A stretch of DNA of 64,000 nt, from contig NZ_JAJQXA010000009.1 in assembly GCF_021245985.1 (NCBI RefSeq), forward strand, positions 132,383 to 196,382, given 5' to 3'. The translations under genes and the position numbers were made by a program. The stretch is from Flavobacterium soyae. Lineage in GTDB: Bacteria > Bacteroidota > Bacteroidia > Flavobacteriales > Flavobacteriaceae. The notes under the pieces were generated by a model. It made no database searches and had not been told where the DNA came from. It worked only from the letters and a program-made list of their open reading frames with translations. Shown here in pieces: positions 1 to 64,000 of the stretch. Position 1 is the first letter of the stretch. Every line of letters begins with the position of its first letter.

Positions 1-598
1 ATTTATAACGTGTACGTTTTATTTCTCTGAAAAAATTAATTCCCCAGGTCTGTTTGTTTTCCTGTGAAAAACGCAATGCCGAATATGGAATTTTTATTTC
101 TACAACCCATCCGTTTTCAATAATCGAAGCTTTACTTATCCAAACGGCGTCCCAGGAATAATCTTCGCCATTTGCATCGGTCATAATACAATCTCCCTGA
201 ACATCAGCAGCAGAAACATAAAACATAAAGTCCTGCTGGCCGTCATTAAAACCGTTTATAAAGACCCCAAAGATATCTGCAGTTCCAAAATTGTCACGCT
301 GCGAAATCTCTTTTAAAATTTTATCAGGTTCATCATCATACATCATGGCGCCAATGTAAATCGCATCATTATCATATAAAACCTTGATATTAGTTTTTTT
401 ATTCTCCGGAACGGCTTTTCCGTTATCTGGTTCGAAGGTGATAAAGTCTGAGGCTGTTGCAGCATTTTCCCACTCGTTTTCATTTAATTTTCCATCAATA
501 GAAATGTTTTGCGAAATAGATTTCGCCTGCAATGCTTTTTTTTGACTGAAACACCAAAAAGTAGATAAAAGAAGAGTTAGAAAAACAAGTTTTTTCAT
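1..598 (-). CDS. DUF5916-type secreted protein (3'-truncated by window edge)
   Basis: The reading frame starts at an ATG at 598 and stays open to the left edge, giving about 199 residues. A signal peptide of about 19 residues (MKKLVFLTLLLSTFWCFSQ) is followed by a domain with ISIDGKLNENEWENA and later FGVFINGFNDGQQDFMFYVS. This resembles the carbohydrate-binding family-9-like domain at the start of Bacteroidota DUF5916 proteins, where an outer-membrane-barrel-like part normally follows. That second part would lie outside the window. The likely location is periplasm or outer membrane. No catalytic function can be assigned. It is divergent from the L,D-transpeptidase gene at 898. Confidence 0.75.
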   Translation of the reverse strand, partial: MKKLVFLTLLLSTFWCFSQKKALQAKSISQNISIDGKLNENEWENAATASDFITFEPDNGKAVPENKKTNIKVLYDNDAIYIGAMMYDDEPDKILKEISQRDNFGTADIFGVFINGFNDGQQDFMFYVSAADVQGDCIMTDANGEDYSWDAVWISKASIIENGWVVEIKIPYSALRFSQENKQTWGINFFREIKRTRYK

Positions 599-803
599 GA
601 AAATTCGAACAAAAATGATTGTAAAAGTACTTTAATTTAGAAATAATAGACAGCATTTTGTTCTACTTGTTACAGTTTAAGTTTCAAAATTTCCATTTTA
701 TTCTGCTTTTTTTAAGAAAAGTGACTAAAATGTTATGATTTTTAGCGTGAGATAAAATCTTACAGAAAGATCTTTTTTATGTTAATAATGTTAAATTTTA
801 AGC

Positions 804-832
804 AAAAAAAGCCTGATTTACAGGCTTTTATT
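804..832. terminator. Orphan hairpin between divergent genes
   Basis: AAAAAGCCTG and CAGGCTTTT form a stem with a 5-nt loop. T-runs lie on both sides, so it could terminate on either strand, yet the flanking genes diverge and neither needs a terminator here. It touches the -33 element of the 898 promoter. It could end a small unannotated transcript or act as a structural element. Confidence 0.5.
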
Positions 833-861
833 TTGATGATTTTCAAAAATTTATACTTTTG
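831..861 (+). promoter_or_regulatory. Bacteroidota-type promoter for the gene at 898
   Basis: TTTTG at 831-835 and TACTTTTG at 854-861 match the Bacteroidota -33 (TTTG/TTG) and -7 (TAnnTTTG) elements with an 18-nt spacer. Transcription would start about 30 nt before the ATG at 898. Confidence 0.55.
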
Positions 862-897
862 CTCTACCCAAATTTATTATTAACCTAAAGAAATTCA

Positions 898-1623
898 ATG
901 ATTTACAAAATTTACCCGCTGCTGGTGTTTTTTCTATTGTCTTTTGGAAAAGATTCAAAAAACACTCCCGAATTAAAACCTGCAACAACAAAAAGTATTG
1001 CGAAAGTTGAAACAAACCTTTCTGTTGATGCAAAAATTGAAAATGTTTATAATACATTAAATTCAAACAATTGTAAACTTCCTGATCTTAGGACTTTTAC
1101 TGAAGCAATGAAAGGATTTTATCTTTTGAAAGAAAGAGGGATTGTTCAGAAAAACATTCTGACATTGATTGATTTTAGTCTTTCATCAAATACCAAACGT
1201 CTTTGGGTAATTGATATGACTACAAATACGGTATTATTTAATTCTTTGGTAGCTCACGGAAGAAATACCGGAGAAGAATTTGCATCAGCATTTTCTAACT
1301 TAAACTCTTCATTTAAAAGTAGTTTAGGTTTTTATGCAACTGGCGAAATCTACCAAGGAAAACATGGGGCTTCATTACGTTTAGACGGTCTTGAAAGAGG
1401 TTTAAACGACAACGCCCGAGAAAGAGGAGTTGTGATGCATGGGGCTGATTATGTATCTGAATCATTTATCAGAGATCACAAAAGATTAGGCAGAAGCCAA
1501 GGCTGCCCTGCTGTTCCTGTTGAATTGACAGATGAAATAATCCAAACTATTAAAGACAAATCATGTTTGTATATCTACCATCCGTCAAGAAGCTTTACGA
1601 TGGAAGAGAAACTAATCTCTTAG
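898..1623 (+). CDS. Murein L,D-transpeptidase catalytic domain family protein (YkuD_2 type)
   Basis: 241 residues with a hydrophobic N-terminus that looks like a signal peptide. The catalytic region carries HGADYV near residue 181 and GRSQGCPAV, with the presumed nucleophile Cys203. This is the signature of the YkuD_2 branch of L,D-transpeptidase-like proteins, and the whole catalytic half is present. Such enzymes act on peptidoglycan stem peptides in the periplasm; the exact reaction of this branch is not established. Its last 12 bases overlap the end of the convergent L,D-transpeptidase gene at 1612, so the two murein enzymes meet tail to tail. A TAnnTTTG promoter lies just upstream. Confidence 0.85.
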   Translation: MIYKIYPLLVFFLLSFGKDSKNTPELKPATTKSIAKVETNLSVDAKIENVYNTLNSNNCKLPDLRTFTEAMKGFYLLKERGIVQKNILTLIDFSLSSNTKRLWVIDMTTNTVLFNSLVAHGRNTGEEFASAFSNLNSSFKSSLGFYATGEIYQGKHGASLRLDGLERGLNDNARERGVVMHGADYVSESFIRDHKRLGRSQGCPAVPVELTDEIIQTIKDKSCLYIYHPSRSFTMEEKLIS

Positions 1624-3195
1624 TTTAGCATACAAATCTGAATCAAGATTATAAATATCAGCTCTAAAAATGAGCTGATTTTTTTTGCTCCAAGCCGTCC
1701 AATACCATTGATATAAAGCATATTTCTTGGTAATTTTAAAGCTCATGGTTTTTTTAGAGGCAATTATAGTATCGATTTTTTCTTTAGAAAACCTTTCAGG
1801 ATCATCCAGAATATGTTCAGCCAATTCAAGCGGATTTTCAACACGAACACAACCAGAGCTCAATGAACGATTGTTGCGTTCAAAATAATTTCTGTGGTTG
1901 GTATCATGCAGGTAAACACTGTGGTGATTAGGAAACAAAATTTTCATTAATCCTAATGAGTTATTATAACCCGGACTTTGAACATATCTGTAATTGTTAG
2001 GTTTGTTTTCGTTCCAGGCATGCGGCTCGACCACATTTCCAGATGTGTCGTAAATCGTTATATTTTTCTTTGCTAAATAATTTCGGTTGCGTTTCATTGC
2101 AGGAACAACATCTTCCTTTAAAATTGTTGGCGGAACAGTCCAAGTTGGGTTAAAAACAACCGTTTTTAAAACAGATGTAATAATAGGTGTTTTTCTTTTA
2201 CTTGTTCCTACCACAATATTTCGAACTAAAGTTGTGTCCTGATTTTCGACAACATTTAAGCTGTAATCCGGAATATTGATAATAAAATAATTTTCGGCAA
2301 ATTCGGCAGGATACCATCTCCAGCGTTCTAAATTGGCAATAATCTGCTGTTTTCTTTTTTCTTTGGAATAGTTTAAAGCGCTGATAGTTCCAGGACCAAT
2401 AACGCCATCATCGGCTAAACCATGTCTTTCCTGAAATTTTTTAATCGATTCAAAAGTTTTTTGGTCGTATTTATTAGTTAAACTGTCTTTGCCAGACATA
2501 TCTTTCCAAAACAAAAGTTTCTTCTTAATATTGATTACCGCATTGTTTGTGTCGTTTAAAGTAATTTTCTTTAAAGATTCAATAGTTGTAATATCTTCGT
2601 CAGGATAAGAATTGATGATTTCAAGAGATTTTAGTAACTGCTTATATATGATAGATTTAGGCTGAATGTTTTCAACAATACTGTCTAATTTGTTTTTATT
2701 AAAAGCATTAATAAGAACACTGTTTACATCAAATGGTTTTTCATCTAAATCCCAATCTGTATACAATTTTTTAGGATCTAGTTTTCCTTTATATAAATGA
2801 TTTAAATATTTTTCGAAATTATAAGTCAGTAAAATATCGTATGTTGCTAAATCAGCATCGTTTAGACTGCTGATTCGTTTTTCGAATTTTTCCAGCTGCG
2901 ATGCTTTATAATCTTCGGGATTAAGTCCTAATTCTTCAGATTTTTCCAGCTGAGATAATACATAGGTTCTCTTTTTTAGATTTCCCCAAACAGTTTTATT
3001 TTCAGATGAAGTATAAAATTGTTTAAGGGTTTCACTTTTAAAGGTACTTAAAAGTGCTGTATCAACTTCTACTTTTCGTTCATCAGTAAGTATAATTGGC
3101 GGCGCTTTTTTTACTGCAGCAGGAGCCGGTTTAGGAGCATCTTTTTTACAGCTAATTAAACTTAATACCAATAAAAAAAAGTAAAATTTCCTCAT
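1612..3195 (-). CDS. L,D-transpeptidase of the YcbB/LdtD type, lipoprotein
   Basis: 527 residues. The N-terminus has a lipobox (LSLISC, Cys16), so it should be lipid-anchored. An N-terminal scaffold is followed by a peptidoglycan-binding repeat around residues 240-275 (FQERHGLADDGVIGPGTISA) and a YkuD catalytic domain. That domain contains HDTNHRNYF and SLSSGCVRV with catalytic Cys449. This order and length match YcbB/LdtD, which makes 3-3 cross-links in peptidoglycan. The start lies 1 nt after the stop of the GNAT gene, so both are probably co-transcribed. The 3' end overlaps the convergent YkuD_2 gene by 12 bp. Confidence 0.9.
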   Translation of the reverse strand: MRKFYFFLLVLSLISCKKDAPKPAPAAVKKAPPIILTDERKVEVDTALLSTFKSETLKQFYTSSENKTVWGNLKKRTYVLSQLEKSEELGLNPEDYKASQLEKFEKRISSLNDADLATYDILLTYNFEKYLNHLYKGKLDPKKLYTDWDLDEKPFDVNSVLINAFNKNKLDSIVENIQPKSIIYKQLLKSLEIINSYPDEDITTIESLKKITLNDTNNAVINIKKKLLFWKDMSGKDSLTNKYDQKTFESIKKFQERHGLADDGVIGPGTISALNYSKEKRKQQIIANLERWRWYPAEFAENYFIINIPDYSLNVVENQDTTLVRNIVVGTSKRKTPIITSVLKTVVFNPTWTVPPTILKEDVVPAMKRNRNYLAKKNITIYDTSGNVVEPHAWNENKPNNYRYVQSPGYNNSLGLMKILFPNHHSVYLHDTNHRNYFERNNRSLSSGCVRVENPLELAEHILDDPERFSKEKIDTIIASKKTMSFKITKKYALYQWYWTAWSKKNQLIFRADIYNLDSDLYAKLRD

Positions 3196-3196
3196 T

Positions 3197-3634
3197 TTAT
3201 AATTTTTTAAACATTAAATAATGTTCGCCAACATCTTTAATATCAAATGGTTCACCTAGGGGCTGGTATCCCATTTTTCTGTAAAAACCAACGGCGGCGG
3301 TTCTAGCATTAAACCAAATCAAATCGACTTTGTTTTCATTGCAGCAGGTTTCACAATGCTTAACTAAAGCTTCTCCAAATCCTTTTTTCTGATGCGTTTC
3401 TAAAACTGCCATCCCTCGAATTTGTGCTTGACTTTTTTCGGCAAATATAGGATTGATTTTATTGAATAACGAAATAATTCCTATTAAATCTTCATTATTA
3501 AATAAACCAAAATGATGTGTCGTGTCTAAATCGTCTCCCTCAAAGATGCAGCTTTCGATAGGTCTGCCTTTTCTTAAAACAGGCTGGCGAACAATATAGG
3601 TTTCTTTTGATGGGACTTCTTTAATAATATTCAT
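3197..3634 (-). CDS. GNAT family N-acetyltransferase
   Basis: 145 residues, the usual size for a single GNAT domain. The acetyl-CoA-binding motif appears as QIRGMAVLETHQKKGFGEAL (about residues 68-87), and the C-terminal part has GFYRKMGYQ, typical of the last GNAT strands. The substrate cannot be told from sequence. It is the first gene of a probable two-gene unit with the L,D-transpeptidase that follows 1 nt later, which may hint at a cell-wall-related or antibiotic-related substrate, but that is only context. Confidence 0.85.
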   Translation of the reverse strand: MNIIKEVPSKETYIVRQPVLRKGRPIESCIFEGDDLDTTHHFGLFNNEDLIGIISLFNKINPIFAEKSQAQIRGMAVLETHQKKGFGEALVKHCETCCNENKVDLIWFNARTAAVGFYRKMGYQPLGEPFDIKDVGEHYLMFKKL

Positions 3635-3730
3635 GATTTTTTTAAAATAATTGATTTTATAACTTTTTAATTTTAAATAGGTTATAAGAAATTGTTGATT
3701 TTAATTGATTTTTTTTGCCAAAAAGCTTGT

Positions 3731-3758
3731 TTTGAACTTAACTTATTTTTTATATTTG
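3731..3758 (+). promoter_or_regulatory. Promoter of first tRNA-Gly
   Basis: TTTG at 3731-3734 and TATATTTG at 3751-3758 fit the Bacteroidota promoter consensus. The tRNA begins 11 nt downstream. Confidence 0.6.
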
Positions 3759-3768
3759 CACCAGCAAT

Positions 3769-3841
<73 letters not shown>

Positions 3842-3843
3842 CT

Positions 3844-3877
3844 AAAAAACCGGAACTTAATTGTTTCGGTTTTTTTA
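3844..3877 (+). terminator. Terminator of first tRNA-Gly
   Basis: AAAAAACCG and CGGTTTTTT form a stem directly after the tRNA and run into a T-tract. The second tRNA therefore appears to have its own promoter rather than sharing a transcript. Confidence 0.65.
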
Positions 3878-3900
3878 TCAAACTTAAATAATTTTTGATT

Positions 3901-3935
3901 TTTGTTTTTTAAAAAGAATTAATTATTTATATTTG
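3901..3935 (+). promoter_or_regulatory. Promoter of second tRNA-Gly
   Basis: TATATTTG at 3928-3935, followed by CACC as in the first copy, is a good -7 element. A TTTG at 3901-3904 may be the upstream element, though the 23-nt spacing is long. Confidence 0.5.
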
Positions 3936-3947
3936 CACCCTGTTAAT

Positions 3948-4020
<73 letters not shown>

Positions 4021-4024
4021 CTTC

Positions 4025-4057
4025 AAAAGCCTCAAACATTTTTTGAGGCTTTTTTTT
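4025..4057 (+). terminator. Terminator of second tRNA-Gly
   Basis: AAAGCCTCAAA pairs with TTTGAGGCTTT and is followed by a long T-run. This is a strong intrinsic terminator. Confidence 0.8.
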
Positions 4058-4071
4058 ATGATTTTTTTTTA

Positions 4072-4145
4072 ACCATATAAGTGATATAAGTTATTATAAG
4101 TTTTTTGTCAATCTTTTTTAAATGAACTTACATTACTTATATGGT
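4072..4145. repeat. Imperfect 21-bp inverted repeat
   Basis: The arm at 4072-4092 (ACCATATAAGTGATATAAG...) and the reverse complement of 4125-4145 agree at 19 of 21 positions, separated by 32 nt. It sits between the tRNA terminator and the end of pepE (which reads leftward), so it may be a transcription-end structure or a dispersed repeat. Confidence 0.65.
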
Positions 4146-4152
4146 GGAAAAA

Positions 4153-4860
4153 TTATTTTAAGTTGCTCAAATCGCTTTCTGGTTCTAGTTCTTCCGGATT
4201 TTGGTTTTGCTTAAAAAGTCTTGCTTTTAGAGAGCCTTTCAGGGTTATTTTGTTTCCTTTTACTTCAAGCCAGCTTCCTTCCCTTAAACCTAAAACCGGA
4301 ATTGCATTAAAAGAATGGAATTCTTTAATTCTGGTTTCGCGTGTTTCGCCCATATGCTGTGAATTTACATCAGGATCTAAATAATGCGGGTTTAAATTAA
4401 ACGGAATTAATCCTAAAGTTTGAAAACTCGGCGGATAAATAATTGGCATATCATTCGTAGTCTGCATTGATAAACCGCAAATGTTGCTTCCGGCACTTGT
4501 TCCTAAATAGGGAGTTCCGTTTTTAACTTTTTCTGCAAGCAATTGCATTATATTGTTTTTGTATAGCTGTGTAACAAGTAAAAATGTGTTTCCGCCGCCC
4601 GTAAATATTCCTTCGGCATTTTGTATGGCTTTTTCAGGACTTTCAAATTCATGAATTCCCTGAAGCTTAATATTTATAGATGCAAATGCTTCGGCAGCTT
4701 TTTGTGTGTATTCTTCGTGTGATATTCCGCCGGGGCGTGCATACGGAATAAATAAAATAGTGGTACAGTTTTTAAAATGTAATTGTAATGCAGGTAATAT
4801 ATAGTCTAAATAACTGCCGCCGTGCAGGGTAGATGTGCTGGCGATGATAATGCTTTTCAT
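4153..4860 (-). CDS. pepE: Dipeptidase E (alpha-aspartyl dipeptidase, peptidase family S51)
   Basis: 235 residues, close to the family length of about 230. The nucleophile elbow LGTSAGSN places catalytic Ser122, and TGGGNTF at about residue 87 is the conserved glycine-rich segment of family S51. Such enzymes cleave N-terminal aspartyl dipeptides in the cytoplasm and belong to the class I glutamine-amidotransferase-like fold. It stands alone between the tRNA pair and the divergent paralogue cluster at 5025. Confidence 0.88.
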   Translation of the reverse strand: MKSIIIASTSTLHGGSYLDYILPALQLHFKNCTTILFIPYARPGGISHEEYTQKAAEAFASINIKLQGIHEFESPEKAIQNAEGIFTGGGNTFLLVTQLYKNNIMQLLAEKVKNGTPYLGTSAGSNICGLSMQTTNDMPIIYPPSFQTLGLIPFNLNPHYLDPDVNSQHMGETRETRIKEFHSFNAIPVLGLREGSWLEVKGNKITLKGSLKARLFKQNQNPEELEPESDLSNLK

Positions 4861-4965
4861 AATTCTAAACTCAAATTCAATTCGTTAAAGATATTAAAAA
4901 AAGTCTGTCCAAAATAATTGATGAATTGGAGTTTAATTAACATATTTTTACCAACTCATTAATAC

Positions 4966-4973
4966 TAAATTTG
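4966..4973 (+). promoter_or_regulatory. -7 element upstream of the carboxypeptidase-regulatory paralogue cluster
   Basis: TAAATTTG matches TAnnTTTG about 50 nt before the first gene of the five-gene run. No clear TTTG is seen at the matching upstream distance. Confidence 0.35.
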
Positions 4974-5024
4974 GAAGACATTAGGATATTTTTACCTTTT
5001 TAATAATTTCCTAAATTTTTCGTT

Positions 5025-5792
5025 TTGACAAAGAATATTGTATTTTTTTTAGTTGCAGTTATAAGTCAGAATTCCTGGTCTCAAAATCAGGAACGTACGC
5101 TTATAAACGGAAAAATTACTGCAAATACAAATGATTTAGAAGGCGTATATGTTGTCAATTCTCAAACTGAAGTTATGACAACTACAGATGCATCCGGAGC
5201 CTTTTCTATTTTGGCAAAACCAGATGATATGCTTATTTTTTCTTCCATTCAATTTAAAGAAAATAGAGTTTCTCTTACCTGTGAAAATTTTACCGATTTG
5301 AATTTTACTGTAAAAATGAATTTGGTAGTGCATCAATTGCAGGAAGTTATCGTAAAAAGATATGACAATATAAATGCTGTTTCTCTGGGGATTATTCCGG
5401 CGGGACAAAAATCATATACAGAAGCCGAAAGAAAATTACATACCGCAACAGCATTAAATGCAACGGCAAATGTCGGAAGTATGGCTGGCGGATCAATTTC
5501 TGCAGATCCCTTGCTGAACTTTTTCTCGGGCCGGACAGCGATGCTGAAAAAAGAAGTTGAAGTAGAGAAGAAGGAATTTTTCATGAGACTTTTAGAAAAA
5601 ATGTTTACGCTTGAACATTTTGTGGAACGCTTAAAAATTCCGGCCGAATATGTAAAAGGTTTTGAATATTATGCTGTCGAAAATAAACAGTTTACGAATA
5701 TTTTAAACTCTAAAAATAAAACTTCAACCGAATTTTTGCTAGGCGAATTAGCAGTAAAGTATAAAGAAATAATTGCGAGTGAAGTTAAATAA
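5025..5792 (+). CDS. Carboxypeptidase-regulatory-like domain protein, paralogue 1 of 3
   Basis: 255 residues starting at TTG; no in-frame ATG precedes the signal peptide (TKNIVFFLVAVISQNSWSQ). The N-terminal part (INGKITANTNDLEGVYVVNS, then GAFSILAKPDDMLIFSSI) is a CarboxypepD_reg-like beta-sandwich, as found at the start of TonB-dependent receptors, but no receptor plug or barrel follows. The C-terminal part contains FFSGRTAMLKKEVEVEKKEF and ERLKIPAEYVKGF, shared almost unchanged with paralogue 2. It is probably a periplasmic or surface protein. It overlaps the next gene, pointing to translational coupling. Confidence 0.75.
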   Translation: MTKNIVFFLVAVISQNSWSQNQERTLINGKITANTNDLEGVYVVNSQTEVMTTTDASGAFSILAKPDDMLIFSSIQFKENRVSLTCENFTDLNFTVKMNLVVHQLQEVIVKRYDNINAVSLGIIPAGQKSYTEAERKLHTATALNATANVGSMAGGSISADPLLNFFSGRTAMLKKEVEVEKKEFFMRLLEKMFTLEHFVERLKIPAEYVKGFEYYAVENKQFTNILNSKNKTSTEFLLGELAVKYKEIIASEVK

Positions 5793-6507
5793 TACTCTAC
5801 ATATAATTTTAATTCTATTTTTTGTTCAAATTGGTCTTGGGCAAAATGCACCTTCTAAAGAAATTTTAGGGCAAATCTTCGAAAAAACTACTTCGGTTGA
5901 CGGAGTAAATATTGTTAATAATACCACACAAGTTTCAACTATTTCTGATGCAGATGGGAGATTTTCTATTATGGCTAAAGAAGGTGATGTCTTGGTTTTT
6001 TCGGCTGTAAATTTAGAACCGTATAAACTCCGAATTTCTGCTGAAGATTTAACCTTAAGTCTGCTTGTGATTAAAATGACGGCAAAAGAAATCGAATTGA
6101 AAGAAGTTAAAGTAAATGATAATTATGGAATTACTGCTGAAAATTTAGGAATTGTTCCGCATGGTCAAAAAACATATACGCCTGCAGAAAGAAAAGTTTA
6201 TACCGCAACTTCGACTTCTATAGATAAAATCCTCAATAAAATTTCCGGACGTACCGCAATGTTAAAAAAAGAGGTAAATGTGGAAAAAAAGGAGATGCTT
6301 TTTAGAAAAATTGAGTATCTTTTTGAAGAAAATTATTACACGGAAAGATTAAAAATTCCGGCAGATGATATCAAAGGATTTCAATTATATTGTGTGGATG
6401 ATGCCGAATTTGCCGTATCTTTGAATACAAAGAATAAAACAATGAGTATGTTTTTAATAACAGAGTTAGCTCGAAAATATCTAATAATTCTTGAAAATGA
6501 AAAATAA
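5779..6507 (+). CDS. Carboxypeptidase-regulatory-like domain protein, paralogue 2 of 3
   Basis: The frame is open from a TTG at 5773, but I prefer the GTG at 5779 because it gives a cleaner signal peptide (KLNNTLHIILILFFVQIGLG). It overlaps the stop of paralogue 1 by 14 bp. The order of parts repeats paralogue 1: beta-sandwich domain (DGRFSIMAKEGDVLVFSAVN), an ENLGIVPHGQKTYTPAERK segment matching SLGIIPAGQKSYTEAERK in paralogue 1, then SGRTAMLKKEVNVEKKE and ERLKIPADDIKGF. Paralogue 1 has an extra glycine- and alanine-rich insert before SGRTAML that is missing here. Function unknown. Confidence 0.72.
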   Translation: MKLNNTLHIILILFFVQIGLGQNAPSKEILGQIFEKTTSVDGVNIVNNTTQVSTISDADGRFSIMAKEGDVLVFSAVNLEPYKLRISAEDLTLSLLVIKMTAKEIELKEVKVNDNYGITAENLGIVPHGQKTYTPAERKVYTATSTSIDKILNKISGRTAMLKKEVNVEKKEMLFRKIEYLFEENYYTERLKIPADDIKGFQLYCVDDAEFAVSLNTKNKTMSMFLITELARKYLIILENEK

Positions 6508-7249
6508 ACTAGGAGTATTCGTTGTTTGCTTATTTTGTCAAATAATGCTTGGGCAAAATAGCTCAAGAAAGTCGCTGCACGGTCAGGTTACAAACAAATC
6601 ACTTTCTATAGAAAGTGGCTATGTTATGAATATCAATGCAAAATCCAGAACTTTTATTGGTCCCGGCGGATTGTTTGATATTTTGGCACAGCCAAAAGAT
6701 ACTTTGCTTTTTACCGGTTTGGCTTTTCAGTCTAAAAAAATTGTTTTAACAGAGAAAGACTGCTCGCAGATACTTTTTTCTGTAGCTTTAGATTTGGTTA
6801 GCAATGAATTAAAAGAAGTTGTGGTTCGTAAAGATTTAAAAGTAAAATCATTAGACAGCAATACGCAGCAATATGTTGATATGCAGTTTGAAGATGATAA
6901 ACAATCAACGGCAAAAAATACGGTGATGTATTCTGATCAAACTATTAAATACGGAATGGACTTTGTTCGAATTTTTAAAGATGTCAAAAAACTTCTTTCA
7001 AAAAATGATGAAATAAAAGAAGAAGAAATCTCGGACATTGCTTTTGTTGAATATTCTAAAGCTAATTTTAAACCTGATTTTTATACTAAAACCTTAGGCT
7101 TGAAAAAAGACGAAGTTGACTTGTTTTTGATGTTTTGTTCTAACGATCCCGAATCTAAAAGACATCTAAAAGAAGATCAAAAATTTGAGCTGATTGATTT
7201 TTTAATCAACAAAAATGCTGAATTTAAAAAAGTGAATGCCTCTCAATAA
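6497..7249 (+). CDS. Carboxypeptidase-regulatory-like domain protein, paralogue 3 of 3
   Basis: The frame opens at TTG 6491, but the ATG at 6497 is the likely start, giving a signal peptide MKNKLGVFVVCLFCQIMLGQ and an 11-bp overlap with paralogue 2. The N-terminal beta-sandwich is recognisable (HGQVTNKSLSIESGYVMNIN, then GGLFDILAQPKDTLLFTGLA). The C-terminal half has diverged: the SGRTAMLKKE and ERLKIP motifs of the other two are not seen, and a charged helix-rich segment takes their place. Its stop overlaps the ATG of the DUF6702 gene (TAATG), so the run is one operon. Confidence 0.7.
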   Translation: MKNKLGVFVVCLFCQIMLGQNSSRKSLHGQVTNKSLSIESGYVMNINAKSRTFIGPGGLFDILAQPKDTLLFTGLAFQSKKIVLTEKDCSQILFSVALDLVSNELKEVVVRKDLKVKSLDSNTQQYVDMQFEDDKQSTAKNTVMYSDQTIKYGMDFVRIFKDVKKLLSKNDEIKEEEISDIAFVEYSKANFKPDFYTKTLGLKKDEVDLFLMFCSNDPESKRHLKEDQKFELIDFLINKNAEFKKVNASQ

Positions 7250-7752
7250 TGAAAAAAATATTGATTTATCCTTTTATTGGGATATTGTTTTTATCACTTT
7301 CTTCCTTTGCATTTCATAAATTCTATGTAGGTGTTTTTCAGGTAGATTATGCTGCCGAGAAAAAAATGATTCAAATTACATCCCGCATTTTTATAGATGA
7401 CTTGAATAATGGGATAGAGAAAAAATACCATAAAAAAACATTCGTAGGAACAGAAAAAGAAACTCAGGCAGACCTTGATTTACTTAAAAAATACCTTGCT
7501 GAAAATTTCACTATTAAAATAAACGGACAGGCAAAACCTATTACTTTTTTGTCAAAAGAAGTTGAAGGTGATGTGTTAATCTGTTATTCGCGAATAAAAG
7601 ATATCGATAAATTTAAAACGATCGAAATTTCAAATACTATACTTGTAGACTGGAGTTCTGAACAGCAGAATATTACACATATTTCAGCATTTGGTACTAA
7701 AAGAAGTGTTCTCTTTACAGAATCTTCAAGGAAAGAATTGTTAAAGTATTAA
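7249..7752 (+). CDS. DUF6702 family protein
   Basis: 167 residues with a signal peptide (MKKILIYPFIGILFLSLSSF) and the start AFHKFYVGVFQVDYAAEKK, typical of small Bacteroidota exported proteins of the DUF6702 family. In Flavobacteriia these usually lie beside an M1 metallopeptidase gene, as here. The ATG shares one base with the preceding stop. The biochemical role is not known. By context it belongs to the same envelope module as the three upstream paralogues and the M1 enzyme 66 nt downstream. Confidence 0.75.
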   Translation: MKKILIYPFIGILFLSLSSFAFHKFYVGVFQVDYAAEKKMIQITSRIFIDDLNNGIEKKYHKKTFVGTEKETQADLDLLKKYLAENFTIKINGQAKPITFLSKEVEGDVLICYSRIKDIDKFKTIEISNTILVDWSSEQQNITHISAFGTKRSVLFTESSRKELLKY

Positions 7753-7818
7753 TTAATAAGTTAAAATAATATTTTAATTGTTATTTTCACACCCTGACAA
7801 AATTACCATTAGACTTTT

Positions 7819-10056
7819 ATGAAAAAGCTTTCATTATTATTAATTTTTCCTGCAATGTTAGTTGCTCAGGAAAAAGCTGCGACACCAAAGCAGCAAGGCA
7901 GGTACGACACAAATAAATTCAGCCAGATGTACGATTTGCTGGCAACACCAAATATGTTTCGTACAGCTTCCGGAGCACCGGGACCGGCCTATTACCAGCA
8001 GCAGGCAGATTATAAAATTGATATTGAATTAGATGATAAAAATTCAAAATTAACGGGTGCAGAAACTATCACATATTCTAATAATTCGCCAGATACTTTA
8101 GAATATTTATGGGTTCAGTTAGATCAAAACCAAGCCAGAGCTAACGGACAGACTTCTTTGGCAGAAGGAGAAAAAATCAATCAGGTTTTGCCTCTTGAAG
8201 GTTTTTCAGCAAAATATTTGAAAAAAGATTTAGAGCGTGGTTTTAATATTGAACAGGTAAAAGATGCAAAAGGAAATCCAATGTCTTATAGCATTAATGA
8301 AACTATGATGCGTATTAATCTGGCTTCGCCTTTAAAACCTGGAGAGAAAATTTCATTTTCGGTAAAATGGTGGTATAATATCAACAATTACAGAAAAGAA
8401 GGCGGACGTTCTGGATATGAATTATTCGAAAAAGATGGTAATAAATTATATGTAATTGCACAATTCTACCCAAGAATGGCAGTTTACAATGACGTTGAGG
8501 GATGGCAGAATATGCAGTTCTGGGGAAGCGGGGAGTTTGCCCTTCCTTTTGGAAACTTCGATGTAAGTATTACGGTTCCTGCTGATCACGTAATTGATGC
8601 AACGGGAGAATTAACAAACAGAAGTGAAGTTTTTACTGCTGAACAAGTTAAACGTTACGAACAAGCTCAAAAATCATTTGACAAACCTGTTGTTATTGTA
8701 ACTCAGGCAGAAGCTGAAGCAGCTGAAAAAGGTTTTTCTGAAAAGAAAAAAACGTGGAAATTCAGCGCAAAAAATGTTCGTGATTTTGGTATCGCTTCAT
8801 CAAGAAAATTCATTTATGATGCAATGGCTGTAAAAATTGGAAACAGAACTGTTATGGCAGAATCTGTTTATCCAAAAGAAGCTAACCCGCTTTGGGGAGA
8901 AACTTCTACAATGGTTGTAGCACATACTTTAAAAAGTTATTCTTCTCATACTTTCGATTACCCTTATCCAAAAGCAGTTTCGGTTTCTGCAGAAGACCAG
9001 GGAATGGAATACCCAATGATTTGCTGGAATTTTGGTCGTCCTGATGAAAATGGCGTAACGACTAAAGAGGTTAAAAACGGAATGATTGGGGTTATTATTC
9101 ACGAAGTTGGGCACACGTTCTTTCCAATGATTGTAAACTCTGACGAGCGCCAGTGGACTTGGATGGATGAAGGTTTAAATTCATTTTTAGAATATTTGGC
9201 AGAACAGGAATTAGATCCAACTTTCCCGTCAAGACGCGGACCTGCAAAAAATATTGTTCCTTATATGAGCGGTGATCAAAAGTTTTTAGAGCCAATTATG
9301 TCTAACTCTGAAACGATTCACCAATTTGGAAATAACGCTTACGGAAAACCGGCTACGGGTCTTAATATTTTAAGAGAGGTAGTTATGGGCAGAGAATTGT
9401 TTGATTATGCATTTAAAACGTATGCAAACAGATGGAAATTTAAGCACCCGACTCCAGAGGATTTCTTTAGAACGATGGAAGATGCTTCTGCGGTAGATTT
9501 AGACTGGTTTTTTAGAGGATGGTTTTATTCAACTGATTTTGTAGATATTGGAATTAAAGATGTAAAACAATATTATGTTTCTGAAACTCCAACTGCTGAT
9601 ATTAAAGATGTAAAAGTACGAAAAGGCCGTTTTGGATTCGAAAAAGGCCCTTTTGTTTACTTAGTTTCAGGAGACAATCCAGAAGTTAATGCTGCAAACA
9701 AAAAAGCATTAAAATTAGAAGATGTAAAACCATTGGCTGATTATGTTGACCAGACTTTTACTGCTGAAGAAAAAGCTGGTATTAAATCGCCTAAATATTT
9801 TTATGAAGTTGAATTCGACAAACTGGGCGGAATGATTATGCCAATTCTTGTTGAAATCACTTATGAAGATGGAACAAAAGATAATTACCAATATCCTGCA
9901 CAAATCTGGAGAAAAAATAATGATACAGCTAAAAAAGTTTATGCAACTACAAAAGCTGTAAAAAGTATTCAGATAGATCCAAAATTACTTACGGCCGATA
10001 TTGATGTAACTAATAATTCATGGCCAAAGGTTGAGCAAAAATCAAAATTTGACTAA
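7819..10056 (+). CDS. M1 family metallopeptidase (aminopeptidase N-like)
   Basis: 745 residues with a signal peptide (MKKLSLLLIFPAMLVAQ). The gluzincin zinc motif HEVGHTFFP starts at residue 428, and the third ligand Glu451 follows after 18 residues (WTWMDEGLN). A DQGMEYPM segment upstream stands where M1 enzymes have the GxMEN exopeptidase motif, so substrate N-terminus recognition may differ from classical aminopeptidase N. The protein should be periplasmic or surface-exposed. It follows the DUF6702 gene, and an intrinsic terminator 10 nt after the stop ends this operon. Confidence 0.9.
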   Translation: MKKLSLLLIFPAMLVAQEKAATPKQQGRYDTNKFSQMYDLLATPNMFRTASGAPGPAYYQQQADYKIDIELDDKNSKLTGAETITYSNNSPDTLEYLWVQLDQNQARANGQTSLAEGEKINQVLPLEGFSAKYLKKDLERGFNIEQVKDAKGNPMSYSINETMMRINLASPLKPGEKISFSVKWWYNINNYRKEGGRSGYELFEKDGNKLYVIAQFYPRMAVYNDVEGWQNMQFWGSGEFALPFGNFDVSITVPADHVIDATGELTNRSEVFTAEQVKRYEQAQKSFDKPVVIVTQAEAEAAEKGFSEKKKTWKFSAKNVRDFGIASSRKFIYDAMAVKIGNRTVMAESVYPKEANPLWGETSTMVVAHTLKSYSSHTFDYPYPKAVSVSAEDQGMEYPMICWNFGRPDENGVTTKEVKNGMIGVIIHEVGHTFFPMIVNSDERQWTWMDEGLNSFLEYLAEQELDPTFPSRRGPAKNIVPYMSGDQKFLEPIMSNSETIHQFGNNAYGKPATGLNILREVVMGRELFDYAFKTYANRWKFKHPTPEDFFRTMEDASAVDLDWFFRGWFYSTDFVDIGIKDVKQYYVSETPTADIKDVKVRKGRFGFEKGPFVYLVSGDNPEVNAANKKALKLEDVKPLADYVDQTFTAEEKAGIKSPKYFYEVEFDKLGGMIMPILVEITYEDGTKDNYQYPAQIWRKNNDTAKKVYATTKAVKSIQIDPKLLTADIDVTNNSWPKVEQKSKFD

Positions 10057-10065
10057 GAACAAACT

Positions 10066-10096
10066 AAAAAGACTCTTTTTTCAGAGTCTTTTTTTT
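10066..10096 (+). terminator. Terminator of the M1 peptidase operon
   Basis: AAAAAGACTC pairs with GAGTCTTTTT around an 8-nt loop and is followed by further T residues. Confidence 0.8.
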
Positions 10097-10131
10097 AAGT
10101 AAATTTTAAAACTGTGCGCTTCAAAATTTAA

Positions 10132-10139
10132 TATCTTTG
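10132..10139 (+). promoter_or_regulatory. -7 element for tatA
   Basis: TATCTTTG matches TAnnTTTG 23 nt before the tatA ATG, placing the start of transcription close to the gene. Confidence 0.5.
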
Positions 10140-10161
10140 TGGCACAACAAAAATAAAAGAT

Positions 10162-10509
10162 ATGTTTGGTATAGGAGGAGGAGAATTAGTTTTCATACTG
10201 TTTATAGTACTGATGCTTTTTGGTTCTGATAAAGTGCCGGAAATTGCCCGTACAATGGGTAAGGCGATGGCGCAGTTAAAAAATGCGACCAATGATATTA
10301 AAAGTGAAATTCAAAAAGGAGCAGAGGCAAATGGTCTTGATACTAAGTCTTTGAATAGTTTAACAGGTAATATCAATGCAGAAATTGAAAGCGCAAAATC
10401 TAATTTATTAGGTGATACAACTAATTTATTGGGAGATACTGCAACAGAAATTGATAAAGTAAAAGAAGATATTGACTCTCTTTCAGGACCTATAAAACGC
10501 CAAAGATAA
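10162..10509 (+). CDS. tatA: Twin-arginine translocase subunit TatA/TatE family
   Basis: 115 residues. A short N-terminal transmembrane helix (about residues 6-22, ELVFILFIVLMLFGSDKVPE) is followed by the FG-SDK-P hinge and an amphipathic helix (ARTMGKAMAQLKNATNDIK), then a polar tail with two LLGDT repeats. This is the TatA/B fold that assembles the pore for export of folded proteins. The sequence alone does not decide between TatA and a TatB-like role. It is followed 1 nt later by the PAP2 phosphatase gene, so they are probably co-transcribed. Confidence 0.88.
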   Translation: MFGIGGGELVFILFIVLMLFGSDKVPEIARTMGKAMAQLKNATNDIKSEIQKGAEANGLDTKSLNSLTGNINAEIESAKSNLLGDTTNLLGDTATEIDKVKEDIDSLSGPIKRQR

Positions 10510-10510
10510 T

Positions 10511-11074
10511 ATGCTGGAAAAAATAGAAGAATTAGATATTAATTTATTAGTATATTTAAATGGTTTAGGTTCTGAAACATACGATAAATTTTGGCTTTTT
10601 ATTACCAATCAGCTGTATTGGACTCCATTTTTTTTATTACTGTTTTATCTTATCTATAAAAAAGTAGGAGGAAAACAAACTTTGTATTTACTGCTTTTTA
10701 TAGCTGTTTTAATTGCTTTTACAGATCAAACTACCAATCTTTTTAAACATACATTTCAGCGTTTACGTCCTTGTAATAATCCTGATATCAATACTATTAT
10801 CAGAGTTGTTCAGGTTAGAAAATCTTTTAGCTTTTTTTCAGGACATGCTGCAAACACAATGGCTGTTGCAACCTTCTTATATTTGGTTTTAAAACGCCAT
10901 TTCAAATATTTTGGCTTGTTATTTTTATGGCCTTTAATTTTTGCGTACAGCCGAATTTATTTAGGATTACATTATCCGGGAGACATTCTAACAGGATATT
11001 TCTTTGGAGCTCTTTTTGGATTCTTAATCTTTTTAGCTTGCAGAAGGTTGAAACCGCAATATTTTCCGGGATAA
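10511..11074 (+). CDS. PAP2-family membrane phosphatase
   Basis: 187 residues with about five hydrophobic segments. The three phosphatase signatures are present: KHTFQRLRP near residue 79, SFFSGHAAN near 107 and SRIYLGLHYPGD near 147, supplying the catalytic histidines and the binding arginine. PAP2 membrane enzymes of this size dephosphorylate lipid phosphates such as undecaprenyl or phosphatidylglycerol phosphates; the substrate here is not determined. The gene directly follows tatA. Confidence 0.87.
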   Translation: MLEKIEELDINLLVYLNGLGSETYDKFWLFITNQLYWTPFFLLLFYLIYKKVGGKQTLYLLLFIAVLIAFTDQTTNLFKHTFQRLRPCNNPDINTIIRVVQVRKSFSFFSGHAANTMAVATFLYLVLKRHFKYFGLLFLWPLIFAYSRIYLGLHYPGDILTGYFFGALFGFLIFLACRRLKPQYFPG

Positions 11075-11083
11075 TTTTTTTTT

Positions 11084-11115
11084 AAGTTTCTGAGTTTCTA
11101 AGATGCTAAGTTTTC
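11084..11115 (+). repeat. CTAAG-type short degenerate repeat (left of dioxygenase gene)
   Basis: TTAAGTTTCTGAGTTTCTAA followed by GATGCTAAG is a run of roughly 8-bp units of the form C-T-A/G-A-G-T-T-T. A matching run in the opposite orientation lies on the other side of the neighbouring gene, at 12059-12095. Confidence 0.55.
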
Positions 11116-11137
11116 TCATATAAAATTTGGATAAATT

Positions 11138-11260
11138 GCCTCCAGCTTTAGCTGGAGAGTCTATAGATAAAATTAAGAAGGCTTTAGCCAAAATACACTG
11201 GGTATTTGGCTAAAGCCTTTTTCTTTTTTTAGCTTTTTTATCTCCAGCTGAAGCTGGATG
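11138..11260. repeat. Composite palindromic intergenic element
   Basis: Three palindromes occur in a row: CTCCAGC-TTTA-GCTGGAG (11140-11157), an 18-bp stem AAGGCTTTAGCC.../...GGCTAAAGCCTT at 11178-11219 with one bulged A, and CTCCAGC-TGA-AGCTGGA near 11242-11258. The outer two are copies of each other. Long T-runs after the central stem could make it a bidirectional terminator between the converging PAP2 and dioxygenase genes. Confidence 0.75.
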
Positions 11261-11272
11261 CTATTGAATTTT

Positions 11273-12025
11273 TTATTTTATAATACTCTTGAAGTCGTCT
11301 AAATTATTTTCAAGAATTTTTCTTTCACTCCATTCTAGCCCTGTGGGAAGTTCTTGTTTGCTGAATTCGATATGAATAACTCTTCTTCTTTCGTTGTTTG
11401 TGGTTTTGTTTGAAGCGTGAAACAATAAAGGTTTCATAATCATGATTCCGCCTTTTTGGACTTCGCAGATTGTTTCTTTTTCGTTTTCAAAATCCAAATT
11501 TTCGATTCTCAAAATTCCTTTTGAATGGGAATTATTGATAACTTTTAAAGCACCGTTGTCTTTTGTAGTGGTATCAATATGAATTCTAATCGTAAAATTA
11601 TCTTCTAAAATTTCTTTTGGAGGCTGAACCGCAAACTGATTTTGTTTTACAGTCCAGTTTTCAAAATTTTCAGTTTCAATTTTTTTATCCACAGAAATAG
11701 TTAAATCCTGATGGTAAGCCACAAACCAATTTGATTTTTCAGGTTTGTCAAAATAAATGGATTTGGTAATGAAGTATCCTTTTCCAAAATTAGATTCAAT
11801 AATATTTTTTAAATTTTGATTGAAAATAAAATCTAAGGTTTCAGGTACTTCTTTATGAAATTGTCTGATTGCAAATAAATCCTGAGATTTTCTAAAAGTA
11901 GCATTATCAGAATCATTTTCGGTTACATTTTCGATTAATGAAATCAGTTTTTCAATTTCATTTTCAGTATAAACATTGTTTATAATTGCAAAACCTTCAT
12001 TATCTATCTGATTTAAATAAGTCAT
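11273..12025 (-). CDS. Phytanoyl-CoA dioxygenase (PhyH) family protein
   Basis: 250 residues. The Fe(II) triad of the PhyH fold is visible: His105 and Asp107 in YHQDLTI, and the distal His203 in LLFHASN, followed by NERRRVIHIEF whose arginine would hold 2-oxoglutarate. Such enzymes hydroxylate small molecules or lipids in the cytoplasm; the substrate cannot be read from sequence. It stands between two runs of CTAAG-type repeats and reads leftward, apart from the O-methyltransferase upstream, which has the same direction. Confidence 0.85.
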   Translation of the reverse strand: MTYLNQIDNEGFAIINNVYTENEIEKLISLIENVTENDSDNATFRKSQDLFAIRQFHKEVPETLDFIFNQNLKNIIESNFGKGYFITKSIYFDKPEKSNWFVAYHQDLTISVDKKIETENFENWTVKQNQFAVQPPKEILEDNFTIRIHIDTTTKDNGALKVINNSHSKGILRIENLDFENEKETICEVQKGGIMIMKPLLFHASNKTTNNERRRVIHIEFSKQELPTGLEWSERKILENNLDDFKSIIK

Positions 12026-12058
12026 TCTAAATGGAGTAAAAGTATAAATAGAAAAAAT

Positions 12059-12095
12059 CTTAGAATCTTAGCGCCTTAGTATCTTAGCAACTTAT
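12059..12095 (-). repeat. CTAAG-type short degenerate repeat (right of dioxygenase gene)
   Basis: Read on the minus strand this is TAAGTTGCTAAGATACTAAG followed by GCGCTAAGATTCTAAG, again units of about 8 bp. With the run at 11084 it brackets the dioxygenase gene in inverted orientation. Confidence 0.55.
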
Positions 12096-12099
12096 AAAA

Positions 12100-12741
12100 T
12101 TATAATACTCTTGAAACTGTTAATCCATCGCGAATTGGCAACAAAACCGTTTCCACTCTTGGATCGTCTTTCAAAAGCTGATTATATTCTAAAAGTACTT
12201 TTGTACTGACATCATTTGGATGAACCGGTTCCAGGATTTTTCCGCTCCACAAAACATTATCAGATAAAATAATACCGCCTTTATTCATCTTTGGAACAAT
12301 CATTTCCCAATAATTGAGGTAATTTTCCTTATCTGCATCAATAAATACCAAATCAAATTTTACGTCAATAGTTGGGATAATATCTACGGCTTCTCCTAAA
12401 TGCTGAAAAATTTGCTTTCCCCAAGGTGAGGCATCAAAATACTTTCTTTGAAAATCGACTAATTCTTCTTTAATATCAATAGTATGTAATTGTCCGTTTT
12501 CCTGCATTCCTTCGCATAAACAAAGCGCAGCATAACCCGTATAAGTTCCGATTTCAAGAATATTTACCGGACGAATTAATTTAGAGAGCATACTTAAAAC
12601 CCGGCCTTGAAAATGACCGCTTAACATTCTTGGTAAAAGTATTTTCTGGTAGGTTTCTTTATTAAGTTTCGCTAACAATTCTGGTTCATTTTCAGAATGC
12701 TGCTCGATATAATCTTCTAATTCTTGTGATATAAAATGCAT
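12100..12741 (-). CDS. Class I SAM-dependent O-methyltransferase
   Basis: 213 residues, the usual length of the catechol/caffeoyl-CoA-type O-methyltransferase family. Motif I is EIGTYTGYAALCL near residue 62, and FVFIDADKENY gives the metal-binding aspartate region, with NVLWSGKI after it. The cation-dependent family methylates catechol-like hydroxyls; the substrate here is unknown. It is 75 nt upstream of the dioxygenase gene and may share its transcript. Confidence 0.87.
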   Translation of the reverse strand: MHFISQELEDYIEQHSENEPELLAKLNKETYQKILLPRMLSGHFQGRVLSMLSKLIRPVNILEIGTYTGYAALCLCEGMQENGQLHTIDIKEELVDFQRKYFDASPWGKQIFQHLGEAVDIIPTIDVKFDLVFIDADKENYLNYWEMIVPKMNKGGIILSDNVLWSGKILEPVHPNDVSTKVLLEYNQLLKDDPRVETVLLPIRDGLTVSRVL

Positions 12742-12855
12742 CTTGTAGTTGTTGTAATTGAATGCAAAAATACAAAAAATATCCGCTGACTATTTTGCAT
12801 AAAAAAACCATTCGTTTAGGCGAATGGCTTTCTGTTTTTAGTTTTAATTTGAAAA

Positions 12856-13221
12856 TTATTTTTTCAAAGCTTCGTTTACTTCTTTAGCTGTTTTCACAGT
12901 TCCGTCTTTTGCAGCTTTTGCAGCATTTTCAACTTTTTCAGCTCCTTTTTTAGTAGCATCTTTCACGTCAGATGCTGCTTTCTTAGCTCCATCTTTTACA
13001 TCTTGTACAGCATTTTCAGTAGCATCTTTAGCTTTTGCAGCAGCCTCTTCTGTTTTGCTTACAGCGCTGTCTTTCACTTCTTCAATATCTGTTGTCAAGG
13101 AGTCAACTTTGTTTCCAAGAGTTAATTCTTCATCTGCAGGTTTAGGTTCTTTCTTCTCACAAGATTGTAATCCCAAAGCTAATAATGCAACAACAGCGAA
13201 ACTTAAAATTTGTTTTTTCAT
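12856..13221 (-). CDS. Small lipoprotein with alanine/lysine-rich helical repeats
   Basis: 121 residues. The signal peptide ends in a lipobox (LGLQSC, Cys21), followed by a long low-complexity stretch of units such as KDATENAVQDVKDG and KAASDVKDATKKGAEK. The roughly 11-residue periodicity resembles LEA-like or apolipoprotein-like amphipathic helices. No enzymatic motif is present. A structural or stress-protective envelope role is possible but unproven. Confidence 0.7.
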   Translation of the reverse strand: MKKQILSFAVVALLALGLQSCEKKEPKPADEELTLGNKVDSLTTDIEEVKDSAVSKTEEAAAKAKDATENAVQDVKDGAKKAASDVKDATKKGAEKVENAAKAAKDGTVKTAKEVNEALKK

Positions 13222-13438
13222 GATAAATTGTCTTTTTAGGTTATAAAATTTAAAAGGTTATAAAGTGGAATAATAAAAATACAAATTTTAAAATTATGGC
13301 GCGCTTTGTAAGATTATTTTTCTTTTGAGAGCAAGACAATTCTTGTGCCAAATTTTTCCTTTTTGGAACTGAAGACTTATTTTTTTTGAAAATTTATTTT
13401 TACGAAAGAAGAGTTATATTATTGTTCTTAAATTATTG

Positions 13439-14032
13439 TTAGTTGATGACTAAAACATTTTCACTTTTTGCAAAATCAGTAAAAGTAATATTGAAAAGCA
13501 CTGTTAATTCTTTACCGGCTTTTACGACTCCAAGTGCAGCTGACGGAGGTGTCATTTCAAAATCAGTAAAAGTCATTCGGTTAGAACCCTGTAATACAAA
13601 ATTACCGTTATCATAGGTTGTTACCTTTACCTGTGTTTTGTAATCTTTACTAACACCTGCAATGGTGTAAGTTCCAGTTAGAACCCACATTGTTTCGTTT
13701 ACTTTATCGGCAGATTTTAAAACATATTTGATATTTTTATGTGTTTTGGTATCTAAACATTCATAAGCCACATCATCCATACTGGTTTTACTGCTTTTAA
13801 TACTTTCGGCTAATAATGTAATCGTCAGGTTTTTAATATCAGTTATTTTTGAATCTGTAATCGTTAAGTAAGCACCGCCGGTTCCTTCTGTTGATTTCAT
13901 AACCCAATCGTGTATATTAGAAGTTCCTGCAACTTCAAAAACTGATTTTGTGAGGGTATATTTTCGCTGCGCTTTTACTTGCAATGAAAATGCGATTATT
14001 ACTGCTAATAAAATTGATTTGATCGTTTTCAT
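13439..14032 (-). CDS. YceI family periplasmic protein
   Basis: 197 residues with signal peptide MKTIKSILLAVIIAFSLQVKAQ. The mature part shows the YceI lipocalin-like beta-barrel pattern: FEVAGTSNIHDWVM near the start, TLLAESIKSSKTSMDDVAYE in the middle, LTGTYTIAGVSKDY, and MTFTDFEMTPPSA near the end. YceI proteins bind isoprenoid or fatty-amide ligands in the periplasm; the ligand here is not known. The gene is monocistronic. Confidence 0.85.
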   Translation of the reverse strand: MKTIKSILLAVIIAFSLQVKAQRKYTLTKSVFEVAGTSNIHDWVMKSTEGTGGAYLTITDSKITDIKNLTITLLAESIKSSKTSMDDVAYECLDTKTHKNIKYVLKSADKVNETMWVLTGTYTIAGVSKDYKTQVKVTTYDNGNFVLQGSNRMTFTDFEMTPPSAALGVVKAGKELTVLFNITFTDFAKSENVLVIN

Positions 14033-14230
14033 TTGTTTGTGGTATTTAGTTAAATCTAAGATCAGTTTACAATTCGGTTTGGGATTGATTATAAATTCCT
14101 GTCTTTTTCTTAGATCAAATTTATTGCAAACGAATAGGAAAAGAACTGATAAAAATCATGGATAGGATTTTATTAAATCATTATAATAAAGGTTTAATTT
14201 AAGAATCATTAAAAAAATGACAAAAGTGAT

Positions 14231-14238
14231 TAACTTTG
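14231..14238 (+). promoter_or_regulatory. -7 element for rlmN
   Basis: TAACTTTG matches TAnnTTTG only 4 nt before the rlmN ATG. If used, the mRNA would be leaderless or nearly so. Confidence 0.4.
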
Positions 14239-14242
14239 CAGC

Positions 14243-15295
14243 ATGCAAATTGAGAAAAAAGACATAAGAGCCTTATCAAAAGATCAGTTACGAGATTTTT
14301 TTGTCGCAAATAATGACAAAGCTTTCCGAGGAAATCAAGTTTATGAATGGCTTTGGAGCAAAGGAGCACACAGTTTTGAGGATATGACGAATGTTGCCAA
14401 AACAACACGTTCTATGCTTGAAGAAAATTTTGTTATCAATCATATTAAGGTTGATACTATGCAGAGAAGCAACGACGGAACAGTGAAAAATGCGGTCCGC
14501 CTGCATGATGGATTAGTAGTGGAATCTGTTTTAATCCCTACAGAAACCCGAACAACAGCTTGCGTTTCAAGTCAGGTTGGGTGCAGTTTAGATTGTAATT
14601 TCTGTGCAACTGCACGTTTAAAAAGAATGCGAAACCTGGAGCCGGGAGAAATTTACGACCAGGTTTTGGCAATCGATAAAGAAAGCCGTTTATATCACAA
14701 TCATCCGCTTTCGAATATAGTTTTTATGGGAATGGGAGAACCTTTAATGAACTATAATAATGTCATTAAAGCCATAGACATGATTACCTCGCCAGAAGGT
14801 TTAGGAATGTCTCCAAAACGCATTATGCTTTCAACATCAGGGATTCCGAAGATGATTAAGAAAATGGCCGATGATGATGTGAAATTCAAATTAGCAGTTT
14901 CCCTTCATTCAGCAATTGATGAAACCCGCGCGAAGATTATGCCTTTCAGTAAAAACTTTCCTTTAAAAGATTTACGAGAAGCATTAGAATATTGGTACAG
15001 AAAAACCAAAAGCAAAATTTCATACGAATATGTAGTTTGGAAGGGAATCAACGACGATAAAGCTTCCGTTGATGCATTGGTAAAGTTCTGTAAATATGTA
15101 CCGTGTAAAGTCAATCTAATTGAATATAATCCAATTGACGATGGAGAATTTCAACAAGCTTCAGAAGAATCTATTTTAGCTTACATTAAAGCTTTAGAAA
15201 ATATCGGAGTTGTAGTAAAAGTGCGTCGCAGCCGAGGAAAAGATATTGATGCTGCCTGCGGACAATTGGCAAACAAAGAAGCTGATGTGGTATAG
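14243..15295 (+). CDS. rlmN: 23S rRNA (adenine-2503-C2)-methyltransferase / tRNA A37 methyltransferase
   Basis: 350 residues, normal for RlmN. The radical-SAM cluster motif CSLDCNFC gives Cys114, Cys118 and Cys121, preceded by TTACVSSQVG. The second catalytic cysteine that forms the methylated intermediate is Cys339 in DAACGQL. GMGEPLMNY is the conserved glycine-rich SAM-binding segment. The enzyme methylates A2503 of 23S rRNA and A37 of some tRNAs. The stop codon abuts a repeat element at 15296. Confidence 0.96.
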   Translation: MQIEKKDIRALSKDQLRDFFVANNDKAFRGNQVYEWLWSKGAHSFEDMTNVAKTTRSMLEENFVINHIKVDTMQRSNDGTVKNAVRLHDGLVVESVLIPTETRTTACVSSQVGCSLDCNFCATARLKRMRNLEPGEIYDQVLAIDKESRLYHNHPLSNIVFMGMGEPLMNYNNVIKAIDMITSPEGLGMSPKRIMLSTSGIPKMIKKMADDDVKFKLAVSLHSAIDETRAKIMPFSKNFPLKDLREALEYWYRKTKSKISYEYVVWKGINDDKASVDALVKFCKYVPCKVNLIEYNPIDDGEFQQASEESILAYIKALENIGVVVKVRRSRGKDIDAACGQLANKEADVV

Positions 15296-15538
15296 TCCCT
15301 GCGGGCAATGTCATTAAGTTAAGCTTTTAGAAAAAAAAATTATTGCAAATCAAATCCGTGTTTATCAGCGTTTTTACGAAGTAAATCTGTTTTATCCGCG
15401 TCACAATTAGACGCTGATTTTACTGATTCGCTAAAGCGAAAACGCTGATAAAAACTGATTTTTCTAATTACTTTCTTAATTAAACTGTTAAGTAATTTTA
15501 TAGATTTCTTCTTAACTTAATGACATTGCCCTACGGGA
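15296..15538. repeat. 243-bp element with 28-bp terminal inverted repeats (MITE-like)
   Basis: The left end (15296-15323) and the reverse complement of the right end (15511-15538) agree at 25 of 28 positions, including 21 identical bases in a row (GGGCAATGTCATTAAG...). Inside lies a second inverted pair, TTTATCAGCGTTTT at 15361-15374 and its exact complement at 15439-15452, plus a small hairpin TTCGC-TAAA-GCGAA. There is no coding frame. The structure fits a non-autonomous miniature transposable element or a folded intergenic repeat. It begins at the base after the rlmN stop. Confidence 0.7.
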
Positions 15539-15565
15539 CAAAGGTGCGGATTATGCTATTTTTTG

Positions 15566-15642
15566 CTGCCGATATTTAATCTCCCCGAGATACCCAGCAG
15601 GACTCTTCAATATAAACTCCGTTAGGAGTTAAATATCGGTAG
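15566..15642. repeat. Inverted repeat CTGCCGATATTTAA / TTAAATATCGGTAG
   Basis: The arms at 15566-15584 and 15625-15642 are near-perfect complements. The centre contains AACTCCGTTAGGAGTT, itself a palindrome. It resembles a dispersed intergenic repeat of Flavobacteria, from memory only. Confidence 0.6.
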
Positions 15643-15669
15643 AGAAATTATGATTAAAATGTAGAAAAT

Positions 15670-15778
15670 GAGGCTGTCTTAAAAGTAAAATCAAGCTGTT
15701 GAGAATCGCGTAAATGGAAAATTTCTCCGATAGGTATCCGAATAAAAAAGAGGTTGTCTCGACTTTTGAGACAGCCTC
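15670..15778. repeat. 109-bp element with 17-bp terminal inverted repeats
   Basis: GAGGCTGTCTTAAAAGT at the left and the complement of ACTTTTGAGACAGCCTC at the right agree at 16 of 17 positions. The right end also folds on itself (AGAGGTTGTCTC / GAGACAGCCTCT), and on the minus strand that hairpin is followed by six T residues, so it may work as a terminator. It could be an insertion-sequence remnant. Confidence 0.6.
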
Positions 15779-15808
15779 TATACATAAAGGGTTCAATATT
15801 ATAAAGAC

Positions 15809-15859
15809 ATAAAAAAGCATTAAAAACGAGGGTGAATCTTGTTTTTAATGCTTTTTTAT
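15809..15859 (-). terminator. Terminator of the lipoprotein gene at 15876
   Basis: ATAAAAAAGCATTAAAAAC (15809-15827) pairs perfectly over 19 bp with 15841-15859 around a 13-nt loop and ends in a T-run on the minus strand. Confidence 0.8.
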
Positions 15860-15875
15860 CGGGCAAAAAGGGATC

Positions 15876-16736
15876 TTATTTTTTCAAATCGACTTCTTCT
15901 GTTACGCCGTCTTTTGTTACAGATGCAAGTGTATCACAATCTCCATCGCCAAAATCAATAGTAGCCAAAGCACTATTTTTAGTTATTTCAACAACACCTT
16001 TTACTGGAAAAGATTTTCTGCATGAAGCTATAAATTCTAAAGGTGTTGTAATTTCTGCAGAGAAAGTATCTCCGTTTGTTAAAGTTGTGGTACCACTTCC
16101 GGTAACTACAAAAACATTGTCTTCCCAATTAAACCAAGTGTCATAACCAGCAGTCATTTCTTTTACTAAAGAACCTTTTCTAATATAAACACTTCCGTCA
16201 TCAAAAGTAATAGTCAGATCAATTGCGGCTGTCAAAACCGGATGTGCTTCTGCCAGCAAATCGGTTGATTTTACAGTTCTAACAATGCTTTTACTTCCCT
16301 GAAGTAGTTTGCCATTGTGATAAAATCCTTCAAATGTATAACTGATAGTCTGTGTAGAAGCAGAAAAGTCATTAGAAAACGAAATCACCATTTTTCCTTT
16401 TACTATATTTCCGTTATCAAGCGTACAGCCATCAACGCCAAAATCTACTGTTTTTGTAAAAGTATTATTAGTTAAAACGGTTGTAATAACAGCACATTCA
16501 GGTAAAAAGTGTTTTACGTTTCCAGAAGGTTTGCTGTTAATGTTTACTTGCGAGTTAAACTGATCTTCAGCAATATTCGTAACATCTTCAATGGAGGCAT
16601 CTATTTTAGAATTTGCAATTATTTCGTCGTTAGTAATGATTTTACTAGTTCCGTCATTTGTGTTTTCATCAGAATTACAACTTGTAAATAGTGATAAAGC
16701 GATACATGTTCCAATTAATAAAAATTTTGTTTTCAT
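15876..16736 (-). CDS. Uncharacterised lipoprotein
   Basis: 286 residues. The signal peptide ends in a lipobox (LSLFTSCNSD, Cys20) followed by an acidic, asparagine-rich tether. The mature part looks all-beta and has a weak internal duplication: FGVDGCTLDNGNIVKGKMVI around residues 100-118 resembles DFGDGDCDTLASVTKDG near the C-terminus. Two cysteine-containing loops of the same type occur. I do not recognise a named family. It is single-gene and followed by a strong terminator. A surface-exposed or periplasmic lipoprotein is the safest description. Confidence 0.7.
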   Translation of the reverse strand: MKTKFLLIGTCIALSLFTSCNSDENTNDGTSKIITNDEIIANSKIDASIEDVTNIAEDQFNSQVNINSKPSGNVKHFLPECAVITTVLTNNTFTKTVDFGVDGCTLDNGNIVKGKMVISFSNDFSASTQTISYTFEGFYHNGKLLQGSKSIVRTVKSTDLLAEAHPVLTAAIDLTITFDDGSVYIRKGSLVKEMTAGYDTWFNWEDNVFVVTGSGTTTLTNGDTFSAEITTPLEFIASCRKSFPVKGVVEITKNSALATIDFGDGDCDTLASVTKDGVTEEVDLKK

Positions 16737-16882
16737 AATAAATAGTTTTTTTTGGTTTTACTTTTTAATAGATGAATTCAAATTAGTATTAGGCTGAGGT
16801 GTTTTTGGATTGTTTTTTTAAATTAGTGCATATTTATAGATATACTAACATAAAATAGACAACGTTTTTTTATTTAAAATAG

Positions 16883-16890
16883 TATATTTG
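16883..16890 (+). promoter_or_regulatory. -7 element for the polyprenyl synthase gene
   Basis: TATATTTG is an exact TAnnTTTG match 9 nt before the ATG at 16899, implying a very short leader. Confidence 0.45.
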
Positions 16891-16898
16891 AAATCGAA

Positions 16899-17876
16899 AT
16901 GAATATTACTTCACAAATAAAACAGCCTATTATTACCGAGATGGAACTTTTTGAAAAAAAGTTTCACGAATCGATGACTTCAAAGGTTGCGTTACTAAAT
17001 AGAATCACCTATTATATTGTAAATAGAAAAGGAAAACAAATGCGTCCGATGTTTGTTTTTTTGACGGCAAAAATGGTTTCTGGCGGTATTGTAAACGAAA
17101 GAACCTATCGTGGTGCTTCGGTTATTGAATTAATTCATACCGCAACTTTGGTTCATGATGATGTGGTGGATGATAGTAATCGACGCCGCGGATTTTTCTC
17201 TATAAATGCACTTTGGAAAAACAAAATTGCAGTTTTAGTTGGAGATTATTTACTTTCAAAAGGATTATTGCTTTCCATCGATAATGGTGATTTTGATTTA
17301 CTCCGAATCATTTCTGTAGCCGTTCGTGAAATGAGCGAAGGAGAATTACTTCAAATCGAAAAAGCCCGCAGACTCGATATCACCGAAGATGTTTATTACG
17401 AAATCATCCGAAAAAAAACCGCAACACTTATTGCGGCTTGCTGTGCACTTGGTGCAAAATCGGTAATTGAAGATGATATTCAGGTGGAGAATATGCGAAA
17501 GTTTGGTGAGCTTATCGGAATGGCATTTCAAATTAAAGATGATTTATTCGATTACAGCGAAGAAGCCATCGGAAAACCAACGGGAATTGATATTAAAGAA
17601 CAAAAAATGACTTTGCCTTTAATTCATGTTTTAAATACCTGTACTCCACAGGAAAAAAAGTGGTTGATAAACTCCATCAAAAACCACAACAAAGACAAAA
17701 AACGCGTAAAAGAAGTTATTGCTTTTGTAAAAGATAATAATGGTTTGGCTTACGCCGAAAACAAAATGGTGCAGTTCCAGCAGGAAGCACTTTCCCTTTT
17801 AGACAATTACTCGGATTCTGAATTCAAAGCGGCGCTTACCTTAATGGTGAATTACGTTATTGAGAGAAAGAAATAA
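16899..17876 (+). CDS. Polyprenyl diphosphate synthase (long-chain, trans)
   Basis: 325 residues, typical for octaprenyl/solanesyl-type synthases. The first aspartate-rich motif is HDDVVDDSNRRRG (Asp87, Asp88, Asp91, Asp92), and the second is IKDDLFDY near residue 213. GKQMRPMF near residue 45 is the conserved lysine/arginine substrate site. The enzyme condenses isopentenyl diphosphate units onto an allylic primer, most likely for the menaquinone side chain in this phylum. The chain length cannot be set from sequence. Confidence 0.92.
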   Translation: MNITSQIKQPIITEMELFEKKFHESMTSKVALLNRITYYIVNRKGKQMRPMFVFLTAKMVSGGIVNERTYRGASVIELIHTATLVHDDVVDDSNRRRGFFSINALWKNKIAVLVGDYLLSKGLLLSIDNGDFDLLRIISVAVREMSEGELLQIEKARRLDITEDVYYEIIRKKTATLIAACCALGAKSVIEDDIQVENMRKFGELIGMAFQIKDDLFDYSEEAIGKPTGIDIKEQKMTLPLIHVLNTCTPQEKKWLINSIKNHNKDKKRVKEVIAFVKDNNGLAYAENKMVQFQQEALSLLDNYSDSEFKAALTLMVNYVIERKK

Positions 17877-17999
17877 TTTTTTAATTAGATAATTAGAAAA
17901 TTTATCAATTAGATAATTGGTTTACTTTGTTGTAAATCAGTTGTGTATTTCTATTGATTGAAATTTGAAATTTAAAAATTGATTTTTTTTCACCTCTCA

Positions 18000-18028
18000 T
18001 GCAACCATTTCAAATCGACATGCGTCTA
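18000..18028 (+). promoter_or_regulatory. Candidate ECF-sigma-dependent promoter
   Basis: TGCAACC at 18000-18006 and CGTCTA at 18023-18028 are separated by 16 nt. This -35 CAACC / -10 CGTCTA layout is typical of ECF sigma promoters and unlike the TAnnTTTG promoters elsewhere in the window. It lies about 45 nt upstream of the ECF sigma gene, suggesting autoregulation. Confidence 0.55.
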
Positions 18029-18073
18029 TGCTAATAGAAGTCTGTTTCTAAAACCAAAACCGAAAGCTTATTA

Positions 18074-18634
18074 ATGAAAATTATTCATTTACATCAAGAA
18101 GAAACTAAAATCATAAAGCTTGCTGTCGAAAATAATCGACAAGCACAGCAGCAGATTTACAGTAAGTTTTCTTCGAAAATGTTAAGTGTCTGCCGACAAT
18201 ATATAAAAGATATTCAGCTGGCAGAAGATGTAATGATAACCGCTTTCATGAAAGTATTTACGAATCTAAAAAACTTTGAGCATAAAGGAAGTTTTGAAGG
18301 CTGGATTCGCCGAATTATGGTTAACGAATGTATTTCGTATTTAAGAGTTCAGAAAAAAGTAAAATTTGCCGAAGATGAATTTTTTGTTGAAGAAAGTTTC
18401 AACGAAATCGACAGTCAGTTTACCGTTGATCAGATTCAGTTTTTAATTGATGCTCTGCCGGACGGTTATAAAATGGTTTTCAATTTATACGCCATCGAAG
18501 GATATAAACATAATGAAATTGCTAAGATGTTAGGAATTAATGAAGGAACATCAAAATCGCAATTATCGCACGCTAGAAAAATGCTGCAAACACAAATTAC
18601 TATTCTAAAAAAACAAGATAATGGAACCGAATAA
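18074..18634 (+). CDS. ECF RNA polymerase sigma factor
   Basis: 186 residues with the two domains of a sigma-70 group IV factor. Region 2 covers about residues 20-90 (IKDIQLAEDVMITAFMKVF, then GSFEGWIRRIMVN), and region 4 about residues 115-170 (LPDGYKMVFNLYAIEGY, then EIAKMLGINEGTSKSQLSHA). It directs RNA polymerase to stress or envelope promoters. It overlaps the next gene by 14 bp, the usual arrangement for a sigma/anti-sigma pair, and has a candidate self-regulated promoter upstream. Confidence 0.92.
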   Translation: MKIIHLHQEETKIIKLAVENNRQAQQQIYSKFSSKMLSVCRQYIKDIQLAEDVMITAFMKVFTNLKNFEHKGSFEGWIRRIMVNECISYLRVQKKVKFAEDEFFVEESFNEIDSQFTVDQIQFLIDALPDGYKMVFNLYAIEGYKHNEIAKMLGINEGTSKSQLSHARKMLQTQITILKKQDNGTE

Positions 18635-19349
18635 TTTTGAAAAGGATTTCCGTGAAAAACTAAATCAACGCAAAATTGAACCAAGCGAAAAAGCCTGGGA
18701 CCGATTAGATGCGATGTTGAGTGTTGCAGAAGAAACTAAAAAGCCAGCTAAAAATAGAAAATGGCTGTACATCGCGGCAAGTATTATTGGTTTTTTATTG
18801 GTTGGAACTTTCTTTTTCAATCAAAAGAAAGATGCGATCGAAATGCCTAAAAGTGTTGTAATCGAAGAAAACATTAAAAAAGATTCTACTGCTAAACCAA
18901 CTATAAATAAAGTTGAATCCGTTCAAACAGAAACTGTGATTGCAGAAAAAACTTCAACAGAAACTCTAACACAAAAATCAAATAAACAAGAAAATAACTT
19001 TAATCAAACACCAAATAAAACCATTAAAAATGAATCAAATCAAATAGCGGAGTCTTCAGTCATCATCAAAAACAATCAGGAAAAACAATCGAATACAAAC
19101 CCGGTCGCAGTTACCGAAAACCCTAAAAAAGAGAATACAGATCAATTACTCGAAGCGGCCGAAAAAACCGTTTTGGCTCAAAGTTCAGTGAAAAAATCAA
19201 AAGTAAAAATCAATGCTTCTGATTTACTAAACCAAGTCGATGGCGAATTAGAACTTTCATTTAGAGAAAAAGTAATTACCAAAGTCAATAAAAACTATCA
19301 AACAGTAAAAGTGGCCTTGGCAAATAGAAACCAGCAGGAGAAAGAATAA
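18621..19349 (+). CDS. Probable anti-sigma factor (single-pass membrane protein)
   Basis: 242 residues. An N-terminal cytoplasmic segment (MEPNNFEKDFREKLNQRKIE, then KAWDRLDAML) is followed by one transmembrane helix at about residues 50-67 (WLYIAASIIGFLLVGTFFF) and a long Asn/Gln/Lys-rich periplasmic linker. A helical C-terminus (LNQVDGELELSFREKV) ends the protein. No zinc-binding anti-sigma motif is visible. The 14-bp overlap with the sigma gene and the membrane topology make an anti-sigma or sigma-regulating role likely but not proven. Confidence 0.65.
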   Translation: MEPNNFEKDFREKLNQRKIEPSEKAWDRLDAMLSVAEETKKPAKNRKWLYIAASIIGFLLVGTFFFNQKKDAIEMPKSVVIEENIKKDSTAKPTINKVESVQTETVIAEKTSTETLTQKSNKQENNFNQTPNKTIKNESNQIAESSVIIKNNQEKQSNTNPVAVTENPKKENTDQLLEAAEKTVLAQSSVKKSKVKINASDLLNQVDGELELSFREKVITKVNKNYQTVKVALANRNQQEKE

Positions 19350-19391
19350 AGAGCATAGAATAAAGAAGCAAGAAACAAGAAACAAAAGTAC

Positions 19392-19650
19392 AGATTTTCA
19401 GTTCCGAAGGAACGATTCATATTGTAGCGTCGGGTTTCAACCCGATGGAGATGCAATAAAGAGACAAGAAAATAGAATATAGATTTTCAGTTCCGAATGA
19501 ACGATCCATATTGTAGCGTCGGGTTTCAACCCGATGGAAATGCAATAAAGAGACAAGAAAATAGAAAATAGATTTTCGGTTCCGAATGAACTATCCATAT
19601 TGTAGCGTCGTCCCGAGGCTTCGGGATTAACCCGATGGAGAATTAACCAT
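19392..19650 (+). repeat. Tandem repeat, 89-bp period, about 2.9 copies
   Basis: Units start at 19392, 19481 and 19570 (AGATTTTCAGTTCCGAA...). Each contains TTGTAGCGTCGGGTTTCAAC followed by CCGATGG. The third unit differs: CCCGAGGCTTCGGGATT replaces the GGGTTTCAA part. The units are nearly identical, with no unique spacers between them. The block fills the space between the anti-sigma gene and the outer-membrane protein gene. Confidence 0.85.
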
Positions 19651-19712
19651 TTACAATTCACAATTAATAATTAAATACATCATCAATCACAATCACAATT
19701 AAAAAATCAATC

Positions 19713-20741
19713 ATGAAAAATTTTACTATTTATCTCGTAATCCTGGTTTTCTTATTCGTAAGCAAAGTATTGGGACAGGAAACCTTTGAGTCAAGAGCAA
19801 AGCAAATTGCCAATAAAATCGAAAAGATTACTAAAGAAGAAAAAGAAACTTTAAAACAAGAAATTGAAGCCGTAAATGTTCAATTGTCTGAAGGAAAAAT
19901 TACGCAGGAACAAGCTGACAAACGCAAAAAAGAATTAGCAGAAGCCCGAGCAGTAATTATTGAAGAAAAAGTGACTTTGGCTCAAAATGAACTAAACGAT
20001 CTAGTCCAGCAAAAAGTAGATGGAAAAATCAAAGAAGATTCTTCCAGGGTCTATATGATTCGCTTGAAGTCTCCAAAACGAGACAAAGATTCTATTCATG
20101 GTGAAAAAAGAACCACTTCGCAATTTGTATTTGCTATGGGTTTAAATAATACAATGGTCGACGGAAAACTTCAGGACTCAAATTACCGTTTTATGGGTTC
20201 ACACTTTTACGAATGGGGTATTACCTATAACTCAAGATTAATGAAAAATGATAACCTGCTTCATGCAAAATATGGACTTTCCTTAATGTACAATAATATT
20301 CGTCCAACAGAAAACAGAAGCTTCGTGGTAAACGGCGATCAGACTGATCTTGTAGAAAATCCGGTTCATTTAACAGAATCTCGTTTTAGAAACGTGTATT
20401 TAGCAGCTCCGGTTCACTTAGAATTTGATTTTACAAAAGCGAGAGAAAGCAACGGAAAAAAATACTTCAAAACACACAAAAGTTTCCGTTTTGGAGTTGG
20501 GGGTTACGCTGGAATCAACGTAAAATCAAAACAAATTTTAAAATTTGAAGAAGACGATTTAAAATATAAAACCACAATTAAAGGTGATTATAATGTAAAT
20601 AATTTTATTTACGGTTTGAGTTCTTACATTGGTTACAGAGAATTGAGTTTGTATTTTAAATATGATTTAAATCCCATATTTCAGGATAATTTAACCAAAG
20701 AAAATAATGTTTCTTTAGGTTTACGCCTTGATTTGAATTGA
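19713..20741 (+). CDS. Outer-membrane beta-barrel-like protein with N-terminal coiled coil
   Basis: 342 residues. A signal peptide (about residues 1-21) leads into a highly charged helical stretch (residues 25-110, for example KIEKITKEEKETLKQEIEAV and KITQEQADKRKKELAEAR) that reads as a coiled coil. From about residue 130 the sequence alternates like a beta-barrel with strands such as LHAKYGLSLMYNNIRP, SFRFGVGGYAGINVKS and NVSLGLRLDLN at the end. I do not assign a named family. It follows the ECF/anti-sigma pair, so it may be its target or sensor. Confidence 0.7.
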   Translation: MKNFTIYLVILVFLFVSKVLGQETFESRAKQIANKIEKITKEEKETLKQEIEAVNVQLSEGKITQEQADKRKKELAEARAVIIEEKVTLAQNELNDLVQQKVDGKIKEDSSRVYMIRLKSPKRDKDSIHGEKRTTSQFVFAMGLNNTMVDGKLQDSNYRFMGSHFYEWGITYNSRLMKNDNLLHAKYGLSLMYNNIRPTENRSFVVNGDQTDLVENPVHLTESRFRNVYLAAPVHLEFDFTKARESNGKKYFKTHKSFRFGVGGYAGINVKSKQILKFEEDDLKYKTTIKGDYNVNNFIYGLSSYIGYRELSLYFKYDLNPIFQDNLTKENNVSLGLRLDLN

Positions 20742-20767
20742 GAATAAAGTTTGAGTTTAGTTAGTAG

Positions 20768-20797
20768 AAAAAGTGCTTCAATAGAGGCACTTTTTTT
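20768..20797 (+). terminator. Terminator after the barrel protein gene
   Basis: AAAAAGTGC pairs with GCACTTTTT over a short loop and continues into T residues. Confidence 0.75.
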
Positions 20798-20870
20798 ATT
20801 TTAATAACAAAAATTCAAAATGGATTTATGTACTTTTACAAGCTATAATTTTTAAAAAATAATTTACGTT

Positions 20871-22940
20871 TTGATTTCACAAAGTACAATAGATTCTGTT
20901 TTTGAAACTGCTCGCGTTGAGGAGGTTATTGGTGATTTTGTTAATTTAAAGCGTGCAGGAAGTAACTACAAAGGTTTGAGCCCGTTTTCAGATGAGCGTT
21001 CACCTTCGTTTATGGTTTCGCCGGCAAAAGGAATCTGGAAAGATTTTAGTTCCGGAAAAGGCGGGAATTCTGTTGCCTTTTTGATGGAACATTCCCATTT
21101 TACCTATCCCGAAGCCATTCGGTATTTAGCCAAAAAATACAATATTGAAATTGAAGAAACCGAGCAGACAGATGCTGAAAAAGCAATGACAGATGTTCGT
21201 GAAAGTATGTATCTGGTTTCAGAGTTTGCGGCAAAGTATTTTCAGGATGTTATGGTTAATACCGAAGAAGGAAAAGCTATTGGGTTGTCTTATTTTAAAG
21301 AAAGAGGGTTTACTGCCGAAAGTATCAAAAAATTTAATTTAGGATATTCTCCCGAAACCTGGGATGCATTAACCAAAGAAGCACTCGGAAAAGGATATAA
21401 ATTAGAATTTCTTGAAAGTACAGGTCTAACAATCGCCAGAGAAGACCGTCCTTTTGACCGTTTTAAAGGACGTGTAATGTTCCCAATTCATAGTATGTCG
21501 GGACGTGTTTTAGGTTTTGGAGGACGTATTTTAACCAACGATAAAAAAGCAGCAAAATACCTGAATTCGCCCGAAAGTGATATTTACCATAAAAGTAAAG
21601 TCCTGTATGGAATCTTTCAGGCAAAGCAGTCAATAGCCAAACAAAATAATTGTTATTTGGTTGAAGGTTATACAGATGTAATTCAGTTTAATCAAGCCGG
21701 AATTGAGAATGTTGTAGCTTCTTCAGGAACCGCTTTAACGCCGGATCAAATACGGTTGATTAATCGTTTGACCAAAAATATTACTGTACTTTTTGACGGA
21801 GATGCTGCCGGATTGCGAGCTTCTATTCGAGGAATCGATTTAATTCTGGAAGAAGGCATGAATGTTAGGGTTTGTTCTTTTCCTGATGGAGAAGATCCTG
21901 ATAGCTTTGCCCGCAAAAATTCGCATGATGCATTGGTTGCTTATTTAGAAGAAAACAGTAAAGACTTTATACAGTTTAAAGCTTCCATCCTGATGAATGA
22001 GGCTAAAAACGACCCAATCAAAAAAGCAGATTTGATTCGTGATATGGTAACTAGTATTTCTAAAATACCAGACCGTATTCAGCGTGAAGTATATATTCAG
22101 GAATGTGCCCGAATTATGGATATCTCGGAGCAGGTTTTGGTAAGTACGCTGGCACAGTTAATTCAAAAAGATATTGCAGAAGCTAATAAAAAGCAAAAAC
22201 AGGAACAAAAACCTTTTGAAGTTGTTAGAAACCAAAACCCAAAATATACCGGATATTCAGGAGGAGATCCCGAAGATCCAAGAACAGGGCCGCCGGATGA
22301 TTATCCAGGAGAGCCGGGATATATGGAAGGACAGGCAGAAAAAGTAGATATTCTGTATGGTTTTGAAAGGAAAATCATTGAGATTCTTCTTTTATATGGA
22401 AGTGTTGTTGAAAGTTTTGAAGATGTTTACCTAAAAGCCGATGAAGAAGGAAATGTAAAAGAGGTTTCAGAAAAAAGACAATACAAAGTATTTGAAAAAG
22501 TCTATTTGAGTCTTCAGGAAGATGAAGTAGAATTGTCAAATACATTATTTCAAAATATTTACACCAATATTATTGATTTTTATAATCACAATGAAGCTTT
22601 TAGCCTTGATAAATATTTGATGCACCTGCAGCCTGAATTTGCACAGGAAGTAACAAATATTTTAATGGAAGATGAAAAAGTAACTATTCACAACTGGGAA
22701 GGGCAGAATATTTTTCCGAAACATAAAAACGTAACAATTGAACAAAACGTTTCAGATACTATATTTTCTATGCGGTGGTTTTTGGTATCAAAAATTATTC
22801 ATGAATTAAAAAATTCACTTATTTCTGATCCGAAAGAAGATAATTCAGAATTATTGTCGATGGTGGTAGATTATTCTAAACTGCTCAATAATTTTTCTAA
22901 AAAGCTAGGAAGGGTGGTAGTTCCTTACCATGGCGGATAA
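20871..22940 (+). CDS. dnaG: DNA primase DnaG lacking the CHC2 zinc ligands
   Basis: 689 residues starting at TTG; no in-frame ATG lies upstream. It contains the N-terminal CHC2-like domain (YKGLSPFSDERSPSFMVSPA), the primase core, and a TOPRIM domain with LVEGYTDVIQF and LFDGDAAGLRA. A proline/glycine-rich linker near residues 450-485 joins a C-terminal helicase-binding region. The four zinc ligands expected in the first domain are replaced by Ser37, Ser40, Asp58 and Ser61. It makes the RNA primers for replication. It ends with an intrinsic terminator. Confidence 0.93.
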   Translation: MISQSTIDSVFETARVEEVIGDFVNLKRAGSNYKGLSPFSDERSPSFMVSPAKGIWKDFSSGKGGNSVAFLMEHSHFTYPEAIRYLAKKYNIEIEETEQTDAEKAMTDVRESMYLVSEFAAKYFQDVMVNTEEGKAIGLSYFKERGFTAESIKKFNLGYSPETWDALTKEALGKGYKLEFLESTGLTIAREDRPFDRFKGRVMFPIHSMSGRVLGFGGRILTNDKKAAKYLNSPESDIYHKSKVLYGIFQAKQSIAKQNNCYLVEGYTDVIQFNQAGIENVVASSGTALTPDQIRLINRLTKNITVLFDGDAAGLRASIRGIDLILEEGMNVRVCSFPDGEDPDSFARKNSHDALVAYLEENSKDFIQFKASILMNEAKNDPIKKADLIRDMVTSISKIPDRIQREVYIQECARIMDISEQVLVSTLAQLIQKDIAEANKKQKQEQKPFEVVRNQNPKYTGYSGGDPEDPRTGPPDDYPGEPGYMEGQAEKVDILYGFERKIIEILLLYGSVVESFEDVYLKADEEGNVKEVSEKRQYKVFEKVYLSLQEDEVELSNTLFQNIYTNIIDFYNHNEAFSLDKYLMHLQPEFAQEVTNILMEDEKVTIHNWEGQNIFPKHKNVTIEQNVSDTIFSMRWFLVSKIIHELKNSLISDPKEDNSELLSMVVDYSKLLNNFSKKLGRVVVPYHGG

Positions 22941-22945
22941 AAATC

Positions 22946-22985
22946 AAAAAGCTCTATAGTGATAAACAATATAGAGCTTTTTTTA
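22946..22985 (+). terminator. Terminator of dnaG
   Basis: AAAAAGCTCTATA pairs with TATAGAGCTTTTT and is followed by more T residues. Confidence 0.82.
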
Positions 22986-23026
22986 TGGTTGATGATCTTG
23001 CCGAAGCAAATCAAATTACCATCAAA

Positions 23027-23656
23027 TTAAATAATTTCTAAAGTCTTAGCCTTATTTACTAAGTCAACTAAATTAGTAACGTTCAATTTAGTCAATAATC
23101 TTAGTTTGTAAGTACTGATCGTTTTCTCGTTCAGGTTTAAGATTTTAGAAATCTCATTGTTTTTCTTACCATCACTTAAATAGCGCAAAACTTCGATTTC
23201 ACGGTTAGAAAGTTTTCTGTACAAACGTTCGCTCTTGCTTTGTTTAGCAATAAGGGCCATGTTTTTGCGAACTGTTTCGTTGATGATAATTTTACCTTCG
23301 TGTACTTTAATAATAGAAAGACCTAAAGTTTCAAGTTTTTCTGTTTTGTGTACATACCCGGATACTCCGGCTTTAATTGCGTTTGGAGCATACATTTGCT
23401 CAGCTAGGTCACTGAAGATTACAATTTTTGTCTTCGGGAAATTTTTCAAGATTGATTTTACTTCGAAGATACTTGAAAGACCTTCTAATTCTAGATCTAA
23501 GATCAGAATATCGATCTCCTTCGTCTGAAGAATATCTCTAACCATTGAAAAATTGCCTACGTTGGCAACAATTGAAATTTGATCGTGGTCTTTAAAATAA
23601 GACTTAACGCCAAAGTGAGTCACAGGATGATTGTCTGCAAGACATACTTTAATCAT
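23027..23656 (-). CDS. Response regulator, NarL/LuxR type
   Basis: 209 residues. The receiver domain has the acidic pocket in LADNHP, the phospho-acceptor Asp54 in ILDLELEG, Ser82 in VIFSDL and Lys104 in YVHKTE. After a linker, residues 145-205 form a LuxR-type helix-turn-helix (KLSNREIEVLRYLSDGKKNN, then EKTISTYKLRLLTKL). It should be a phosphorylation-controlled DNA-binding protein. No sensor kinase gene is adjacent, so it is an orphan regulator in this window. It lies downstream of nadE on the same strand, about 90 nt away. Confidence 0.92.
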   Translation of the reverse strand: MIKVCLADNHPVTHFGVKSYFKDHDQISIVANVGNFSMVRDILQTKEIDILILDLELEGLSSIFEVKSILKNFPKTKIVIFSDLAEQMYAPNAIKAGVSGYVHKTEKLETLGLSIIKVHEGKIIINETVRKNMALIAKQSKSERLYRKLSNREIEVLRYLSDGKKNNEISKILNLNEKTISTYKLRLLTKLNVTNLVDLVNKAKTLEII

Positions 23657-23748
23657 AATTTTACCTTTTTAGAATTGTTATCATGTTTTTGGAATTGTAA
23701 AATTAATAAATAAATTCTGTAATTAATTGTTGACAAATGTTAAAAATT

Positions 23749-24555
23749 TTATTTTAACGTTTTTGGGATTAAACAAACTGGTATTGCTTCCATTTTATGC
23801 TTGTTGCTGGTGTTTAATCTTTTATAAATTTCAAAGACAGATTTTTCTCTCCCATTAAAGTCATCTGCCGTTTTTCCTGACTCTGCGGCGAGCATCGCCC
23901 ATTCCAGTTCGTCGTAACTTGCGCCTAACTGATCTTCGTCGGTTCTGTTATCTCCAAAAAGTCCATCTGTTGGAGCAGCTGTTAAAATTGAATTTGGAAT
24001 AGTTAAAAATTCACCCAAAGCATAAACATCAGATTTCATTAAGTCAGCAATTGGGCTCAGGTCAACACCGCCGTCACCATACTTTGTATAGAACCCAACA
24101 CCAAAATCTTCCACTTTATTCCCCGTTCCTGCTACTAAAAACCCATGAATACCAGCTAGATAGTACAAAGAAGTCATTCTTAAACGTGCTCTGGTATTGG
24201 CTAGTGATAAATTAACTTTTGTTGAATCTTTTGTAGTTGGCACAGCTGCCTTAAAAGCCTCAAAAGTGTCAGTTAGATCAGTTTGTACACTTGAAACATT
24301 TGAAAAACGTTTTTTTAATTGCTCAATGTGTTCTCTTCCTCTTGATACCTGACTTTCAGCCTGATGGATCGGCATTTCGACGCATAAAACCTGTAAACCT
24401 GTCTGTGCACATAGGGTAGAAGTCACTGCAGAATCAACTCCGCCTGAGATTCCGATTACAAAACCGCTTACTTTTGCATTAGCAGCATAATTTTTTAACC
24501 ATTCAACAATATATGTATTTACTTTTTCTGTCTGAATTGTGCTTTTTTTAGCCAT
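23749..24555 (-). CDS. nadE: Ammonia-dependent NAD+ synthetase
   Basis: 268 residues, the size of the NH3-dependent form, with no glutaminase domain. The ATP-pyrophosphatase P-loop GISGGVDSAVTS is at about residue 39, and GTGNKVEDFGVGFYTKYGDG is the conserved substrate-binding block. It catalyses the final step of NAD+ synthesis, amidating nicotinate adenine dinucleotide with ATP. It is divergent from gldB. Confidence 0.95.
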   Translation of the reverse strand: MAKKSTIQTEKVNTYIVEWLKNYAANAKVSGFVIGISGGVDSAVTSTLCAQTGLQVLCVEMPIHQAESQVSRGREHIEQLKKRFSNVSSVQTDLTDTFEAFKAAVPTTKDSTKVNLSLANTRARLRMTSLYYLAGIHGFLVAGTGNKVEDFGVGFYTKYGDGGVDLSPIADLMKSDVYALGEFLTIPNSILTAAPTDGLFGDNRTDEDQLGASYDELEWAMLAAESGKTADDFNGREKSVFEIYKRLNTSNKHKMEAIPVCLIPKTLK

Positions 24556-24584
24556 AATAGTTTAAGTTTTAAAATGCAGGGATG

Positions 24585-24592
24585 TATATTTG
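24585..24592 (+). promoter_or_regulatory. -7 element for gldB
   Basis: TATATTTG matches TAnnTTTG 64 nt before the gldB ATG. Confidence 0.5.
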
Positions 24593-24656
24593 CAGAATTA
24601 TTTTTTTAAGTAGAAAAGTACTTAAATTCCAGCAACACAAATCTAAATAAAATAAA

Positions 24657-25610
24657 ATGAAAATTTATCGCTTTGTAGTGGTTCTGTGCTTGTTTTTTTT
24701 GTCTTGTGACCAAAAAACAAAGGTTGAAAAAGAGGTTGAAGAAATCCCGGTAGATATTAAAGTAGAACGTTTTGATAAAGCATTTTTTGAAACTAAACCT
24801 GAAGATCTTGCTAAAATAAAAAAACAATATCCATACTTTTTTCCTGGTAACGATGATAACGTCTGGCTTCAAAAAATGAAAGAGCCAATCTGGAGAGAAG
24901 TTTACGAAGAGGTACAAAAAAAATACAGCAACTTTGAACCTGTTCGTGAGGAATTCAATGAACTTTTTAAGCATGTAAAATATTATTTCCCAAAAACTAA
25001 AATACCAAAGGTTGTTACCGTAATTGGAGAAATGGATTATAATGCAAAAGCAATTTATGCAGATAGTCTTGTTGTTGTTGCTTTAGAACTGTATTTAGGT
25101 AAGGATCATAAATTTTATGAATTTCCGGCATATATAAAATACAATTTTGAAGAAAAACAAATTATGCCAGATGTAGTTTCGAGTTTTACATACCGAAATG
25201 TTCCAGCTTATCCTGATAAAAACCTGGTTTCTCAAATGATTTTTGAAGGAAAGCAATTATATGCAAAAGATTTGCTTTTGCCCAATTATACAGATGCAGA
25301 AAAAATAGGTTACAAACCTGAACAAATAAAATGGTGCGAAGAAAATGAAAGTTATATGTGGCGTTATTTTCTTGAAAACGAAATGTTGTACAGTTTAGAC
25401 CCTAAATTAACAACACGATTTATAGCACCGGCTCCATTTTCTAAATTCTATTTAGAAATTGATAATGATTCTCCAGGAAGGGTCGGCGCATGGATTGGCT
25501 GGCAGATTGTTCGTTCGTATATGAAAAACAACAATGTACCGCTGTCAGAATTATTAAAAGTGAATGCAAAAGAGATTTTCGAAAAGTCAAAATATAAACC
25601 TAAGAAATAA
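24657..25610 (+). CDS. gldB: Gliding motility lipoprotein GldB
   Basis: 317 residues. The signal peptide ends in a lipobox (FFLSC, Cys17). The mature protein contains KVERFDKAFFETKPEDL, YFFPGNDDNVW and WLENEMLYS-like segments (FLENEMLYSLDPKL), matching GldB as I know it from Flavobacterium johnsoniae. GldB is required for gliding, and Gld proteins overlap with the type IX secretion machinery. Its stop shares a base with the gldC ATG (TAATG), so the pair is translationally coupled. Confidence 0.93.
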   Translation: MKIYRFVVVLCLFFLSCDQKTKVEKEVEEIPVDIKVERFDKAFFETKPEDLAKIKKQYPYFFPGNDDNVWLQKMKEPIWREVYEEVQKKYSNFEPVREEFNELFKHVKYYFPKTKIPKVVTVIGEMDYNAKAIYADSLVVVALELYLGKDHKFYEFPAYIKYNFEEKQIMPDVVSSFTYRNVPAYPDKNLVSQMIFEGKQLYAKDLLLPNYTDAEKIGYKPEQIKWCEENESYMWRYFLENEMLYSLDPKLTTRFIAPAPFSKFYLEIDNDSPGRVGAWIGWQIVRSYMKNNNVPLSELLKVNAKEIFEKSKYKPKK

Positions 25611-25945
25611 TGTCAAATACAATACAATCAGAAATTAAATTTAATGTCGAGTTAGACGAAAACCGTGTTCCGGAAAAATTAACATGGAGCGCACAAGATG
25701 GAGGAGTTCATGCCGAAGAAGCAAAAGCTATAATGTTATCAATTTGGGACAGTAAAGCACAGGAAACAATGCGTATTGATTTGTGGACAAAAGATATGCC
25801 GGTAGACGAAATGAAAATTTTTTTCCACCAGACTTTAGTTGCAATGGCTGATACTTTTAAGCGTGCAACAGACGACGAAAAAATGTCGGATACAATGAAG
25901 GATTTCTGTGATTACTTTGCAGAGAAACTGGAATTAACGAAGTAG
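25610..25945 (+). CDS. gldC: Gliding motility protein GldC
   Basis: 111 residues, small, acidic and without signal peptide. It begins SNTIQSEIKFNVELDENRVP and contains WSAQDGGVHAEEAKA, as in the GldC family (cytoplasmic, important for efficient gliding). The order gldB-gldC is conserved in Flavobacteriia. A hairpin 3' of it separates it from the convergent engB gene. Confidence 0.93.
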   Translation: MSNTIQSEIKFNVELDENRVPEKLTWSAQDGGVHAEEAKAIMLSIWDSKAQETMRIDLWTKDMPVDEMKIFFHQTLVAMADTFKRATDDEKMSDTMKDFCDYFAEKLELTK

Positions 25946-25962
25946 TAGTTTTAAATTCCAAT

Positions 25963-26009
25963 AAAAAAATCCCAAATTCCAATTTTAAAGTTGGAGTTTG
26001 GGATTTTTT
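25963..26009. terminator. Bidirectional terminator between gldC and engB
   Basis: AAAAAATCCCAAATTCCAA (25963-25982) pairs with TTGGAGTTTGGGATTTTTT (25991-26009). T-runs on both strands suit the two converging genes. The same AAATTCCAA / TTGGAATTT words recur in the murE-mraY spacer. Confidence 0.8.
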
Positions 26010-26048
26010 ATATTTTAAAATTTAATCTTTTTATTGGAATTTACCTCC

Positions 26049-26681
26049 TTAAATCGAATCTAAAAACCCACTATTACTTTTAAAAACCTCCTGATTTACT
26101 TCATCTATGTAAGTCAAAAGCTCTTCTTTTCCAATAGATTCTGTAGATGAGGTTACAAAATACTGCGGCATTTCGGCCCAGTTATTGGCATACATCTGTT
26201 TGCGGTAAGCGGCAATATGCGAATCAACTTTTACTTTACTGATTTTATCAGCTTTGGTGAAAATAATGCAAAACGGAATTTCGCTTTCTCCCATATAAGA
26301 CATAAATTCAATATCAATTTTTTGAGCTTCATGACGAATATCAATCAAAACAAAAGCGCAGACTAACTGCTCTCTGTTTTCAAAATAATCCGTAATAAAC
26401 TGCTGGAAAATTGATTTTGTTTTTTTTGAAACTTTAGCATAACCATAACCCGGTAAATCGACTAGAAACCAATTATTGTTGATTTTAAAGTGATTTATCA
26501 GCTGTGTTTTTCCTGGTCTTCCAGATGTTTTTGCTAAATTTTTATGATTGGTAATCATGTTAATCAATGATGATTTACCAACGTTTGATCTGCCTATAAA
26601 TGCGTATTCCGGCAGAAAATCTTTCGGGCATTTTGATGCATCAGAATTACTGACAATAAATTCGGCGGTATTAATTTTCAT
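26049..26681 (-). CDS. engB: Ribosome-biogenesis GTPase EngB/YsxC
   Basis: 210 residues. The G motifs are all present: G1 GRSNVGKSS (from residue 30), the G2 threonine in KTSGRPGKTQL, G3 DLPGYG, G4 TKADK and G5 TSS. This set identifies the EngB (YihA/YsxC) GTPase needed for 50S subunit assembly. The alpha/beta hydrolase gene ends 43 nt upstream on the same strand, so the two are likely co-transcribed. Confidence 0.95.
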   Translation of the reverse strand: MKINTAEFIVSNSDASKCPKDFLPEYAFIGRSNVGKSSLINMITNHKNLAKTSGRPGKTQLINHFKINNNWFLVDLPGYGYAKVSKKTKSIFQQFITDYFENREQLVCAFVLIDIRHEAQKIDIEFMSYMGESEIPFCIIFTKADKISKVKVDSHIAAYRKQMYANNWAEMPQYFVTSSTESIGKEELLTYIDEVNQEVFKSNSGFLDSI

Positions 26682-26723
26682 ATTCTTGGTTTTTAAAACC
26701 TCCTTAAAATCGAAAGTTAGATG

Positions 26724-27488
26724 CTATAATTTCTGCTCGGTAAGCCATTTTTCAAGAATTTCATTAAATTCCTGAGGATGTTCCATCATAGCGGCGTGTC
26801 CACATTTGTCAATCCAATACAAAGTCGAATTTGGCAATAATTTATCAAATTCTTCGGCAACATTTGGCGGTGTTACAGAGTCATTTTTACCCCATATAAT
26901 GCAGGTTTCAACTGTCATTTTTGGTAAATCTTTAGCCATATTATGGCGAATAGCGCTCTTTGCAATTGTTAACGTTTTAATCAATTTGATACGATCGTTA
27001 GCCGTTGCGTATACTTCATCAATAAGTTCAGGAGTAGCAATTTTTGAGTCGTAAAATACATCTTCAGCTTTCTTTTTGATGTACTCATAATCACCTCTTC
27101 TTGGATAACTGTCTCCCATTGCACTTTCGTAAAGACCAGAACTTCCGGTGATTACAAGTCCGGCTACTTTTTCAGGATATAATTTTGTGTGGTACAATGC
27201 AATATGTCCTCCCAATGAATTTCCTAATAAAATAACCTTGTCAAAACCTTTAAAAGTGATAAAATCCTTAACGTATTTAGCGAAGCTTTTTACATTCGTT
27301 TTTAAAATGCTTTGTGTGTATATTGGCAAATCCGGGATAACGACTTTATATCCTTTCGTTGGGAAATATTCTGCTACACCATCAAAGTTACTAAGGCCTC
27401 CCATTAACCCGTGTAAAATTACAATAGGGGTTCCTTCGCCAGCTTCAAAATAGCTGTATTTGCCTTCTTTTTTGTAGTTTTTGTCCAT
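26724..27488 (-). CDS. Alpha/beta hydrolase
   Basis: 254 residues with the full catalytic triad: Ser91 in GNSLGGH, Asp in WGKNDSVTPP and His in KCGHAAMMEHP. LHGLMGG near residue 25 forms the oxyanion-hole region. There is no signal peptide, so it should be cytoplasmic. The substrate cannot be predicted. In this window it heads a transcript with engB and is divergent from mraZ. Confidence 0.87.
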   Translation of the reverse strand: MDKNYKKEGKYSYFEAGEGTPIVILHGLMGGLSNFDGVAEYFPTKGYKVVIPDLPIYTQSILKTNVKSFAKYVKDFITFKGFDKVILLGNSLGGHIALYHTKLYPEKVAGLVITGSSGLYESAMGDSYPRRGDYEYIKKKAEDVFYDSKIATPELIDEVYATANDRIKLIKTLTIAKSAIRHNMAKDLPKMTVETCIIWGKNDSVTPPNVAEEFDKLLPNSTLYWIDKCGHAAMMEHPQEFNEILEKWLTEQKL

Positions 27489-27734
27489 CTAGTTTAATGC
27501 CAATTTCAATTTCGACAAATATAGGGTTTAATAAATAAAAATGAATTTTTGCTGCCATTTTTTAACTACATAATTTTAGTCGAATATATAAGTGTTTAAA
27601 AATCAGCTTTTAGAGTGTTTTTTGTGATAATGTAGAAATGTTAAAATCATTGCATAATAATTACTTTTTTAAGAGAAATACTATATAATTTTTGTAATTG
27701 TTAAAAGAATCGATCTGTGAACTGATTAATATCT

Positions 27735-27860
27735 AAAGTGTTGATTTGGTAATAATTAAATAAGGTGGTAGAAATGTGGTTAAACTTATTAACAAAGTGG
27801 TATTTAGTGGTAATATGTGGTAATTTTTTTTATATTTTTGCTGTATAACATGTTAAGTGG
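27735..27860 (+). promoter_or_regulatory. Phased GTGG box array, probable MraZ operator, with -7 element
   Basis: GTGG occurs at 27765, 27776, 27797, 27807, 27817 and 27857, and AAAGTG at 27735. Spacings of 11, 21, 10, 10 and 40 bp put the boxes on one face of the helix. The promoter -7 element TATTTTTG lies at 27833-27840, and the boxes at 27797-27820 cover its -33 region. MraZ binds direct repeats of this type (TGGGN or AAAGTGG) in other bacteria, so autorepression of the dcw cluster is the natural reading. The rest of the spacer 27489-27734 shows nothing else. Confidence 0.7.
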
Positions 27861-27866
27861 TTTTTC

Positions 27867-28340
27867 TTGAACACAATTGTAGGAACATATGAGTGTAAAG
27901 TCGATGCTAAAGGGAGGTTAATGATACCCGCATCCCTTAAAAAGCAATTGGCTTCTTCTCTTCAGGACGGTTTTGTCTTGAAGCGCTCTGTTTTTCAGCA
28001 GTGTCTGGAGTTGTACCCAATGGAGGAGTGGAATTTGATGATGGCGAAAATTAACAAGTTGAATCGTTTTGTGAAAAAGAACAATGACTTCATTCGCAGA
28101 TTTACTGCCGGCGTAAAAGTGGTAGAAATTGATGCATTAGGAAGATTGTTAGTGCCAAAAGATTTGGTGGCTTTTTCTGGTATTGCTAAAGATGTAGTAT
28201 TCTCATCTGCGGTTAATATTGTAGAGATTTGGGATAAAGATTTATACGAAAAATCAATAAGCGGCGAAGATATGGATTTTGCAGATTTAGCCGAAGAAGT
28301 AATGGGAAATATTAATGACGACGACAATGGAATATCATAA
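27867..28340 (+). CDS. mraZ: Transcriptional regulator MraZ
   Basis: 157 residues starting at TTG, which is needed to include the conserved MNTIVGTYECKVDAKGRLMI start. There are two SpoVT/AbrB-like half-domains: KVDAKGRLMIPASLK near the N-terminus and EIDALGRLLVPKDLVAF near residue 90, the duplicated DxxGR motif of MraZ. MraZ binds repeats upstream of its own gene and controls the dcw cluster. A matching GTGG array lies just upstream. It overlaps rsmH by 26 bp. Confidence 0.95.
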   Translation: MNTIVGTYECKVDAKGRLMIPASLKKQLASSLQDGFVLKRSVFQQCLELYPMEEWNLMMAKINKLNRFVKKNNDFIRRFTAGVKVVEIDALGRLLVPKDLVAFSGIAKDVVFSSAVNIVEIWDKDLYEKSISGEDMDFADLAEEVMGNINDDDNGIS

Positions 28341-29223
28341 TCCGGTTTTACTTCATCCAACAGTTGATGGTTTAAATATTAAGCCAGACGGCATTTATGT
28401 AGATGTAACGTTTGGAGGCGGCGGTCACTCAAAAGAAATTTTGAGACGTTTAGGGCCAAACGGAAAGCTATTCGCCTTTGATCAGGATGAAGATGCTTTA
28501 GCAAATGCCCTGCCGGACGAAAGGTTTACTTTGATTAATGAGAATTTCAGATTTATAAAAAGATTTCTTCGTTTTTATGGTGTTAAAGGTGTAGATGGAA
28601 TTTTAGCAGATTTAGGAGTTTCATCACATCAGTTTGATGTTCCGGAAAGAGGTTTTTCAACCCGATTTGATGCAGGGCTGGATATGCGGATGAGTCAGAA
28701 AAATGATTTAAATGCTTATCGTGTGGTTAACGAATATGAAGAACAGGATTTACGTCGTGTTTTTTTTGATTATGGGGAGTTGAAAAACGCACCGGTTTTA
28801 GCAAGAACAATTGTAGAAGCAAGAAGAGATTACCCAATTAAAACGACAGATGAACTGAAAGACGTTTTGAAGAAATTTTTACCTGAAAAAGTTCGAAACA
28901 AAATATTGGCCCAGATTTATCAAGCTATTCGAATTGAAGTAAATCAGGAAATGGATGTTTTAAAAGAATTTATTGAACAGTCGTTAGAAATTCTTAATCC
29001 GGGAGGAAGACTTTCGGTAATCTCATACCATTCTTTAGAAGACAGGCTGGTAAAAAGATTTATTAAAAACGGAATGTTTGAAGGAGAGCCTGAGAGAGAT
29101 TTTTTCGGAAATTATTCGGTACCGTTTAAAACAATAGGAAAACTGATTGTTCCTGATGATGCTGAAATCAAAATCAACAACAGAGCAAGAAGTGCAAAAT
29201 TGAGAATTGCCGAAAAGATATAA
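28315..29223 (+). CDS. rsmH: 16S rRNA (cytosine-1402-N4)-methyltransferase
   Basis: 302 residues. The signature HNPVLLHPTVDGL at the start, the SAM motif YVDVTFGGGGHSKEIL, LADLGVSSHQFD and SYHSLEDRLVKRF are all characteristic of RsmH (MraW). The frame begins inside mraZ; an internal ATG at 28327 is an alternative start. It methylates C1402 of 16S rRNA. It is the second gene of the dcw operon. Confidence 0.96.
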   Translation: MTTTMEYHNPVLLHPTVDGLNIKPDGIYVDVTFGGGGHSKEILRRLGPNGKLFAFDQDEDALANALPDERFTLINENFRFIKRFLRFYGVKGVDGILADLGVSSHQFDVPERGFSTRFDAGLDMRMSQKNDLNAYRVVNEYEEQDLRRVFFDYGELKNAPVLARTIVEARRDYPIKTTDELKDVLKKFLPEKVRNKILAQIYQAIRIEVNQEMDVLKEFIEQSLEILNPGGRLSVISYHSLEDRLVKRFIKNGMFEGEPERDFFGNYSVPFKTIGKLIVPDDAEIKINNRARSAKLRIAEKI

Positions 29224-29241
29224 TATATATAGGTAGAAAAA

Positions 29242-29589
29242 ATGAAAGGTGGAGTATTCAGCATATTAAAAGCAAGATTTCTAATAAACGATGACGCAGT
29301 AAAAAACTGGAGGTTCATTGTTTTTATAATTCTGCTGGCCATTTTGATGATTGCAAATACCCAGCGATACGAACAAAAGGTTTTTGAAATCGCAAAATTG
29401 AATAATGAAGTAAAAGAACTGCGATCTGAATTTGTAGATCGACGTTCAGAACTAATGAAGTTAAAAATGGAATCGACGATATCAGATAAAATGCAGGAAA
29501 AGCAAATTTATCCATCGACAGTTCCTCCAACAAAAATAGAAGTTAAAAAAGAAGAAGAAAAAAGTTTCTTTAAAAGAATATGGCAGTAG
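29242..29589 (+). CDS. ftsL: FtsL-like cell division protein
   Basis: 115 residues. One transmembrane helix near residues 27-42 (FIVFIILLAILMIANT) is followed by a leucine-zipper-like coiled coil (EIAKLNNEVKELRSEFVDRR) and a short charged tail. This single-pass topology and the position between rsmH and ftsI identify the Bacteroidota FtsL equivalent, a divisome scaffold. Sequence similarity to enterobacterial FtsL is weak. It overlaps ftsI by 10 bp. Confidence 0.85.
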   Translation: MKGGVFSILKARFLINDDAVKNWRFIVFIILLAILMIANTQRYEQKVFEIAKLNNEVKELRSEFVDRRSELMKLKMESTISDKMQEKQIYPSTVPPTKIEVKKEEEKSFFKRIWQ

Positions 29590-31598
29590 ACGATAAACAT
29601 ATATCCTACAGAATTTACCTTGTAGCAGTTTTCATCTTTTTGATGGCAATTGCTATTGTTGTTAAATTAACCAATATTCAATGGGTTGAAGGAGATTATT
29701 ACAGAAAACTGGCAAAACAGCGTACTGTTAGAAATTTTGTAATTCCGGCAAACAAAGGAAATATTTATTCTGCAGATGGAAGTTTACTGGCAACATCAAT
29801 CCCGAATTACGAGATTCGTTTTGATGCTAAAGCACCAAAAACAGAAACTTTTGAAAAACATGTAAAAGCATTATCAGATTCTCTGGCTACTATATTAGAT
29901 AAACCGGGAAGTTATTTTCAAAAAGAATTAAGAAAAGCCAGACAAAACAAAAACCGATATTATTTAATTGCCCGCAATTTAAGTTATACCGAATATGTAA
30001 AAATTAAAGGTTTTCCATTATTCAATTTAGGGGCTTTTAAAGGCGGAATTATTGTAGAACAGGAAACGGTTAGAAAACATCCGATAGGGAAAATTGCCGA
30101 AAGAACAATTGGTTACGACCGTATTGATCCGGCAACCGGAATTGAAGTTGGAAAAGGAATTGAATGGGCTTTTAAAAGTTATTTAAACGGAAAAGACGGG
30201 AAAATTCTAAAACAAAAAATTGCAAAAGGACAATGGAAACCAATTCGAGATTTAAACGAAGTGGACCCAATTGATGGTTACGATGTTATTTCGACAATAG
30301 ATGTTTTTATTCAGGATATTGCGCATCATGCTTTATTAAAACAACTGGAAGATTACGAAGCAGATCACGGCTGTGTGGTAGTTATGGAAACAGAAACAGG
30401 CCATGTAAAAGCAATTTCAAATTTAGGAAGAGCAGAAGACGGGTCGTATTATGAAACCACAAACTATGCGATTGCAGAATCTCATGAACCGGGATCGACT
30501 TTTAAACTAGTTGATTTAATGGCAATTTTAGAAGATAAAGTAGCCGATACAAGTACAGTTTTCGATAGTCACGGAGGTCAGGTTAAATATTACGGGCGAG
30601 CTGTTAATGATTCGCATAAAGGTGGTTATGGGAAAGTTTCATTAGCCCGCGGATTTGAACTTTCGTCAAATACAGTTATGGTTCAGGCGGTTTATGAAAA
30701 TTACAAAAGTAATCCGTCTAAGTTTGTGAATCATATTAATAGTTACGGATTAAATAAGACATTGGGATTACATTTTAAAGGAGAAGGAAGACCGTATATT
30801 CCACAGCCTGGAGACAAACATTGGTCAGGAACAACGCTTCCATGGATGGCTTTTGGATATAATGTTTCAGTTACACCAATGCAGACTTTGGCATATTATA
30901 ATTCAGTTGCCAATAATGGTGTAATGGTAAAACCGCAATTTGTTTCTGAAATTAAAGAGTGGAACAAAACCATCAAAAAGTTTGATGTTGAAGTTATAAA
31001 TCCAAGAGTTTGTTCGCCGGAGACCATTAAAAAACTAAAAGCAGTATTGCTGAATGTGGTTAAAAAAGGAACAGGTTCTAAATTGTATTCGAAAGATTTT
31101 TCGATGGCAGGAAAAACAGGAACGGCTCAGATGAATTATGGAGGAAAAGAAGGAAAATCAGCATTGTATTATGCGTCTTCTTTCGTTGGATATTTTCCGG
31201 CAGAGCATCCAAAATATTCTTGTATTGTAGTAGTTCATAAACCAAATACATCAAAAAACAATTATTACGGAGCAGACGTTGCAGGGCCGGTTTTTAAAAG
31301 AATTGCCCAAAAAATATTTACAGACGCGCCGTCAACAAATAAAATTAAACAACTGGATTCTAAAATTGCAAAACAGGAAAGCAGTTATGATAAGTATGAT
31401 GTAGAATCAAGAAAAAAATCAAATGCAATTCCTAATTTAAAAGGAATGCCGGGAATGGATGCTGTTGCTTTGCTTGAAAATCTTAATGTAAAAATTAAGG
31501 TAAAAGTAATAGGAGTAGGAAAGGTGAAAAAGCAATCTATTCAGGCAGGAGAAAAAATTATAAATAAAAACACAACAATAGTATTAGAATTATCGTGA
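29580..31598 (+). CDS. ftsI: Division-specific penicillin-binding protein (FtsI/PBP3) with PASTA domain
   Basis: 672 residues. An N-terminal transmembrane helix (YLVAVFIFLMAIAIVVKL) is followed by a dimerisation domain and a transpeptidase domain with catalytic Ser306 in GSTFKL, SSNTVMV and AGKTGTAQ. A C-terminal PASTA repeat (IPNLKGMPGMDAVALLENL) extends it past the Escherichia coli length of about 588. It cross-links septal peptidoglycan as partner of FtsW. It overlaps ftsL by 10 bp and murE by 4 bp. Confidence 0.95.
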   Translation: MAVDDKHISYRIYLVAVFIFLMAIAIVVKLTNIQWVEGDYYRKLAKQRTVRNFVIPANKGNIYSADGSLLATSIPNYEIRFDAKAPKTETFEKHVKALSDSLATILDKPGSYFQKELRKARQNKNRYYLIARNLSYTEYVKIKGFPLFNLGAFKGGIIVEQETVRKHPIGKIAERTIGYDRIDPATGIEVGKGIEWAFKSYLNGKDGKILKQKIAKGQWKPIRDLNEVDPIDGYDVISTIDVFIQDIAHHALLKQLEDYEADHGCVVVMETETGHVKAISNLGRAEDGSYYETTNYAIAESHEPGSTFKLVDLMAILEDKVADTSTVFDSHGGQVKYYGRAVNDSHKGGYGKVSLARGFELSSNTVMVQAVYENYKSNPSKFVNHINSYGLNKTLGLHFKGEGRPYIPQPGDKHWSGTTLPWMAFGYNVSVTPMQTLAYYNSVANNGVMVKPQFVSEIKEWNKTIKKFDVEVINPRVCSPETIKKLKAVLLNVVKKGTGSKLYSKDFSMAGKTGTAQMNYGGKEGKSALYYASSFVGYFPAEHPKYSCIVVVHKPNTSKNNYYGADVAGPVFKRIAQKIFTDAPSTNKIKQLDSKIAKQESSYDKYDVESRKKSNAIPNLKGMPGMDAVALLENLNVKIKVKVIGVGKVKKQSIQAGEKIINKNTTIVLELS

Positions 31599-33058
31599 AA
31601 ATACTAAAAGACATATTATATAAAGTGGCTATCGAATCTGTAATAGGTTCGACAGAAATTGGTATCCATAAAATTGAATTTGATTCCCGAAAAGTAGAGT
31701 CAAATGATATTTTTGTTGCCATTCGCGGTTCATTATCTAACGGGCACGATTATATCGAAAAAGCGATTCAGTTAGGTGCAAAAGCTATTATTTGTGACAC
31801 ACTTCCTCAAAATATTGAGAAAGAAGTAACCTATATTCAGGTAAAAGATACCAATACAGCATTGGCTTTTATTGCGGCTAATTATTTTGAAGACCCATCT
31901 TCAAAACTAAAATTAGTAGGCGTAACCGGAACAAACGGAAAAACAACAATTGCATCATTATTGTTTCAATTGTTTCAAAAAGCAGGATTTAAAGTTGGTT
32001 TATTATCAACCGTAAAAATCATGGTTGATAATACAGAATATCCTGCAACGCATACAACGCCAGATTCAATTACAATCAATCATTATTTAAATGAAATGAT
32101 CGAAGCTGGAGTTACGCATTGTTTTATGGAAGTAAGCTCACACGGAATCCATCAAAAACGTACAGAAGCTTTGCATTTTGTAGGTGGGATTTTCACGAAC
32201 CTTTCGCACGATCATTTAGATTATCATCCAACTTTTGCAGAATACAGAGACGTAAAAAAATCATTTTTTGATTCGCTGCCAAAAACAGCTTTCGCATTAT
32301 CAAACATCGATGATAAAAATGGAACTGTAATGCTGCAAAATACGACTGCAAGAAAGTTTACATACGCTCTAAAATCATATGCTGATTTTAAAGCAACAAT
32401 TTTAGAAAGCCAATTGTCTGGTTTATTGTTAAAAGTAAACGACAATGAAGTTTGGGTAAAACTAATTGGAACTTTTAATGCATATAATGTTTTGGCTATT
32501 TACGGAACTGCAGTTGAGTTAGGTTTAGATAGTTTGGAAGCATTGCGTTTACTGTCTGATTTAGAAAGTGTTTCAGGACGTTTTCAATACATCGTTACCG
32601 ATTCAAAAATAACAGCAATTGTAGATTACGCGCACACGCCGGATGCTTTAGAAAATGTTCTAAAAACGGTTGATGATATCCGTACAAAAAACGAGCAGTT
32701 GATTACAGTTGTAGGCTGCGGTGGAAACAGAGATAAAACAAAAAGACCAATTATGGCAAAAATTGCAACAGATCTTAGCGATAAAGCAATTTTAACATCA
32801 GACAATCCAAGAAACGAAGATCCTGAAGTGATTCTGGATGAGATGGAACAAGGTGTAGAAGCTCATAATTATAAAAAAATATTGAGAATTACTGATAGAA
32901 AACAAGCTATTAAAACCGCTTGTCAATTGGCACAGCCAAATGATATTATTCTGATTGCCGGAAAAGGGCATGAAACCTATCAGGAAATAAATGGTGTCCG
33001 CCATCATTTTGATGATATGGAGACTGTAAAAGAAATTTTAGAACAACTAAGAAAATAA
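31595..33058 (+). CDS. murE: UDP-MurNAc-L-Ala-D-Glu:meso-diaminopimelate ligase
   Basis: 487 residues starting at GTG in a 4-bp overlap with ftsI. The Mur-ligase P-loop is GVTGTNGKTTIAS, the carbamylated-lysine region lies further on, and SDNPRNEDP is the motif that selects meso-diaminopimelate. It adds the third residue of the stem peptide in the cytoplasm. It is followed by a 112-nt spacer carrying repeats, the first real gap in the dcw run. Confidence 0.96.
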   Translation: MKILKDILYKVAIESVIGSTEIGIHKIEFDSRKVESNDIFVAIRGSLSNGHDYIEKAIQLGAKAIICDTLPQNIEKEVTYIQVKDTNTALAFIAANYFEDPSSKLKLVGVTGTNGKTTIASLLFQLFQKAGFKVGLLSTVKIMVDNTEYPATHTTPDSITINHYLNEMIEAGVTHCFMEVSSHGIHQKRTEALHFVGGIFTNLSHDHLDYHPTFAEYRDVKKSFFDSLPKTAFALSNIDDKNGTVMLQNTTARKFTYALKSYADFKATILESQLSGLLLKVNDNEVWVKLIGTFNAYNVLAIYGTAVELGLDSLEALRLLSDLESVSGRFQYIVTDSKITAIVDYAHTPDALENVLKTVDDIRTKNEQLITVVGCGGNRDKTKRPIMAKIATDLSDKAILTSDNPRNEDPEVILDEMEQGVEAHNYKKILRITDRKQAIKTACQLAQPNDIILIAGKGHETYQEINGVRHHFDDMETVKEILEQLRK

Positions 33059-33064
33059 CAAAAT

Positions 33065-33165
33065 AAAAATTCCAAATTCAAAATCCAATATAACGTTGGA
33101 ATTTGGGGTTTACCCCGAGGCTTCGGGATTGGAATTTAATTCAAAATTGGAATTTAAAAAATAGA
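33065..33165. repeat. AAATTCCAA palindrome cluster with CCCGAGGCTTCGGG hairpin
   Basis: The murE-mraY spacer contains AAATTCCAAATTC, its near-complement GTTGGAATTTGGGG and two further GGAATTT copies. CCCGAGGCTTCGGGATT at 33114-33130 is identical to the segment that replaces part of the third 89-bp tandem repeat at about 19611-19627. The GGAATTT words also match the gldC-engB hairpin. No gene fits here. Confidence 0.65.
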
Positions 33166-33170
33166 AAAAT

Positions 33171-34403
33171 ATGCTATACTATTTATTTGAATATTTTGAC
33201 AAAACATTAGATTTACCTGGAACAGGAGTATTCCAGTATATCACATTTAGATCGGCATTGGCATTTATGCTTTCATTGCTTTTGTCAACTATTTATGGTA
33301 AAAGGGTGATTAACTTTTTGCGTCGCCAGCAAGTTGGGGAAACAGTTCGTGAACTTGGTCTTGCAGGTCAAAACGAAAAAGCTGGTACACCAACAATGGG
33401 AGGATTAATAATCATTTTTGCCACATTAATTCCGGTTTTCTTATTTGCAAGACTGCACAATATTTATATCGTGCTGCTTATTGTAACTACGTTATGGATG
33501 GGAACTATTGGTTTTGTGGATGATTATATCAAAATATTCAAAAAAGACAAACAAGGACTAAAAGGAATTTTTAAAGTAATTGGTCAGGTTGGTCTTGGGA
33601 TAATTGTTGGGGCAGTTCTTTATTTTAATCCAGCTGTTACAGTAAGAACAGATACGGTAAGAACAGATGCATTTAAAACAAATTTAAGTACAACGGTAGT
33701 TTTGCCTGCTCCAATTGAAGAAAAATCGACAGCAACTACAATTCCTTTCGTAAAAAATAACGAATTTGATTATGCCGAAGTGTTGTCATTTATGGGAGAA
33801 GGATATGAAAAATGGGCTTGGTTAGTATTTATTCCAGTCGTAATTTTTATTATCACAGCAGTTTCAAACGGAGCTAATTTAACAGATGGAATCGATGGTC
33901 TCGCGGCCGGAACCTCCGCAGTCTCGGTACTCGCACTTGGAATATTTACATTCGTTTCAGGAAATATTATTTTCTCAAACTATCTCAATATAATGTATAT
34001 CCCCAATTCGGGAGAAATGACCGTTTTTATATCTGCTTTTGTTGGAGCTTTAATTGGATTTCTTTGGTATAATTCATTTCCGGCATCCGTATTTATGGGA
34101 GATACAGGAAGTTTGACCATTGGAGGAATCATTGCTGTTTTAGCCATTGCAGTTCGTAAAGAAATATTGATTGTTTTATTCTGCGGAATTTTCCTTGCCG
34201 AAAGTGCTTCGGTAATTATTCAGGTAACTTATTTTAAATATACGAAGAAACGTTTTGGCGAAGGCCGAAGAGTTTTCCTGATGTCACCGCTGCATCATCA
34301 TTACCAGAAAAAAGGATATCACGAAAGTAAAATTGTGACCCGTTTTTGGATTGTTGCCGTAATGTTAGCCATTTTATCAATTGTTACATTAAAATTAAGA
34401 TAG
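33171..34403 (+). CDS. mraY: Phospho-MurNAc-pentapeptide transferase
   Basis: 410 residues with about ten transmembrane helices. [15 protein letters not shown] (catalytic aspartates), [10 protein letters not shown] and FMGDTGSL are the conserved MraY blocks, and [12 protein letters not shown] near the C-terminus is the histidine loop. The protein is about 50 residues longer than E. coli MraY because of an insertion near residues 150-215 that includes a repeated TVRTD. It transfers phospho-MurNAc-pentapeptide to undecaprenyl phosphate, making lipid I. The stop touches the murD start. Confidence 0.96.
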
Positions 34404-35735
34404 ATGAGATTAGTGGTATTGGGCGGAGGAGAAAGCGGTGTTGGAACCGCGATCCTAGGTAAAAAACAGGGATACGATGTTTTTGTATCTGATTTTGGAA
34501 AGATAAAAGAAAGCTATAAAGAAGTTCTTATCATTAATAAAATTGCTTGGGAAGAAGAACAGCATACTGAAGAGTTAATTCTGAATGCTGATTTGGTAAT
34601 GAAAAGTCCGGGAATTCCAGAGAAATCTCCAATAGTTAAAAAGTTGATTGAAAAAGGAGTTAAAGTGATTTCGGAAATCGAATTTGCCGCTCCTTATACG
34701 GAAGCAATGACAATTGGAATTACCGGAAGTAATGGTAAAACAACTACCACAATGCTGACGTATCATTTGCTTAAATCGGCCGGACTCAATGTAGGCTTGG
34801 GAGGAAATATAGGAAAGAGTTTTGCCTGGCAGGTAGCCGAAAATAAATTCGACGCATACGTTCTTGAATTAAGCAGTTTTCAGTTAGACGGGATTATAGA
34901 TTACAGACCGGATATTGCCATAATAACGAACATCAGCCCGGACCATTTAGATCGATACGAATATAAATATCAAAATTATATCGATTCAAAGTTCCGAATA
35001 ACGATGAACCAAACCGAAAGTGATTATCTCATTTATGATGGAGATGATGAGGCAAGCACAGAATGGTTAAAGAATAATAAAACAAAAGCAAAATTAATTC
35101 CTTTTTCATTGACGAAATCATTTGATGAAGGAGCTTCTATAAATAACAACAAAATGGAAATAAAGATCAACCAAGAAGAGTTTACAATGGAAACAGAATA
35201 CATTGCGTTAGAAGGAAAACATAATATGAAAAACGCAATGGCAGCAAGCTCTGTAGCAAAATTGATGCAAATTAGAAATGCAACGATTCGTGAAAGTTTA
35301 TCTAATTTTCAAGGTGTTGAACACCGTTTGGAAAAAGTATTAAAAATCCAGAATGTACAATACATCAACGATTCAAAAGCAACAAACGTAAACGCTACTT
35401 TCTTTGCATTAGACAGTATGAATGTTCCAACCGTTTGGATTGTGGGCGGGGTTGATAAAGGAAACGATTACAACGAATTAATGCCATTGGTTCGTGAAAA
35501 GGTAAAAGCTATTATATGTCTAGGAGTTGATAACCATAAAATTATTAATGCTTTTGGTGATGTTGTTGATATTATGGTTGAAGTGAACAACATGAACGAC
35601 GCTGTAAAAACAGCCCAAAAATTAACAGAAAAAGGCGACGCCGTTTTATTGTCTCCAGCCTGCGCAAGTTTTGATTTATTCGAAAACTACGAAGATCGTG
35701 GAAAACAATTCAAGCAAGCGGTTCACAATTTATAA
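34404..35735 (+). CDS. murD: UDP-MurNAc-L-alanine:D-glutamate ligase
   Basis: 443 residues. The ATP-binding motif GITGSNGKTTTTML is near residue 111, ELSSFQLDG and NISPDHLDRY are conserved Mur-ligase core blocks, and NDSKATNVNA is typical of MurD. It adds D-glutamate to UDP-MurNAc-L-Ala. It starts directly after the mraY stop. The following 480 nt hold a broken gene before ftsW. Confidence 0.96.
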   Translation: MRLVVLGGGESGVGTAILGKKQGYDVFVSDFGKIKESYKEVLIINKIAWEEEQHTEELILNADLVMKSPGIPEKSPIVKKLIEKGVKVISEIEFAAPYTEAMTIGITGSNGKTTTTMLTYHLLKSAGLNVGLGGNIGKSFAWQVAENKFDAYVLELSSFQLDGIIDYRPDIAIITNISPDHLDRYEYKYQNYIDSKFRITMNQTESDYLIYDGDDEASTEWLKNNKTKAKLIPFSLTKSFDEGASINNNKMEIKINQEEFTMETEYIALEGKHNMKNAMAASSVAKLMQIRNATIRESLSNFQGVEHRLEKVLKIQNVQYINDSKATNVNATFFALDSMNVPTVWIVGGVDKGNDYNELMPLVREKVKAIICLGVDNHKIINAFGDVVDIMVEVNNMNDAVKTAQKLTEKGDAVLLSPACASFDLFENYEDRGKQFKQAVHNL

Positions 35736-35808
35736 TTTTAGAGTTTAGATTTTAGATTGGTTTGAACTTTTGAAATATAGATTGCAAATATTTAAGTTCT
35801 TTTTGATG

Positions 35809-36167
35809 ATGACGACGGATGAAATGAAGTTGAGAACAAAAAAGTTCTCTTTGAGTGTAATTGATTTAGCAGAAAAATTACCTGGTACATATATTGTAAA
35901 AGTAATTGCAAATCAAATTGTGAGAAGTGGTACATCTGTTGGAGCAAATTATCGAGCAGTTTGCAGAGCGAGAAGTGATAAAGAGTTTATTTCAAAAATG
36001 AATATAGTTTTAGAAGAATCTGATGAAACTCTATTTGGTTAGAAATTATAAAAGAAAAAAATTGGAGCGATAAATCAGAATTAGAAATGATTTTGAAAGA
36101 AGGAAATGAACTAACTGCAATTTTTGTCAGTAGTTTAAAAACGGTAAATAGAAGAATAAATAAATAA
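35809..36167 (+). pseudogene. Four-helix-bundle protein, frameshifted
   Basis: From the ATG at 35809 the frame reads TTDEMKLRTKKFSLSVIDLA, then IVRSGTSVGANYRAVCRARS and EESDETLFG before a TAG at 36040. Adding one T in the TTT at about 36033-36036 restores the family sequence EESDETLFWLEIIKEKNW and an open frame to a TAA at 36165, ending in TVNRRINK. The family is the 23S-rRNA-intervening-sequence-type four-helix-bundle protein of about 118 residues. Either this is a single-base deletion or a sequencing error. It sits alone between murD and ftsW. Confidence 0.8.
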
Positions 36168-36215
36168 AAACCGAAGGTTTTAGAAATAATCTAAAATCAG
36201 AAATCTAAAATTAAG

Positions 36216-37535
36216 ATGAAGGAGCTAGTAAACAAACTAAAAGGAGATAGGGTAATATGGTCATTCGTGGCTCTATTGGCGTTGTTTTCTTTTATGCCTG
36301 TTTTTAGTGCGAGTAGTAATCTGGCGTATATCGGTCATGGAACCGGAAATACATTAGGTTATCTGGTAAAACATTTGGCACACGTTTGCATCGGTTTCTT
36401 GATTATTTATTGGGTTCACAAAGTACCGTATCATTATTTTAGAGCAATTTCTAAAATTGCACTTCCGGTAGTTTGGTTATTATTATTATACACCTTGTTG
36501 AAGGGAACTGTAATTGCAGGAGCAAATGCAAGTCGTTGGATTCAGGTGCCGTTCATTGGAATTACGTTTCAAACATCAACATTAGCGGCAAGCGTATTGT
36601 TTATTTACGTAGCCCGTTATTTGTCGAAAACCAAAGAAGAAAACGAGCCGTTTCAAACCTCATTTGTTCAGCTTTGGGTTCCGGTGTTTATCACTTTGGC
36701 ATTGATATTACCAGCCAACTTTTCGACCACAGCGTTGATTTTTGCAATGGTAATGATGCTCACATTTATTGGTAAATATCCATTAAAATATATTGCTTTT
36801 ATCATTGGGTCAGGAATTGCGATGTTAGCCTTTTTCCTTTTGGTAGCAAAAGCATTTCCGGAATCAAGATTCTTCAGCAGGGTATCAACTTGGGAAAGTC
36901 GTATAATGAACTTCACCACAGATAAACCGGATGAAGATGATTATCAAATTGAAAAAGCAAAAATTGCAATTGCATCCGGAAGGTTAGGCGGATTAGGACC
37001 TGGAAAAAGTGTTCAGAAGAACTTTTTGCCACAATCATCTTCCGATTTTATTTATGCCATTGTTGTTGAAGAATATGGTTTAGTCGGCGGGGTTTCAATA
37101 TTATTATTGTACTTATTATTGCTATTCCGATTTGTGATCGCATCGCATAAAGCCAATACATTATTCGGAAAACTAGTCGTCGTCGGCCTCGGATTCCCGA
37201 TGATATTTCAGGCAATGATTAATATGGCGGTTGCAGTAGAACTACTGCCGGTAACAGGGCAGACACTTCCGCTGATAAGTTCAGGAGGAAGTTCCATCTG
37301 GATGACTTGTTTCTCTCTTGGAATCATTATCAGTGTAACCAAGAAAGAGGAAGAAATCGCTGAAGAACAAGAAGAAAAAGAAAGAAGAAAAGAAGCGCTT
37401 CAAAGATTAATAGATAAAGAATTGGCTGAAGAAGATCTGCTGGTTGATGAAAAGGAAGAGATTTATGAAGATGAAGCTATGTATTCAATTCAGGATAATT
37501 CAAGAAATCCGATGAATGCAGTTTTAAACAAATAA
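36216..37535 (+). CDS. ftsW: Septal peptidoglycan glycosyltransferase FtsW
   Basis: 439 residues, a polytopic SEDS-family protein. KVPYHYFRAISK, GANASRWIQVPFIGITFQ-type loop residues and PVTGQTLPLISSGGSS are diagnostic of FtsW/RodA/SpoVE. The position between murD and murG marks it as FtsW rather than RodA. It polymerises lipid II at the septum together with FtsI. The C-terminus is a long Glu/Lys-rich cytoplasmic tail (about residues 375-439), longer than in E. coli. Confidence 0.95.
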   Translation: MKELVNKLKGDRVIWSFVALLALFSFMPVFSASSNLAYIGHGTGNTLGYLVKHLAHVCIGFLIIYWVHKVPYHYFRAISKIALPVVWLLLLYTLLKGTVIAGANASRWIQVPFIGITFQTSTLAASVLFIYVARYLSKTKEENEPFQTSFVQLWVPVFITLALILPANFSTTALIFAMVMMLTFIGKYPLKYIAFIIGSGIAMLAFFLLVAKAFPESRFFSRVSTWESRIMNFTTDKPDEDDYQIEKAKIAIASGRLGGLGPGKSVQKNFLPQSSSDFIYAIVVEEYGLVGGVSILLLYLLLLFRFVIASHKANTLFGKLVVVGLGFPMIFQAMINMAVAVELLPVTGQTLPLISSGGSSIWMTCFSLGIIISVTKKEEEIAEEQEEKERRKEALQRLIDKELAEEDLLVDEKEEIYEDEAMYSIQDNSRNPMNAVLNK

Positions 37536-37572
37536 TAAAGGATAAATAGTTTAACGATAACTATTACGAGAT

Positions 37573-38664
37573 ATGACAAAGTATAAATTCATACTAAGCG
37601 GAGGCGGAACTGGAGGGCATATTTATCCTGCAATTGCGATTGCAAATGAATTAAAATTACAATTTCCCGATGCTGAATTTCTTTTTGTAGGAGCCAAAGA
37701 TAAAATGGAAATGCAGAAAGTGCCTCAGGCAGGATATGAAATAAAAGGTCTTTGGATTGCTGGTTTACAGCGAAAATTAACCTTGCAGAATATGTTGTTT
37801 CCTTTAAAATTGGCTGCAAGTTTATTAGAATCACGAAAAATTATTAGAAAATTTAAACCAAATGTAGTGATTGGAACCGGAGGCTTTGCCAGCGGTCCAT
37901 TATTACAGGCGGCAGGATCGGCGGGAATTCCAACTGTAATTCAGGAACAGAATTCTTTTCCGGGAATTACAAACAAACTGCTAAGCAAAAAAGCAAACGC
38001 AATTTGTGTGGCCTATGAAAATTTAGAACGATTTTTTCCAAAAGATAAAATTGTTTTAACAGGAAATCCGGTTCGCCAGGATTTAATTGATATTGATGAT
38101 AAACGCGATGAAGCAATTGCTTTTTATGGCTTAGACCCAAATAAAAAAACATTGCTGGTTCTGGGCGGAAGTTTAGGGGCAAGAAGAATCAATCAGTTAA
38201 TTGAGAAAGAATTGTCAAATTTTCTTTCGCAGGATGTTCAGATAATCTGGCAGTGCGGAAAATTATATTTTGAAGATTATAAAAAATACAATCAGCAAAA
38301 TGTAAGAGTGGTTGATTTTATTGAAAGAATGGATTTTGTTTACGCTGCTGCAGATGTAATTATTTCAAGAGCAGGAGCATCATCAGTTTCAGAATTATGT
38401 ATAGTGGGGAAACCGGTAATTTTTATTCCGTCTCCAAATGTAGCCGAAGATCATCAAACAAAAAATGCACAGGCCATTGTAGAGGCTAAAGGCGCAATTT
38501 TGTTGAAAGAAACTGAATTAGACAGCGAGTTTAGCATTGTTTTTGAAGCGCTGCTGAAAGATGATGGGAAACAAAAACAACTGAGCGCAAACATCAAAAG
38601 ATTAGCAAAACCAAAAGCAACACAAGATATTGCTGCTGAAATTGTTAAGTTAATCCAGCGATAA
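37573..38664 (+). CDS. murG: Lipid II synthase MurG (GlcNAc transferase)
   Basis: 363 residues. [19 protein letters not shown] is the N-terminal G loop, GTGGFASGP and [13 protein letters not shown] follow, and [11 protein letters not shown] is the UDP-GlcNAc-binding block. It adds GlcNAc to lipid I on the inner face of the membrane. It is 37 nt after ftsW and is followed by a repeat-rich spacer. Confidence 0.96.
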
Positions 38665-38790
38665 GCTTTAAGCAATAGGCTGTAAGCTTTATACTTGCTG
38701 CTTAAAGCAAAAAGAATCAAATAATAAAGGCAAAGTTAGAAAGGCCTAAAGCTTAAAGCGTATTGCTTAAAGCAAAAAAAAAGCAAATAA
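38665..38790. repeat. GCTTAAAGC short-repeat cluster
   Basis: The murG-murC spacer holds at least six copies of GCTTTAAGC or GCTTAAAGC-like words in both orientations (for example AAGCTTTAAGCAAT, AAAGCTTAAAGCG and TTGCTTAAAGC). The complementary copies could fold into hairpins inside the dcw transcript. Confidence 0.65.
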
Positions 38791-38793
38791 GAA

Positions 38794-40143
38794 ATGAATT
38801 TAAATCAAATACAAAACGTTTATTTTATTGGCATCGGAGGAATCGGAATGAGTGCATTGGCCCGTTATTTTAAATATATCGGGAAACAAGTTTCAGGTTA
38901 CGATAAAACACCGTCAATGCTGACAAGTGAATTAATTGAAAGTGGTATTAATATTCATTTTGAAGACAATATTAATTTGATTCCGACTGATTATTTTGTT
39001 GAGAATACACTGGTAATTTTTACGCCGGCAGTTCCAAAAACACATTCAGAATGGAATTATTTTATCGAAAGAAATTACGAAATTAAAAAGCGTGCCGAGG
39101 TTTTAGGGATTATCACCAAAGACACTTTTAGTTTTGCAGTTGCCGGAACACACGGAAAAACAACAACGTCAAGTATTTTAGGACATATTCTATATGAAAG
39201 CGGTGCAGATGTTACAGCATTTGTGGGCGGAATAGTAGAGAATTATAATTCTAATTTAATTGGAACAGGAAAAACCGTAACTGTTGTAGAGGCTGACGAA
39301 TTTGATCGTTCGTTCCTGCACTTACATCCAAATATTGCCTGCGTAACCTCAATGGATGCAGACCATTTGGATATTTACGGAACAAGCGATGCTATTGAAG
39401 CTTCGTTTGTTGAGTTTGCTTCTAAAGTTGATGATAAAAGCAAATTATTTATAACCAAAGAATTGCCTCTTGAAGGTGTTCAATGTGCTATAAATGAAGA
39501 TGCTGTATACAAAGCATACAATGTTCGAATTGAAGATGGAAGTTATGTTTTTGATGTGCAGACGCCATCAGAAATTATAAAAAACCTTCGTTTTGGACTG
39601 CCTGGAAAACACAATCTTATGAATGGGCTAATGGCTATTGCGATGGCGAAAACGTATGGCACCCCGACCGATGCCATCGCAAAAGCTATTGCCTCATTTA
39701 ACGGAATAAGAAGACGTTTTTCGTATCAGATTAAATCTGAGAAATTAGTTTACATAGATGATTATGCACATCATCCAACAGAAATAAATGCTGTTCATCA
39801 AGCAGTTAGGGAGTTATATCCGGGACGTAAAGTTTTGGCGGTTTTCCAGCCGCATTTGTTTAGCAGAACAAGGGATTTTGCCGACGGATTTGCCGAAAGT
39901 TTATCTCAGTTTGATGAAGTGTTTTTAATGGATATTTATCCGGCACGCGAATTACCGATGGAAGGGATTACATCGCCATGGCTGTTGGAGAAAATGACCA
40001 ATTCGAACAAAAAAATTGTTGCTAAAGAAGATTTATTAGCGCAGATTAAAGCCAGTGATGCGCCGATAATTGTAACAATAGGAGCTGGTGATATTGGTGA
40101 AATGGTACCGTCAATCAAAAAAATGCTAAATGAAAATATTTAA
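38794..40143 (+). CDS. murC: UDP-N-acetylmuramate:L-alanine ligase
   Basis: 449 residues. YFIGIGGIGMSALARYF is the MurC N-terminal nucleotide fold, AGTHGKTTTSSILG the ATP P-loop and YIDDYAHHPTEI the conserved C-terminal block. It adds L-alanine to UDP-MurNAc, the first amino acid of the stem peptide. It overlaps ftsQ by 14 bp. Confidence 0.96.
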   Translation: MNLNQIQNVYFIGIGGIGMSALARYFKYIGKQVSGYDKTPSMLTSELIESGINIHFEDNINLIPTDYFVENTLVIFTPAVPKTHSEWNYFIERNYEIKKRAEVLGIITKDTFSFAVAGTHGKTTTSSILGHILYESGADVTAFVGGIVENYNSNLIGTGKTVTVVEADEFDRSFLHLHPNIACVTSMDADHLDIYGTSDAIEASFVEFASKVDDKSKLFITKELPLEGVQCAINEDAVYKAYNVRIEDGSYVFDVQTPSEIIKNLRFGLPGKHNLMNGLMAIAMAKTYGTPTDAIAKAIASFNGIRRRFSYQIKSEKLVYIDDYAHHPTEINAVHQAVRELYPGRKVLAVFQPHLFSRTRDFADGFAESLSQFDEVFLMDIYPARELPMEGITSPWLLEKMTNSNKKIVAKEDLLAQIKASDAPIIVTIGAGDIGEMVPSIKKMLNENI

Positions 40144-40852
40144 TTGGACAAATATTCGATTAGTACTCATTTTAGGGCTTGTTCTTTTTTTATATTCTTT
40201 CGCGCAGCATCGAAACGGAGATAGAAAACTGAAGAAATCTATGGTCGTTTTTGTAGGAGAAAATACGCTTTTTGTAAAACCGGAAACGGTTAATAAATTG
40301 TTGATAGAAAATAAAAGGGACGCTTCCAGTATTAGAAAAGATGAAGTAGATTTGAATAAGATAGAAAAAAACCTTGATACGCAAGACATGATTGAAAAGT
40401 CAGATGTTTTTGTAAGTATCGACGGCGTTCTAAAAGCGGTAGTAAAACAGAAGACACCAATAGCGCGAGTTTATGATGGTGATCGCTCTTTTTATATTGA
40501 CTATGAGGGAAATAAAATGCCCTTGTCAGATAATTTTACGGCGCGAGTTCCTCTTGTTTCAGGGGCAATAAATGAAAAAAATAACGAAGATTTAGCTGCT
40601 TTATTTCGCACAATTTACGACGATGCGTTTTTGAAAAAAAACATCATTGCGATACAAATTATGCCTAATGGCAGCCTAAAAATGTTTAACCGAAACTATG
40701 ATTACTTCATAGATTTTGGTCGTACAATGAATGTTGATAAAAAATTTAGAAACTATAAAGCGTTTTTTCAAAAAGCAGTTTTAGATAGTTCGTTATATAA
40801 ATACAGTAAGATTGACCTTAGGTTTACGGAACAAGTAGTTTGCACAAAATAA
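40130..40852 (+). CDS. ftsQ: Cell division protein FtsQ
   Basis: 240 residues. A short cytoplasmic start, one transmembrane helix near residues 7-22 (RLVLILGLVLFLYSFAQ) and a periplasmic domain follow the FtsQ/DivIB plan. FVSIDGVLKAVVKQKTPIAR resembles the beta-domain after POTRA. Overall similarity to proteobacterial FtsQ is low, so the call rests on topology and on the murC-ftsQ-ftsA-ftsZ order. It is a divisome scaffold subunit. Confidence 0.88.
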   Translation: MKIFNWTNIRLVLILGLVLFLYSFAQHRNGDRKLKKSMVVFVGENTLFVKPETVNKLLIENKRDASSIRKDEVDLNKIEKNLDTQDMIEKSDVFVSIDGVLKAVVKQKTPIARVYDGDRSFYIDYEGNKMPLSDNFTARVPLVSGAINEKNNEDLAALFRTIYDDAFLKKNIIAIQIMPNGSLKMFNRNYDYFIDFGRTMNVDKKFRNYKAFFQKAVLDSSLYKYSKIDLRFTEQVVCTK

Positions 40853-40858
40853 TAGAAA

Positions 40859-42265
40859 ATGGAAAAAGATAACATTGCAGTAGGTCTAGATATTGGAACG
40901 ACAAAGATAGTTGCCATGATAGGCAAGAAGAACGAGTATGGCAAACTTGAAATTTTGGGTATTGGGAAATCCAAAAGTTTAGGTGTTGCCCGTGGTGTTG
41001 TAAACAACATTACACAGACTATTCAATCGATTCAGCAAGCAATACTTGAAGCAGAAAATAATTCAGGGTATAAAATAAAAGATGTTGTTGTAGGTATCGC
41101 CGGGCAGCACATTAGAAGCATTCAGCATACAGATTACATCAGCCGTAACAATCCGGAAGAAGTAATTGGCGAAAAAGATATTCAGCTTTTAATCGATCAG
41201 GTAAATAAACTGGCGATGTTACCGGGAGAAGAAATTATTCATGTTCTGCCGCAGGAATTTAAAATCGACGGACAGTCTGAAATAAAAGAACCAATCGGAA
41301 TGTACGGCGGAAGATTAGAATCTAGTTTTCATGTTGTAGTAGGCCAGGCTTCTTCAATCAGAAACGTTGGAAGATGTATTCAGAGTTCAGGAATCGAATT
41401 ATCAGGATTGACATTAGAACCATTAGCTTCGGCAGATGCCGTTTTAAGTCAGGAAGAAAAAGAAGCTGGGGTTGCGCTTATCGATATTGGGGGCGGAACA
41501 ACAGATTTAGCCATTTTTAAAGACGGAATTATTCGTCACACAGCTGTAATTCCTTTTGGAGGAAATGTAATTACAGATGATATTAAAGAAGGCTGTTCGA
41601 TTATCGAAAAACAAGCAGAGCTTTTAAAAATAAAATTCGGATCGGCATGGCCGGGTGAAAATAAAGATAACGAAATTGTTTCTATTCCTGGTTTAAGAGG
41701 AAGAGAGCCAAAAGAAATTTCGCTTAAAAACCTATCTAAAATTATTCATGCCCGCGTTGTGGAAATTGTAGAGCAGGTTTTTGCAGAAATCAAAGCTTAC
41801 GGACACGAAGATCCCCGCAAAAAATTAATTGCTGGAATCGTTCTTACAGGTGGTGGTGCTCAATTAAAACATATTAAACAATTAGTTGAATACATTACCG
41901 GAATGGATACCAGAATTGGATATCCAAATGAGCATTTAGCTGGAAACTCAAGCGAAGAAATTTCAAGTCCGTTATTTGCGACAGCAGTTGGATTAGTAAT
42001 GAACAGCATCGAAAACAGCACACAAAGCGCGATTAGAATGGAAGTAGTAAATGAACAGCCAAAAGTTGTTTATAGAAATGTTCCTCCGCCGGTGCAGCGA
42101 TACGAAGTCGAAGAAAACTACGTTGAGAAAGTAGAAACTATTGAAGAACCAAGGGAAATGAAAACAAACAAGGTTGCAGCAGAATCTACAGAAACAAAAA
42201 TTAGAAGATCATTTTTTGATAGATATGTCGATAAAATCAAAGATTTTTTAGACAACGCTGAGTAA
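40859..42265 (+). CDS. ftsA: Cell division protein FtsA
   Basis: 468 residues. The actin-like fold shows GLDIGTTKIVAMIG (phosphate 1), LIDIGGGTTDLAIF (phosphate 2) and VLTGGGAQLKHI (adenosine loop). The C-terminus ends with an amphipathic segment (RRSFFDRYVDKIKDFLDNAE) suited to membrane binding. FtsA anchors FtsZ to the membrane. It lies 6 nt after ftsQ. Confidence 0.96.
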   Translation: MEKDNIAVGLDIGTTKIVAMIGKKNEYGKLEILGIGKSKSLGVARGVVNNITQTIQSIQQAILEAENNSGYKIKDVVVGIAGQHIRSIQHTDYISRNNPEEVIGEKDIQLLIDQVNKLAMLPGEEIIHVLPQEFKIDGQSEIKEPIGMYGGRLESSFHVVVGQASSIRNVGRCIQSSGIELSGLTLEPLASADAVLSQEEKEAGVALIDIGGGTTDLAIFKDGIIRHTAVIPFGGNVITDDIKEGCSIIEKQAELLKIKFGSAWPGENKDNEIVSIPGLRGREPKEISLKNLSKIIHARVVEIVEQVFAEIKAYGHEDPRKKLIAGIVLTGGGAQLKHIKQLVEYITGMDTRIGYPNEHLAGNSSEEISSPLFATAVGLVMNSIENSTQSAIRMEVVNEQPKVVYRNVPPPVQRYEVEENYVEKVETIEEPREMKTNKVAAESTETKIRRSFFDRYVDKIKDFLDNAE

Positions 42266-42358
42266 ATACAAGCCGAATAATAAGAGAAAAGGATTACTTT
42301 TTGCCCCAAGTCAAGAAGTAAAAAATGTACTAAATAAGAATTTCAAAAAACCAAAAAG

Positions 42359-44338
42359 ATGATGAGCAACTCAGAATTTGGAAGTATTTCATTTGATTTA
42401 CCGAAAAATCAATCAAATGTAATCAAAGTAATAGGTGTAGGTGGAGGTGGTAGTAACGCTATCAACCACATGTTTAAGCAAGGTATTAAAGGTGTGGATT
42501 TTATAGTTTGTAATACCGATTCACAAGCACTACAGAACAGTTCAGTACCTAACAAAATTCAGTTAGGAGTAAATTTAACAGAAGGTCTTGGAGCAGGAGC
42601 AAATCCTGACGTAGGGCAGCAGTCTGCTATTGAGAGTATCGCCGACATTGAAAAAATGTTAGACCGCGGTACTAAAATGGTATTTATTACTGCAGGTATG
42701 GGTGGAGGAACTGGAACAGGTGCTGCACCAGTTATCGCACAATTAGCAAAAGAAAGAGAAATCCTTACGGTTGGTATCGTGACAATTCCGTTTCAGTTTG
42801 AAGGGAAAGTACGTCAGGAGCAGGCACTTTTAGGAATCGAAAAATTACGTAAACAAGTTGACTCTTTAATTGTAATAAACAACAATAAATTAAGAGAAGT
42901 TTACGGAAATCTTGGTTTCAAAGCAGGATTCTCAAAAGCAGATGAAGTTTTGGCAACAGCCTCCAGAGGTATTGCCGAAGTAATTACGCACCACTATACT
43001 CAAAATATCGATTTACGCGATGCTAAAACAGTTTTGGCAAACAGCGGAACGGCTATTATGGGATCTGCTGTGGCAGAAGGAGAAAACAGAGCAAAAGATG
43101 CGATTGTATCAGCATTAGATTCTCCATTATTAAATGACAATAAAATTACAGGAGCCAAAAACGTATTGTTGCTTATCGTTTCTGGATCTAACGAAATAAC
43201 GCTTGACGAAATCGGAGAAATCAACGATCACATTCAGGCAGAAGCGGGTTACAACGCTAATATTATCATGGGAGTTGGTGAAGACGAAACTCTTGGTGAG
43301 GCTATTGCTGTAACTATTATTGCGACTGGTTTTGATGTTGAACAACAAAACGAGATTGTTAATACTGAACCTAAAAAAATCATTCACACGTTAGAAGATG
43401 AGCAGAGAAGTGTTCATAATTTAACAAACAAACCTCTTACTTCTTTTGATTTAAATGCAGAGACGCCTAGTGCTAAATCAGAAGAAAAAGTAGTTTTTGA
43501 TTTAATGGAAGATACGGTTGCTCCCGTAATTCAAACTCCGGCTGCGCCGATAACGACGCCAACAATTAATCAGGAAGAATTGGTAGTAATGTCTGAGTTT
43601 ATTAAAAACCTTGACGTAACTTTTGAAATTGTTTCGCCAATTACTGATATTGATTTTAAAATTTCTACTCCGGCAGCAGTTGTTCAGGAAGTAAAACCTG
43701 TACAGCAAAGATCGTTTGAAAGAGAAGAACAAACAACTTTTTCATTTGATTTACCGCTTTTCAAGTCTGAGCCAGAAGTTAAAAGAGAACCGGCTGCAGA
43801 GCAGGAAAATAAAATCATGTTTGAGCTAACAAACGAAACTCGTAACATTAAAGTAAATGATCCAGTTTCATTTGTACCGGTAACGGAACTTTCTGATAAC
43901 GGAATTATCAAATATTCTTTAGAAGAATATATGGAAGTTGAAAACGAATTGACTGCTTCTAAACCAGTTGAAAAAGTGATCGAAGATACAGTTCCAGAGG
44001 AATTGAACATTACTTTAAAACCAAGAGTTGATTTTGCAAGTCAGCCTGATTTTGCAACAACTTCAGAAGTTTCTCCGATGGAATTGACAATTGAGGAAAC
44101 TTTACGTTTAAGAGCTGAAGAAAGAAGAAAGAAACTAAAAGAATTTAATTATAAATTTCACAATAACGTTTCAAGAATCGATGAGTTGGAAAAAGAGCCT
44201 GCTTACAAAAGATTAGGAATCGATTTATCGAATTCTCAATCTAACAATACAAATTCAAGAATTTCGGTTGGAACAGATAGTAACAACGATTTGCAATTGC
44301 GTTCAAACAATTCATTTTTGCACGACAATGTAGATTAA
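42359..44338 (+). CDS. ftsZ: Cell division protein FtsZ (long form)
   Basis: 659 residues, against 383 in E. coli. The GTPase core is standard: GVGGGGSNAINHM near residue 25, the tubulin signature GGGTGTGAAPVIA, and NADPxx-type synergy residues in the following domain. After about residue 330 comes a roughly 300-residue acidic linker. The FtsA-binding peptide appears as KEPAYKRLGIDL about 40 residues before the end rather than at the very C-terminus. Start could be at 42359 or the next ATG. It ends at a strong terminator. Confidence 0.96.
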   Translation: MMSNSEFGSISFDLPKNQSNVIKVIGVGGGGSNAINHMFKQGIKGVDFIVCNTDSQALQNSSVPNKIQLGVNLTEGLGAGANPDVGQQSAIESIADIEKMLDRGTKMVFITAGMGGGTGTGAAPVIAQLAKEREILTVGIVTIPFQFEGKVRQEQALLGIEKLRKQVDSLIVINNNKLREVYGNLGFKAGFSKADEVLATASRGIAEVITHHYTQNIDLRDAKTVLANSGTAIMGSAVAEGENRAKDAIVSALDSPLLNDNKITGAKNVLLLIVSGSNEITLDEIGEINDHIQAEAGYNANIIMGVGEDETLGEAIAVTIIATGFDVEQQNEIVNTEPKKIIHTLEDEQRSVHNLTNKPLTSFDLNAETPSAKSEEKVVFDLMEDTVAPVIQTPAAPITTPTINQEELVVMSEFIKNLDVTFEIVSPITDIDFKISTPAAVVQEVKPVQQRSFEREEQTTFSFDLPLFKSEPEVKREPAAEQENKIMFELTNETRNIKVNDPVSFVPVTELSDNGIIKYSLEEYMEVENELTASKPVEKVIEDTVPEELNITLKPRVDFASQPDFATTSEVSPMELTIEETLRLRAEERRKKLKEFNYKFHNNVSRIDELEKEPAYKRLGIDLSNSQSNNTNSRISVGTDSNNDLQLRSNNSFLHDNVD

Positions 44339-44360
44339 TTTTTACAATCATAATATTAGG

Positions 44361-44402
44361 ATAACCCGAAAATTGGATTTAATTTTCGGGTTATTTTTTT
44401 TA
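44361..44402 (+). terminator. Terminator of the dcw cluster after ftsZ
   Basis: ATAACCCGAAAATT pairs with AATTTTCGGGTTAT around a 6-nt loop, followed by T7. Confidence 0.88.
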
Positions 44403-44462
44403 TCTTCGCACAGAATTTAGAAATTTGACTTCTTAACTTAACTTTTAAAGTTAATTCTGTTG

Positions 44463-44485
44463 TCAGTTCGAGCGAAGTCGAGAAC
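44463..44485. repeat. GTTCGAGCGAAGTCGAGAAC palindromic word
   Basis: An imperfect palindrome in the ftsZ-yqeY spacer. Similar words are common between genes in Flavobacteria, from general familiarity rather than a search. Confidence 0.45.
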
Positions 44486-44544
44486 AAACTTTCATACAAA
44501 TATCAATTTTATAAGCTTTTGCTTATTCAAATAAAAAATAAAAG

Positions 44545-44994
44545 ATGAGTTTACAAACAAAAATAATGGACGAGATAAAAACGGCCATGAAAGCAAAAGA
44601 TACAGTAGCATTAGAAGCATTAAGAGCGGTTAAATCTGAATTATTATTGGCATCAACAGCTTCTGGATCTAAAGAAGATTTAAACGAAGACGAAGAAATT
44701 AAATTACTTCAGAGATTAGTTAAAACACGTAAAGAAAGCGCAAGAATCTTTACAGAACAAAACCGTCCTGACTTAGCTGAACCAGAATTGGCTCAGGTTG
44801 CAGTAATCGAGAAGTTTTTACCAGCGCAGTTAAGTGAAGAAGAAGTAGAAGCAGTAATCGCAAAAATTATTGCTGAAACTGGAGCTTCAGGAATTGCTTC
44901 AATGGGAAAAGTTATGGGATTAGCTTCTGCTCAATTAGGCGGAACTGCTGAAGGGAAAACAATCTCAGCAATTGTAAAGAAACTTTTAGTTTAA
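44545..44994 (+). CDS. GatB/YqeY domain protein
   Basis: 149 residues, the normal length of stand-alone YqeY proteins. It begins SLQTKIMDEIKTAMKAKD and has RAVKSELLLASTASGSKEDL, then IEKFLPAQLSEEEVEAVI and GKVMGLASAQLGGTAEGK, the conserved YqeY blocks. The fold is the tail domain of the amidotransferase subunit GatB and may bind tRNA, but its role is not established. It often follows ftsZ in Bacteroidota. Confidence 0.92.
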   Translation: MSLQTKIMDEIKTAMKAKDTVALEALRAVKSELLLASTASGSKEDLNEDEEIKLLQRLVKTRKESARIFTEQNRPDLAEPELAQVAVIEKFLPAQLSEEEVEAVIAKIIAETGASGIASMGKVMGLASAQLGGTAEGKTISAIVKKLLV

Positions 44995-45003
44995 AACATA
45001 ATT

Positions 45004-45050
45004 TTAGAGTGTAGATTTCAATTAGCAATCTAAAATCTACACTCTGAAAT
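45004..45050. repeat. Inverted repeat after yqeY
   Basis: AGAGTGTAGATTT and AAATCTACACTCT are exact complements about 15 nt apart. The hairpin could end yqeY transcription, though no long T-run follows. Similar TTTAGATTTTAGATT words flank the broken gene at 35809. Confidence 0.6.
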
Positions 45051-45062
45051 CATAAATCAACT

Positions 45063-45136
45063 GACCGCGTAGTTCAACTGGATAGAATATCAGATTTCGG
45101 CTCTGAGGGTTGGGGGTTCGAACCCCTCCGCGGTCA
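45063..45136 (+). tRNA. tRNA-Arg (anticodon TCG)
   Basis: 74 nt fold into a cloverleaf: acceptor GACCGCG/CGCGGTC, D stem GTTC/GAAT, anticodon stem TCAGA/TCTGA around TTTCGGC (anticodon TCG) and T arm GGGGG-TTCGAAC-CCCTC. CCA is not encoded. It stands at the left border of the accessory gene cluster, and tRNA 3' ends are common integration sites, but no integrase or duplicated 3' end is seen nearby. Confidence 0.93.
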
Positions 45137-45157
45137 CAAACTCAAGATTCACATGGT

Positions 45158-45190
45158 GTGAACATTACACAAATAGTGTGTAATGTTCAC
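45158..45190. repeat. Perfect 13-bp inverted repeat after tRNA-Arg
   Basis: GTGAACATTACAC and GTGTAATGTTCAC are exact complements with a 7-nt centre. No T-run follows, so it is not a classical terminator and could be an operator or recombination site. The rest of 45191-45464 holds no convincing gene. Confidence 0.7.
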
Positions 45191-45388
45191 GCCATTACGC
45201 ATTTTTGGGGTAACAGCATTTTTTTATTTGTTGTTTTCAATAGCATTTTATTGCTTAACTACTCTTCGAAGGAACAAAGCAGACCTGATTGCCGCCGAAC
45301 GTTTTGATCCGTAAACGCATCTATCTTAGAATTTTGGACTATGTAAAAGTATTTTTTTTAAATTTAGGTAGGGTAAAAGCAAAGTAGA

Positions 45389-45414
45389 TTGTTTTATTGA
45401 GTTATATACTTTCG
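45389..45414 (+). promoter_or_regulatory. Candidate promoter of the pterin/flavin-like cluster
   Basis: TACTTTCG at 45407-45414 differs by one base from TAnnTTTG and has a TTG at 45389-45391 upstream with a 15-nt gap, shorter than usual. It is the best candidate before the first gene at 45465. Confidence 0.35.
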
Positions 45415-45464
45415 TTATCTAAACCTTTTTGGTTTATTTTAAATAAAAAATTAATCGTTGGCTT

Positions 45465-46064
45465 ATGACTTTAAAGAATCAAGTTGAGGCGCAGCTGCCT
45501 ACTGATTGGGGAATTTTTAAGATTATGGCGTATTCTGAGGATGCAGATGATTGGATGCCGCATATTGTTTTAGTGCATGAAAAGACTGATTTTAATAAAC
45601 CGGTTGCAGTTCGTTTACACTCAGAATGTTTGACCGGAGATATTTTCCATTCTTTAAAATGTGAATGTGGTAAACAGCTGCATGTTGCTATGGATTATTT
45701 TAGCAGCAATGGTGGTATTTTGATTTATTTGCGTCAGGAAGGACGCAATATTGGAATTATTAATAAGCTTAAAGCATATAAACTTCAGGAGGAAGGTAAG
45801 GATACTGTAGAGGCTAATCTGGCACTTGGATTGTCAGCAGATGGACGCTCTTTTGATGAGGCTATAGCTATTTTGGAAGATTTGGGTGTGAAATCTATCG
45901 TGCTTTTGACAAATAATCCTGAAAAAATGAAGGCCTTTGAAGATTCCAATGTGGTATTGGTAGATTGTATTCCCATTGAGATAAAATCAACAAAAGAAAG
46001 TGAAAGTTACCTGCGTACAAAAAAAGATTTTTTCAAGCATTTTCTGAATTTGGATACTGTTTAA
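45465..46064 (+). CDS. ribA: GTP cyclohydrolase II
   Basis: 199 residues, the size of stand-alone RibA. The zinc site is complete in HSECLTGDIFHSLKCECG (three cysteines), LIYLRQEGRNIGIINKLKAY holds the catalytic tyrosine and arginine, and DTVEANLALGL and LLTNNPEKM are conserved. It opens GTP to the 2,5-diamino-6-ribosylamino-pyrimidinone phosphate, the first riboflavin step. It lacks the RibB domain, and no riboflavin genes (ribB, ribE, ribH) are near. It heads a co-directional run of lipid and glycan genes, so it probably feeds a specialised product rather than riboflavin. Confidence 0.93.
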   Translation: MTLKNQVEAQLPTDWGIFKIMAYSEDADDWMPHIVLVHEKTDFNKPVAVRLHSECLTGDIFHSLKCECGKQLHVAMDYFSSNGGILIYLRQEGRNIGIINKLKAYKLQEEGKDTVEANLALGLSADGRSFDEAIAILEDLGVKSIVLLTNNPEKMKAFEDSNVVLVDCIPIEIKSTKESESYLRTKKDFFKHFLNLDTV

Positions 46065-46074
46065 TAATGGTATT

Positions 46075-46773
46075 TTGAACGTATATGTATTTGATTTTAT
46101 GAAAAGAAAAGGATTTACGGTCGACTGGTTGTTTTATCACTCGGTTTTTATTTTGATTGGGTTGTTTATTGACGTGGTCAATGGGATCGTATGTTTTTCT
46201 CCTATCGCTGGTGCTTTGGTTTTTTCGATCTTTCTGACTAAAAACTGGTCTGGATTTACAGAAAAGAAATACTGGGGTGGTGTGCCTAATGTTGTGACAT
46301 TATTTAGGCTGATACTGCTTTTTACGGCGCCATTTATCATGGATGATCGTTTAAATATAGCTGTTTTGGGTACTGCTTTTGTAATGCTGGATGGTCTTGA
46401 TGGCTTTTTGGCGAGACGGCTTGATCAGATTACGCATTTTGGAGGGATGCTTGATATGGAAGCTGATGCTTTTTTCTGTTTGATGTTTTCGTTGTTGATC
46501 GGATTAGAACATCCAGAAATGCGATGGGTTTTGGCTGCAGGAGGTATGCGGTATTTTTATAAAATTATTACGACAGTATGGAATAGAAAAGTTTTTGCAG
46601 AGGAAAAACAGAAGTATGCCCGTTTTTTTGCAGGTTGTTATTTTGTTAGTCTGGTGTTGTTTTTTTATGTGGATTTTTCATTTGGGAAATATATTGCAGC
46701 GATTGGTAACGGGTTCGTTCTGTTTTCGTTTTTAATTTCGTTTTTACATTTTTTTAAAAAAGGAAGCGCGTGA
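46075..46773 (+). CDS. CDP-alcohol phosphatidyltransferase family protein
   Basis: 232 residues from TTG; an in-frame ATG at 46099 is an alternative start that removes eight residues. The protein is polytopic, and the family motif DG-x2-AR-x8-G-x3-D-x3-D is complete (DGFLARRLD, then GGMLDMEAD, around residues 108-131). Such enzymes move a phospho-alcohol from a CDP-linked donor to another alcohol in the membrane (as in PgsA or CDP-inositol enzymes). The partners here are unknown. It lies 10 nt after the RibA gene and overlaps the next gene by 4 bp. Confidence 0.9.
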   Translation: MNVYVFDFMKRKGFTVDWLFYHSVFILIGLFIDVVNGIVCFSPIAGALVFSIFLTKNWSGFTEKKYWGGVPNVVTLFRLILLFTAPFIMDDRLNIAVLGTAFVMLDGLDGFLARRLDQITHFGGMLDMEADAFFCLMFSLLIGLEHPEMRWVLAAGGMRYFYKIITTVWNRKVFAEEKQKYARFFAGCYFVSLVLFFYVDFSFGKYIAAIGNGFVLFSFLISFLHFFKKGSA

Positions 46774-47741
46774 TTATTGTTTTAACATCTGACATTTGTA
46801 AAAAAATTAGCGGCGGAACAGTTTACAATACGAAGCTTTTTGAATTTTTAACAGCAAAAGGCCGCACGGCAGCAGTTGATGTTGTATCAGATATTAATGG
46901 ATATGATTTTAGAGATGATGTATCCTATATAATTGATGGTATTTTGATTGATAAAAAACTGAATGTGACTAGATTAAAGGGCTTTAAGATTTGTTTTTTG
47001 ATCCATCTTTGGCCTTCTGTAAATGGTTTGCAGGTTAATAATAGTTTAATTAAGGTTGAGAAGTCGATTTGTGAGACATTTATGACTTTAGTTACGGGAA
47101 TGGGCTCATTAGATTATATAAATAATATCATACAGCCTGCAGCCAAAACATGCTGCTTAATTGAACCGGGTATTGATAGTGGTTGGAAGACGAAAGATAG
47201 CTTTAAAGAAAAACCACAGAAAATAGTTTATCTGGCTAATTTTATTGAAGGTAAGGGGCATACTAAACTTTTAGAGCTTGTTAAAAAGTTGAGATATTTA
47301 GATTTCAAGGTAGACTGTTTCGGCGAAATACTTTCAAAACCTTATTTTTTGGAGCTTGTAAGTGAAGTTGAACGTTGTGAATTAGTGAATATTACTTTTA
47401 ATAATGCTGTACCGCACGAGCATATAAATGAATTGCTTTTAGAATATGATCTGATGCTGCATTTTTCGGATTATGAAAGTTATGGCATGGGGATTATGGA
47501 AGCACTTTGTGCACATTTACCTTGTATAATTACACCTACAGGTAATTTTAAAAAATATCAGTCTACTGGTATTCAAGGTGTTTTGAATTCATTTGATGTG
47601 AGTGAAATGACAGATACTGTAAAAGATGTTCTAAATTCTCCGGCCATGTATTTACAATTGATACAATCTGTAAAAGGGTTAAATATGCAAAGCTGGGAGA
47701 CTAATTTTGAATTGTTTTTAAGTAAAATAGAAGAGCTATGA
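46770..47741 (+). CDS. Family GT4-like glycosyltransferase
   Basis: 323 residues starting at GTG in a 4-bp overlap. There are two Rossmann-like halves. The C-terminal half has IVYLANFIEGKGHTKLLELV and the donor-binding region LHFSDYESYGMGIMEALCAH, which matches the E-x7-E pattern of GT4 retaining transferases. There is no signal peptide or membrane helix, so it acts on the cytoplasmic side. Sugar donor and acceptor are unknown. It is coupled to both neighbours by 4-bp overlaps. Confidence 0.85.
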   Translation: MIIVLTSDICKKISGGTVYNTKLFEFLTAKGRTAAVDVVSDINGYDFRDDVSYIIDGILIDKKLNVTRLKGFKICFLIHLWPSVNGLQVNNSLIKVEKSICETFMTLVTGMGSLDYINNIIQPAAKTCCLIEPGIDSGWKTKDSFKEKPQKIVYLANFIEGKGHTKLLELVKKLRYLDFKVDCFGEILSKPYFLELVSEVERCELVNITFNNAVPHEHINELLLEYDLMLHFSDYESYGMGIMEALCAHLPCIITPTGNFKKYQSTGIQGVLNSFDVSEMTDTVKDVLNSPAMYLQLIQSVKGLNMQSWETNFELFLSKIEEL

Positions 47742-48364
47742 TAATTTTTGCATTTGTGTTTGGGTATCTTAGTTTACTTGTTGAGCTGATATTTTTTCAT
47801 GTGCCAAGTGTAGCAAATACACAGAATTTTTTCAAAAAAAATAATAATTACGAGGTTGATGAAAGTGAATATATTACTAAAATCTATAAATGGGCGATGT
47901 GGAAAAAAATTATGATTTTGGCGGTGCCGTTCTTTTTTATAAATATTTACTTTTTACTGCCTTTTTTATATTTTTTTCCGAATCTCCATGAAAATAAATG
48001 GCTGGTTTTTGAAACGAATAATTGGCTGATTATTATCGGTACACTTTGTGTAATTGCAGGCAGATTGATAACATTTGGCTCTATGTTATATATGCGAAAA
48101 GAAAATAAACAAATACAAAATAGTTTTAAACTGCATGTAAGCGGCATTTTTAATTATTCCCGAAATCCGGGATTAGATGGTATGTTTTTGTTTTTTACCG
48201 GATTTGGCATTTTGTTTCCAAGCTTTTTAATTTGGGGAGGATTGATATTATATTTCTTTTATATGCGATTTAGAGTAAAAATTGAAGAGGAATTTCTGAA
48301 GAAATTATTTAAGGAAGAATATTTGGATTATATTACTAGAACGAAACGTTTTTTATTATTTTAA
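47738..48364 (+). CDS. Isoprenylcysteine carboxyl methyltransferase-like membrane protein
   Basis: 208 residues with four or five transmembrane helices. The C-terminal block GIFNYSRNPGLDGMFLFFTG followed by EEEFLKKLFKEEYLDYITRT matches the ICMT/PEMT family pattern (RNP, then EE and the EY-xx-Y segment), which binds SAM and methylates membrane-embedded substrates. This suggests methylation of a lipid or prenyl-linked group. The ATG overlaps the previous stop (ATGA), and the stop adjoins the next ATG. Confidence 0.8.
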   Translation: MIIFAFVFGYLSLLVELIFFHVPSVANTQNFFKKNNNYEVDESEYITKIYKWAMWKKIMILAVPFFFINIYFLLPFLYFFPNLHENKWLVFETNNWLIIIGTLCVIAGRLITFGSMLYMRKENKQIQNSFKLHVSGIFNYSRNPGLDGMFLFFTGFGILFPSFLIWGGLILYFFYMRFRVKIEEEFLKKLFKEEYLDYITRTKRFLLF

Positions 48365-49069
48365 ATGGAAAAAATGATTGATAATCAGCAGCAAACTATT
48401 AAAACATGGTTTGATAAAACGTATTTAACAAGAGGTGAAATGTATCTTCGACCAAAAGAGGCGTATTATATTTTTGCTGAACTGCTTCAGATTAAACCTG
48501 ATGCAAAGTTTCTCGATGTTGCTTGTGGATTGGGCAGAATGTTAGAAATAGGATTAGACTATAAAGCAGAATGCAGCGGTGTTGATATTTCTAGCGTGGC
48601 AGTAGAAAAAGCAAAATTGAAACTGCCGGATGCCGTAATTGTAGAAGCTAATGCCGAAGCTCTGCCTTTTGCTGATAACATGTTTGATTTTGTTACCTGT
48701 CTGGGATCTTTAGAACGAATGCTTGATAAAGATAAAGTGTTACAAGATATTAAAAGAGTTACAACTGCTGATTCCAGAATTTGTTTTATGGTAAGGAATT
48801 CTAATTCCTGGCGCTGGCTGTTTACTAAGAAACTTTTTTTTGCAGTTAATAAAAAAGGACATCAGGACGCAAAAAATTATCAGCAATGGAAAGCTTTATT
48901 TGAGCAGCAACAGCTTGAAATTGTAAGTTGTATTCCAGATCAATGGCCAATAATGCGTATATTACAGATTTTAACTTTTGGCAAATTTAATGGTTACAAA
49001 AACAAACAAAACAGTTTTACACCATTACAATATGCTAATGAATTTATTTTCATATTGAAAAAGAATTAA
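48365..49069 (+). CDS. Class I SAM-dependent methyltransferase (first of two)
   Basis: 234 residues. The SAM motif I is FLDVACGLGRMLEIG near residue 45, followed by CSGVDISSVAVEKAK, ANAEALPFADNMFDFVTCLG (motif II/post-I region) and a strand ICFMVRNS. This is the UbiE-like Methyltransf_11 layout. The soluble protein starts right at the stop of the ICMT-like gene. The substrate is unknown, and the context points to the product of this cluster. Confidence 0.9.
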   Translation: MEKMIDNQQQTIKTWFDKTYLTRGEMYLRPKEAYYIFAELLQIKPDAKFLDVACGLGRMLEIGLDYKAECSGVDISSVAVEKAKLKLPDAVIVEANAEALPFADNMFDFVTCLGSLERMLDKDKVLQDIKRVTTADSRICFMVRNSNSWRWLFTKKLFFAVNKKGHQDAKNYQQWKALFEQQQLEIVSCIPDQWPIMRILQILTFGKFNGYKNKQNSFTPLQYANEFIFILKKN

Positions 49070-49070
49070 C

Positions 49071-49844
49071 TTGAATACACCAACCGACATAACGCAATTA
49101 TATAATGCTCTTTTTCAAATTGAAGCTAAACTAAAATCCGCAGGTGAATATCCAATTCATAAGCGGTTAGACTTTGGGGGAGCGTTTACTGATATTTATG
49201 AATTTTTGGTTTCGAAAATAGATATAAAAAATAAACATATCTTAGATGCTGGCTGCGGCGTGGGCTTTGGCAGCTTGCTTTTTGCAAAAAACAATGCTGC
49301 TAAAATCACCGGAATCAGTGTTAGTGATTTAGAAATAGAAAGTGCTGATCGCAATAAAAATAAATATCATTTTGACAATGTTGATTTTAAAGTCAGCAAT
49401 TTTGAAAATACTGAATCTTGTAATTACGATTTAATTTTTTGTGTTGAATCACTTAAACATTCCTTAGACTTTGATAAAGATTTTAATGCATTATTAAATG
49501 GATTAAAGCCGAATGGTAAGTTAGTCATTGTTGATGATTTTTTTGAAGGTAAAATTACAACAGCAGCATGTGAGGCTTTTATGGACGATTGGAATTTAAA
49601 CTTTTTATTTGCATTGTCTCATTTCTCTGGCATGCCGCATAAATTTACGCTAGAAATAGAAGATTTAACACATTTCATGCCTAAAAAATCTTTATTTAAA
49701 ATCAACATGCAGCTTCTGTTTTTTAAATTATTAAAGCGTAAGTCAATGCTTAAAAAGCTTTTTAAAGGGGGATTGTTACTTGATAAATTGTATGCTAAAA
49801 AAGCAATGAAATATCAATTAATCATAATAGCAAAGCAAGAATGA
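49071..49844 (+). CDS. Class I SAM-dependent methyltransferase (second of two)
   Basis: 257 residues from TTG, 2 nt after the preceding stop. Motif I is ILDAGCGVGFGSLLFAK near residue 55, then ITGISVSDLEIESADRNK and YDLIFCVESLKHSLDFDKD. It resembles the gamma-tocopherol/UbiE-like group rather than the first methyltransferase, so the two are not recent duplicates. The last part is basic and hydrophobic, which may help membrane contact. It overlaps the flippase gene by 4 bp. Confidence 0.88.
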   Translation: MNTPTDITQLYNALFQIEAKLKSAGEYPIHKRLDFGGAFTDIYEFLVSKIDIKNKHILDAGCGVGFGSLLFAKNNAAKITGISVSDLEIESADRNKNKYHFDNVDFKVSNFENTESCNYDLIFCVESLKHSLDFDKDFNALLNGLKPNGKLVIVDDFFEGKITTAACEAFMDDWNLNFLFALSHFSGMPHKFTLEIEDLTHFMPKKSLFKINMQLLFFKLLKRKSMLKKLFKGGLLLDKLYAKKAMKYQLIIIAKQE

Positions 49845-51256
49845 AGCATACATTAATATATACGTTTTTAGGTATTCTGCCGCCAATTATTAGTTTTGTT
49901 TTATTGCCTGTGTTTTTAAAATACCTGACTACAAATGAGTATGCAATATTGTCAATATCCAATGCTTTTTTTGCAGTATTTTCTATAATTTTAAACTTAA
50001 AAGTAGATCAGGCGTTTAGACATATTTATTTTTTCGAACCGGATAATATGTCTAAACAGCTGGCATTGTTTAGGAGTTTGTTTAATTTTCAGATTATTAT
50101 TTTTTGTTTCTGGACACTCGTTATGTATCTGTGCGGCGATCTGTTCTTTCATTTAGCTTTTAAAAACAATTTTTCGTTTTTTCCTTATACTTTTATAATG
50201 ATGTTATCGCTGTTTGTCAGCATGTTAAATGGCTTCTATTTTCTCTATTTGCAGAATAAATTTGAAGCTAAGAAGTATAGCTTATATTTTATTGTCAATA
50301 TTTTACTTACACCAACCTTGCAGTTATTATGTATAAAAATATTTAAATTAGGGTTTTTATGGTTTTTGTTTTCGTCGCTTTGTGCTAACCTGATTATGCT
50401 TTTGTTGATTATTTTTAATAACAGGCAGCTTTTTAAAATTGAATTTTCAAAACCAGTTATTAAAGAAGCACTTCTGTTTTCGTTACCATTTATTCCGTTT
50501 TTGATATTATATAATTTAGAAAATCAATTAGACAGATTTTTTATAGAGAAGTTTTTGACACTTGAAGATTTGGTGCGTTATTCAGTTTTGTTAAGCATTT
50601 CAAGTACTATTTTTATATTGTTTAATAGTCTGGATAATGCAATAAGACCGGAATTATTTTCGATACTTTCTAAAAAAATGGATGGTTTTGAATTGTTAAT
50701 TCAGGAAAAAATGGATTTTTATCTTTTAATTGGTCTTATGGTATTAAGCTTTTTATCAGCTTTTGGCATAAATATTCATTGGTTTTTAAATCATCCAAAA
50801 TACAATGGTATAAGTTTATATTTTCCGATAGTAGCCCTTGCATTTTTGCCGTTAATTTTATTGCGTTTTTTAGGACTGATTTTAATGTATGAAAACAAAA
50901 TTAAAAAGATTAATTATTTTGCAGCTGGTAAAATAGTATTGATGGCAATTCTGTTTTATTTTTTAATACCTCTGCTGAAAATTAATGGTGCGCTAATGAC
51001 GATTGGAATTTCAAATTTGTTGAATGTTTGTGTTTTTTACAAGATTATTCAAGCAAAAATACTTCCCGGTCGAAAGATATATTTTTATGTCAGCCTATTT
51101 GTATTATTAAATAGTGTGATATTATTTTTGGATAAATCAACACTTGCACCTACGATAGCTATTTTTCAATTTGGTCTTTTTGTTTTGATATTTCTGATGA
51201 AATATCAAAAAGAATTAAGAAAACAATGGCAACCATATAAAAATAATTTAACATGA
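49841..51256 (+). CDS. Wzx-like oligosaccharide/lipid flippase
   Basis: 471 residues with about twelve to fourteen transmembrane helices from the first residues (TLIYTFLGILPPIISFVLLP) to the end. The pattern matches the polysaccharide-synthesis flippases of the MOP superfamily, which turn lipid-linked products to the outer face of the inner membrane. Its presence argues that the cluster product is lipid-linked and exported. 4-bp overlaps occur at both ends. Confidence 0.88.
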   Translation: MKHTLIYTFLGILPPIISFVLLPVFLKYLTTNEYAILSISNAFFAVFSIILNLKVDQAFRHIYFFEPDNMSKQLALFRSLFNFQIIIFCFWTLVMYLCGDLFFHLAFKNNFSFFPYTFIMMLSLFVSMLNGFYFLYLQNKFEAKKYSLYFIVNILLTPTLQLLCIKIFKLGFLWFLFSSLCANLIMLLLIIFNNRQLFKIEFSKPVIKEALLFSLPFIPFLILYNLENQLDRFFIEKFLTLEDLVRYSVLLSISSTIFILFNSLDNAIRPELFSILSKKMDGFELLIQEKMDFYLLIGLMVLSFLSAFGINIHWFLNHPKYNGISLYFPIVALAFLPLILLRFLGLILMYENKIKKINYFAAGKIVLMAILFYFLIPLLKINGALMTIGISNLLNVCVFYKIIQAKILPGRKIYFYVSLFVLLNSVILFLDKSTLAPTIAIFQFGLFVLIFLMKYQKELRKQWQPYKNNLT

Positions 51257-52146
51257 AAGTTAAGCCTGCCTATTGGGATTTGTTATTAAATATAAAAGAA
51301 ACCTATCAAAGCATTGATGTATCAACAGAAACGCTGAGCATTACTTATGAATATAATGTAATAAAAAGTACAGATTCATCTTTGTCAGAATATCTGGCAG
51401 TTATTTGTTTTTATCCTGATAAAGAAAAAGAAGCTTTTTTTAAAGTTTTATATAGTGAGACTTTTCCAAAACAGCTAAAAAATGTTTTTAACTTGTATTT
51501 GGACTATATATTAGTAAACAAACATTCTAAAATACCTTTCACCTGTGTTCACGTGGCACAAACTATTGATGGTAAAATTGCGACCATGTCCAGAAAATCC
51601 AAATGGATTGGCAATCAGGAAAACTTAATTCATAACCACCGAATAAGAGCACTGGTTGACGCAATACTTATTGGTGGTAATACATTTAGGATTGATAGAC
51701 CGAAGCTGGATGTGAGGCATGTAAAAGGCAAGAACCCTATTAAAGCCATAATTGCAAATTCACCTTTGGAACTTGAAGATTTAACACCGGGCAAAACATA
51801 CCTTTTTAGCTGTAAAAACTTGTCCTATAATCATATGCCTCCCAATGTAGAAGTAGTTAATATTAGTGATGGAACTGAGTGTATACCTATAAGATCATTA
51901 TTAGAAGTTTTGAAACAAAATGGTGTACATTCTGTTCTTGTAGAAGGAGGAGCTTTAACGATTAGAAGATTTATTGAAGATAAAATGCTGTCAAGAATAG
52001 AATTTCATATTGCCCCAATGTTATTTGGTTCAGGTAAAAATGGAATTGAATTGCAGGAAATTCAAGATTTAAACGAGGCAATATGTTTAAATAATCCAAA
52101 GTATTATAATATAGGAAATGCTATCATGATAGTTTCAAATTTATAA
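51253..52146 (+). CDS. RibD C-terminal-type reductase with novel N-terminal extension
   Basis: 297 residues. From about residue 95 it is a RibD-C / dihydrofolate-reductase-like domain: CVHVAQTIDGKIATMSRKSK, ALVDAILIGGNTFRIDRP, SVLVEGGALTIRRFIEDK and APMLFGSG. In riboflavin synthesis this domain reduces the ribosyl chain of the RibA product to ribityl with NADPH. The deaminase domain of RibD is missing. In its place is an N-terminal part of about 90 residues I do not recognise. With the RibA gene in the same operon, it could act on the RibA product. Confidence 0.88.
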   Translation: MKVKPAYWDLLLNIKETYQSIDVSTETLSITYEYNVIKSTDSSLSEYLAVICFYPDKEKEAFFKVLYSETFPKQLKNVFNLYLDYILVNKHSKIPFTCVHVAQTIDGKIATMSRKSKWIGNQENLIHNHRIRALVDAILIGGNTFRIDRPKLDVRHVKGKNPIKAIIANSPLELEDLTPGKTYLFSCKNLSYNHMPPNVEVVNISDGTECIPIRSLLEVLKQNGVHSVLVEGGALTIRRFIEDKMLSRIEFHIAPMLFGSGKNGIELQEIQDLNEAICLNNPKYYNIGNAIMIVSNL

Positions 52147-52149
52147 TTT

Positions 52150-53097
52150 ATGAGAGTAAAGGCATTTTGGCATAACGATAAAAACACATCAGAAATAAAA
52201 ACTGAACAGCTTAATTTTAGTAATATAAATCAAGCTGTTACAATGCACGCCAGGTATTCTTCAATAAGTATAGGTACAGAAAAACTCGTTGCTAACGGCG
52301 AAATACCCCTAGATCTTTATACTAAAATGAAAGTGAATTACATGGGAGGGAGTTTTGATTTTCCTATAAAATATGGCTATTCATTAGTGGGAGAAACTGA
52401 TGACCATAGATGGGCGCATGTCATGCACCCGCATCAAGATCAAATTATTGTTAATGATGATGATTGTTATTTTTTCTCTCAGGAAGACATAGATCCTGTT
52501 GCCGCTACCCAGTTTTCTAATCTCGAAACCGTAATTAATGCCATTTGGACATCTAAAGTAAAACAAACAGATATTGTTTTAGTTTGTGGTACCGGAAGCG
52601 TTGGTATTTTATTGGCTCAAACAATAAAAAAATATATTGGAGCGACAGTATTTGTTCAGGAAATAAATCCGGTAAAAAAAGAAAAATTAAAAGACTTTGG
52701 GTTTGATTTATGTGCAGATAACCTCGAATATGATATTACATTTAATGTGTCAGCCAATCAAAAAGGGTTGCAATATTGTATCGATCATACAGTTGAAGAA
52801 GGTAAAATAATAGAGTTAAGCTGGTACGGAAACAACCCTGTTTTGCTGCAATTAGGTGGAAATTTTCATTATAAAAGACTGCAGATTATTAGTTCGCAGG
52901 TATCTTCAATACCACATGAGAAAAAAGAGGTTTATAACTTTTTGACTCGAAAACAATTAGTAGAACATTTATTAAAAACTATTGATTATAAGGTTTTTAT
53001 ATCGAACACAATTCTCTTCGATGAACTCCCTCTTTATTTTGATCAAATTAGAAAAAACAAACCTAATGAAGACTTCATAACTATAGTAAAATATTAA
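52150..53097 (+). CDS. Medium-chain dehydrogenase/reductase (zinc-binding alcohol dehydrogenase-like)
   Basis: 315 residues. The N-terminal GroES-like half has SISIGTEKLV, FPIKYGYSLVG and HVMHPHQDQ. The nucleotide half has LVCGTGSVGILLAQTIKKYI (Rossmann GxGxxG) from about residue 145. The structural four-cysteine zinc lobe is not visible. The layout resembles the BchC-type branch of the superfamily. It should oxidise or reduce an alcohol in the cluster's pathway. It begins 4 nt after the RibD-C gene. Confidence 0.83.
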   Translation: MRVKAFWHNDKNTSEIKTEQLNFSNINQAVTMHARYSSISIGTEKLVANGEIPLDLYTKMKVNYMGGSFDFPIKYGYSLVGETDDHRWAHVMHPHQDQIIVNDDDCYFFSQEDIDPVAATQFSNLETVINAIWTSKVKQTDIVLVCGTGSVGILLAQTIKKYIGATVFVQEINPVKKEKLKDFGFDLCADNLEYDITFNVSANQKGLQYCIDHTVEEGKIIELSWYGNNPVLLQLGGNFHYKRLQIISSQVSSIPHEKKEVYNFLTRKQLVEHLLKTIDYKVFISNTILFDELPLYFDQIRKNKPNEDFITIVKY

Positions 53098-53112
53098 CCC
53101 AAACATAAAAAT

Positions 53113-53487
53113 ATGTATTTTGTAAAAATTAGAGAAAGCATGATGATTGCCCATTCCTTAAAACATCCTTTTTTTGGACCGGCACAAAATGTTCATGGAG
53201 CAACGTTTGTAGTAGACGTAACATTTAAAACCACAAGCCTTGACAAACATAATGTTGTAATTGATATTGGCTTGGCGCATAAAGTAGTAAAAGAGATATT
53301 GTCAAAACTTGATTATCAAAATTTAGATGATTTGGATATTTTTAAAGGTAAACTTACCACCACAGAGTTTATAGCCCGATATGTCTATGATGAAGTCAGT
53401 TTAAATGTAAAATCTTATTTTGAAGGTAAAATCAGCGTTTCAATAAAAGAAAACCCCAATGCCTGGGCTGGCTTTGAAGAGAATTAA
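53113..53487 (+). CDS. 6-pyruvoyl-tetrahydropterin synthase/QueD family protein
   Basis: 124 residues, the normal length of the family. IAHSLKHPFFGPAQNVHGAT followed by FVVDVTFK is the T-fold start, VIDIGLAHKVVKEI the central helix, and TTEFIARYVYDEV the conserved C-terminal glutamate helix. Of the usual three zinc histidines, the first (AHSL) and the one in VHGA remain, but the second of HxH (normally HGHNY) is alanine. The activity may therefore differ from QueD or PTPS. The family acts on pterin triphosphates derived from GTP. Confidence 0.82.
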   Translation: MYFVKIRESMMIAHSLKHPFFGPAQNVHGATFVVDVTFKTTSLDKHNVVIDIGLAHKVVKEILSKLDYQNLDDLDIFKGKLTTTEFIARYVYDEVSLNVKSYFEGKISVSIKENPNAWAGFEEN

Positions 53488-53525
53488 TACAACGACAGGC
53501 CTTAAAAGTCATAATAAACAATAAT

Positions 53526-55220
53526 ATGATCGCAGTTACTATTTATTTATTCCTTAATTTTTTGCTATTTGTTCCTTTGTATTTTTTCAATAAAGAAACT
53601 TCTACCTTTTTGCCTATAGATCAAATTTTCGGGCAAAAAAGCTTGCGATTAGCAAGGGCAGCATTATTTGGACGAATGAATAAAGACATATTTCGACTAA
53701 ACATAGAGTTCGCAATAGTTATACTTTTATTGTCAATATTGAAAAATTATATTAATTTTCAATATGTAGCTGTTCCATATCAAATATATTACATACTTAC
53801 CTTAATTGTGTTTTACTATCACTATAGTATTTATGGTATTTACAACACTTTTCCTGCGATTAGTTCTGATTTTAAGCTCATTATAGAAGGTTTAAAAATT
53901 GCATGGGCCGGCTATAAAAAACAATTACTACTTGGTATTGGTGTTTTTTTAATTTTATTAGTTCTTATTATTAAGTTAAACACCATAATGCTTGCACAAA
54001 TTCAAAATACGAATGTCATAATATTACAGATACTCGCATCGATTATTGTATTCATACCACTTAGACACTTTTTTTTTCGCCGTATAAACTATATTTATTT
54101 GCAGACAGAGGGCGGTTTTGAACACTATTCAGGTATGGGAATTCAGGCTCTTTCATTTTTAATTAGTTCTAATGTCTTTTTTAGTAAAAAAGCAAAGAAC
54201 GAGATAGCTTTAATACCTCAGATTTATAACAAAACTCAGCTTATATTATCGAAAGATCAAACACTAAAGCAAAGCCCTAATATTTATTTTATAGCCCTGG
54301 AATCCTACGGAGCCATTTTATACGAAAACGAAGCCTATACCCAGCCGTACATTCAACTATTGGAAACCATGGACCAAAAAATTCAAAGTGACCAATGGCA
54401 CGCGGCAAGTTTCTTATCAAATTCACCTGTAAGCGGTGGCGGCTCATGGATGGCATTTTTTTCCGTTCTCAAAGGCATACAAATAAAAACAGATTCCCTT
54501 TACCGTAAATTAGCCCAGCTAAGGGATAAATATCCTGTGCAATCCGTTTTCACGGTATTAAGAAAATTTCAATACAACACTTTCCTGGTTTCAGGAATTG
54601 GAGGGTTTGAAAATTTAAAAGTGCCATGGAAAGAAATTTTAGAATTTGCAGATGTACAAGATGTCGTTACCCACAAAGATCTCAATTATACAGGTCCGTC
54701 GTTTATTTTTGAGTCAGCACCAGATCAGTACTTTCTCAATCGGTCAATTCAAATTATGAAAGAAAAAAACCAGGGTAAGCCTCTCTCTTTTTTTGTAGAA
54801 ACTCTCAATTCTCATTACGATTTTTATACCCCCACAGTACTCCTGGATCAATGGGAAGATTGTAATACCACTTCTTTAGAACATTATAAACCAACTGATC
54901 CAAAAAACAATAATAAAGAGAATTACTTTGAAGCCATTAAATATCAATTAATGACCATTGAAAACTTAATTTTAAACGAGTCGCAGGATACTATTTTTGT
55001 CATTTTCGGAGATCACCAGCCGCCGATGATAACAACTGATCAAAACTCGTTCAAAACCCCTGTACATATCATTTCAAAAAACAAAGATTTTATTACATTA
55101 TGGCATCAAAAAGAATTTTCAAAGAGCCTCGTCATCGACACTGAGAAAACACCAATCGTCCATCATCACGAATTAAAAAACTTATTTCTAGAATGTTTTT
55201 TGAAGCAATATTCAGTATAA
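53526..55220 (+). CDS. LTA-synthase/sulfatase-type membrane transferase
   Basis: 564 residues. About five transmembrane helices in the first 210 residues are followed by an extracytoplasmic alkaline-phosphatase-superfamily domain. YFIALESYGA supplies the first metal ligand, SPVSGGGSWMAFFSV the likely serine nucleophile region, and FVIFGDHQPPM the Asp-His pair. This is the layout of lipoteichoic-acid synthases and phosphoethanolamine transferases, which move a phospho-alcohol from a phospholipid to an outside acceptor. As last gene of the run it may release or transfer the exported product. A terminator follows. Confidence 0.85.
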   Translation: MIAVTIYLFLNFLLFVPLYFFNKETSTFLPIDQIFGQKSLRLARAALFGRMNKDIFRLNIEFAIVILLLSILKNYINFQYVAVPYQIYYILTLIVFYYHYSIYGIYNTFPAISSDFKLIIEGLKIAWAGYKKQLLLGIGVFLILLVLIIKLNTIMLAQIQNTNVIILQILASIIVFIPLRHFFFRRINYIYLQTEGGFEHYSGMGIQALSFLISSNVFFSKKAKNEIALIPQIYNKTQLILSKDQTLKQSPNIYFIALESYGAILYENEAYTQPYIQLLETMDQKIQSDQWHAASFLSNSPVSGGGSWMAFFSVLKGIQIKTDSLYRKLAQLRDKYPVQSVFTVLRKFQYNTFLVSGIGGFENLKVPWKEILEFADVQDVVTHKDLNYTGPSFIFESAPDQYFLNRSIQIMKEKNQGKPLSFFVETLNSHYDFYTPTVLLDQWEDCNTTSLEHYKPTDPKNNNKENYFEAIKYQLMTIENLILNESQDTIFVIFGDHQPPMITTDQNSFKTPVHIISKNKDFITLWHQKEFSKSLVIDTEKTPIVHHHELKNLFLECFLKQYSV

Positions 55221-55276
55221 GGCCATGTGATTTCGGTAGATATAGTATCAATTAGATGTTTATAGATGATAAAAAC

Positions 55277-55306
55277 AAAAACCTATTTCGTAACGAAATA
55301 GGTTTT
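55277..55306 (+). terminator. Terminator of the pterin/flavin-like cluster
   Basis: AAAACCTATTTCG pairs with CGAAATAGGTTTT around TAA and runs into T6. Confidence 0.85.
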
Positions 55307-55368
55307 TTCATGTCTTTTTTAGATTCTATAAAAATTTTAAAAGGAAGAATAATTGTATCTTACTTAGG

Positions 55369-55392
55369 ATCTTCAAATCTTCAAATCTTCAA
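55369..55392 (+). repeat. ATCTTCAA tandem repeat, 3 copies
   Basis: The 8-bp unit ATCTTCAA is repeated three times in a row without change in the spacer after the cluster. Confidence 0.8.
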
Positions 55393-55544
55393 ATAAATGG
55401 TTCGAACTCTGTAACCATCACGGGTGCAAAAAAAGTAAAAAGCCCGTAAAATATTGATTTCACAGTTTTTCTCCATACTACTTACATTCTGAATGTTTAG
55501 CGTATGCGGAGAGACGTTCAAATTAATTGCTTAGACCTATGATG

Positions 55545-55700
55545 TTATAGGCTCGCAATTTTTAAAATAGATGCAAAAAATAGTATAATAGTATAAGAAA
55601 TAATTAACAAATGGGCAGATTTTAATTTCTTTCCCTTCCAGGTTAAATTTGTGCTGCCTTTTTTACTACCCCGAATGTCTTTTTTCTCTAGCTGATTCAT
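55545..55700 (-). CDS. Possible 51-residue single-pass membrane protein
   Basis: An ATG at 55700 opens a frame to TAA at 55545. It has a basic start (MNQLEKKDIRGSKKG, then WKGKKLKSA) and one hydrophobic helix (HLLIISYTIILFFASILKI) near the end. The positive-inside layout is convincing for a small membrane protein. It is 192 nt downstream of the kup stop on the same strand and could be co-transcribed with it. I know no family for it. Chance occurrence in a 671-nt spacer cannot be excluded. Confidence 0.45.
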   Translation of the reverse strand: MNQLEKKDIRGSKKGSTNLTWKGKKLKSAHLLIISYTIILFFASILKIASL

Positions 55701-55891
55701 AATGATTTAGGTTTTTCAGGATAATAACAAACATAGTACCTTTAATTTGCTTGTATTCTAAATAACTCATTATCAATGGTTTATTTTTTCGGATAATTTT
55801 CTGTTACCAAATAAATACTATCAAAATGATAATATGTTTCTCAAAATGAATGGTTTAAGAGGAAAGACTAAATTAATTTTCGATATAATCC

Positions 55892-57865
55892 TCAGATATT
55901 TGCTGGATGCTTTGTGGAAGATTTTCTTTTTAATTTAGAACCTTTATGAAGAGTTACAACTAATGGATATTTTTCTATTATAAGATTACTTTGATCCAAA
56001 CCAAAATTAATTTCTTCTTTTACTGCCAAATATTTTAAATTGTAGTAGCTTTTCATAATAAAATTTTTCCAAAACGGCATATTGTTATCATAAGACAAAA
56101 AGCTGTCCCTTACAACAAATTTAAAATCTCCTATAGAGGAAGAGTGTTTGTATTTGAACTCATTACTTTCCTGAAGATTAACTTCTTTATTTTTAATCAT
56201 TTCTTTTACCACTTCTCTAAAGAATAAATCAAGCCGTGGTTCTTCGCGAAATCCTAAATCAAAGTTTATAAAGTATATATCATCTTTTACAATTGTATCA
56301 ATCTCATAATTTACTCCATAAGGTTCGTCCAGAACATTGACATGAACAAACCAATAATTGTCTGCGCGTTTTGGAGTACCATAATTAAATATAGAATTTA
56401 TTAAGTTTTTCTCCAGTTTGTGCAGGCTTTTTGAATAGGTGAGAAATACAATATTAGTTGCATATTTTGGGATACTGGTATCTGTGCTTAATTGTTGGAG
56501 TGAAGGGAGATAATTTGCTATATCTGTGAACTCCATGAGTGCAGATTTTGTATTCTGGCCTTTCCACCAAATGTACATAATTATGAAAAGCGTAAATCCA
56601 ATAACTAACGTAATCCATCCGCCTTCACCAATTTTTTGAAGATTGGCAATAAGAAAACTAAATTCGATGCAGACAAAGAGTGAAGTAATGAGTATTACCC
56701 AGACTATCGGTACTCTTTTAGCGCGTAAGTAATAATAAATTAGTAGGGTGCTCATAATCATGGTAAGCGTTACACTTAATCCAAATGCAGCTTCCATTTT
56801 GGTGCTTTCCTTAAAATGGAGCACCATAAAAACACAACCGATCATTAAAAGCCAGTTTATGGCAGGAATATAAAGCTGTCCTTTAATGTTTCCTGGAAAT
56901 AACACTTTATGCCTTGGCCATAAACCAAGACGAATAGCTTCATTAATCAAAGTAAAGCAGCCGCTGATCAGGGCTTGTGAGGCAATAATAGTAGCGGCTG
57001 TAGCAATAATCAATGAAAGCCAGAATATTTCCTGAGGAACGATATGATAAAATGGACTAACATTGCCAATAGTTTCTCCTACATGCCCCATAAGCCATGC
57101 GGTTTGTCCGGCATAACATAAAATAAGTGCTATTTTTATAAAAACCCAGCTGATACGTATGTTGTTTCTGCCGCAATGCCCCATATCACTATAAAGTGCT
57201 TCTGCTCCGGTAGTACATAAAAAGATGCTTCCTAAAAGCCAAAAACCTTTTGGTTCAAGAACTAACATTTTATATGCATAATATGGGTTTAGAGCTTTTA
57301 ATACAGCAAAATTTTCACTTAAGGAAATGGCTCCGATTACGGCAATAAAACCAAACCAAACTACCATTGCAGGCCCAAAAACTTTACCAATTTTATCTGT
57401 ACCAAATTGCTGGAATATAAAGAGACCAATTAAAATTCCAATAATTACAGGTACGGTATTAAAGCCGGGAATAACATTCTGTACTCCCTCAATAGCCGAT
57501 GCAACAGATATTGGAGGAGTAATAATACCATCAGCCATTAAGAATGCACCTCCGGCCATAGCAGGAAAAATAAGCCATTTTCCCCAGTATCTTCTTATTA
57601 GAGCATATAGAGATAAAATACCTCCTTCACCATTATTATCTGCCTGCAGTGTTATAATGACATATTTTAGGGTTGTCTGAAAAAAAAGGGTCCAAAAAAT
57701 ACAGCTTAAACTCCCGAGAGCTATGCTTTCAGTAATGATACGGTTATGAAAAACGGCATTGAGTGTATATAGGGGTGAGGTTCCAATGTCTCCAAAGACA
57801 ATTCCTATAGCAATAAGTGAACCTGCGAAGGTTATTCTTTGGTGAAAAGTGGCTGTATTGTGCAT
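55892..57865 (-). CDS. kup: KUP/HAK/KT family potassium uptake protein
   Basis: 657 residues. Twelve or so transmembrane helices include the conserved start AIGIVFGDIGTSPLYTLNAV, ADNNGEGGILSLYAL and ALYSDMGHCGR. A cytoplasmic C-terminal part of about 190 residues follows, with YFINFDLGFREEPRLDLFFR typical of the family. Kup proteins import K+ driven by protons. The length is close to the usual 620-660. It is monocistronic or linked to the small ORF downstream. Confidence 0.94.
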   Translation of the reverse strand: MHNTATFHQRITFAGSLIAIGIVFGDIGTSPLYTLNAVFHNRIITESIALGSLSCIFWTLFFQTTLKYVIITLQADNNGEGGILSLYALIRRYWGKWLIFPAMAGGAFLMADGIITPPISVASAIEGVQNVIPGFNTVPVIIGILIGLFIFQQFGTDKIGKVFGPAMVVWFGFIAVIGAISLSENFAVLKALNPYYAYKMLVLEPKGFWLLGSIFLCTTGAEALYSDMGHCGRNNIRISWVFIKIALILCYAGQTAWLMGHVGETIGNVSPFYHIVPQEIFWLSLIIATAATIIASQALISGCFTLINEAIRLGLWPRHKVLFPGNIKGQLYIPAINWLLMIGCVFMVLHFKESTKMEAAFGLSVTLTMIMSTLLIYYYLRAKRVPIVWVILITSLFVCIEFSFLIANLQKIGEGGWITLVIGFTLFIIMYIWWKGQNTKSALMEFTDIANYLPSLQQLSTDTSIPKYATNIVFLTYSKSLHKLEKNLINSIFNYGTPKRADNYWFVHVNVLDEPYGVNYEIDTIVKDDIYFINFDLGFREEPRLDLFFREVVKEMIKNKEVNLQESNEFKYKHSSSIGDFKFVVRDSFLSYDNNMPFWKNFIMKSYYNLKYLAVKEEINFGLDQSNLIIEKYPLVVTLHKGSKLKRKSSTKHPANI

Positions 57866-57934
57866 TGATGGTTTTTATTCAAAAATAATAATTTTAACTA
57901 AAAACATTGAACTTTAATTAAATAATATAAAGAC

Positions 57935-58050
57935 TTGCTGTTAAAAATAATAGTTATATTGCAAATTCAGGTGATAATTGATCACTCATTTCCAATAAAA
58001 AGTGATTAAACATGTACATACATAAACTCGCACCAGTAGTGCGAGTTTTT
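57935..58050 (+). ncRNA. Candidate orphan small RNA with intrinsic terminator
   Basis: TTG at 57935 and the near-consensus TTATATTG at 57954-57961 look like a promoter. A stem GTGAT-AATTG-ATCAC follows at about 57971-57985, and the perfect hairpin ACTCGCAC-CAGTA-GTGCGAGT with T5 closes at 58025-58050. On the plus strand there is no gene before this terminator, so a transcript of about 80-85 nt is suggested. It lies between two leftward genes (kup and the barrel protein). Confidence 0.4.
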
Positions 58051-58148
58051 AATTAAGAAATTTGGATTTAGTTTGTTTAAATCTAATGACATATATTGAA
58101 AATCAAGTGTTTTTCTTTTCATACCACCTCTGAGAGTTTGCTTATATT

Positions 58149-58790
58149 TTATTTAAAAAAATACCCAATCGTTATTTGAAAAACCCTATTTTTCATATCA
58201 TTGTTTATGAAACGATTAACATCACTTTCTTTAAAAACATTCGAATACGAAATATTATATCTTAAGTCAGTATAAAATTTATCTTTGAATTGATAACCTA
58301 ATCCAAAATTTACTGAGGTATCTATACCGCTTGAATAATTAAGCAAATCAAAACTATCCTTGTTTTGATACCCTAAAAAATTATCCTCGTACTTGTTTTT
58401 AGCATTAAAAAGAATTCCTATTTGAGGTCCGGCTTGCAGACTTAATCCGTTTAGTACAAAATATTTTAGCATAACCGGAATGTTTAAGTAATTCAATTCG
58501 ATAGTACCTTTATAGTTTGAATTTATTACATCTTCATCAGAAAAAGAATGCTTGGTTCCCTGCTGGCTGTACAGCAATTCTGGCTGAAGCGAAATTCTTT
58601 TCGTAAGCGGAATTTCGACCATTGCGCCTGCTGTAAATCCGGTTTTGGCTGATGAATTTAATTCGCTTTCATCACAAGTCAGACTTGAAATATTTAAACC
58701 TGCTTTTAAACCCACTTTAATTTTTTGATCTTGAGCTATAGCTGCGGCGCACAAAAACAGTGCGCTTAAAATTAGCATTGATTTTTTCAT
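58149..58790 (-). CDS. Outer-membrane beta-barrel (porin-like) protein
   Basis: 213 residues with signal peptide MKKSMLILSALFLCAAAIAQ. The mature part begins KIKVGLKAGLNISSL and alternates as in eight-stranded barrels (ISLQPELLYSQQGTKHSF, LNIPVMLKYFVLNGLSLQAG, VNFGLGYQF), ending VFQITIGYFFK with a C-terminal Phe. This is the PorT-like/OMP_b-brl_2 pattern of Bacteroidota. It is an outer-membrane protein of unknown ligand. It lies 60 nt downstream of the M4 protease gene on the same strand. Confidence 0.85.
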   Translation of the reverse strand: MKKSMLILSALFLCAAAIAQDQKIKVGLKAGLNISSLTCDESELNSSAKTGFTAGAMVEIPLTKRISLQPELLYSQQGTKHSFSDEDVINSNYKGTIELNYLNIPVMLKYFVLNGLSLQAGPQIGILFNAKNKYEDNFLGYQNKDSFDLLNYSSGIDTSVNFGLGYQFKDKFYTDLRYNISYSNVFKESDVNRFINNDMKNRVFQITIGYFFK

Positions 58791-58850
58791 TGCATTTTGT
58801 TTTTTAGATAGGCAGCTCTAAAATAGTAGAGCTGCCACTCTGCATTATTT

Positions 58851-61800
58851 TTATTTTTTAATAATCTTGGCGGTATATTTTTTGCCTTGTACACTGCACT
58901 CTAAAACATAAACTCCGTGGCTTAGTGCGCTCACATTTATGTTAGAAGGAATATTCGCATATGCTTTACTAAACACAGTTTTACCATCTGTGGTGTAAAT
59001 TTTGATTTGTGTTTCTCCTTCAGCCTTATCTGCTAAAAAGATATTTAGGTTATCTATAACAGGATTAGGAAATGCTCTAAACGTTTTTGTTATTTTGCCC
59101 AGCATCATACCTTTTGAATCAAATGGTGCTGATATTGTACTGCTGCAGCCGTTCGTATTAGTAATTTGCAGGCTGTAATTTCCTTCCCAAATTGTAATAA
59201 TTGATTTTTGGGTTGCATTTGGTATTGGTCTGTCGTTCAAATACCATTGGTATGAAGCTGCTTCGACTGAAGCGGTTAGTTTTTTTTCACCCACAACCAT
59301 AATTTCTGGTATAATATTGTTTTCGAGAACAGAAATAGTAGTATTGAATATTTTACCAATACCATTTTCATTGTAAACCGTTACATAATAATTACCGCTT
59401 TCTGTTGTAGTATATGTAGGTTCTGTTGAGCCGTCAAACCATTCGTATGATTTGTAATTTCCTGGAGATAAAACAACTTCTGGACCGCATACATTACCAC
59501 TTACTAATTCAGATTCAAAAGTGTCGAATACTGCAGTTATGGTTCCTGTCAAGGTACATCCGTTTTCCATTACGGCGGTTACAGTATAATCTCCTGCTTT
59601 ACTTATTTCTATACCGTTTGTGGTTTCTCCTGTGCTCCATTGATAAGAAAGGACATCTAATTTCTTACTGTTAAAATTAATTCCTGAATCAATGTATAAG
59701 CTTTTACCTGCGTACCCATATATAACGGGGTTGTCAAATATTTTAAAATCTGATGATACTTCCTGATAGATATAATTCTTTACTTCATTATTGTACTGAA
59801 TAAGGTCATTCTCTAATTTTGCTATAACATTAAAAACGTGAGAATTGCCGCTTGTATCGAGCTTAGGCTGTTTTTTGAAAATATATTCTATACTTTGACC
59901 AACCGGAATTGCAACGTTAATAGATTCTGAAATGGCTTCATCTGTATTAGCATATTCTAAATCTAATTGAATAGCGTTTTCTTTTATTGCAATTTGTCCC
60001 TCGTTAGTCAGCTTAACTTTAAATTCAGACCCGCCGCAAATATCCCTAGGTGACAGAATTTGAACAGATACATCTAAAAGAGGGTCGTTAATTACTTTTA
60101 AGTCATCAAAAACCATATAAGAATATCCGGCTGCTTTAGCATGTCTAAATCTAAACATTACAGATTTTCCCGCATATTTATGTAAGTTCACAGTTCCTTT
60201 TTGCCACTCCATATCAGCATAAATTCCTTGTTTAGTAATTCTCCATATTTCCTGCCATTCACCTCCAGTTGTTTTAATATCAACAATAAGTGCATTGTGA
60301 TAATTACTTTGCATAGCATAATAAAATTCTAAAGCTGTTGCTTTGTCAGATAAGGTATATAATGGCGTTATCAATTCTCCATAAGTCGAATAATTTTCTA
60401 ACTGATTATATAGCATAGTTGCAGCAGCATCGCCGGTATGGTCTTTTTTAGGGAGTGATAAATAGGTGTTATCAGGCTGAACAACTGCTCGCCACGGATA
60501 ATTTTCATCACTTTGATTAGAAACAAATCCTTTTGATCCAAACAGGCTGCCTTGAGATACATTAGAAAAAGGTTCAAAATCTAAATTTGGTGTTTTTGCG
60601 ATAACTTGAAACGCTTGTGTAAGACTTTCTGCTTTTTCTTTTGTTTGCCCGTTTCCAAATAATTTTACCGTAATCTCATAATTTCCTGCCGGCAGTTCTG
60701 GCAGACCATTTATTTGATAAGCAATTGTTTGATATTGCAATAAATTAGCATTTCTTTCTGATACAATTGGTTCTCCTATCGCTTTACCATTTTGTGTAAT
60801 CTGGTATTCGATAGTAATTTTATCAACTACATTGTAAAATAAATTTTTGGCACTTATAAAAAATTGGTGCGACGGTACATCTTGATATACGTTTTCTGCC
60901 ACGCTTAAGTTAGACAACTGCAAATATTCGGCTTTATCCTTAATTTGAATATTATCTACAGCAAAACCGCTGGCAAACAATCCATTGTCATCATGCTGAA
61001 ATGCTACAAGAACACAAGGATTTCCTGCATACGCACTTAAATCTACCTGATATTCTATCCAATTATTGATATAAGGCATTTGAAATATAGTTTTCCAATT
61101 TTTACCTCCATCTGTACTTACTTTTACATATCCATCAGAAAGTCCTGCACCATCACCAAAACCATCAAATGTTAAATGTGCTTCTTTATAATTGCTTAAG
61201 TCAAACACAGGAGAAATCAACATATCGTTTGATGAGTCACAATTACATTTATCGTCATTGCTGGCCATAAAATATGTATGCTCTTTGATACGCCATCCCG
61301 GAGAATCTAGATCAGTATTTGTTCCATGTTTCCAGCCGCCGCCGTTTTTGTTCTCAGAAGTTCTCCATCCTTTGTATTTAGAAGCATCTTCAAAATCCAT
61401 TATGTACGGAAGAACAGATACTTTCATATCGGCATTACTCCAATTATCATAATCAAAAGTAGTCGTGTTATTATCCGGTTTAATGTCCTTACTCTCGGGA
61501 TCAGGAAAAACAGAAACTGAAATGGTATTTTGTCCTATATTTTTCAAATTAATATTTGGCATAGAGTAGGTTATCGTATCTCTGAATTTAGCAAAAACTA
61601 ATTTGGCTTTTTCAGTTTTAGAAAAGACTTCTTTTTGTTCACTATCCAATATTTTTACAGTAACATTTACCAGTTCATTTGTTGTTGCAAAATTATTAAT
61701 GATTTGAGCTTTTATAGTAGCATTATCATTGGTAATAGTACAAGTTCCGGCATCTATGTTTGCAGTAATAAGTTCTAAATCATAAGGGGCATTACCTACA

Positions 61801-64000
61801 AAAATGTTATCTATAAATGCCCCTAAAAAGCCATCGTAATAATCATCTGTAACTACACGAAAACGAATTGCCCCTTTTTTACCGGCAAGTTCATTTAAAT
61901 GTACTCTTATTGGTGCTTTTTTAAAGTCATTGTTTATTCCTGTAAACCAAGGCCCAGATAGTAAATTGTTGAGATGTATTGTTTCTGGATAATCTATACC
62001 AGTAACTTTTTGCCAGTTTTTGTTGTCTTCAGAATACTCTACAATTAACCCGTCATATCCTTTGTGAAATAGTGAAATTATATCAAACTCAACATACGGA
62101 AAAGTGACATTGGTAAAATCAAACATTGGCGATTGTAATGTAAAATCAGCATTAAGGCCCATTCTCTCTCCATAATTAGCAAGATTAACAGTTACCCATA
62201 AATATTTTGAGTTGGTATCTCTAAATGAATATGGAGTTGGCTGCCATATAAATTTTTGATTGGTAAGTATCGATTTTGAATACCATCCGCCAGGAGTTCC
62301 CTCAAAGCCTTCATGATATGGAAATGCAGTTACCATACCGCTGTATACTGCATTAATTATGCTGTTATTTGTTGTTACGGGATCTAGGCTGTATGTTACA
62401 AAAGCTTCATAAGTATGCACGCCTGCTGCAGATAAATCGATGGTTCCATCAAAAGGAATTGTCATTTCTGAGTTCATTTTTAGAGCTGTTTCCAGCGTGA
62501 TCTCTTTCCAGATTATTTCATTTGGCTGAAGTGTGTTATGATATCCTATTTTTAGTGGAGAACCTGCAGGTATGTCCTTACAGCCCAAATTATAGATAGT
62601 AATAGCTAACGGATGGCTTGCTGAAAGTGCTGATCCTGAGGATTCTGTTAGATTTAGTCCTGTCACTTTAAGATCAAAATCCTTTTGACCGGGAGGAACT
62701 TTTAAATCCGTAACAAAAGAAACCCCATTTTTTAGACCAAACTCCTCAATAGGTTTAAAGTCAAGTTTAACTTCGATATAATTTACAGTTGTTGCGCTTA
62801 CTTCGTACGGAAGCTGATCCTGTATTTTTATAATCGTTTCTTCACCTATACCCAGATCTTTATCAAAACTAATGGTACTGTCATTAGTATAAAGAGATTT
62901 AAATCTGCCCCCAAAAGATTGTATCATTAATCTTAATTTATAATTCAGACTTTCATTTGCTTTAATGACAACAGATCCGGTATTTTTAATTGTAATATAA
63001 AATGGCTCATCACCTTTTAATGGACCGCAGCTAGCAGCAGGCTTTTGAACAGAAACCAGTGTTATTTGTTTTTCTGTAAATGGAGCTCCAACACCAACTG
63101 CGTACCATGCATTAGTAACTTGTTTGTATTCTTCAGAACTTAATCCGTATAAATCTTCTACAACCATTAAAGTTGCCTGACGCATATCGTTAAAGTTTGA
63201 AGAAGGAGATAAGTATTCGGTAAGTGTTAAATAAGCAATTTTTTCTGCCTTAGCAAGACCAATAGCTTTTATATCATAACTATTATTAAGGTCGTTTACC
63301 CCTTGACCACCTTCACTTAAAAGATAAAACCAGTAATTTGTAATACCACTGTTAATGTGTACGCCTCCATTATCTAGGACAATGTTAAATGGATCTGCCC
63401 AATTTTCCCCTCCATAAGTGTCAGGCTGTCCTTGCGCTTTTGGGTTCGACATATTTCGCATGCTTCCATGTTTATACATTTCATTGCCCAGCATCCAAAT
63501 GTTTTCTTTAGTATCTTTTCCAGCATAAAATTCAACAGACACACCAAAAATATCGCTGAAAGATTCATTTATAGCACCCGATTCTCCTTGATAAATTAAA
63601 CCTGCAGAAAATTGTGTTACAGCATGTGTCAGCTCATGAGCAGTAATACCCAGACCAACAAAAGGTGAGTTATTGTTTCCGTCTCCAAATTGTGCCCAGC
63701 CGCCTGTCCATGAAGCATTGTCGACATTAGTACCCAAATGTGCAAGACCAATAACTTCCATTCCGTTGTTATCAACACTATTTCGGTTAAACTTTTCAGC
63801 ATAATAATCAATGGTTTTTTGCATACCCCAATGAATATCTATAGCCGCTTCGTCATGATTTTTATTGTAGAGTTCGTTCCAGATATTATCTTCATCAATA
63901 AACTCAGTAATTACTTCATCTGATGCACGGTTGGCATGATTCATATTTAAAGTAAAAATGGGAACTTTATATTTTCCTTGAATTGCTTCTAGTCTGTAAC
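58851..64000 (-). CDS. M4 (thermolysin-like) metallopeptidase with T9SS C-terminal sorting domain, 5'-truncated
   Basis: The frame is open from the right edge to 58851, over 1,700 residues, so the true start is outside. The visible part begins at the end of the propeptide (VPIFTLNMNHANRASDEVIT). The zinc site is HELTHAVTQ, with the third ligand in GAINESFSDIFG. After the M4 domain come CARDB-like and choice-of-anchor-J/MAM-like beta domains (DFTNVTFPYVEFDIISL and similar), Ig-like domains (YQWSTGETTNG, YQWYLNDRPIP) and a type A T9SS sorting domain (AFPNPVIDNLNIFL, GVYVLECSVQGKKYTAKIIK). It should be secreted and attached at the cell surface. Confidence 0.93.
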   Translation of the reverse strand, partial: YRLEAIQGKYKVPIFTLNMNHANRASDEVITEFIDEDNIWNELYNKNHDEAAIDIHWGMQKTIDYYAEKFNRNSVDNNGMEVIGLAHLGTNVDNASWTGGWAQFGDGNNNSPFVGLGITAHELTHAVTQFSAGLIYQGESGAINESFSDIFGVSVEFYAGKDTKENIWMLGNEMYKHGSMRNMSNPKAQGQPDTYGGENWADPFNIVLDNGGVHINSGITNYWFYLLSEGGQGVNDLNNSYDIKAIGLAKAEKIAYLTLTEYLSPSSNFNDMRQATLMVVEDLYGLSSEEYKQVTNAWYAVGVGAPFTEKQITLVSVQKPAASCGPLKGDEPFYITIKNTGSVVIKANESLNYKLRLMIQSFGGRFKSLYTNDSTISFDKDLGIGEETIIKIQDQLPYEVSATTVNYIEVKLDFKPIEEFGLKNGVSFVTDLKVPPGQKDFDLKVTGLNLTESSGSALSASHPLAITIYNLGCKDIPAGSPLKIGYHNTLQPNEIIWKEITLETALKMNSEMTIPFDGTIDLSAAGVHTYEAFVTYSLDPVTTNNSIINAVYSGMVTAFPYHEGFEGTPGGWYSKSILTNQKFIWQPTPYSFRDTNSKYLWVTVNLANYGERMGLNADFTLQSPMFDFTNVTFPYVEFDIISLFHKGYDGLIVEYSEDNKNWQKVTGIDYPETIHLNNLLSGPWFTGINNDFKKAPIRVHLNELAGKKGAIRFRVVTDDYYDGFLGAFIDNIFVGNAPYDLELITANIDAGTCTITNDNATIKAQIINNFATTNELVNVTVKILDSEQKEVFSKTEKAKLVFAKFRDTITYSMPNINLKNIGQNTISVSVFPDPESKDIKPDNNTTTFDYDNWSNADMKVSVLPYIMDFEDASKYKGWRTSENKNGGGWKHGTNTDLDSPGWRIKEHTYFMASNDDKCNCDSSNDMLISPVFDLSNYKEAHLTFDGFGDGAGLSDGYVKVSTDGGKNWKTIFQMPYINNWIEYQVDLSAYAGNPCVLVAFQHDDNGLFASGFAVDNIQIKDKAEYLQLSNLSVAENVYQDVPSHQFFISAKNLFYNVVDKITIEYQITQNGKAIGEPIVSERNANLLQYQTIAYQINGLPELPAGNYEITVKLFGNGQTKEKAESLTQAFQVIAKTPNLDFEPFSNVSQGSLFGSKGFVSNQSDENYPWRAVVQPDNTYLSLPKKDHTGDAAATMLYNQLENYSTYGELITPLYTLSDKATALEFYYAMQSNYHNALIVDIKTTGGEWQEIWRITKQGIYADMEWQKGTVNLHKYAGKSVMFRFRHAKAAGYSYMVFDDLKVINDPLLDVSVQILSPRDICGGSEFKVKLTNEGQIAIKENAIQLDLEYANTDEAISESINVAIPVGQSIEYIFKKQPKLDTSGNSHVFNVIAKLENDLIQYNNEVKNYIYQEVSSDFKIFDNPVIYGYAGKSLYIDSGINFNSKKLDVLSYQWSTGETTNGIEISKAGDYTVTAVMENGCTLTGTITAVFDTFESELVSGNVCGPEVVLSPGNYKSYEWFDGSTEPTYTTTESGNYYVTVYNENGIGKIFNTTISVLENNIIPEIMVVGEKKLTASVEAASYQWYLNDRPIPNATQKSIITIWEGNYSLQITNTNGCSSTISAPFDSKGMMLGKITKTFRAFPNPVIDNLNIFLADKAEGETQIKIYTTDGKTVFSKAYANIPSNINVSALSHGVYVLECSVQGKKYTAKIIKK

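Follow-up and report, generated by a model that had tools for sequence, protein, structure and literature searches.

The eleven-gene operon considered here, in Flavobacterium soyae, combines enzymes that start from GTP with enzymes typical of lipid-linked export, which raises the question of what is made from GTP at this locus and whether the product is carried out of the cell on a lipid. Within the analysed stretch of 64,000 nucleotides (the window), the eleven genes occupy positions 45465-55220, all on the + strand, and the ORF calls give four overlaps of 4 bp and remaining gaps of 0-38 bp, in agreement with the sequence-only reading of co-directional, mostly overlapping or near-touching genes. 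The protein families named in that reading have all been recovered, the MDR by NCBIfam and PDB matches and the putative Wzx and LTAS assignments by weak Pfam scores, complemented for LTAS by a structure model.

45465-46064, + strand: RibA, GTP cyclohydrolase II, 199 aa (PF00925, 188 bits; TIGR00505 above cut-off)
46075-46773, + strand: CDP-alcohol phosphotransferase (CDP-OH PT), PgsA/PIP-synthase-like (PF01066, 55 bits)
46770-47741, + strand: GT4 glycosyltransferase (PF00534, 68 bits)
47738-48364, + strand: ICMT/PEMT-like membrane methyltransferase (PF04191, 38 bits)
48365-49069, + strand: SAM methyltransferase MT1 (PF08241, 64 bits)
49071-49844, + strand: SAM methyltransferase MT2 (PF13847, 60 bits)
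49841-51256, + strand: putative Wzx-like (MOP) flippase (PF13440, 25 bits, cut-off 23)
51253-52146, + strand: RibD-C reductase (PF01872, 103 bits)
52150-53097, + strand: MDR dehydrogenase (PF00107, 24 bits, below cut-off; NCBIfam BchC-like matches)
53113-53487, + strand: PTPS-IV (FGPAQ subfamily) T-fold protein (PF01242, 89 bits)
53526-55220, + strand: predicted LtaS/EptA-like extracytoplasmic head-group transferase (PF00884, 29 bits)
55277-55307, no strand assigned: bidirectional terminator-like hairpin (14-bp inverted-repeat stem, T-rich tail on both strands)

The inverted repeat lies directly behind the last gene, encoding the LTAS-like protein, and marks the end of the operon. The entire block recurs in a sister genome at 89-98% protein identity, in F. 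piscinae in identical order, and in a third genome with all eleven genes present in a changed order; its occurrence within the genus is patchy, with a strong match in 4 of 299 sampled genomes. Chance assembly, which the sequence-only reading had named as a possible refutation, is ruled out by this conserved block together with the recurring core described below.

The recurring GTP-derived core

Related loci have been sought with the PTPS-IV protein as the query, which is encoded in at least 588 genome stretches, and neighbourhoods have been counted in 81 loci of at least 14 kb from several bacterial phyla and the haloarchaea. The search recovered a core of MDR (80 loci), PTPS (79), GT4 (73) and a methyltransferase (62), recurring with RibD-C (51) and a GTP cyclohydrolase (RibA in 39); RibA or RibD-C is absent near many loci and may sit elsewhere in those genomes. 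The GT4 of the operon matches the core GT4 found at other loci (75 bits) and falls into one family with it; MT1 and MT2 reach 4.5 and 3.2 bits against the core methyltransferase and are not its orthologues, so that they may decorate something else, e.g., the glycan or lipid. The ICMT/PEMT-like protein shows a weak match to LmtA (lipid A phosphate methyltransferase). RibD-C is fused to RibA in 7 loci of the Actinomycetota and of the Bacteroidota, the phylum of the window. At haloarchaeal loci, a GTP cyclohydrolase III (PF05165, 276 bits) overlaps the MDR and replaces the GTP cyclohydrolase II of bacteria, so the first enzyme of the core pathway is convergent, and in Streptomyces and Amycolatopsis RibA carries Met at the position of Tyr105 and is accompanied by a creatininase-family (ArfB-like) protein. 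The lineages possessing the pathway include Rhizobiales, Actinomycetota, Bacteroidota, haloarchaea and SAR11, a bacterium abundant in the ocean; among 150 genomes sampled from the order of a Pelagibacteraceae locus (SAR11 relatives), 88 carry PTPS-IV. In 22 loci, a cytochrome b561 is encoded close to the core. The other clustered neighbours, among the matches listed, mainly reflect lineage-specific synteny, an MdoH-like glycosyltransferase being present in at least 17 loci.

The catalytic residues of the individual enzymes suggest what this core may produce. In RibA, the three zinc-binding Cys and Tyr105 (E. coli numbering) are intact in an alignment to 2bz0, as required of a GTP cyclohydrolase II, and RibD-C consists of PF01872 alone, no deaminase domain having been found in the Pfam search, as the sequence-only reading had stated; its best solved relatives include the DARPP/ARPP reductases 2azn and 6p8c. 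Enzymes of these families lead from GTP via DARPP to ribityl compounds. RibA would accordingly convert GTP to 2,5-diamino-6-ribosylamino-pyrimidinone 5'-phosphate (DARPP), and RibD-C would reduce the ribosyl to a ribityl chain, with the 2-amino group retained because no RibD deaminase is present. As PF00107 stays below its cut-off, the identity of the MDR rests on the NCBIfam BchC-like matches and on MDR chains in the PDB, sorbitol dehydrogenase and threonine dehydrogenase among them. It retains GxGxxG and the near-invariant GTE, PH and SW motifs, and a zinc-dependent MDR alcohol dehydrogenase is ruled out by GY in place of GHE and the absence of Cys at the first ligand site. Such a zinc-less MDR could oxidise a side-chain alcohol, most plausibly at the ribityl C2', and the resulting ketone could close onto the 5-amino group to yield a reduced pterin.

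Residues 21-25 of the PTPS-like protein read FGPAQ, the signature of the PTPS-IV subfamily (COG0720) as defined in PMC5445326, with GPAQ present in 78 of 83 aligned PTPS-IV sequences. According to the alignment, the catalytic Cys has been replaced by Ala24 (78/78) and the third zinc-binding His by Ala30 (77/78), which rules out a canonical PTPS, QueD or PTPS-III with its catalytic Cys (or Glu) and three zinc His, and the pterin-anchoring Glu113 is retained in 78/78. The family profile matches the orphan structure SCO6650 (3d7j) with 216 bits; its structure study reportedly found no PTPS activity. The PTPS-IV protein may bind the 2-amino-4-oxo ring and assist ring closure or a side-chain rearrangement, after which GT4 would add a sugar and methyltransferases would decorate the product. 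The kept 2-amino group and the intact Glu point to a pterin-type or 2,5-diaminopyrimidine product. Of the ribityl-pyrimidine or pterin head group suggested by the sequence-only reading, the GTP origin holds, a pterin is favoured, and the riboflavin-type 5-amino-6-ribitylamino-uracil is disfavoured.

The preference for a pterin is unproven, and the strongest competing explanation, to which we would give roughly one chance in four in plain terms of belief, is that the core yields a 2,5-diamino-6-ribityl-pyrimidine conjugate and never a pterin, the ribitol phosphate end being joined to a lipid as a surface modification resembling ribitol teichoic acid with a pyrimidine. By family, RibA and RibD-C give the ribityl-pyrimidine phosphate directly, and a CDP-OH PT of the phosphorylated-acceptor type and an LtaS-like enzyme would suit a polyol phosphate; the MDR, however, occurs in 80 of 81 loci and would be superfluous for an unmodified ribityl chain, and the retained Glu of PTPS-IV speaks moderately against it, as this residue could bind a diaminopyrimidine too.

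The lipid module

The CDP-OH PT carries the motif D-x2-D-G-x2-A-R-x8-G-x3-D-x3-D, invariant among 25 homologues and diagnostic of CDP-alcohol phosphotransferases. Since PDB sequence searches with this protein and the LTAS-like protein gave no matches, structure models have been made for both. The AlphaFold model of the CDP-OH PT (pLDDT 89.5) is nearest to PGP synthase (7drk, Z 14.8), followed by PIP synthase (12.3). PGP and PIP synthases use phosphorylated acceptors. In the LTAS-like protein, E259, S307, H430, D496 and H497 are invariant among 18 homologues, and its predicted model lies nearest to the phospholipid head-group transferases LtaP (4uop), LtaS, MCR-1, BcsG and GacH, so that by metal ligands, Ser nucleophile and modelled fold it is a predicted transferase of the LtaS/EptA type; the position of Ser307 is occupied by Thr in LtaS.

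The genes of the lipid module are linked with one another and with the core. A flippase accompanies the CDP-OH PT in 27 of 33 loci and is found in 0 of 48 loci lacking it (P=5e-16; 14/17 against 0/19 among dereplicated loci, P=2e-7), and the LTAS-like transferase follows the same pattern (21/33 against 0/48). In other phyla, an LPG_synthase_TM protein (PF03706), unrelated in family, takes the place of the Wzx-like flippase. Mapped on the MDR tree, in which row L123 is a mispicked paralogue, the lipid trait requires at least 5 changes, and in 9 genomes with the core and without lipid genes such a CDP-OH PT is absent genome-wide. As the core occurs in 48 of 81 loci without CDP-OH PT, e.g., in SAR11, lipid coupling is an optional addition of some lineages. 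In the lineage of the window, the PgsA-like enzyme would combine CDP-diacylglycerol with the phosphorylated product. The resulting lipid would be flipped by the Wzx-like protein, and an extracellular acceptor would then receive the phospho-head group through the action of the LtaS/EptA-like enzyme. The earlier proposal of a GTP-derived head group that is modified, lipid-linked, flipped and transferred is largely retained, as a dedicated pathway with lipid genes tied to its core, and restricted in that the coupling is lineage-optional.

It is improbable that a surface glycolipid or polysaccharide operon has merely captured unrelated RibA, RibD-C, MDR and PTPS genes: GT4, Wzx, LTAS and methyltransferases are indeed typical envelope genes and few sampled genomes of the genus have the block, but those 48 loci have the core without envelope genes, other loci combine it with either of two different flippases, the eleven genes have remained together despite reshuffling, and archaea show the same association. 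We consider it rather probable that the operon is the lipid-coupled version of a "PTPS-IV pathway" that starts from GTP, is widely conserved and had no earlier description. Its steps would be those proposed above, among which we infer the pterin ring closure, the step order, the site of lipid attachment, the final acceptor and the chemical identity of the product. More tentatively, and with less than even confidence, this product would be a glycosylated reduced pterin formed independently of GCH I by RibA, RibD-C, MDR and PTPS-IV, which in some lineages is exposed or transferred at the surface as a lipid head group, perhaps as an extracytoplasmic redox group.

Relation to known pathways and significance

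The first two enzymes are shared with the archaeal and fungal riboflavin pathway (GCH II/III, ArfB, ArfC/RIB7 DARPP reductase), as is, in some lineages, the creatininase-family protein; the operon differs in lacking deaminase, lumazine synthase and riboflavin synthase and in its additional MDR, PTPS-IV, GT4 and methyltransferase. Its RibA is a second copy, and housekeeping RibBA, complete RibD and RibH are encoded elsewhere in the genome, so that the operon represents a dedicated pathway and the concern that its RibA might serve housekeeping is removed. A duplicated riboflavin branch that feeds flavin or deazaflavin export is largely refuted and very improbable, since despite the riboflavin enzymes RibA and RibD-C and an F420 synthesis role credited to PTPS-IV in an unpublished remark (PMC5041015), none of the eleven genes encodes RibD deaminase, RibB, RibE or RibH, housekeeping RibBA, RibD and RibH lie elsewhere, and the best CofH match in a genome search for CofH/FbiC FO synthase has 24.6 bits against a cut-off of 374.

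With the tetrahydrobiopterin and pterin glycoside pathway (GCH I, PTPS-II, sepiapterin reductase, glycosyltransferase), the operon shares a PTPS-fold protein and a glycosyltransferase acting on a probable pterin. Unlike it, the pathway starts with GCH II/III, uses an MDR in place of an SDR and a GT4, and its PTPS has lost the catalytic Cys and one zinc ligand; GCH I (PF01227) and SDR were not found among the eleven genes. As a GCH I gene is present on another contig, a second route to dihydroneopterin phosphate is not obviously needed. A CDP-alcohol phosphotransferase, a flippase and an LtaS/EptA-type transferase are common to phospholipid head-group transfer (PgsA, then LtaS/EptA/GacH/BcsG), from which the operon differs by the invariant Ser307 and by a head group that would be a GTP-derived heterocycle. 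That no described pathway holds this gene set has been borne out in the open-licence PMC literature on the gene set, lipid-linked pterins, pterin glycosides and SCO6650/SCO6655, which gave no account of the pathway, except that the neighbourhood had been partly noted: in 2017, AGeNNT cluster 62 of the PTPS-IV subfamily was described with the FGPAQ signature and PF00925 and RibD_C neighbours (PMC5445326). That text, unlike the present reading, gives no function or pathway and takes PF00925 as FolE2/GCH I, and the MDR-GT4-methyltransferase core, the RibA-RibD-C fusions, the GCH III version and the lipid module are absent from it.

Because the pathway spends GTP and is retained in streamlined genomes, it must make something useful. 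Its uncharacterised core is present in hundreds of bacterial genomes and in salt-loving archaea, and it provides a function hypothesis for SCO6650. If the proposal is true, it would imply a new cofactor-like molecule, lipid head groups of a new class and likely a GCH I-independent pterin route; if the pterin reading is true, most SAR11 would produce the soluble form.

Gene content and setting of the operon

The sequence-only reading had placed eleven genes in one operon, and this arrangement has been borne out: the genes overlap by 4 bp at four junctions and are otherwise separated by no more than 38 bp. The product families have been recovered for all eleven by Pfam and NCBIfam, although the MDR dehydrogenase and the flippase are matched weakly by Pfam.

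45465-55220, plus strand: operon of RibA, CDP-alcohol phosphotransferase, GT4 glycosyltransferase, ICMT/PEMT-like protein, two methyltransferases, Wzx-like flippase, RibD-C reductase, MDR dehydrogenase, PTPS-like protein and LTAS-like transferase
55277-55307: 14-bp terminator-like hairpin, end of the block
55278-58143: region of the kup stretch
58851-63944: ORF of 1697 aa near the window end; HELTHAVT motif of a thermolysin-type metallopeptidase, sorting-like domain at the C-terminus

Upstream lie ftsA-ftsZ-yqeY, and the ftsZ-yqeY pair is kept in relatives without an adjacent operon. The kup stretch is missing from the sister genome G370, in which ∼1.8 kb more separates yqeY from RibA.

The operon is not housekeeping. 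A second PF00925 protein encoded elsewhere in the genome is a RibBA with both domains present, and a complete RibD with deaminase motif as well as RibH are also found there; the operon RibA and RibD-C are therefore additional copies, and a housekeeping role, which the reading had tied to a lack of other riboflavin genes, is not supported. GTP cyclohydrolase (GCH) I and two further PTPS proteins are likewise encoded in the genome.

Recurrence across genomes and earlier descriptions

A chance grouping of the genes, which had been named as speaking against the proposal, is not what is seen, as the block recurs in genus relatives and its core (MDR, PTPS, GT4, methyltransferase) in distant taxa. 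Strong matches to PTPS-IV, the FGPAQ subfamily to which the operon's PTPS belongs, are rare in the genus (4 of 299 genomes sampled). One of the four holds the complete set of eleven at 89-98% identity. Flavobacterium piscinae shows the gene order of the operon, another genus genome retains all eleven in changed order, and ten of the genes, reshuffled, are found in L048 (an uncultured Flavobacteriaceae) and L055 (a Gammaproteobacterium). The core also occurs on plasmid records of Rhizobiaceae, Rhodobacterales, Chromatiaceae, Microbacterium, Streptomyces and haloarchaea.

At least 588 stretches encoding a PTPS relative emerged when one genome from each of 84,980 species was scanned. Among the 81 loci that span 14 kb or more, MDR is found in 80 and PTPS in 79, counts that are not independent because the loci were located via either gene, followed by GT4 (73), the core methyltransferase (62), RibD-C (51), RibA (39), the CDP-alcohol phosphotransferase (33), the LPG_TM flippase (23), LTAS (21), creatininase (12) and Wzx (4). 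Cytochrome b561 (PF01292) lies near the core in 22 loci (L039, L041, L058 and 19 more), soluble and lipid versions alike, and a redox role is possible. An MdoH-like family 2 glucosyltransferase adjoins the core in 17 alphaproteobacterial loci (L046, L058, L062, L063 and L068 among them). PTPS-IV is present in 88 of 150 genomes (0.7-1.6 Mb) from the order of a Pelagibacteraceae locus, and SAR11-type loci (L082, L090, L096, L098, L099, L103, L105, L118) read creatininase-MDR-PTPS-GT4-methyltransferase-RibD-C-RibA, without lipid genes.

The FGPAQ subfamily has been described in a 2017 network paper, which saw PTPS-IV together with PF00925 and RibD_C and proposed no pathway (PMC5445326). An unpublished F420 link mentioned in a 2016 review (PMC5041015) is at odds with the window genome, in which no CofH was found above cut-off. 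No description of the gene set has been found in the open-access literature; subscription literature, outside the search, may contain one.

From GTP to a 2-amino pyrimidine

The core starts from GTP, and the 2-amino group is retained. RibA forms the front part of RibA-RibD-C fusions in seven loci of two distant groups, which matches the expectation for consecutive steps. Haloarchaeal loci carry GCH III instead of RibA, overlapping the MDR gene. RibA of Streptomyces and Amycolatopsis has Met at the place of Tyr105 and a creatininase-family gene as neighbour; we take the Streptomyces enzyme of this type to stop at the formyl intermediate, from which archaeal ArfB, a creatininase-family protein, removes the formyl group. 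All three versions would lead to 2,5-diamino-6-ribosylamino-pyrimidinone 5'-phosphate (DARPP). RibD-C is nearest to DARPP-type reductases and has no deaminase domain, and the steps from GTP over DARPP to ribityl-diaminopyrimidine are established for these enzyme families.

PTPS-IV, with SCO6650 (PDB 3d7j) as solved member, has the catalytic Cys replaced by Ala in 78/78 members, the third zinc His by Ala in 77/78 and the catalytic His by Tyr in 73/78, while the Glu anchoring the pterin 2-amino group is retained in all 78. Given this pattern, PTPS-IV very likely acts on a 2-amino-4-oxo pyrimidine or pterin, and its chemistry, judged from these residues, differs from that of known PTPS types. Reportedly, neither zinc nor PTPS activity was found for SCO6650 in its structure paper. 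The PTPS of haloarchaeal loci, and of some loci from the window's phylum, is a variant in which Glu stands at the Cys position and the HSH zinc motif is intact; the neighbour genes are the same (L034-L037, L044). The MDR protein has lost its zinc ligands and retained the nucleotide motif.

The lipid half and the proposed product

Flippase genes occur in 27/33 loci with the CDP-alcohol phosphotransferase vs 0/48 without (P=5e-16), and LTAS in 21/33 vs 0/48 (P=3e-11); dereplicated at 60% MDR identity, the values are 14/17 vs 0/19 and 10/17 vs 0/19. The MDR tree shows at least 5 changes of the lipid-half trait, so that this co-occurrence is not explained by single inheritance. Two unrelated flippase types substitute for each other between loci. 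The pathway exists in two versions, soluble and lipid-coupled, since nine core genomes without lipid genes have no such phosphotransferase genome-wide (best 19-56 bits vs 246-251 in controls); in Catalimonadaceae it is present, outside the fetched stretch.

The model of the window phosphotransferase (pLDDT 89.5) is nearest to PGP synthase (Z 14.8, rmsd 2.6 over 158), followed by PIP synthases (12.3), choline phosphotransferase (9.9) and PS synthase (9.7). PGP and PIP synthases use phosphorylated acceptors, and the modelled likeness would fit a ribityl- or pterin-phosphate acceptor. The superfamily residues are present in the LTAS-like protein, where Ser307 is invariant. The model of this protein is nearest to LtaP, LtaS, MCR-1, BcsG and GacH, enzymes whose phospho-head group comes from a phospholipid.

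Beyond ribityl-diaminopyrimidine, oxidation by MDR may allow the ring to close to a pterin, which we propose because a ketone at C2' of the ribityl side chain would give the skeleton that GCH I forms via an Amadori rearrangement. As the gene families and their co-occurrence suggest, the product would then be attached to a lipid, flipped and transferred.
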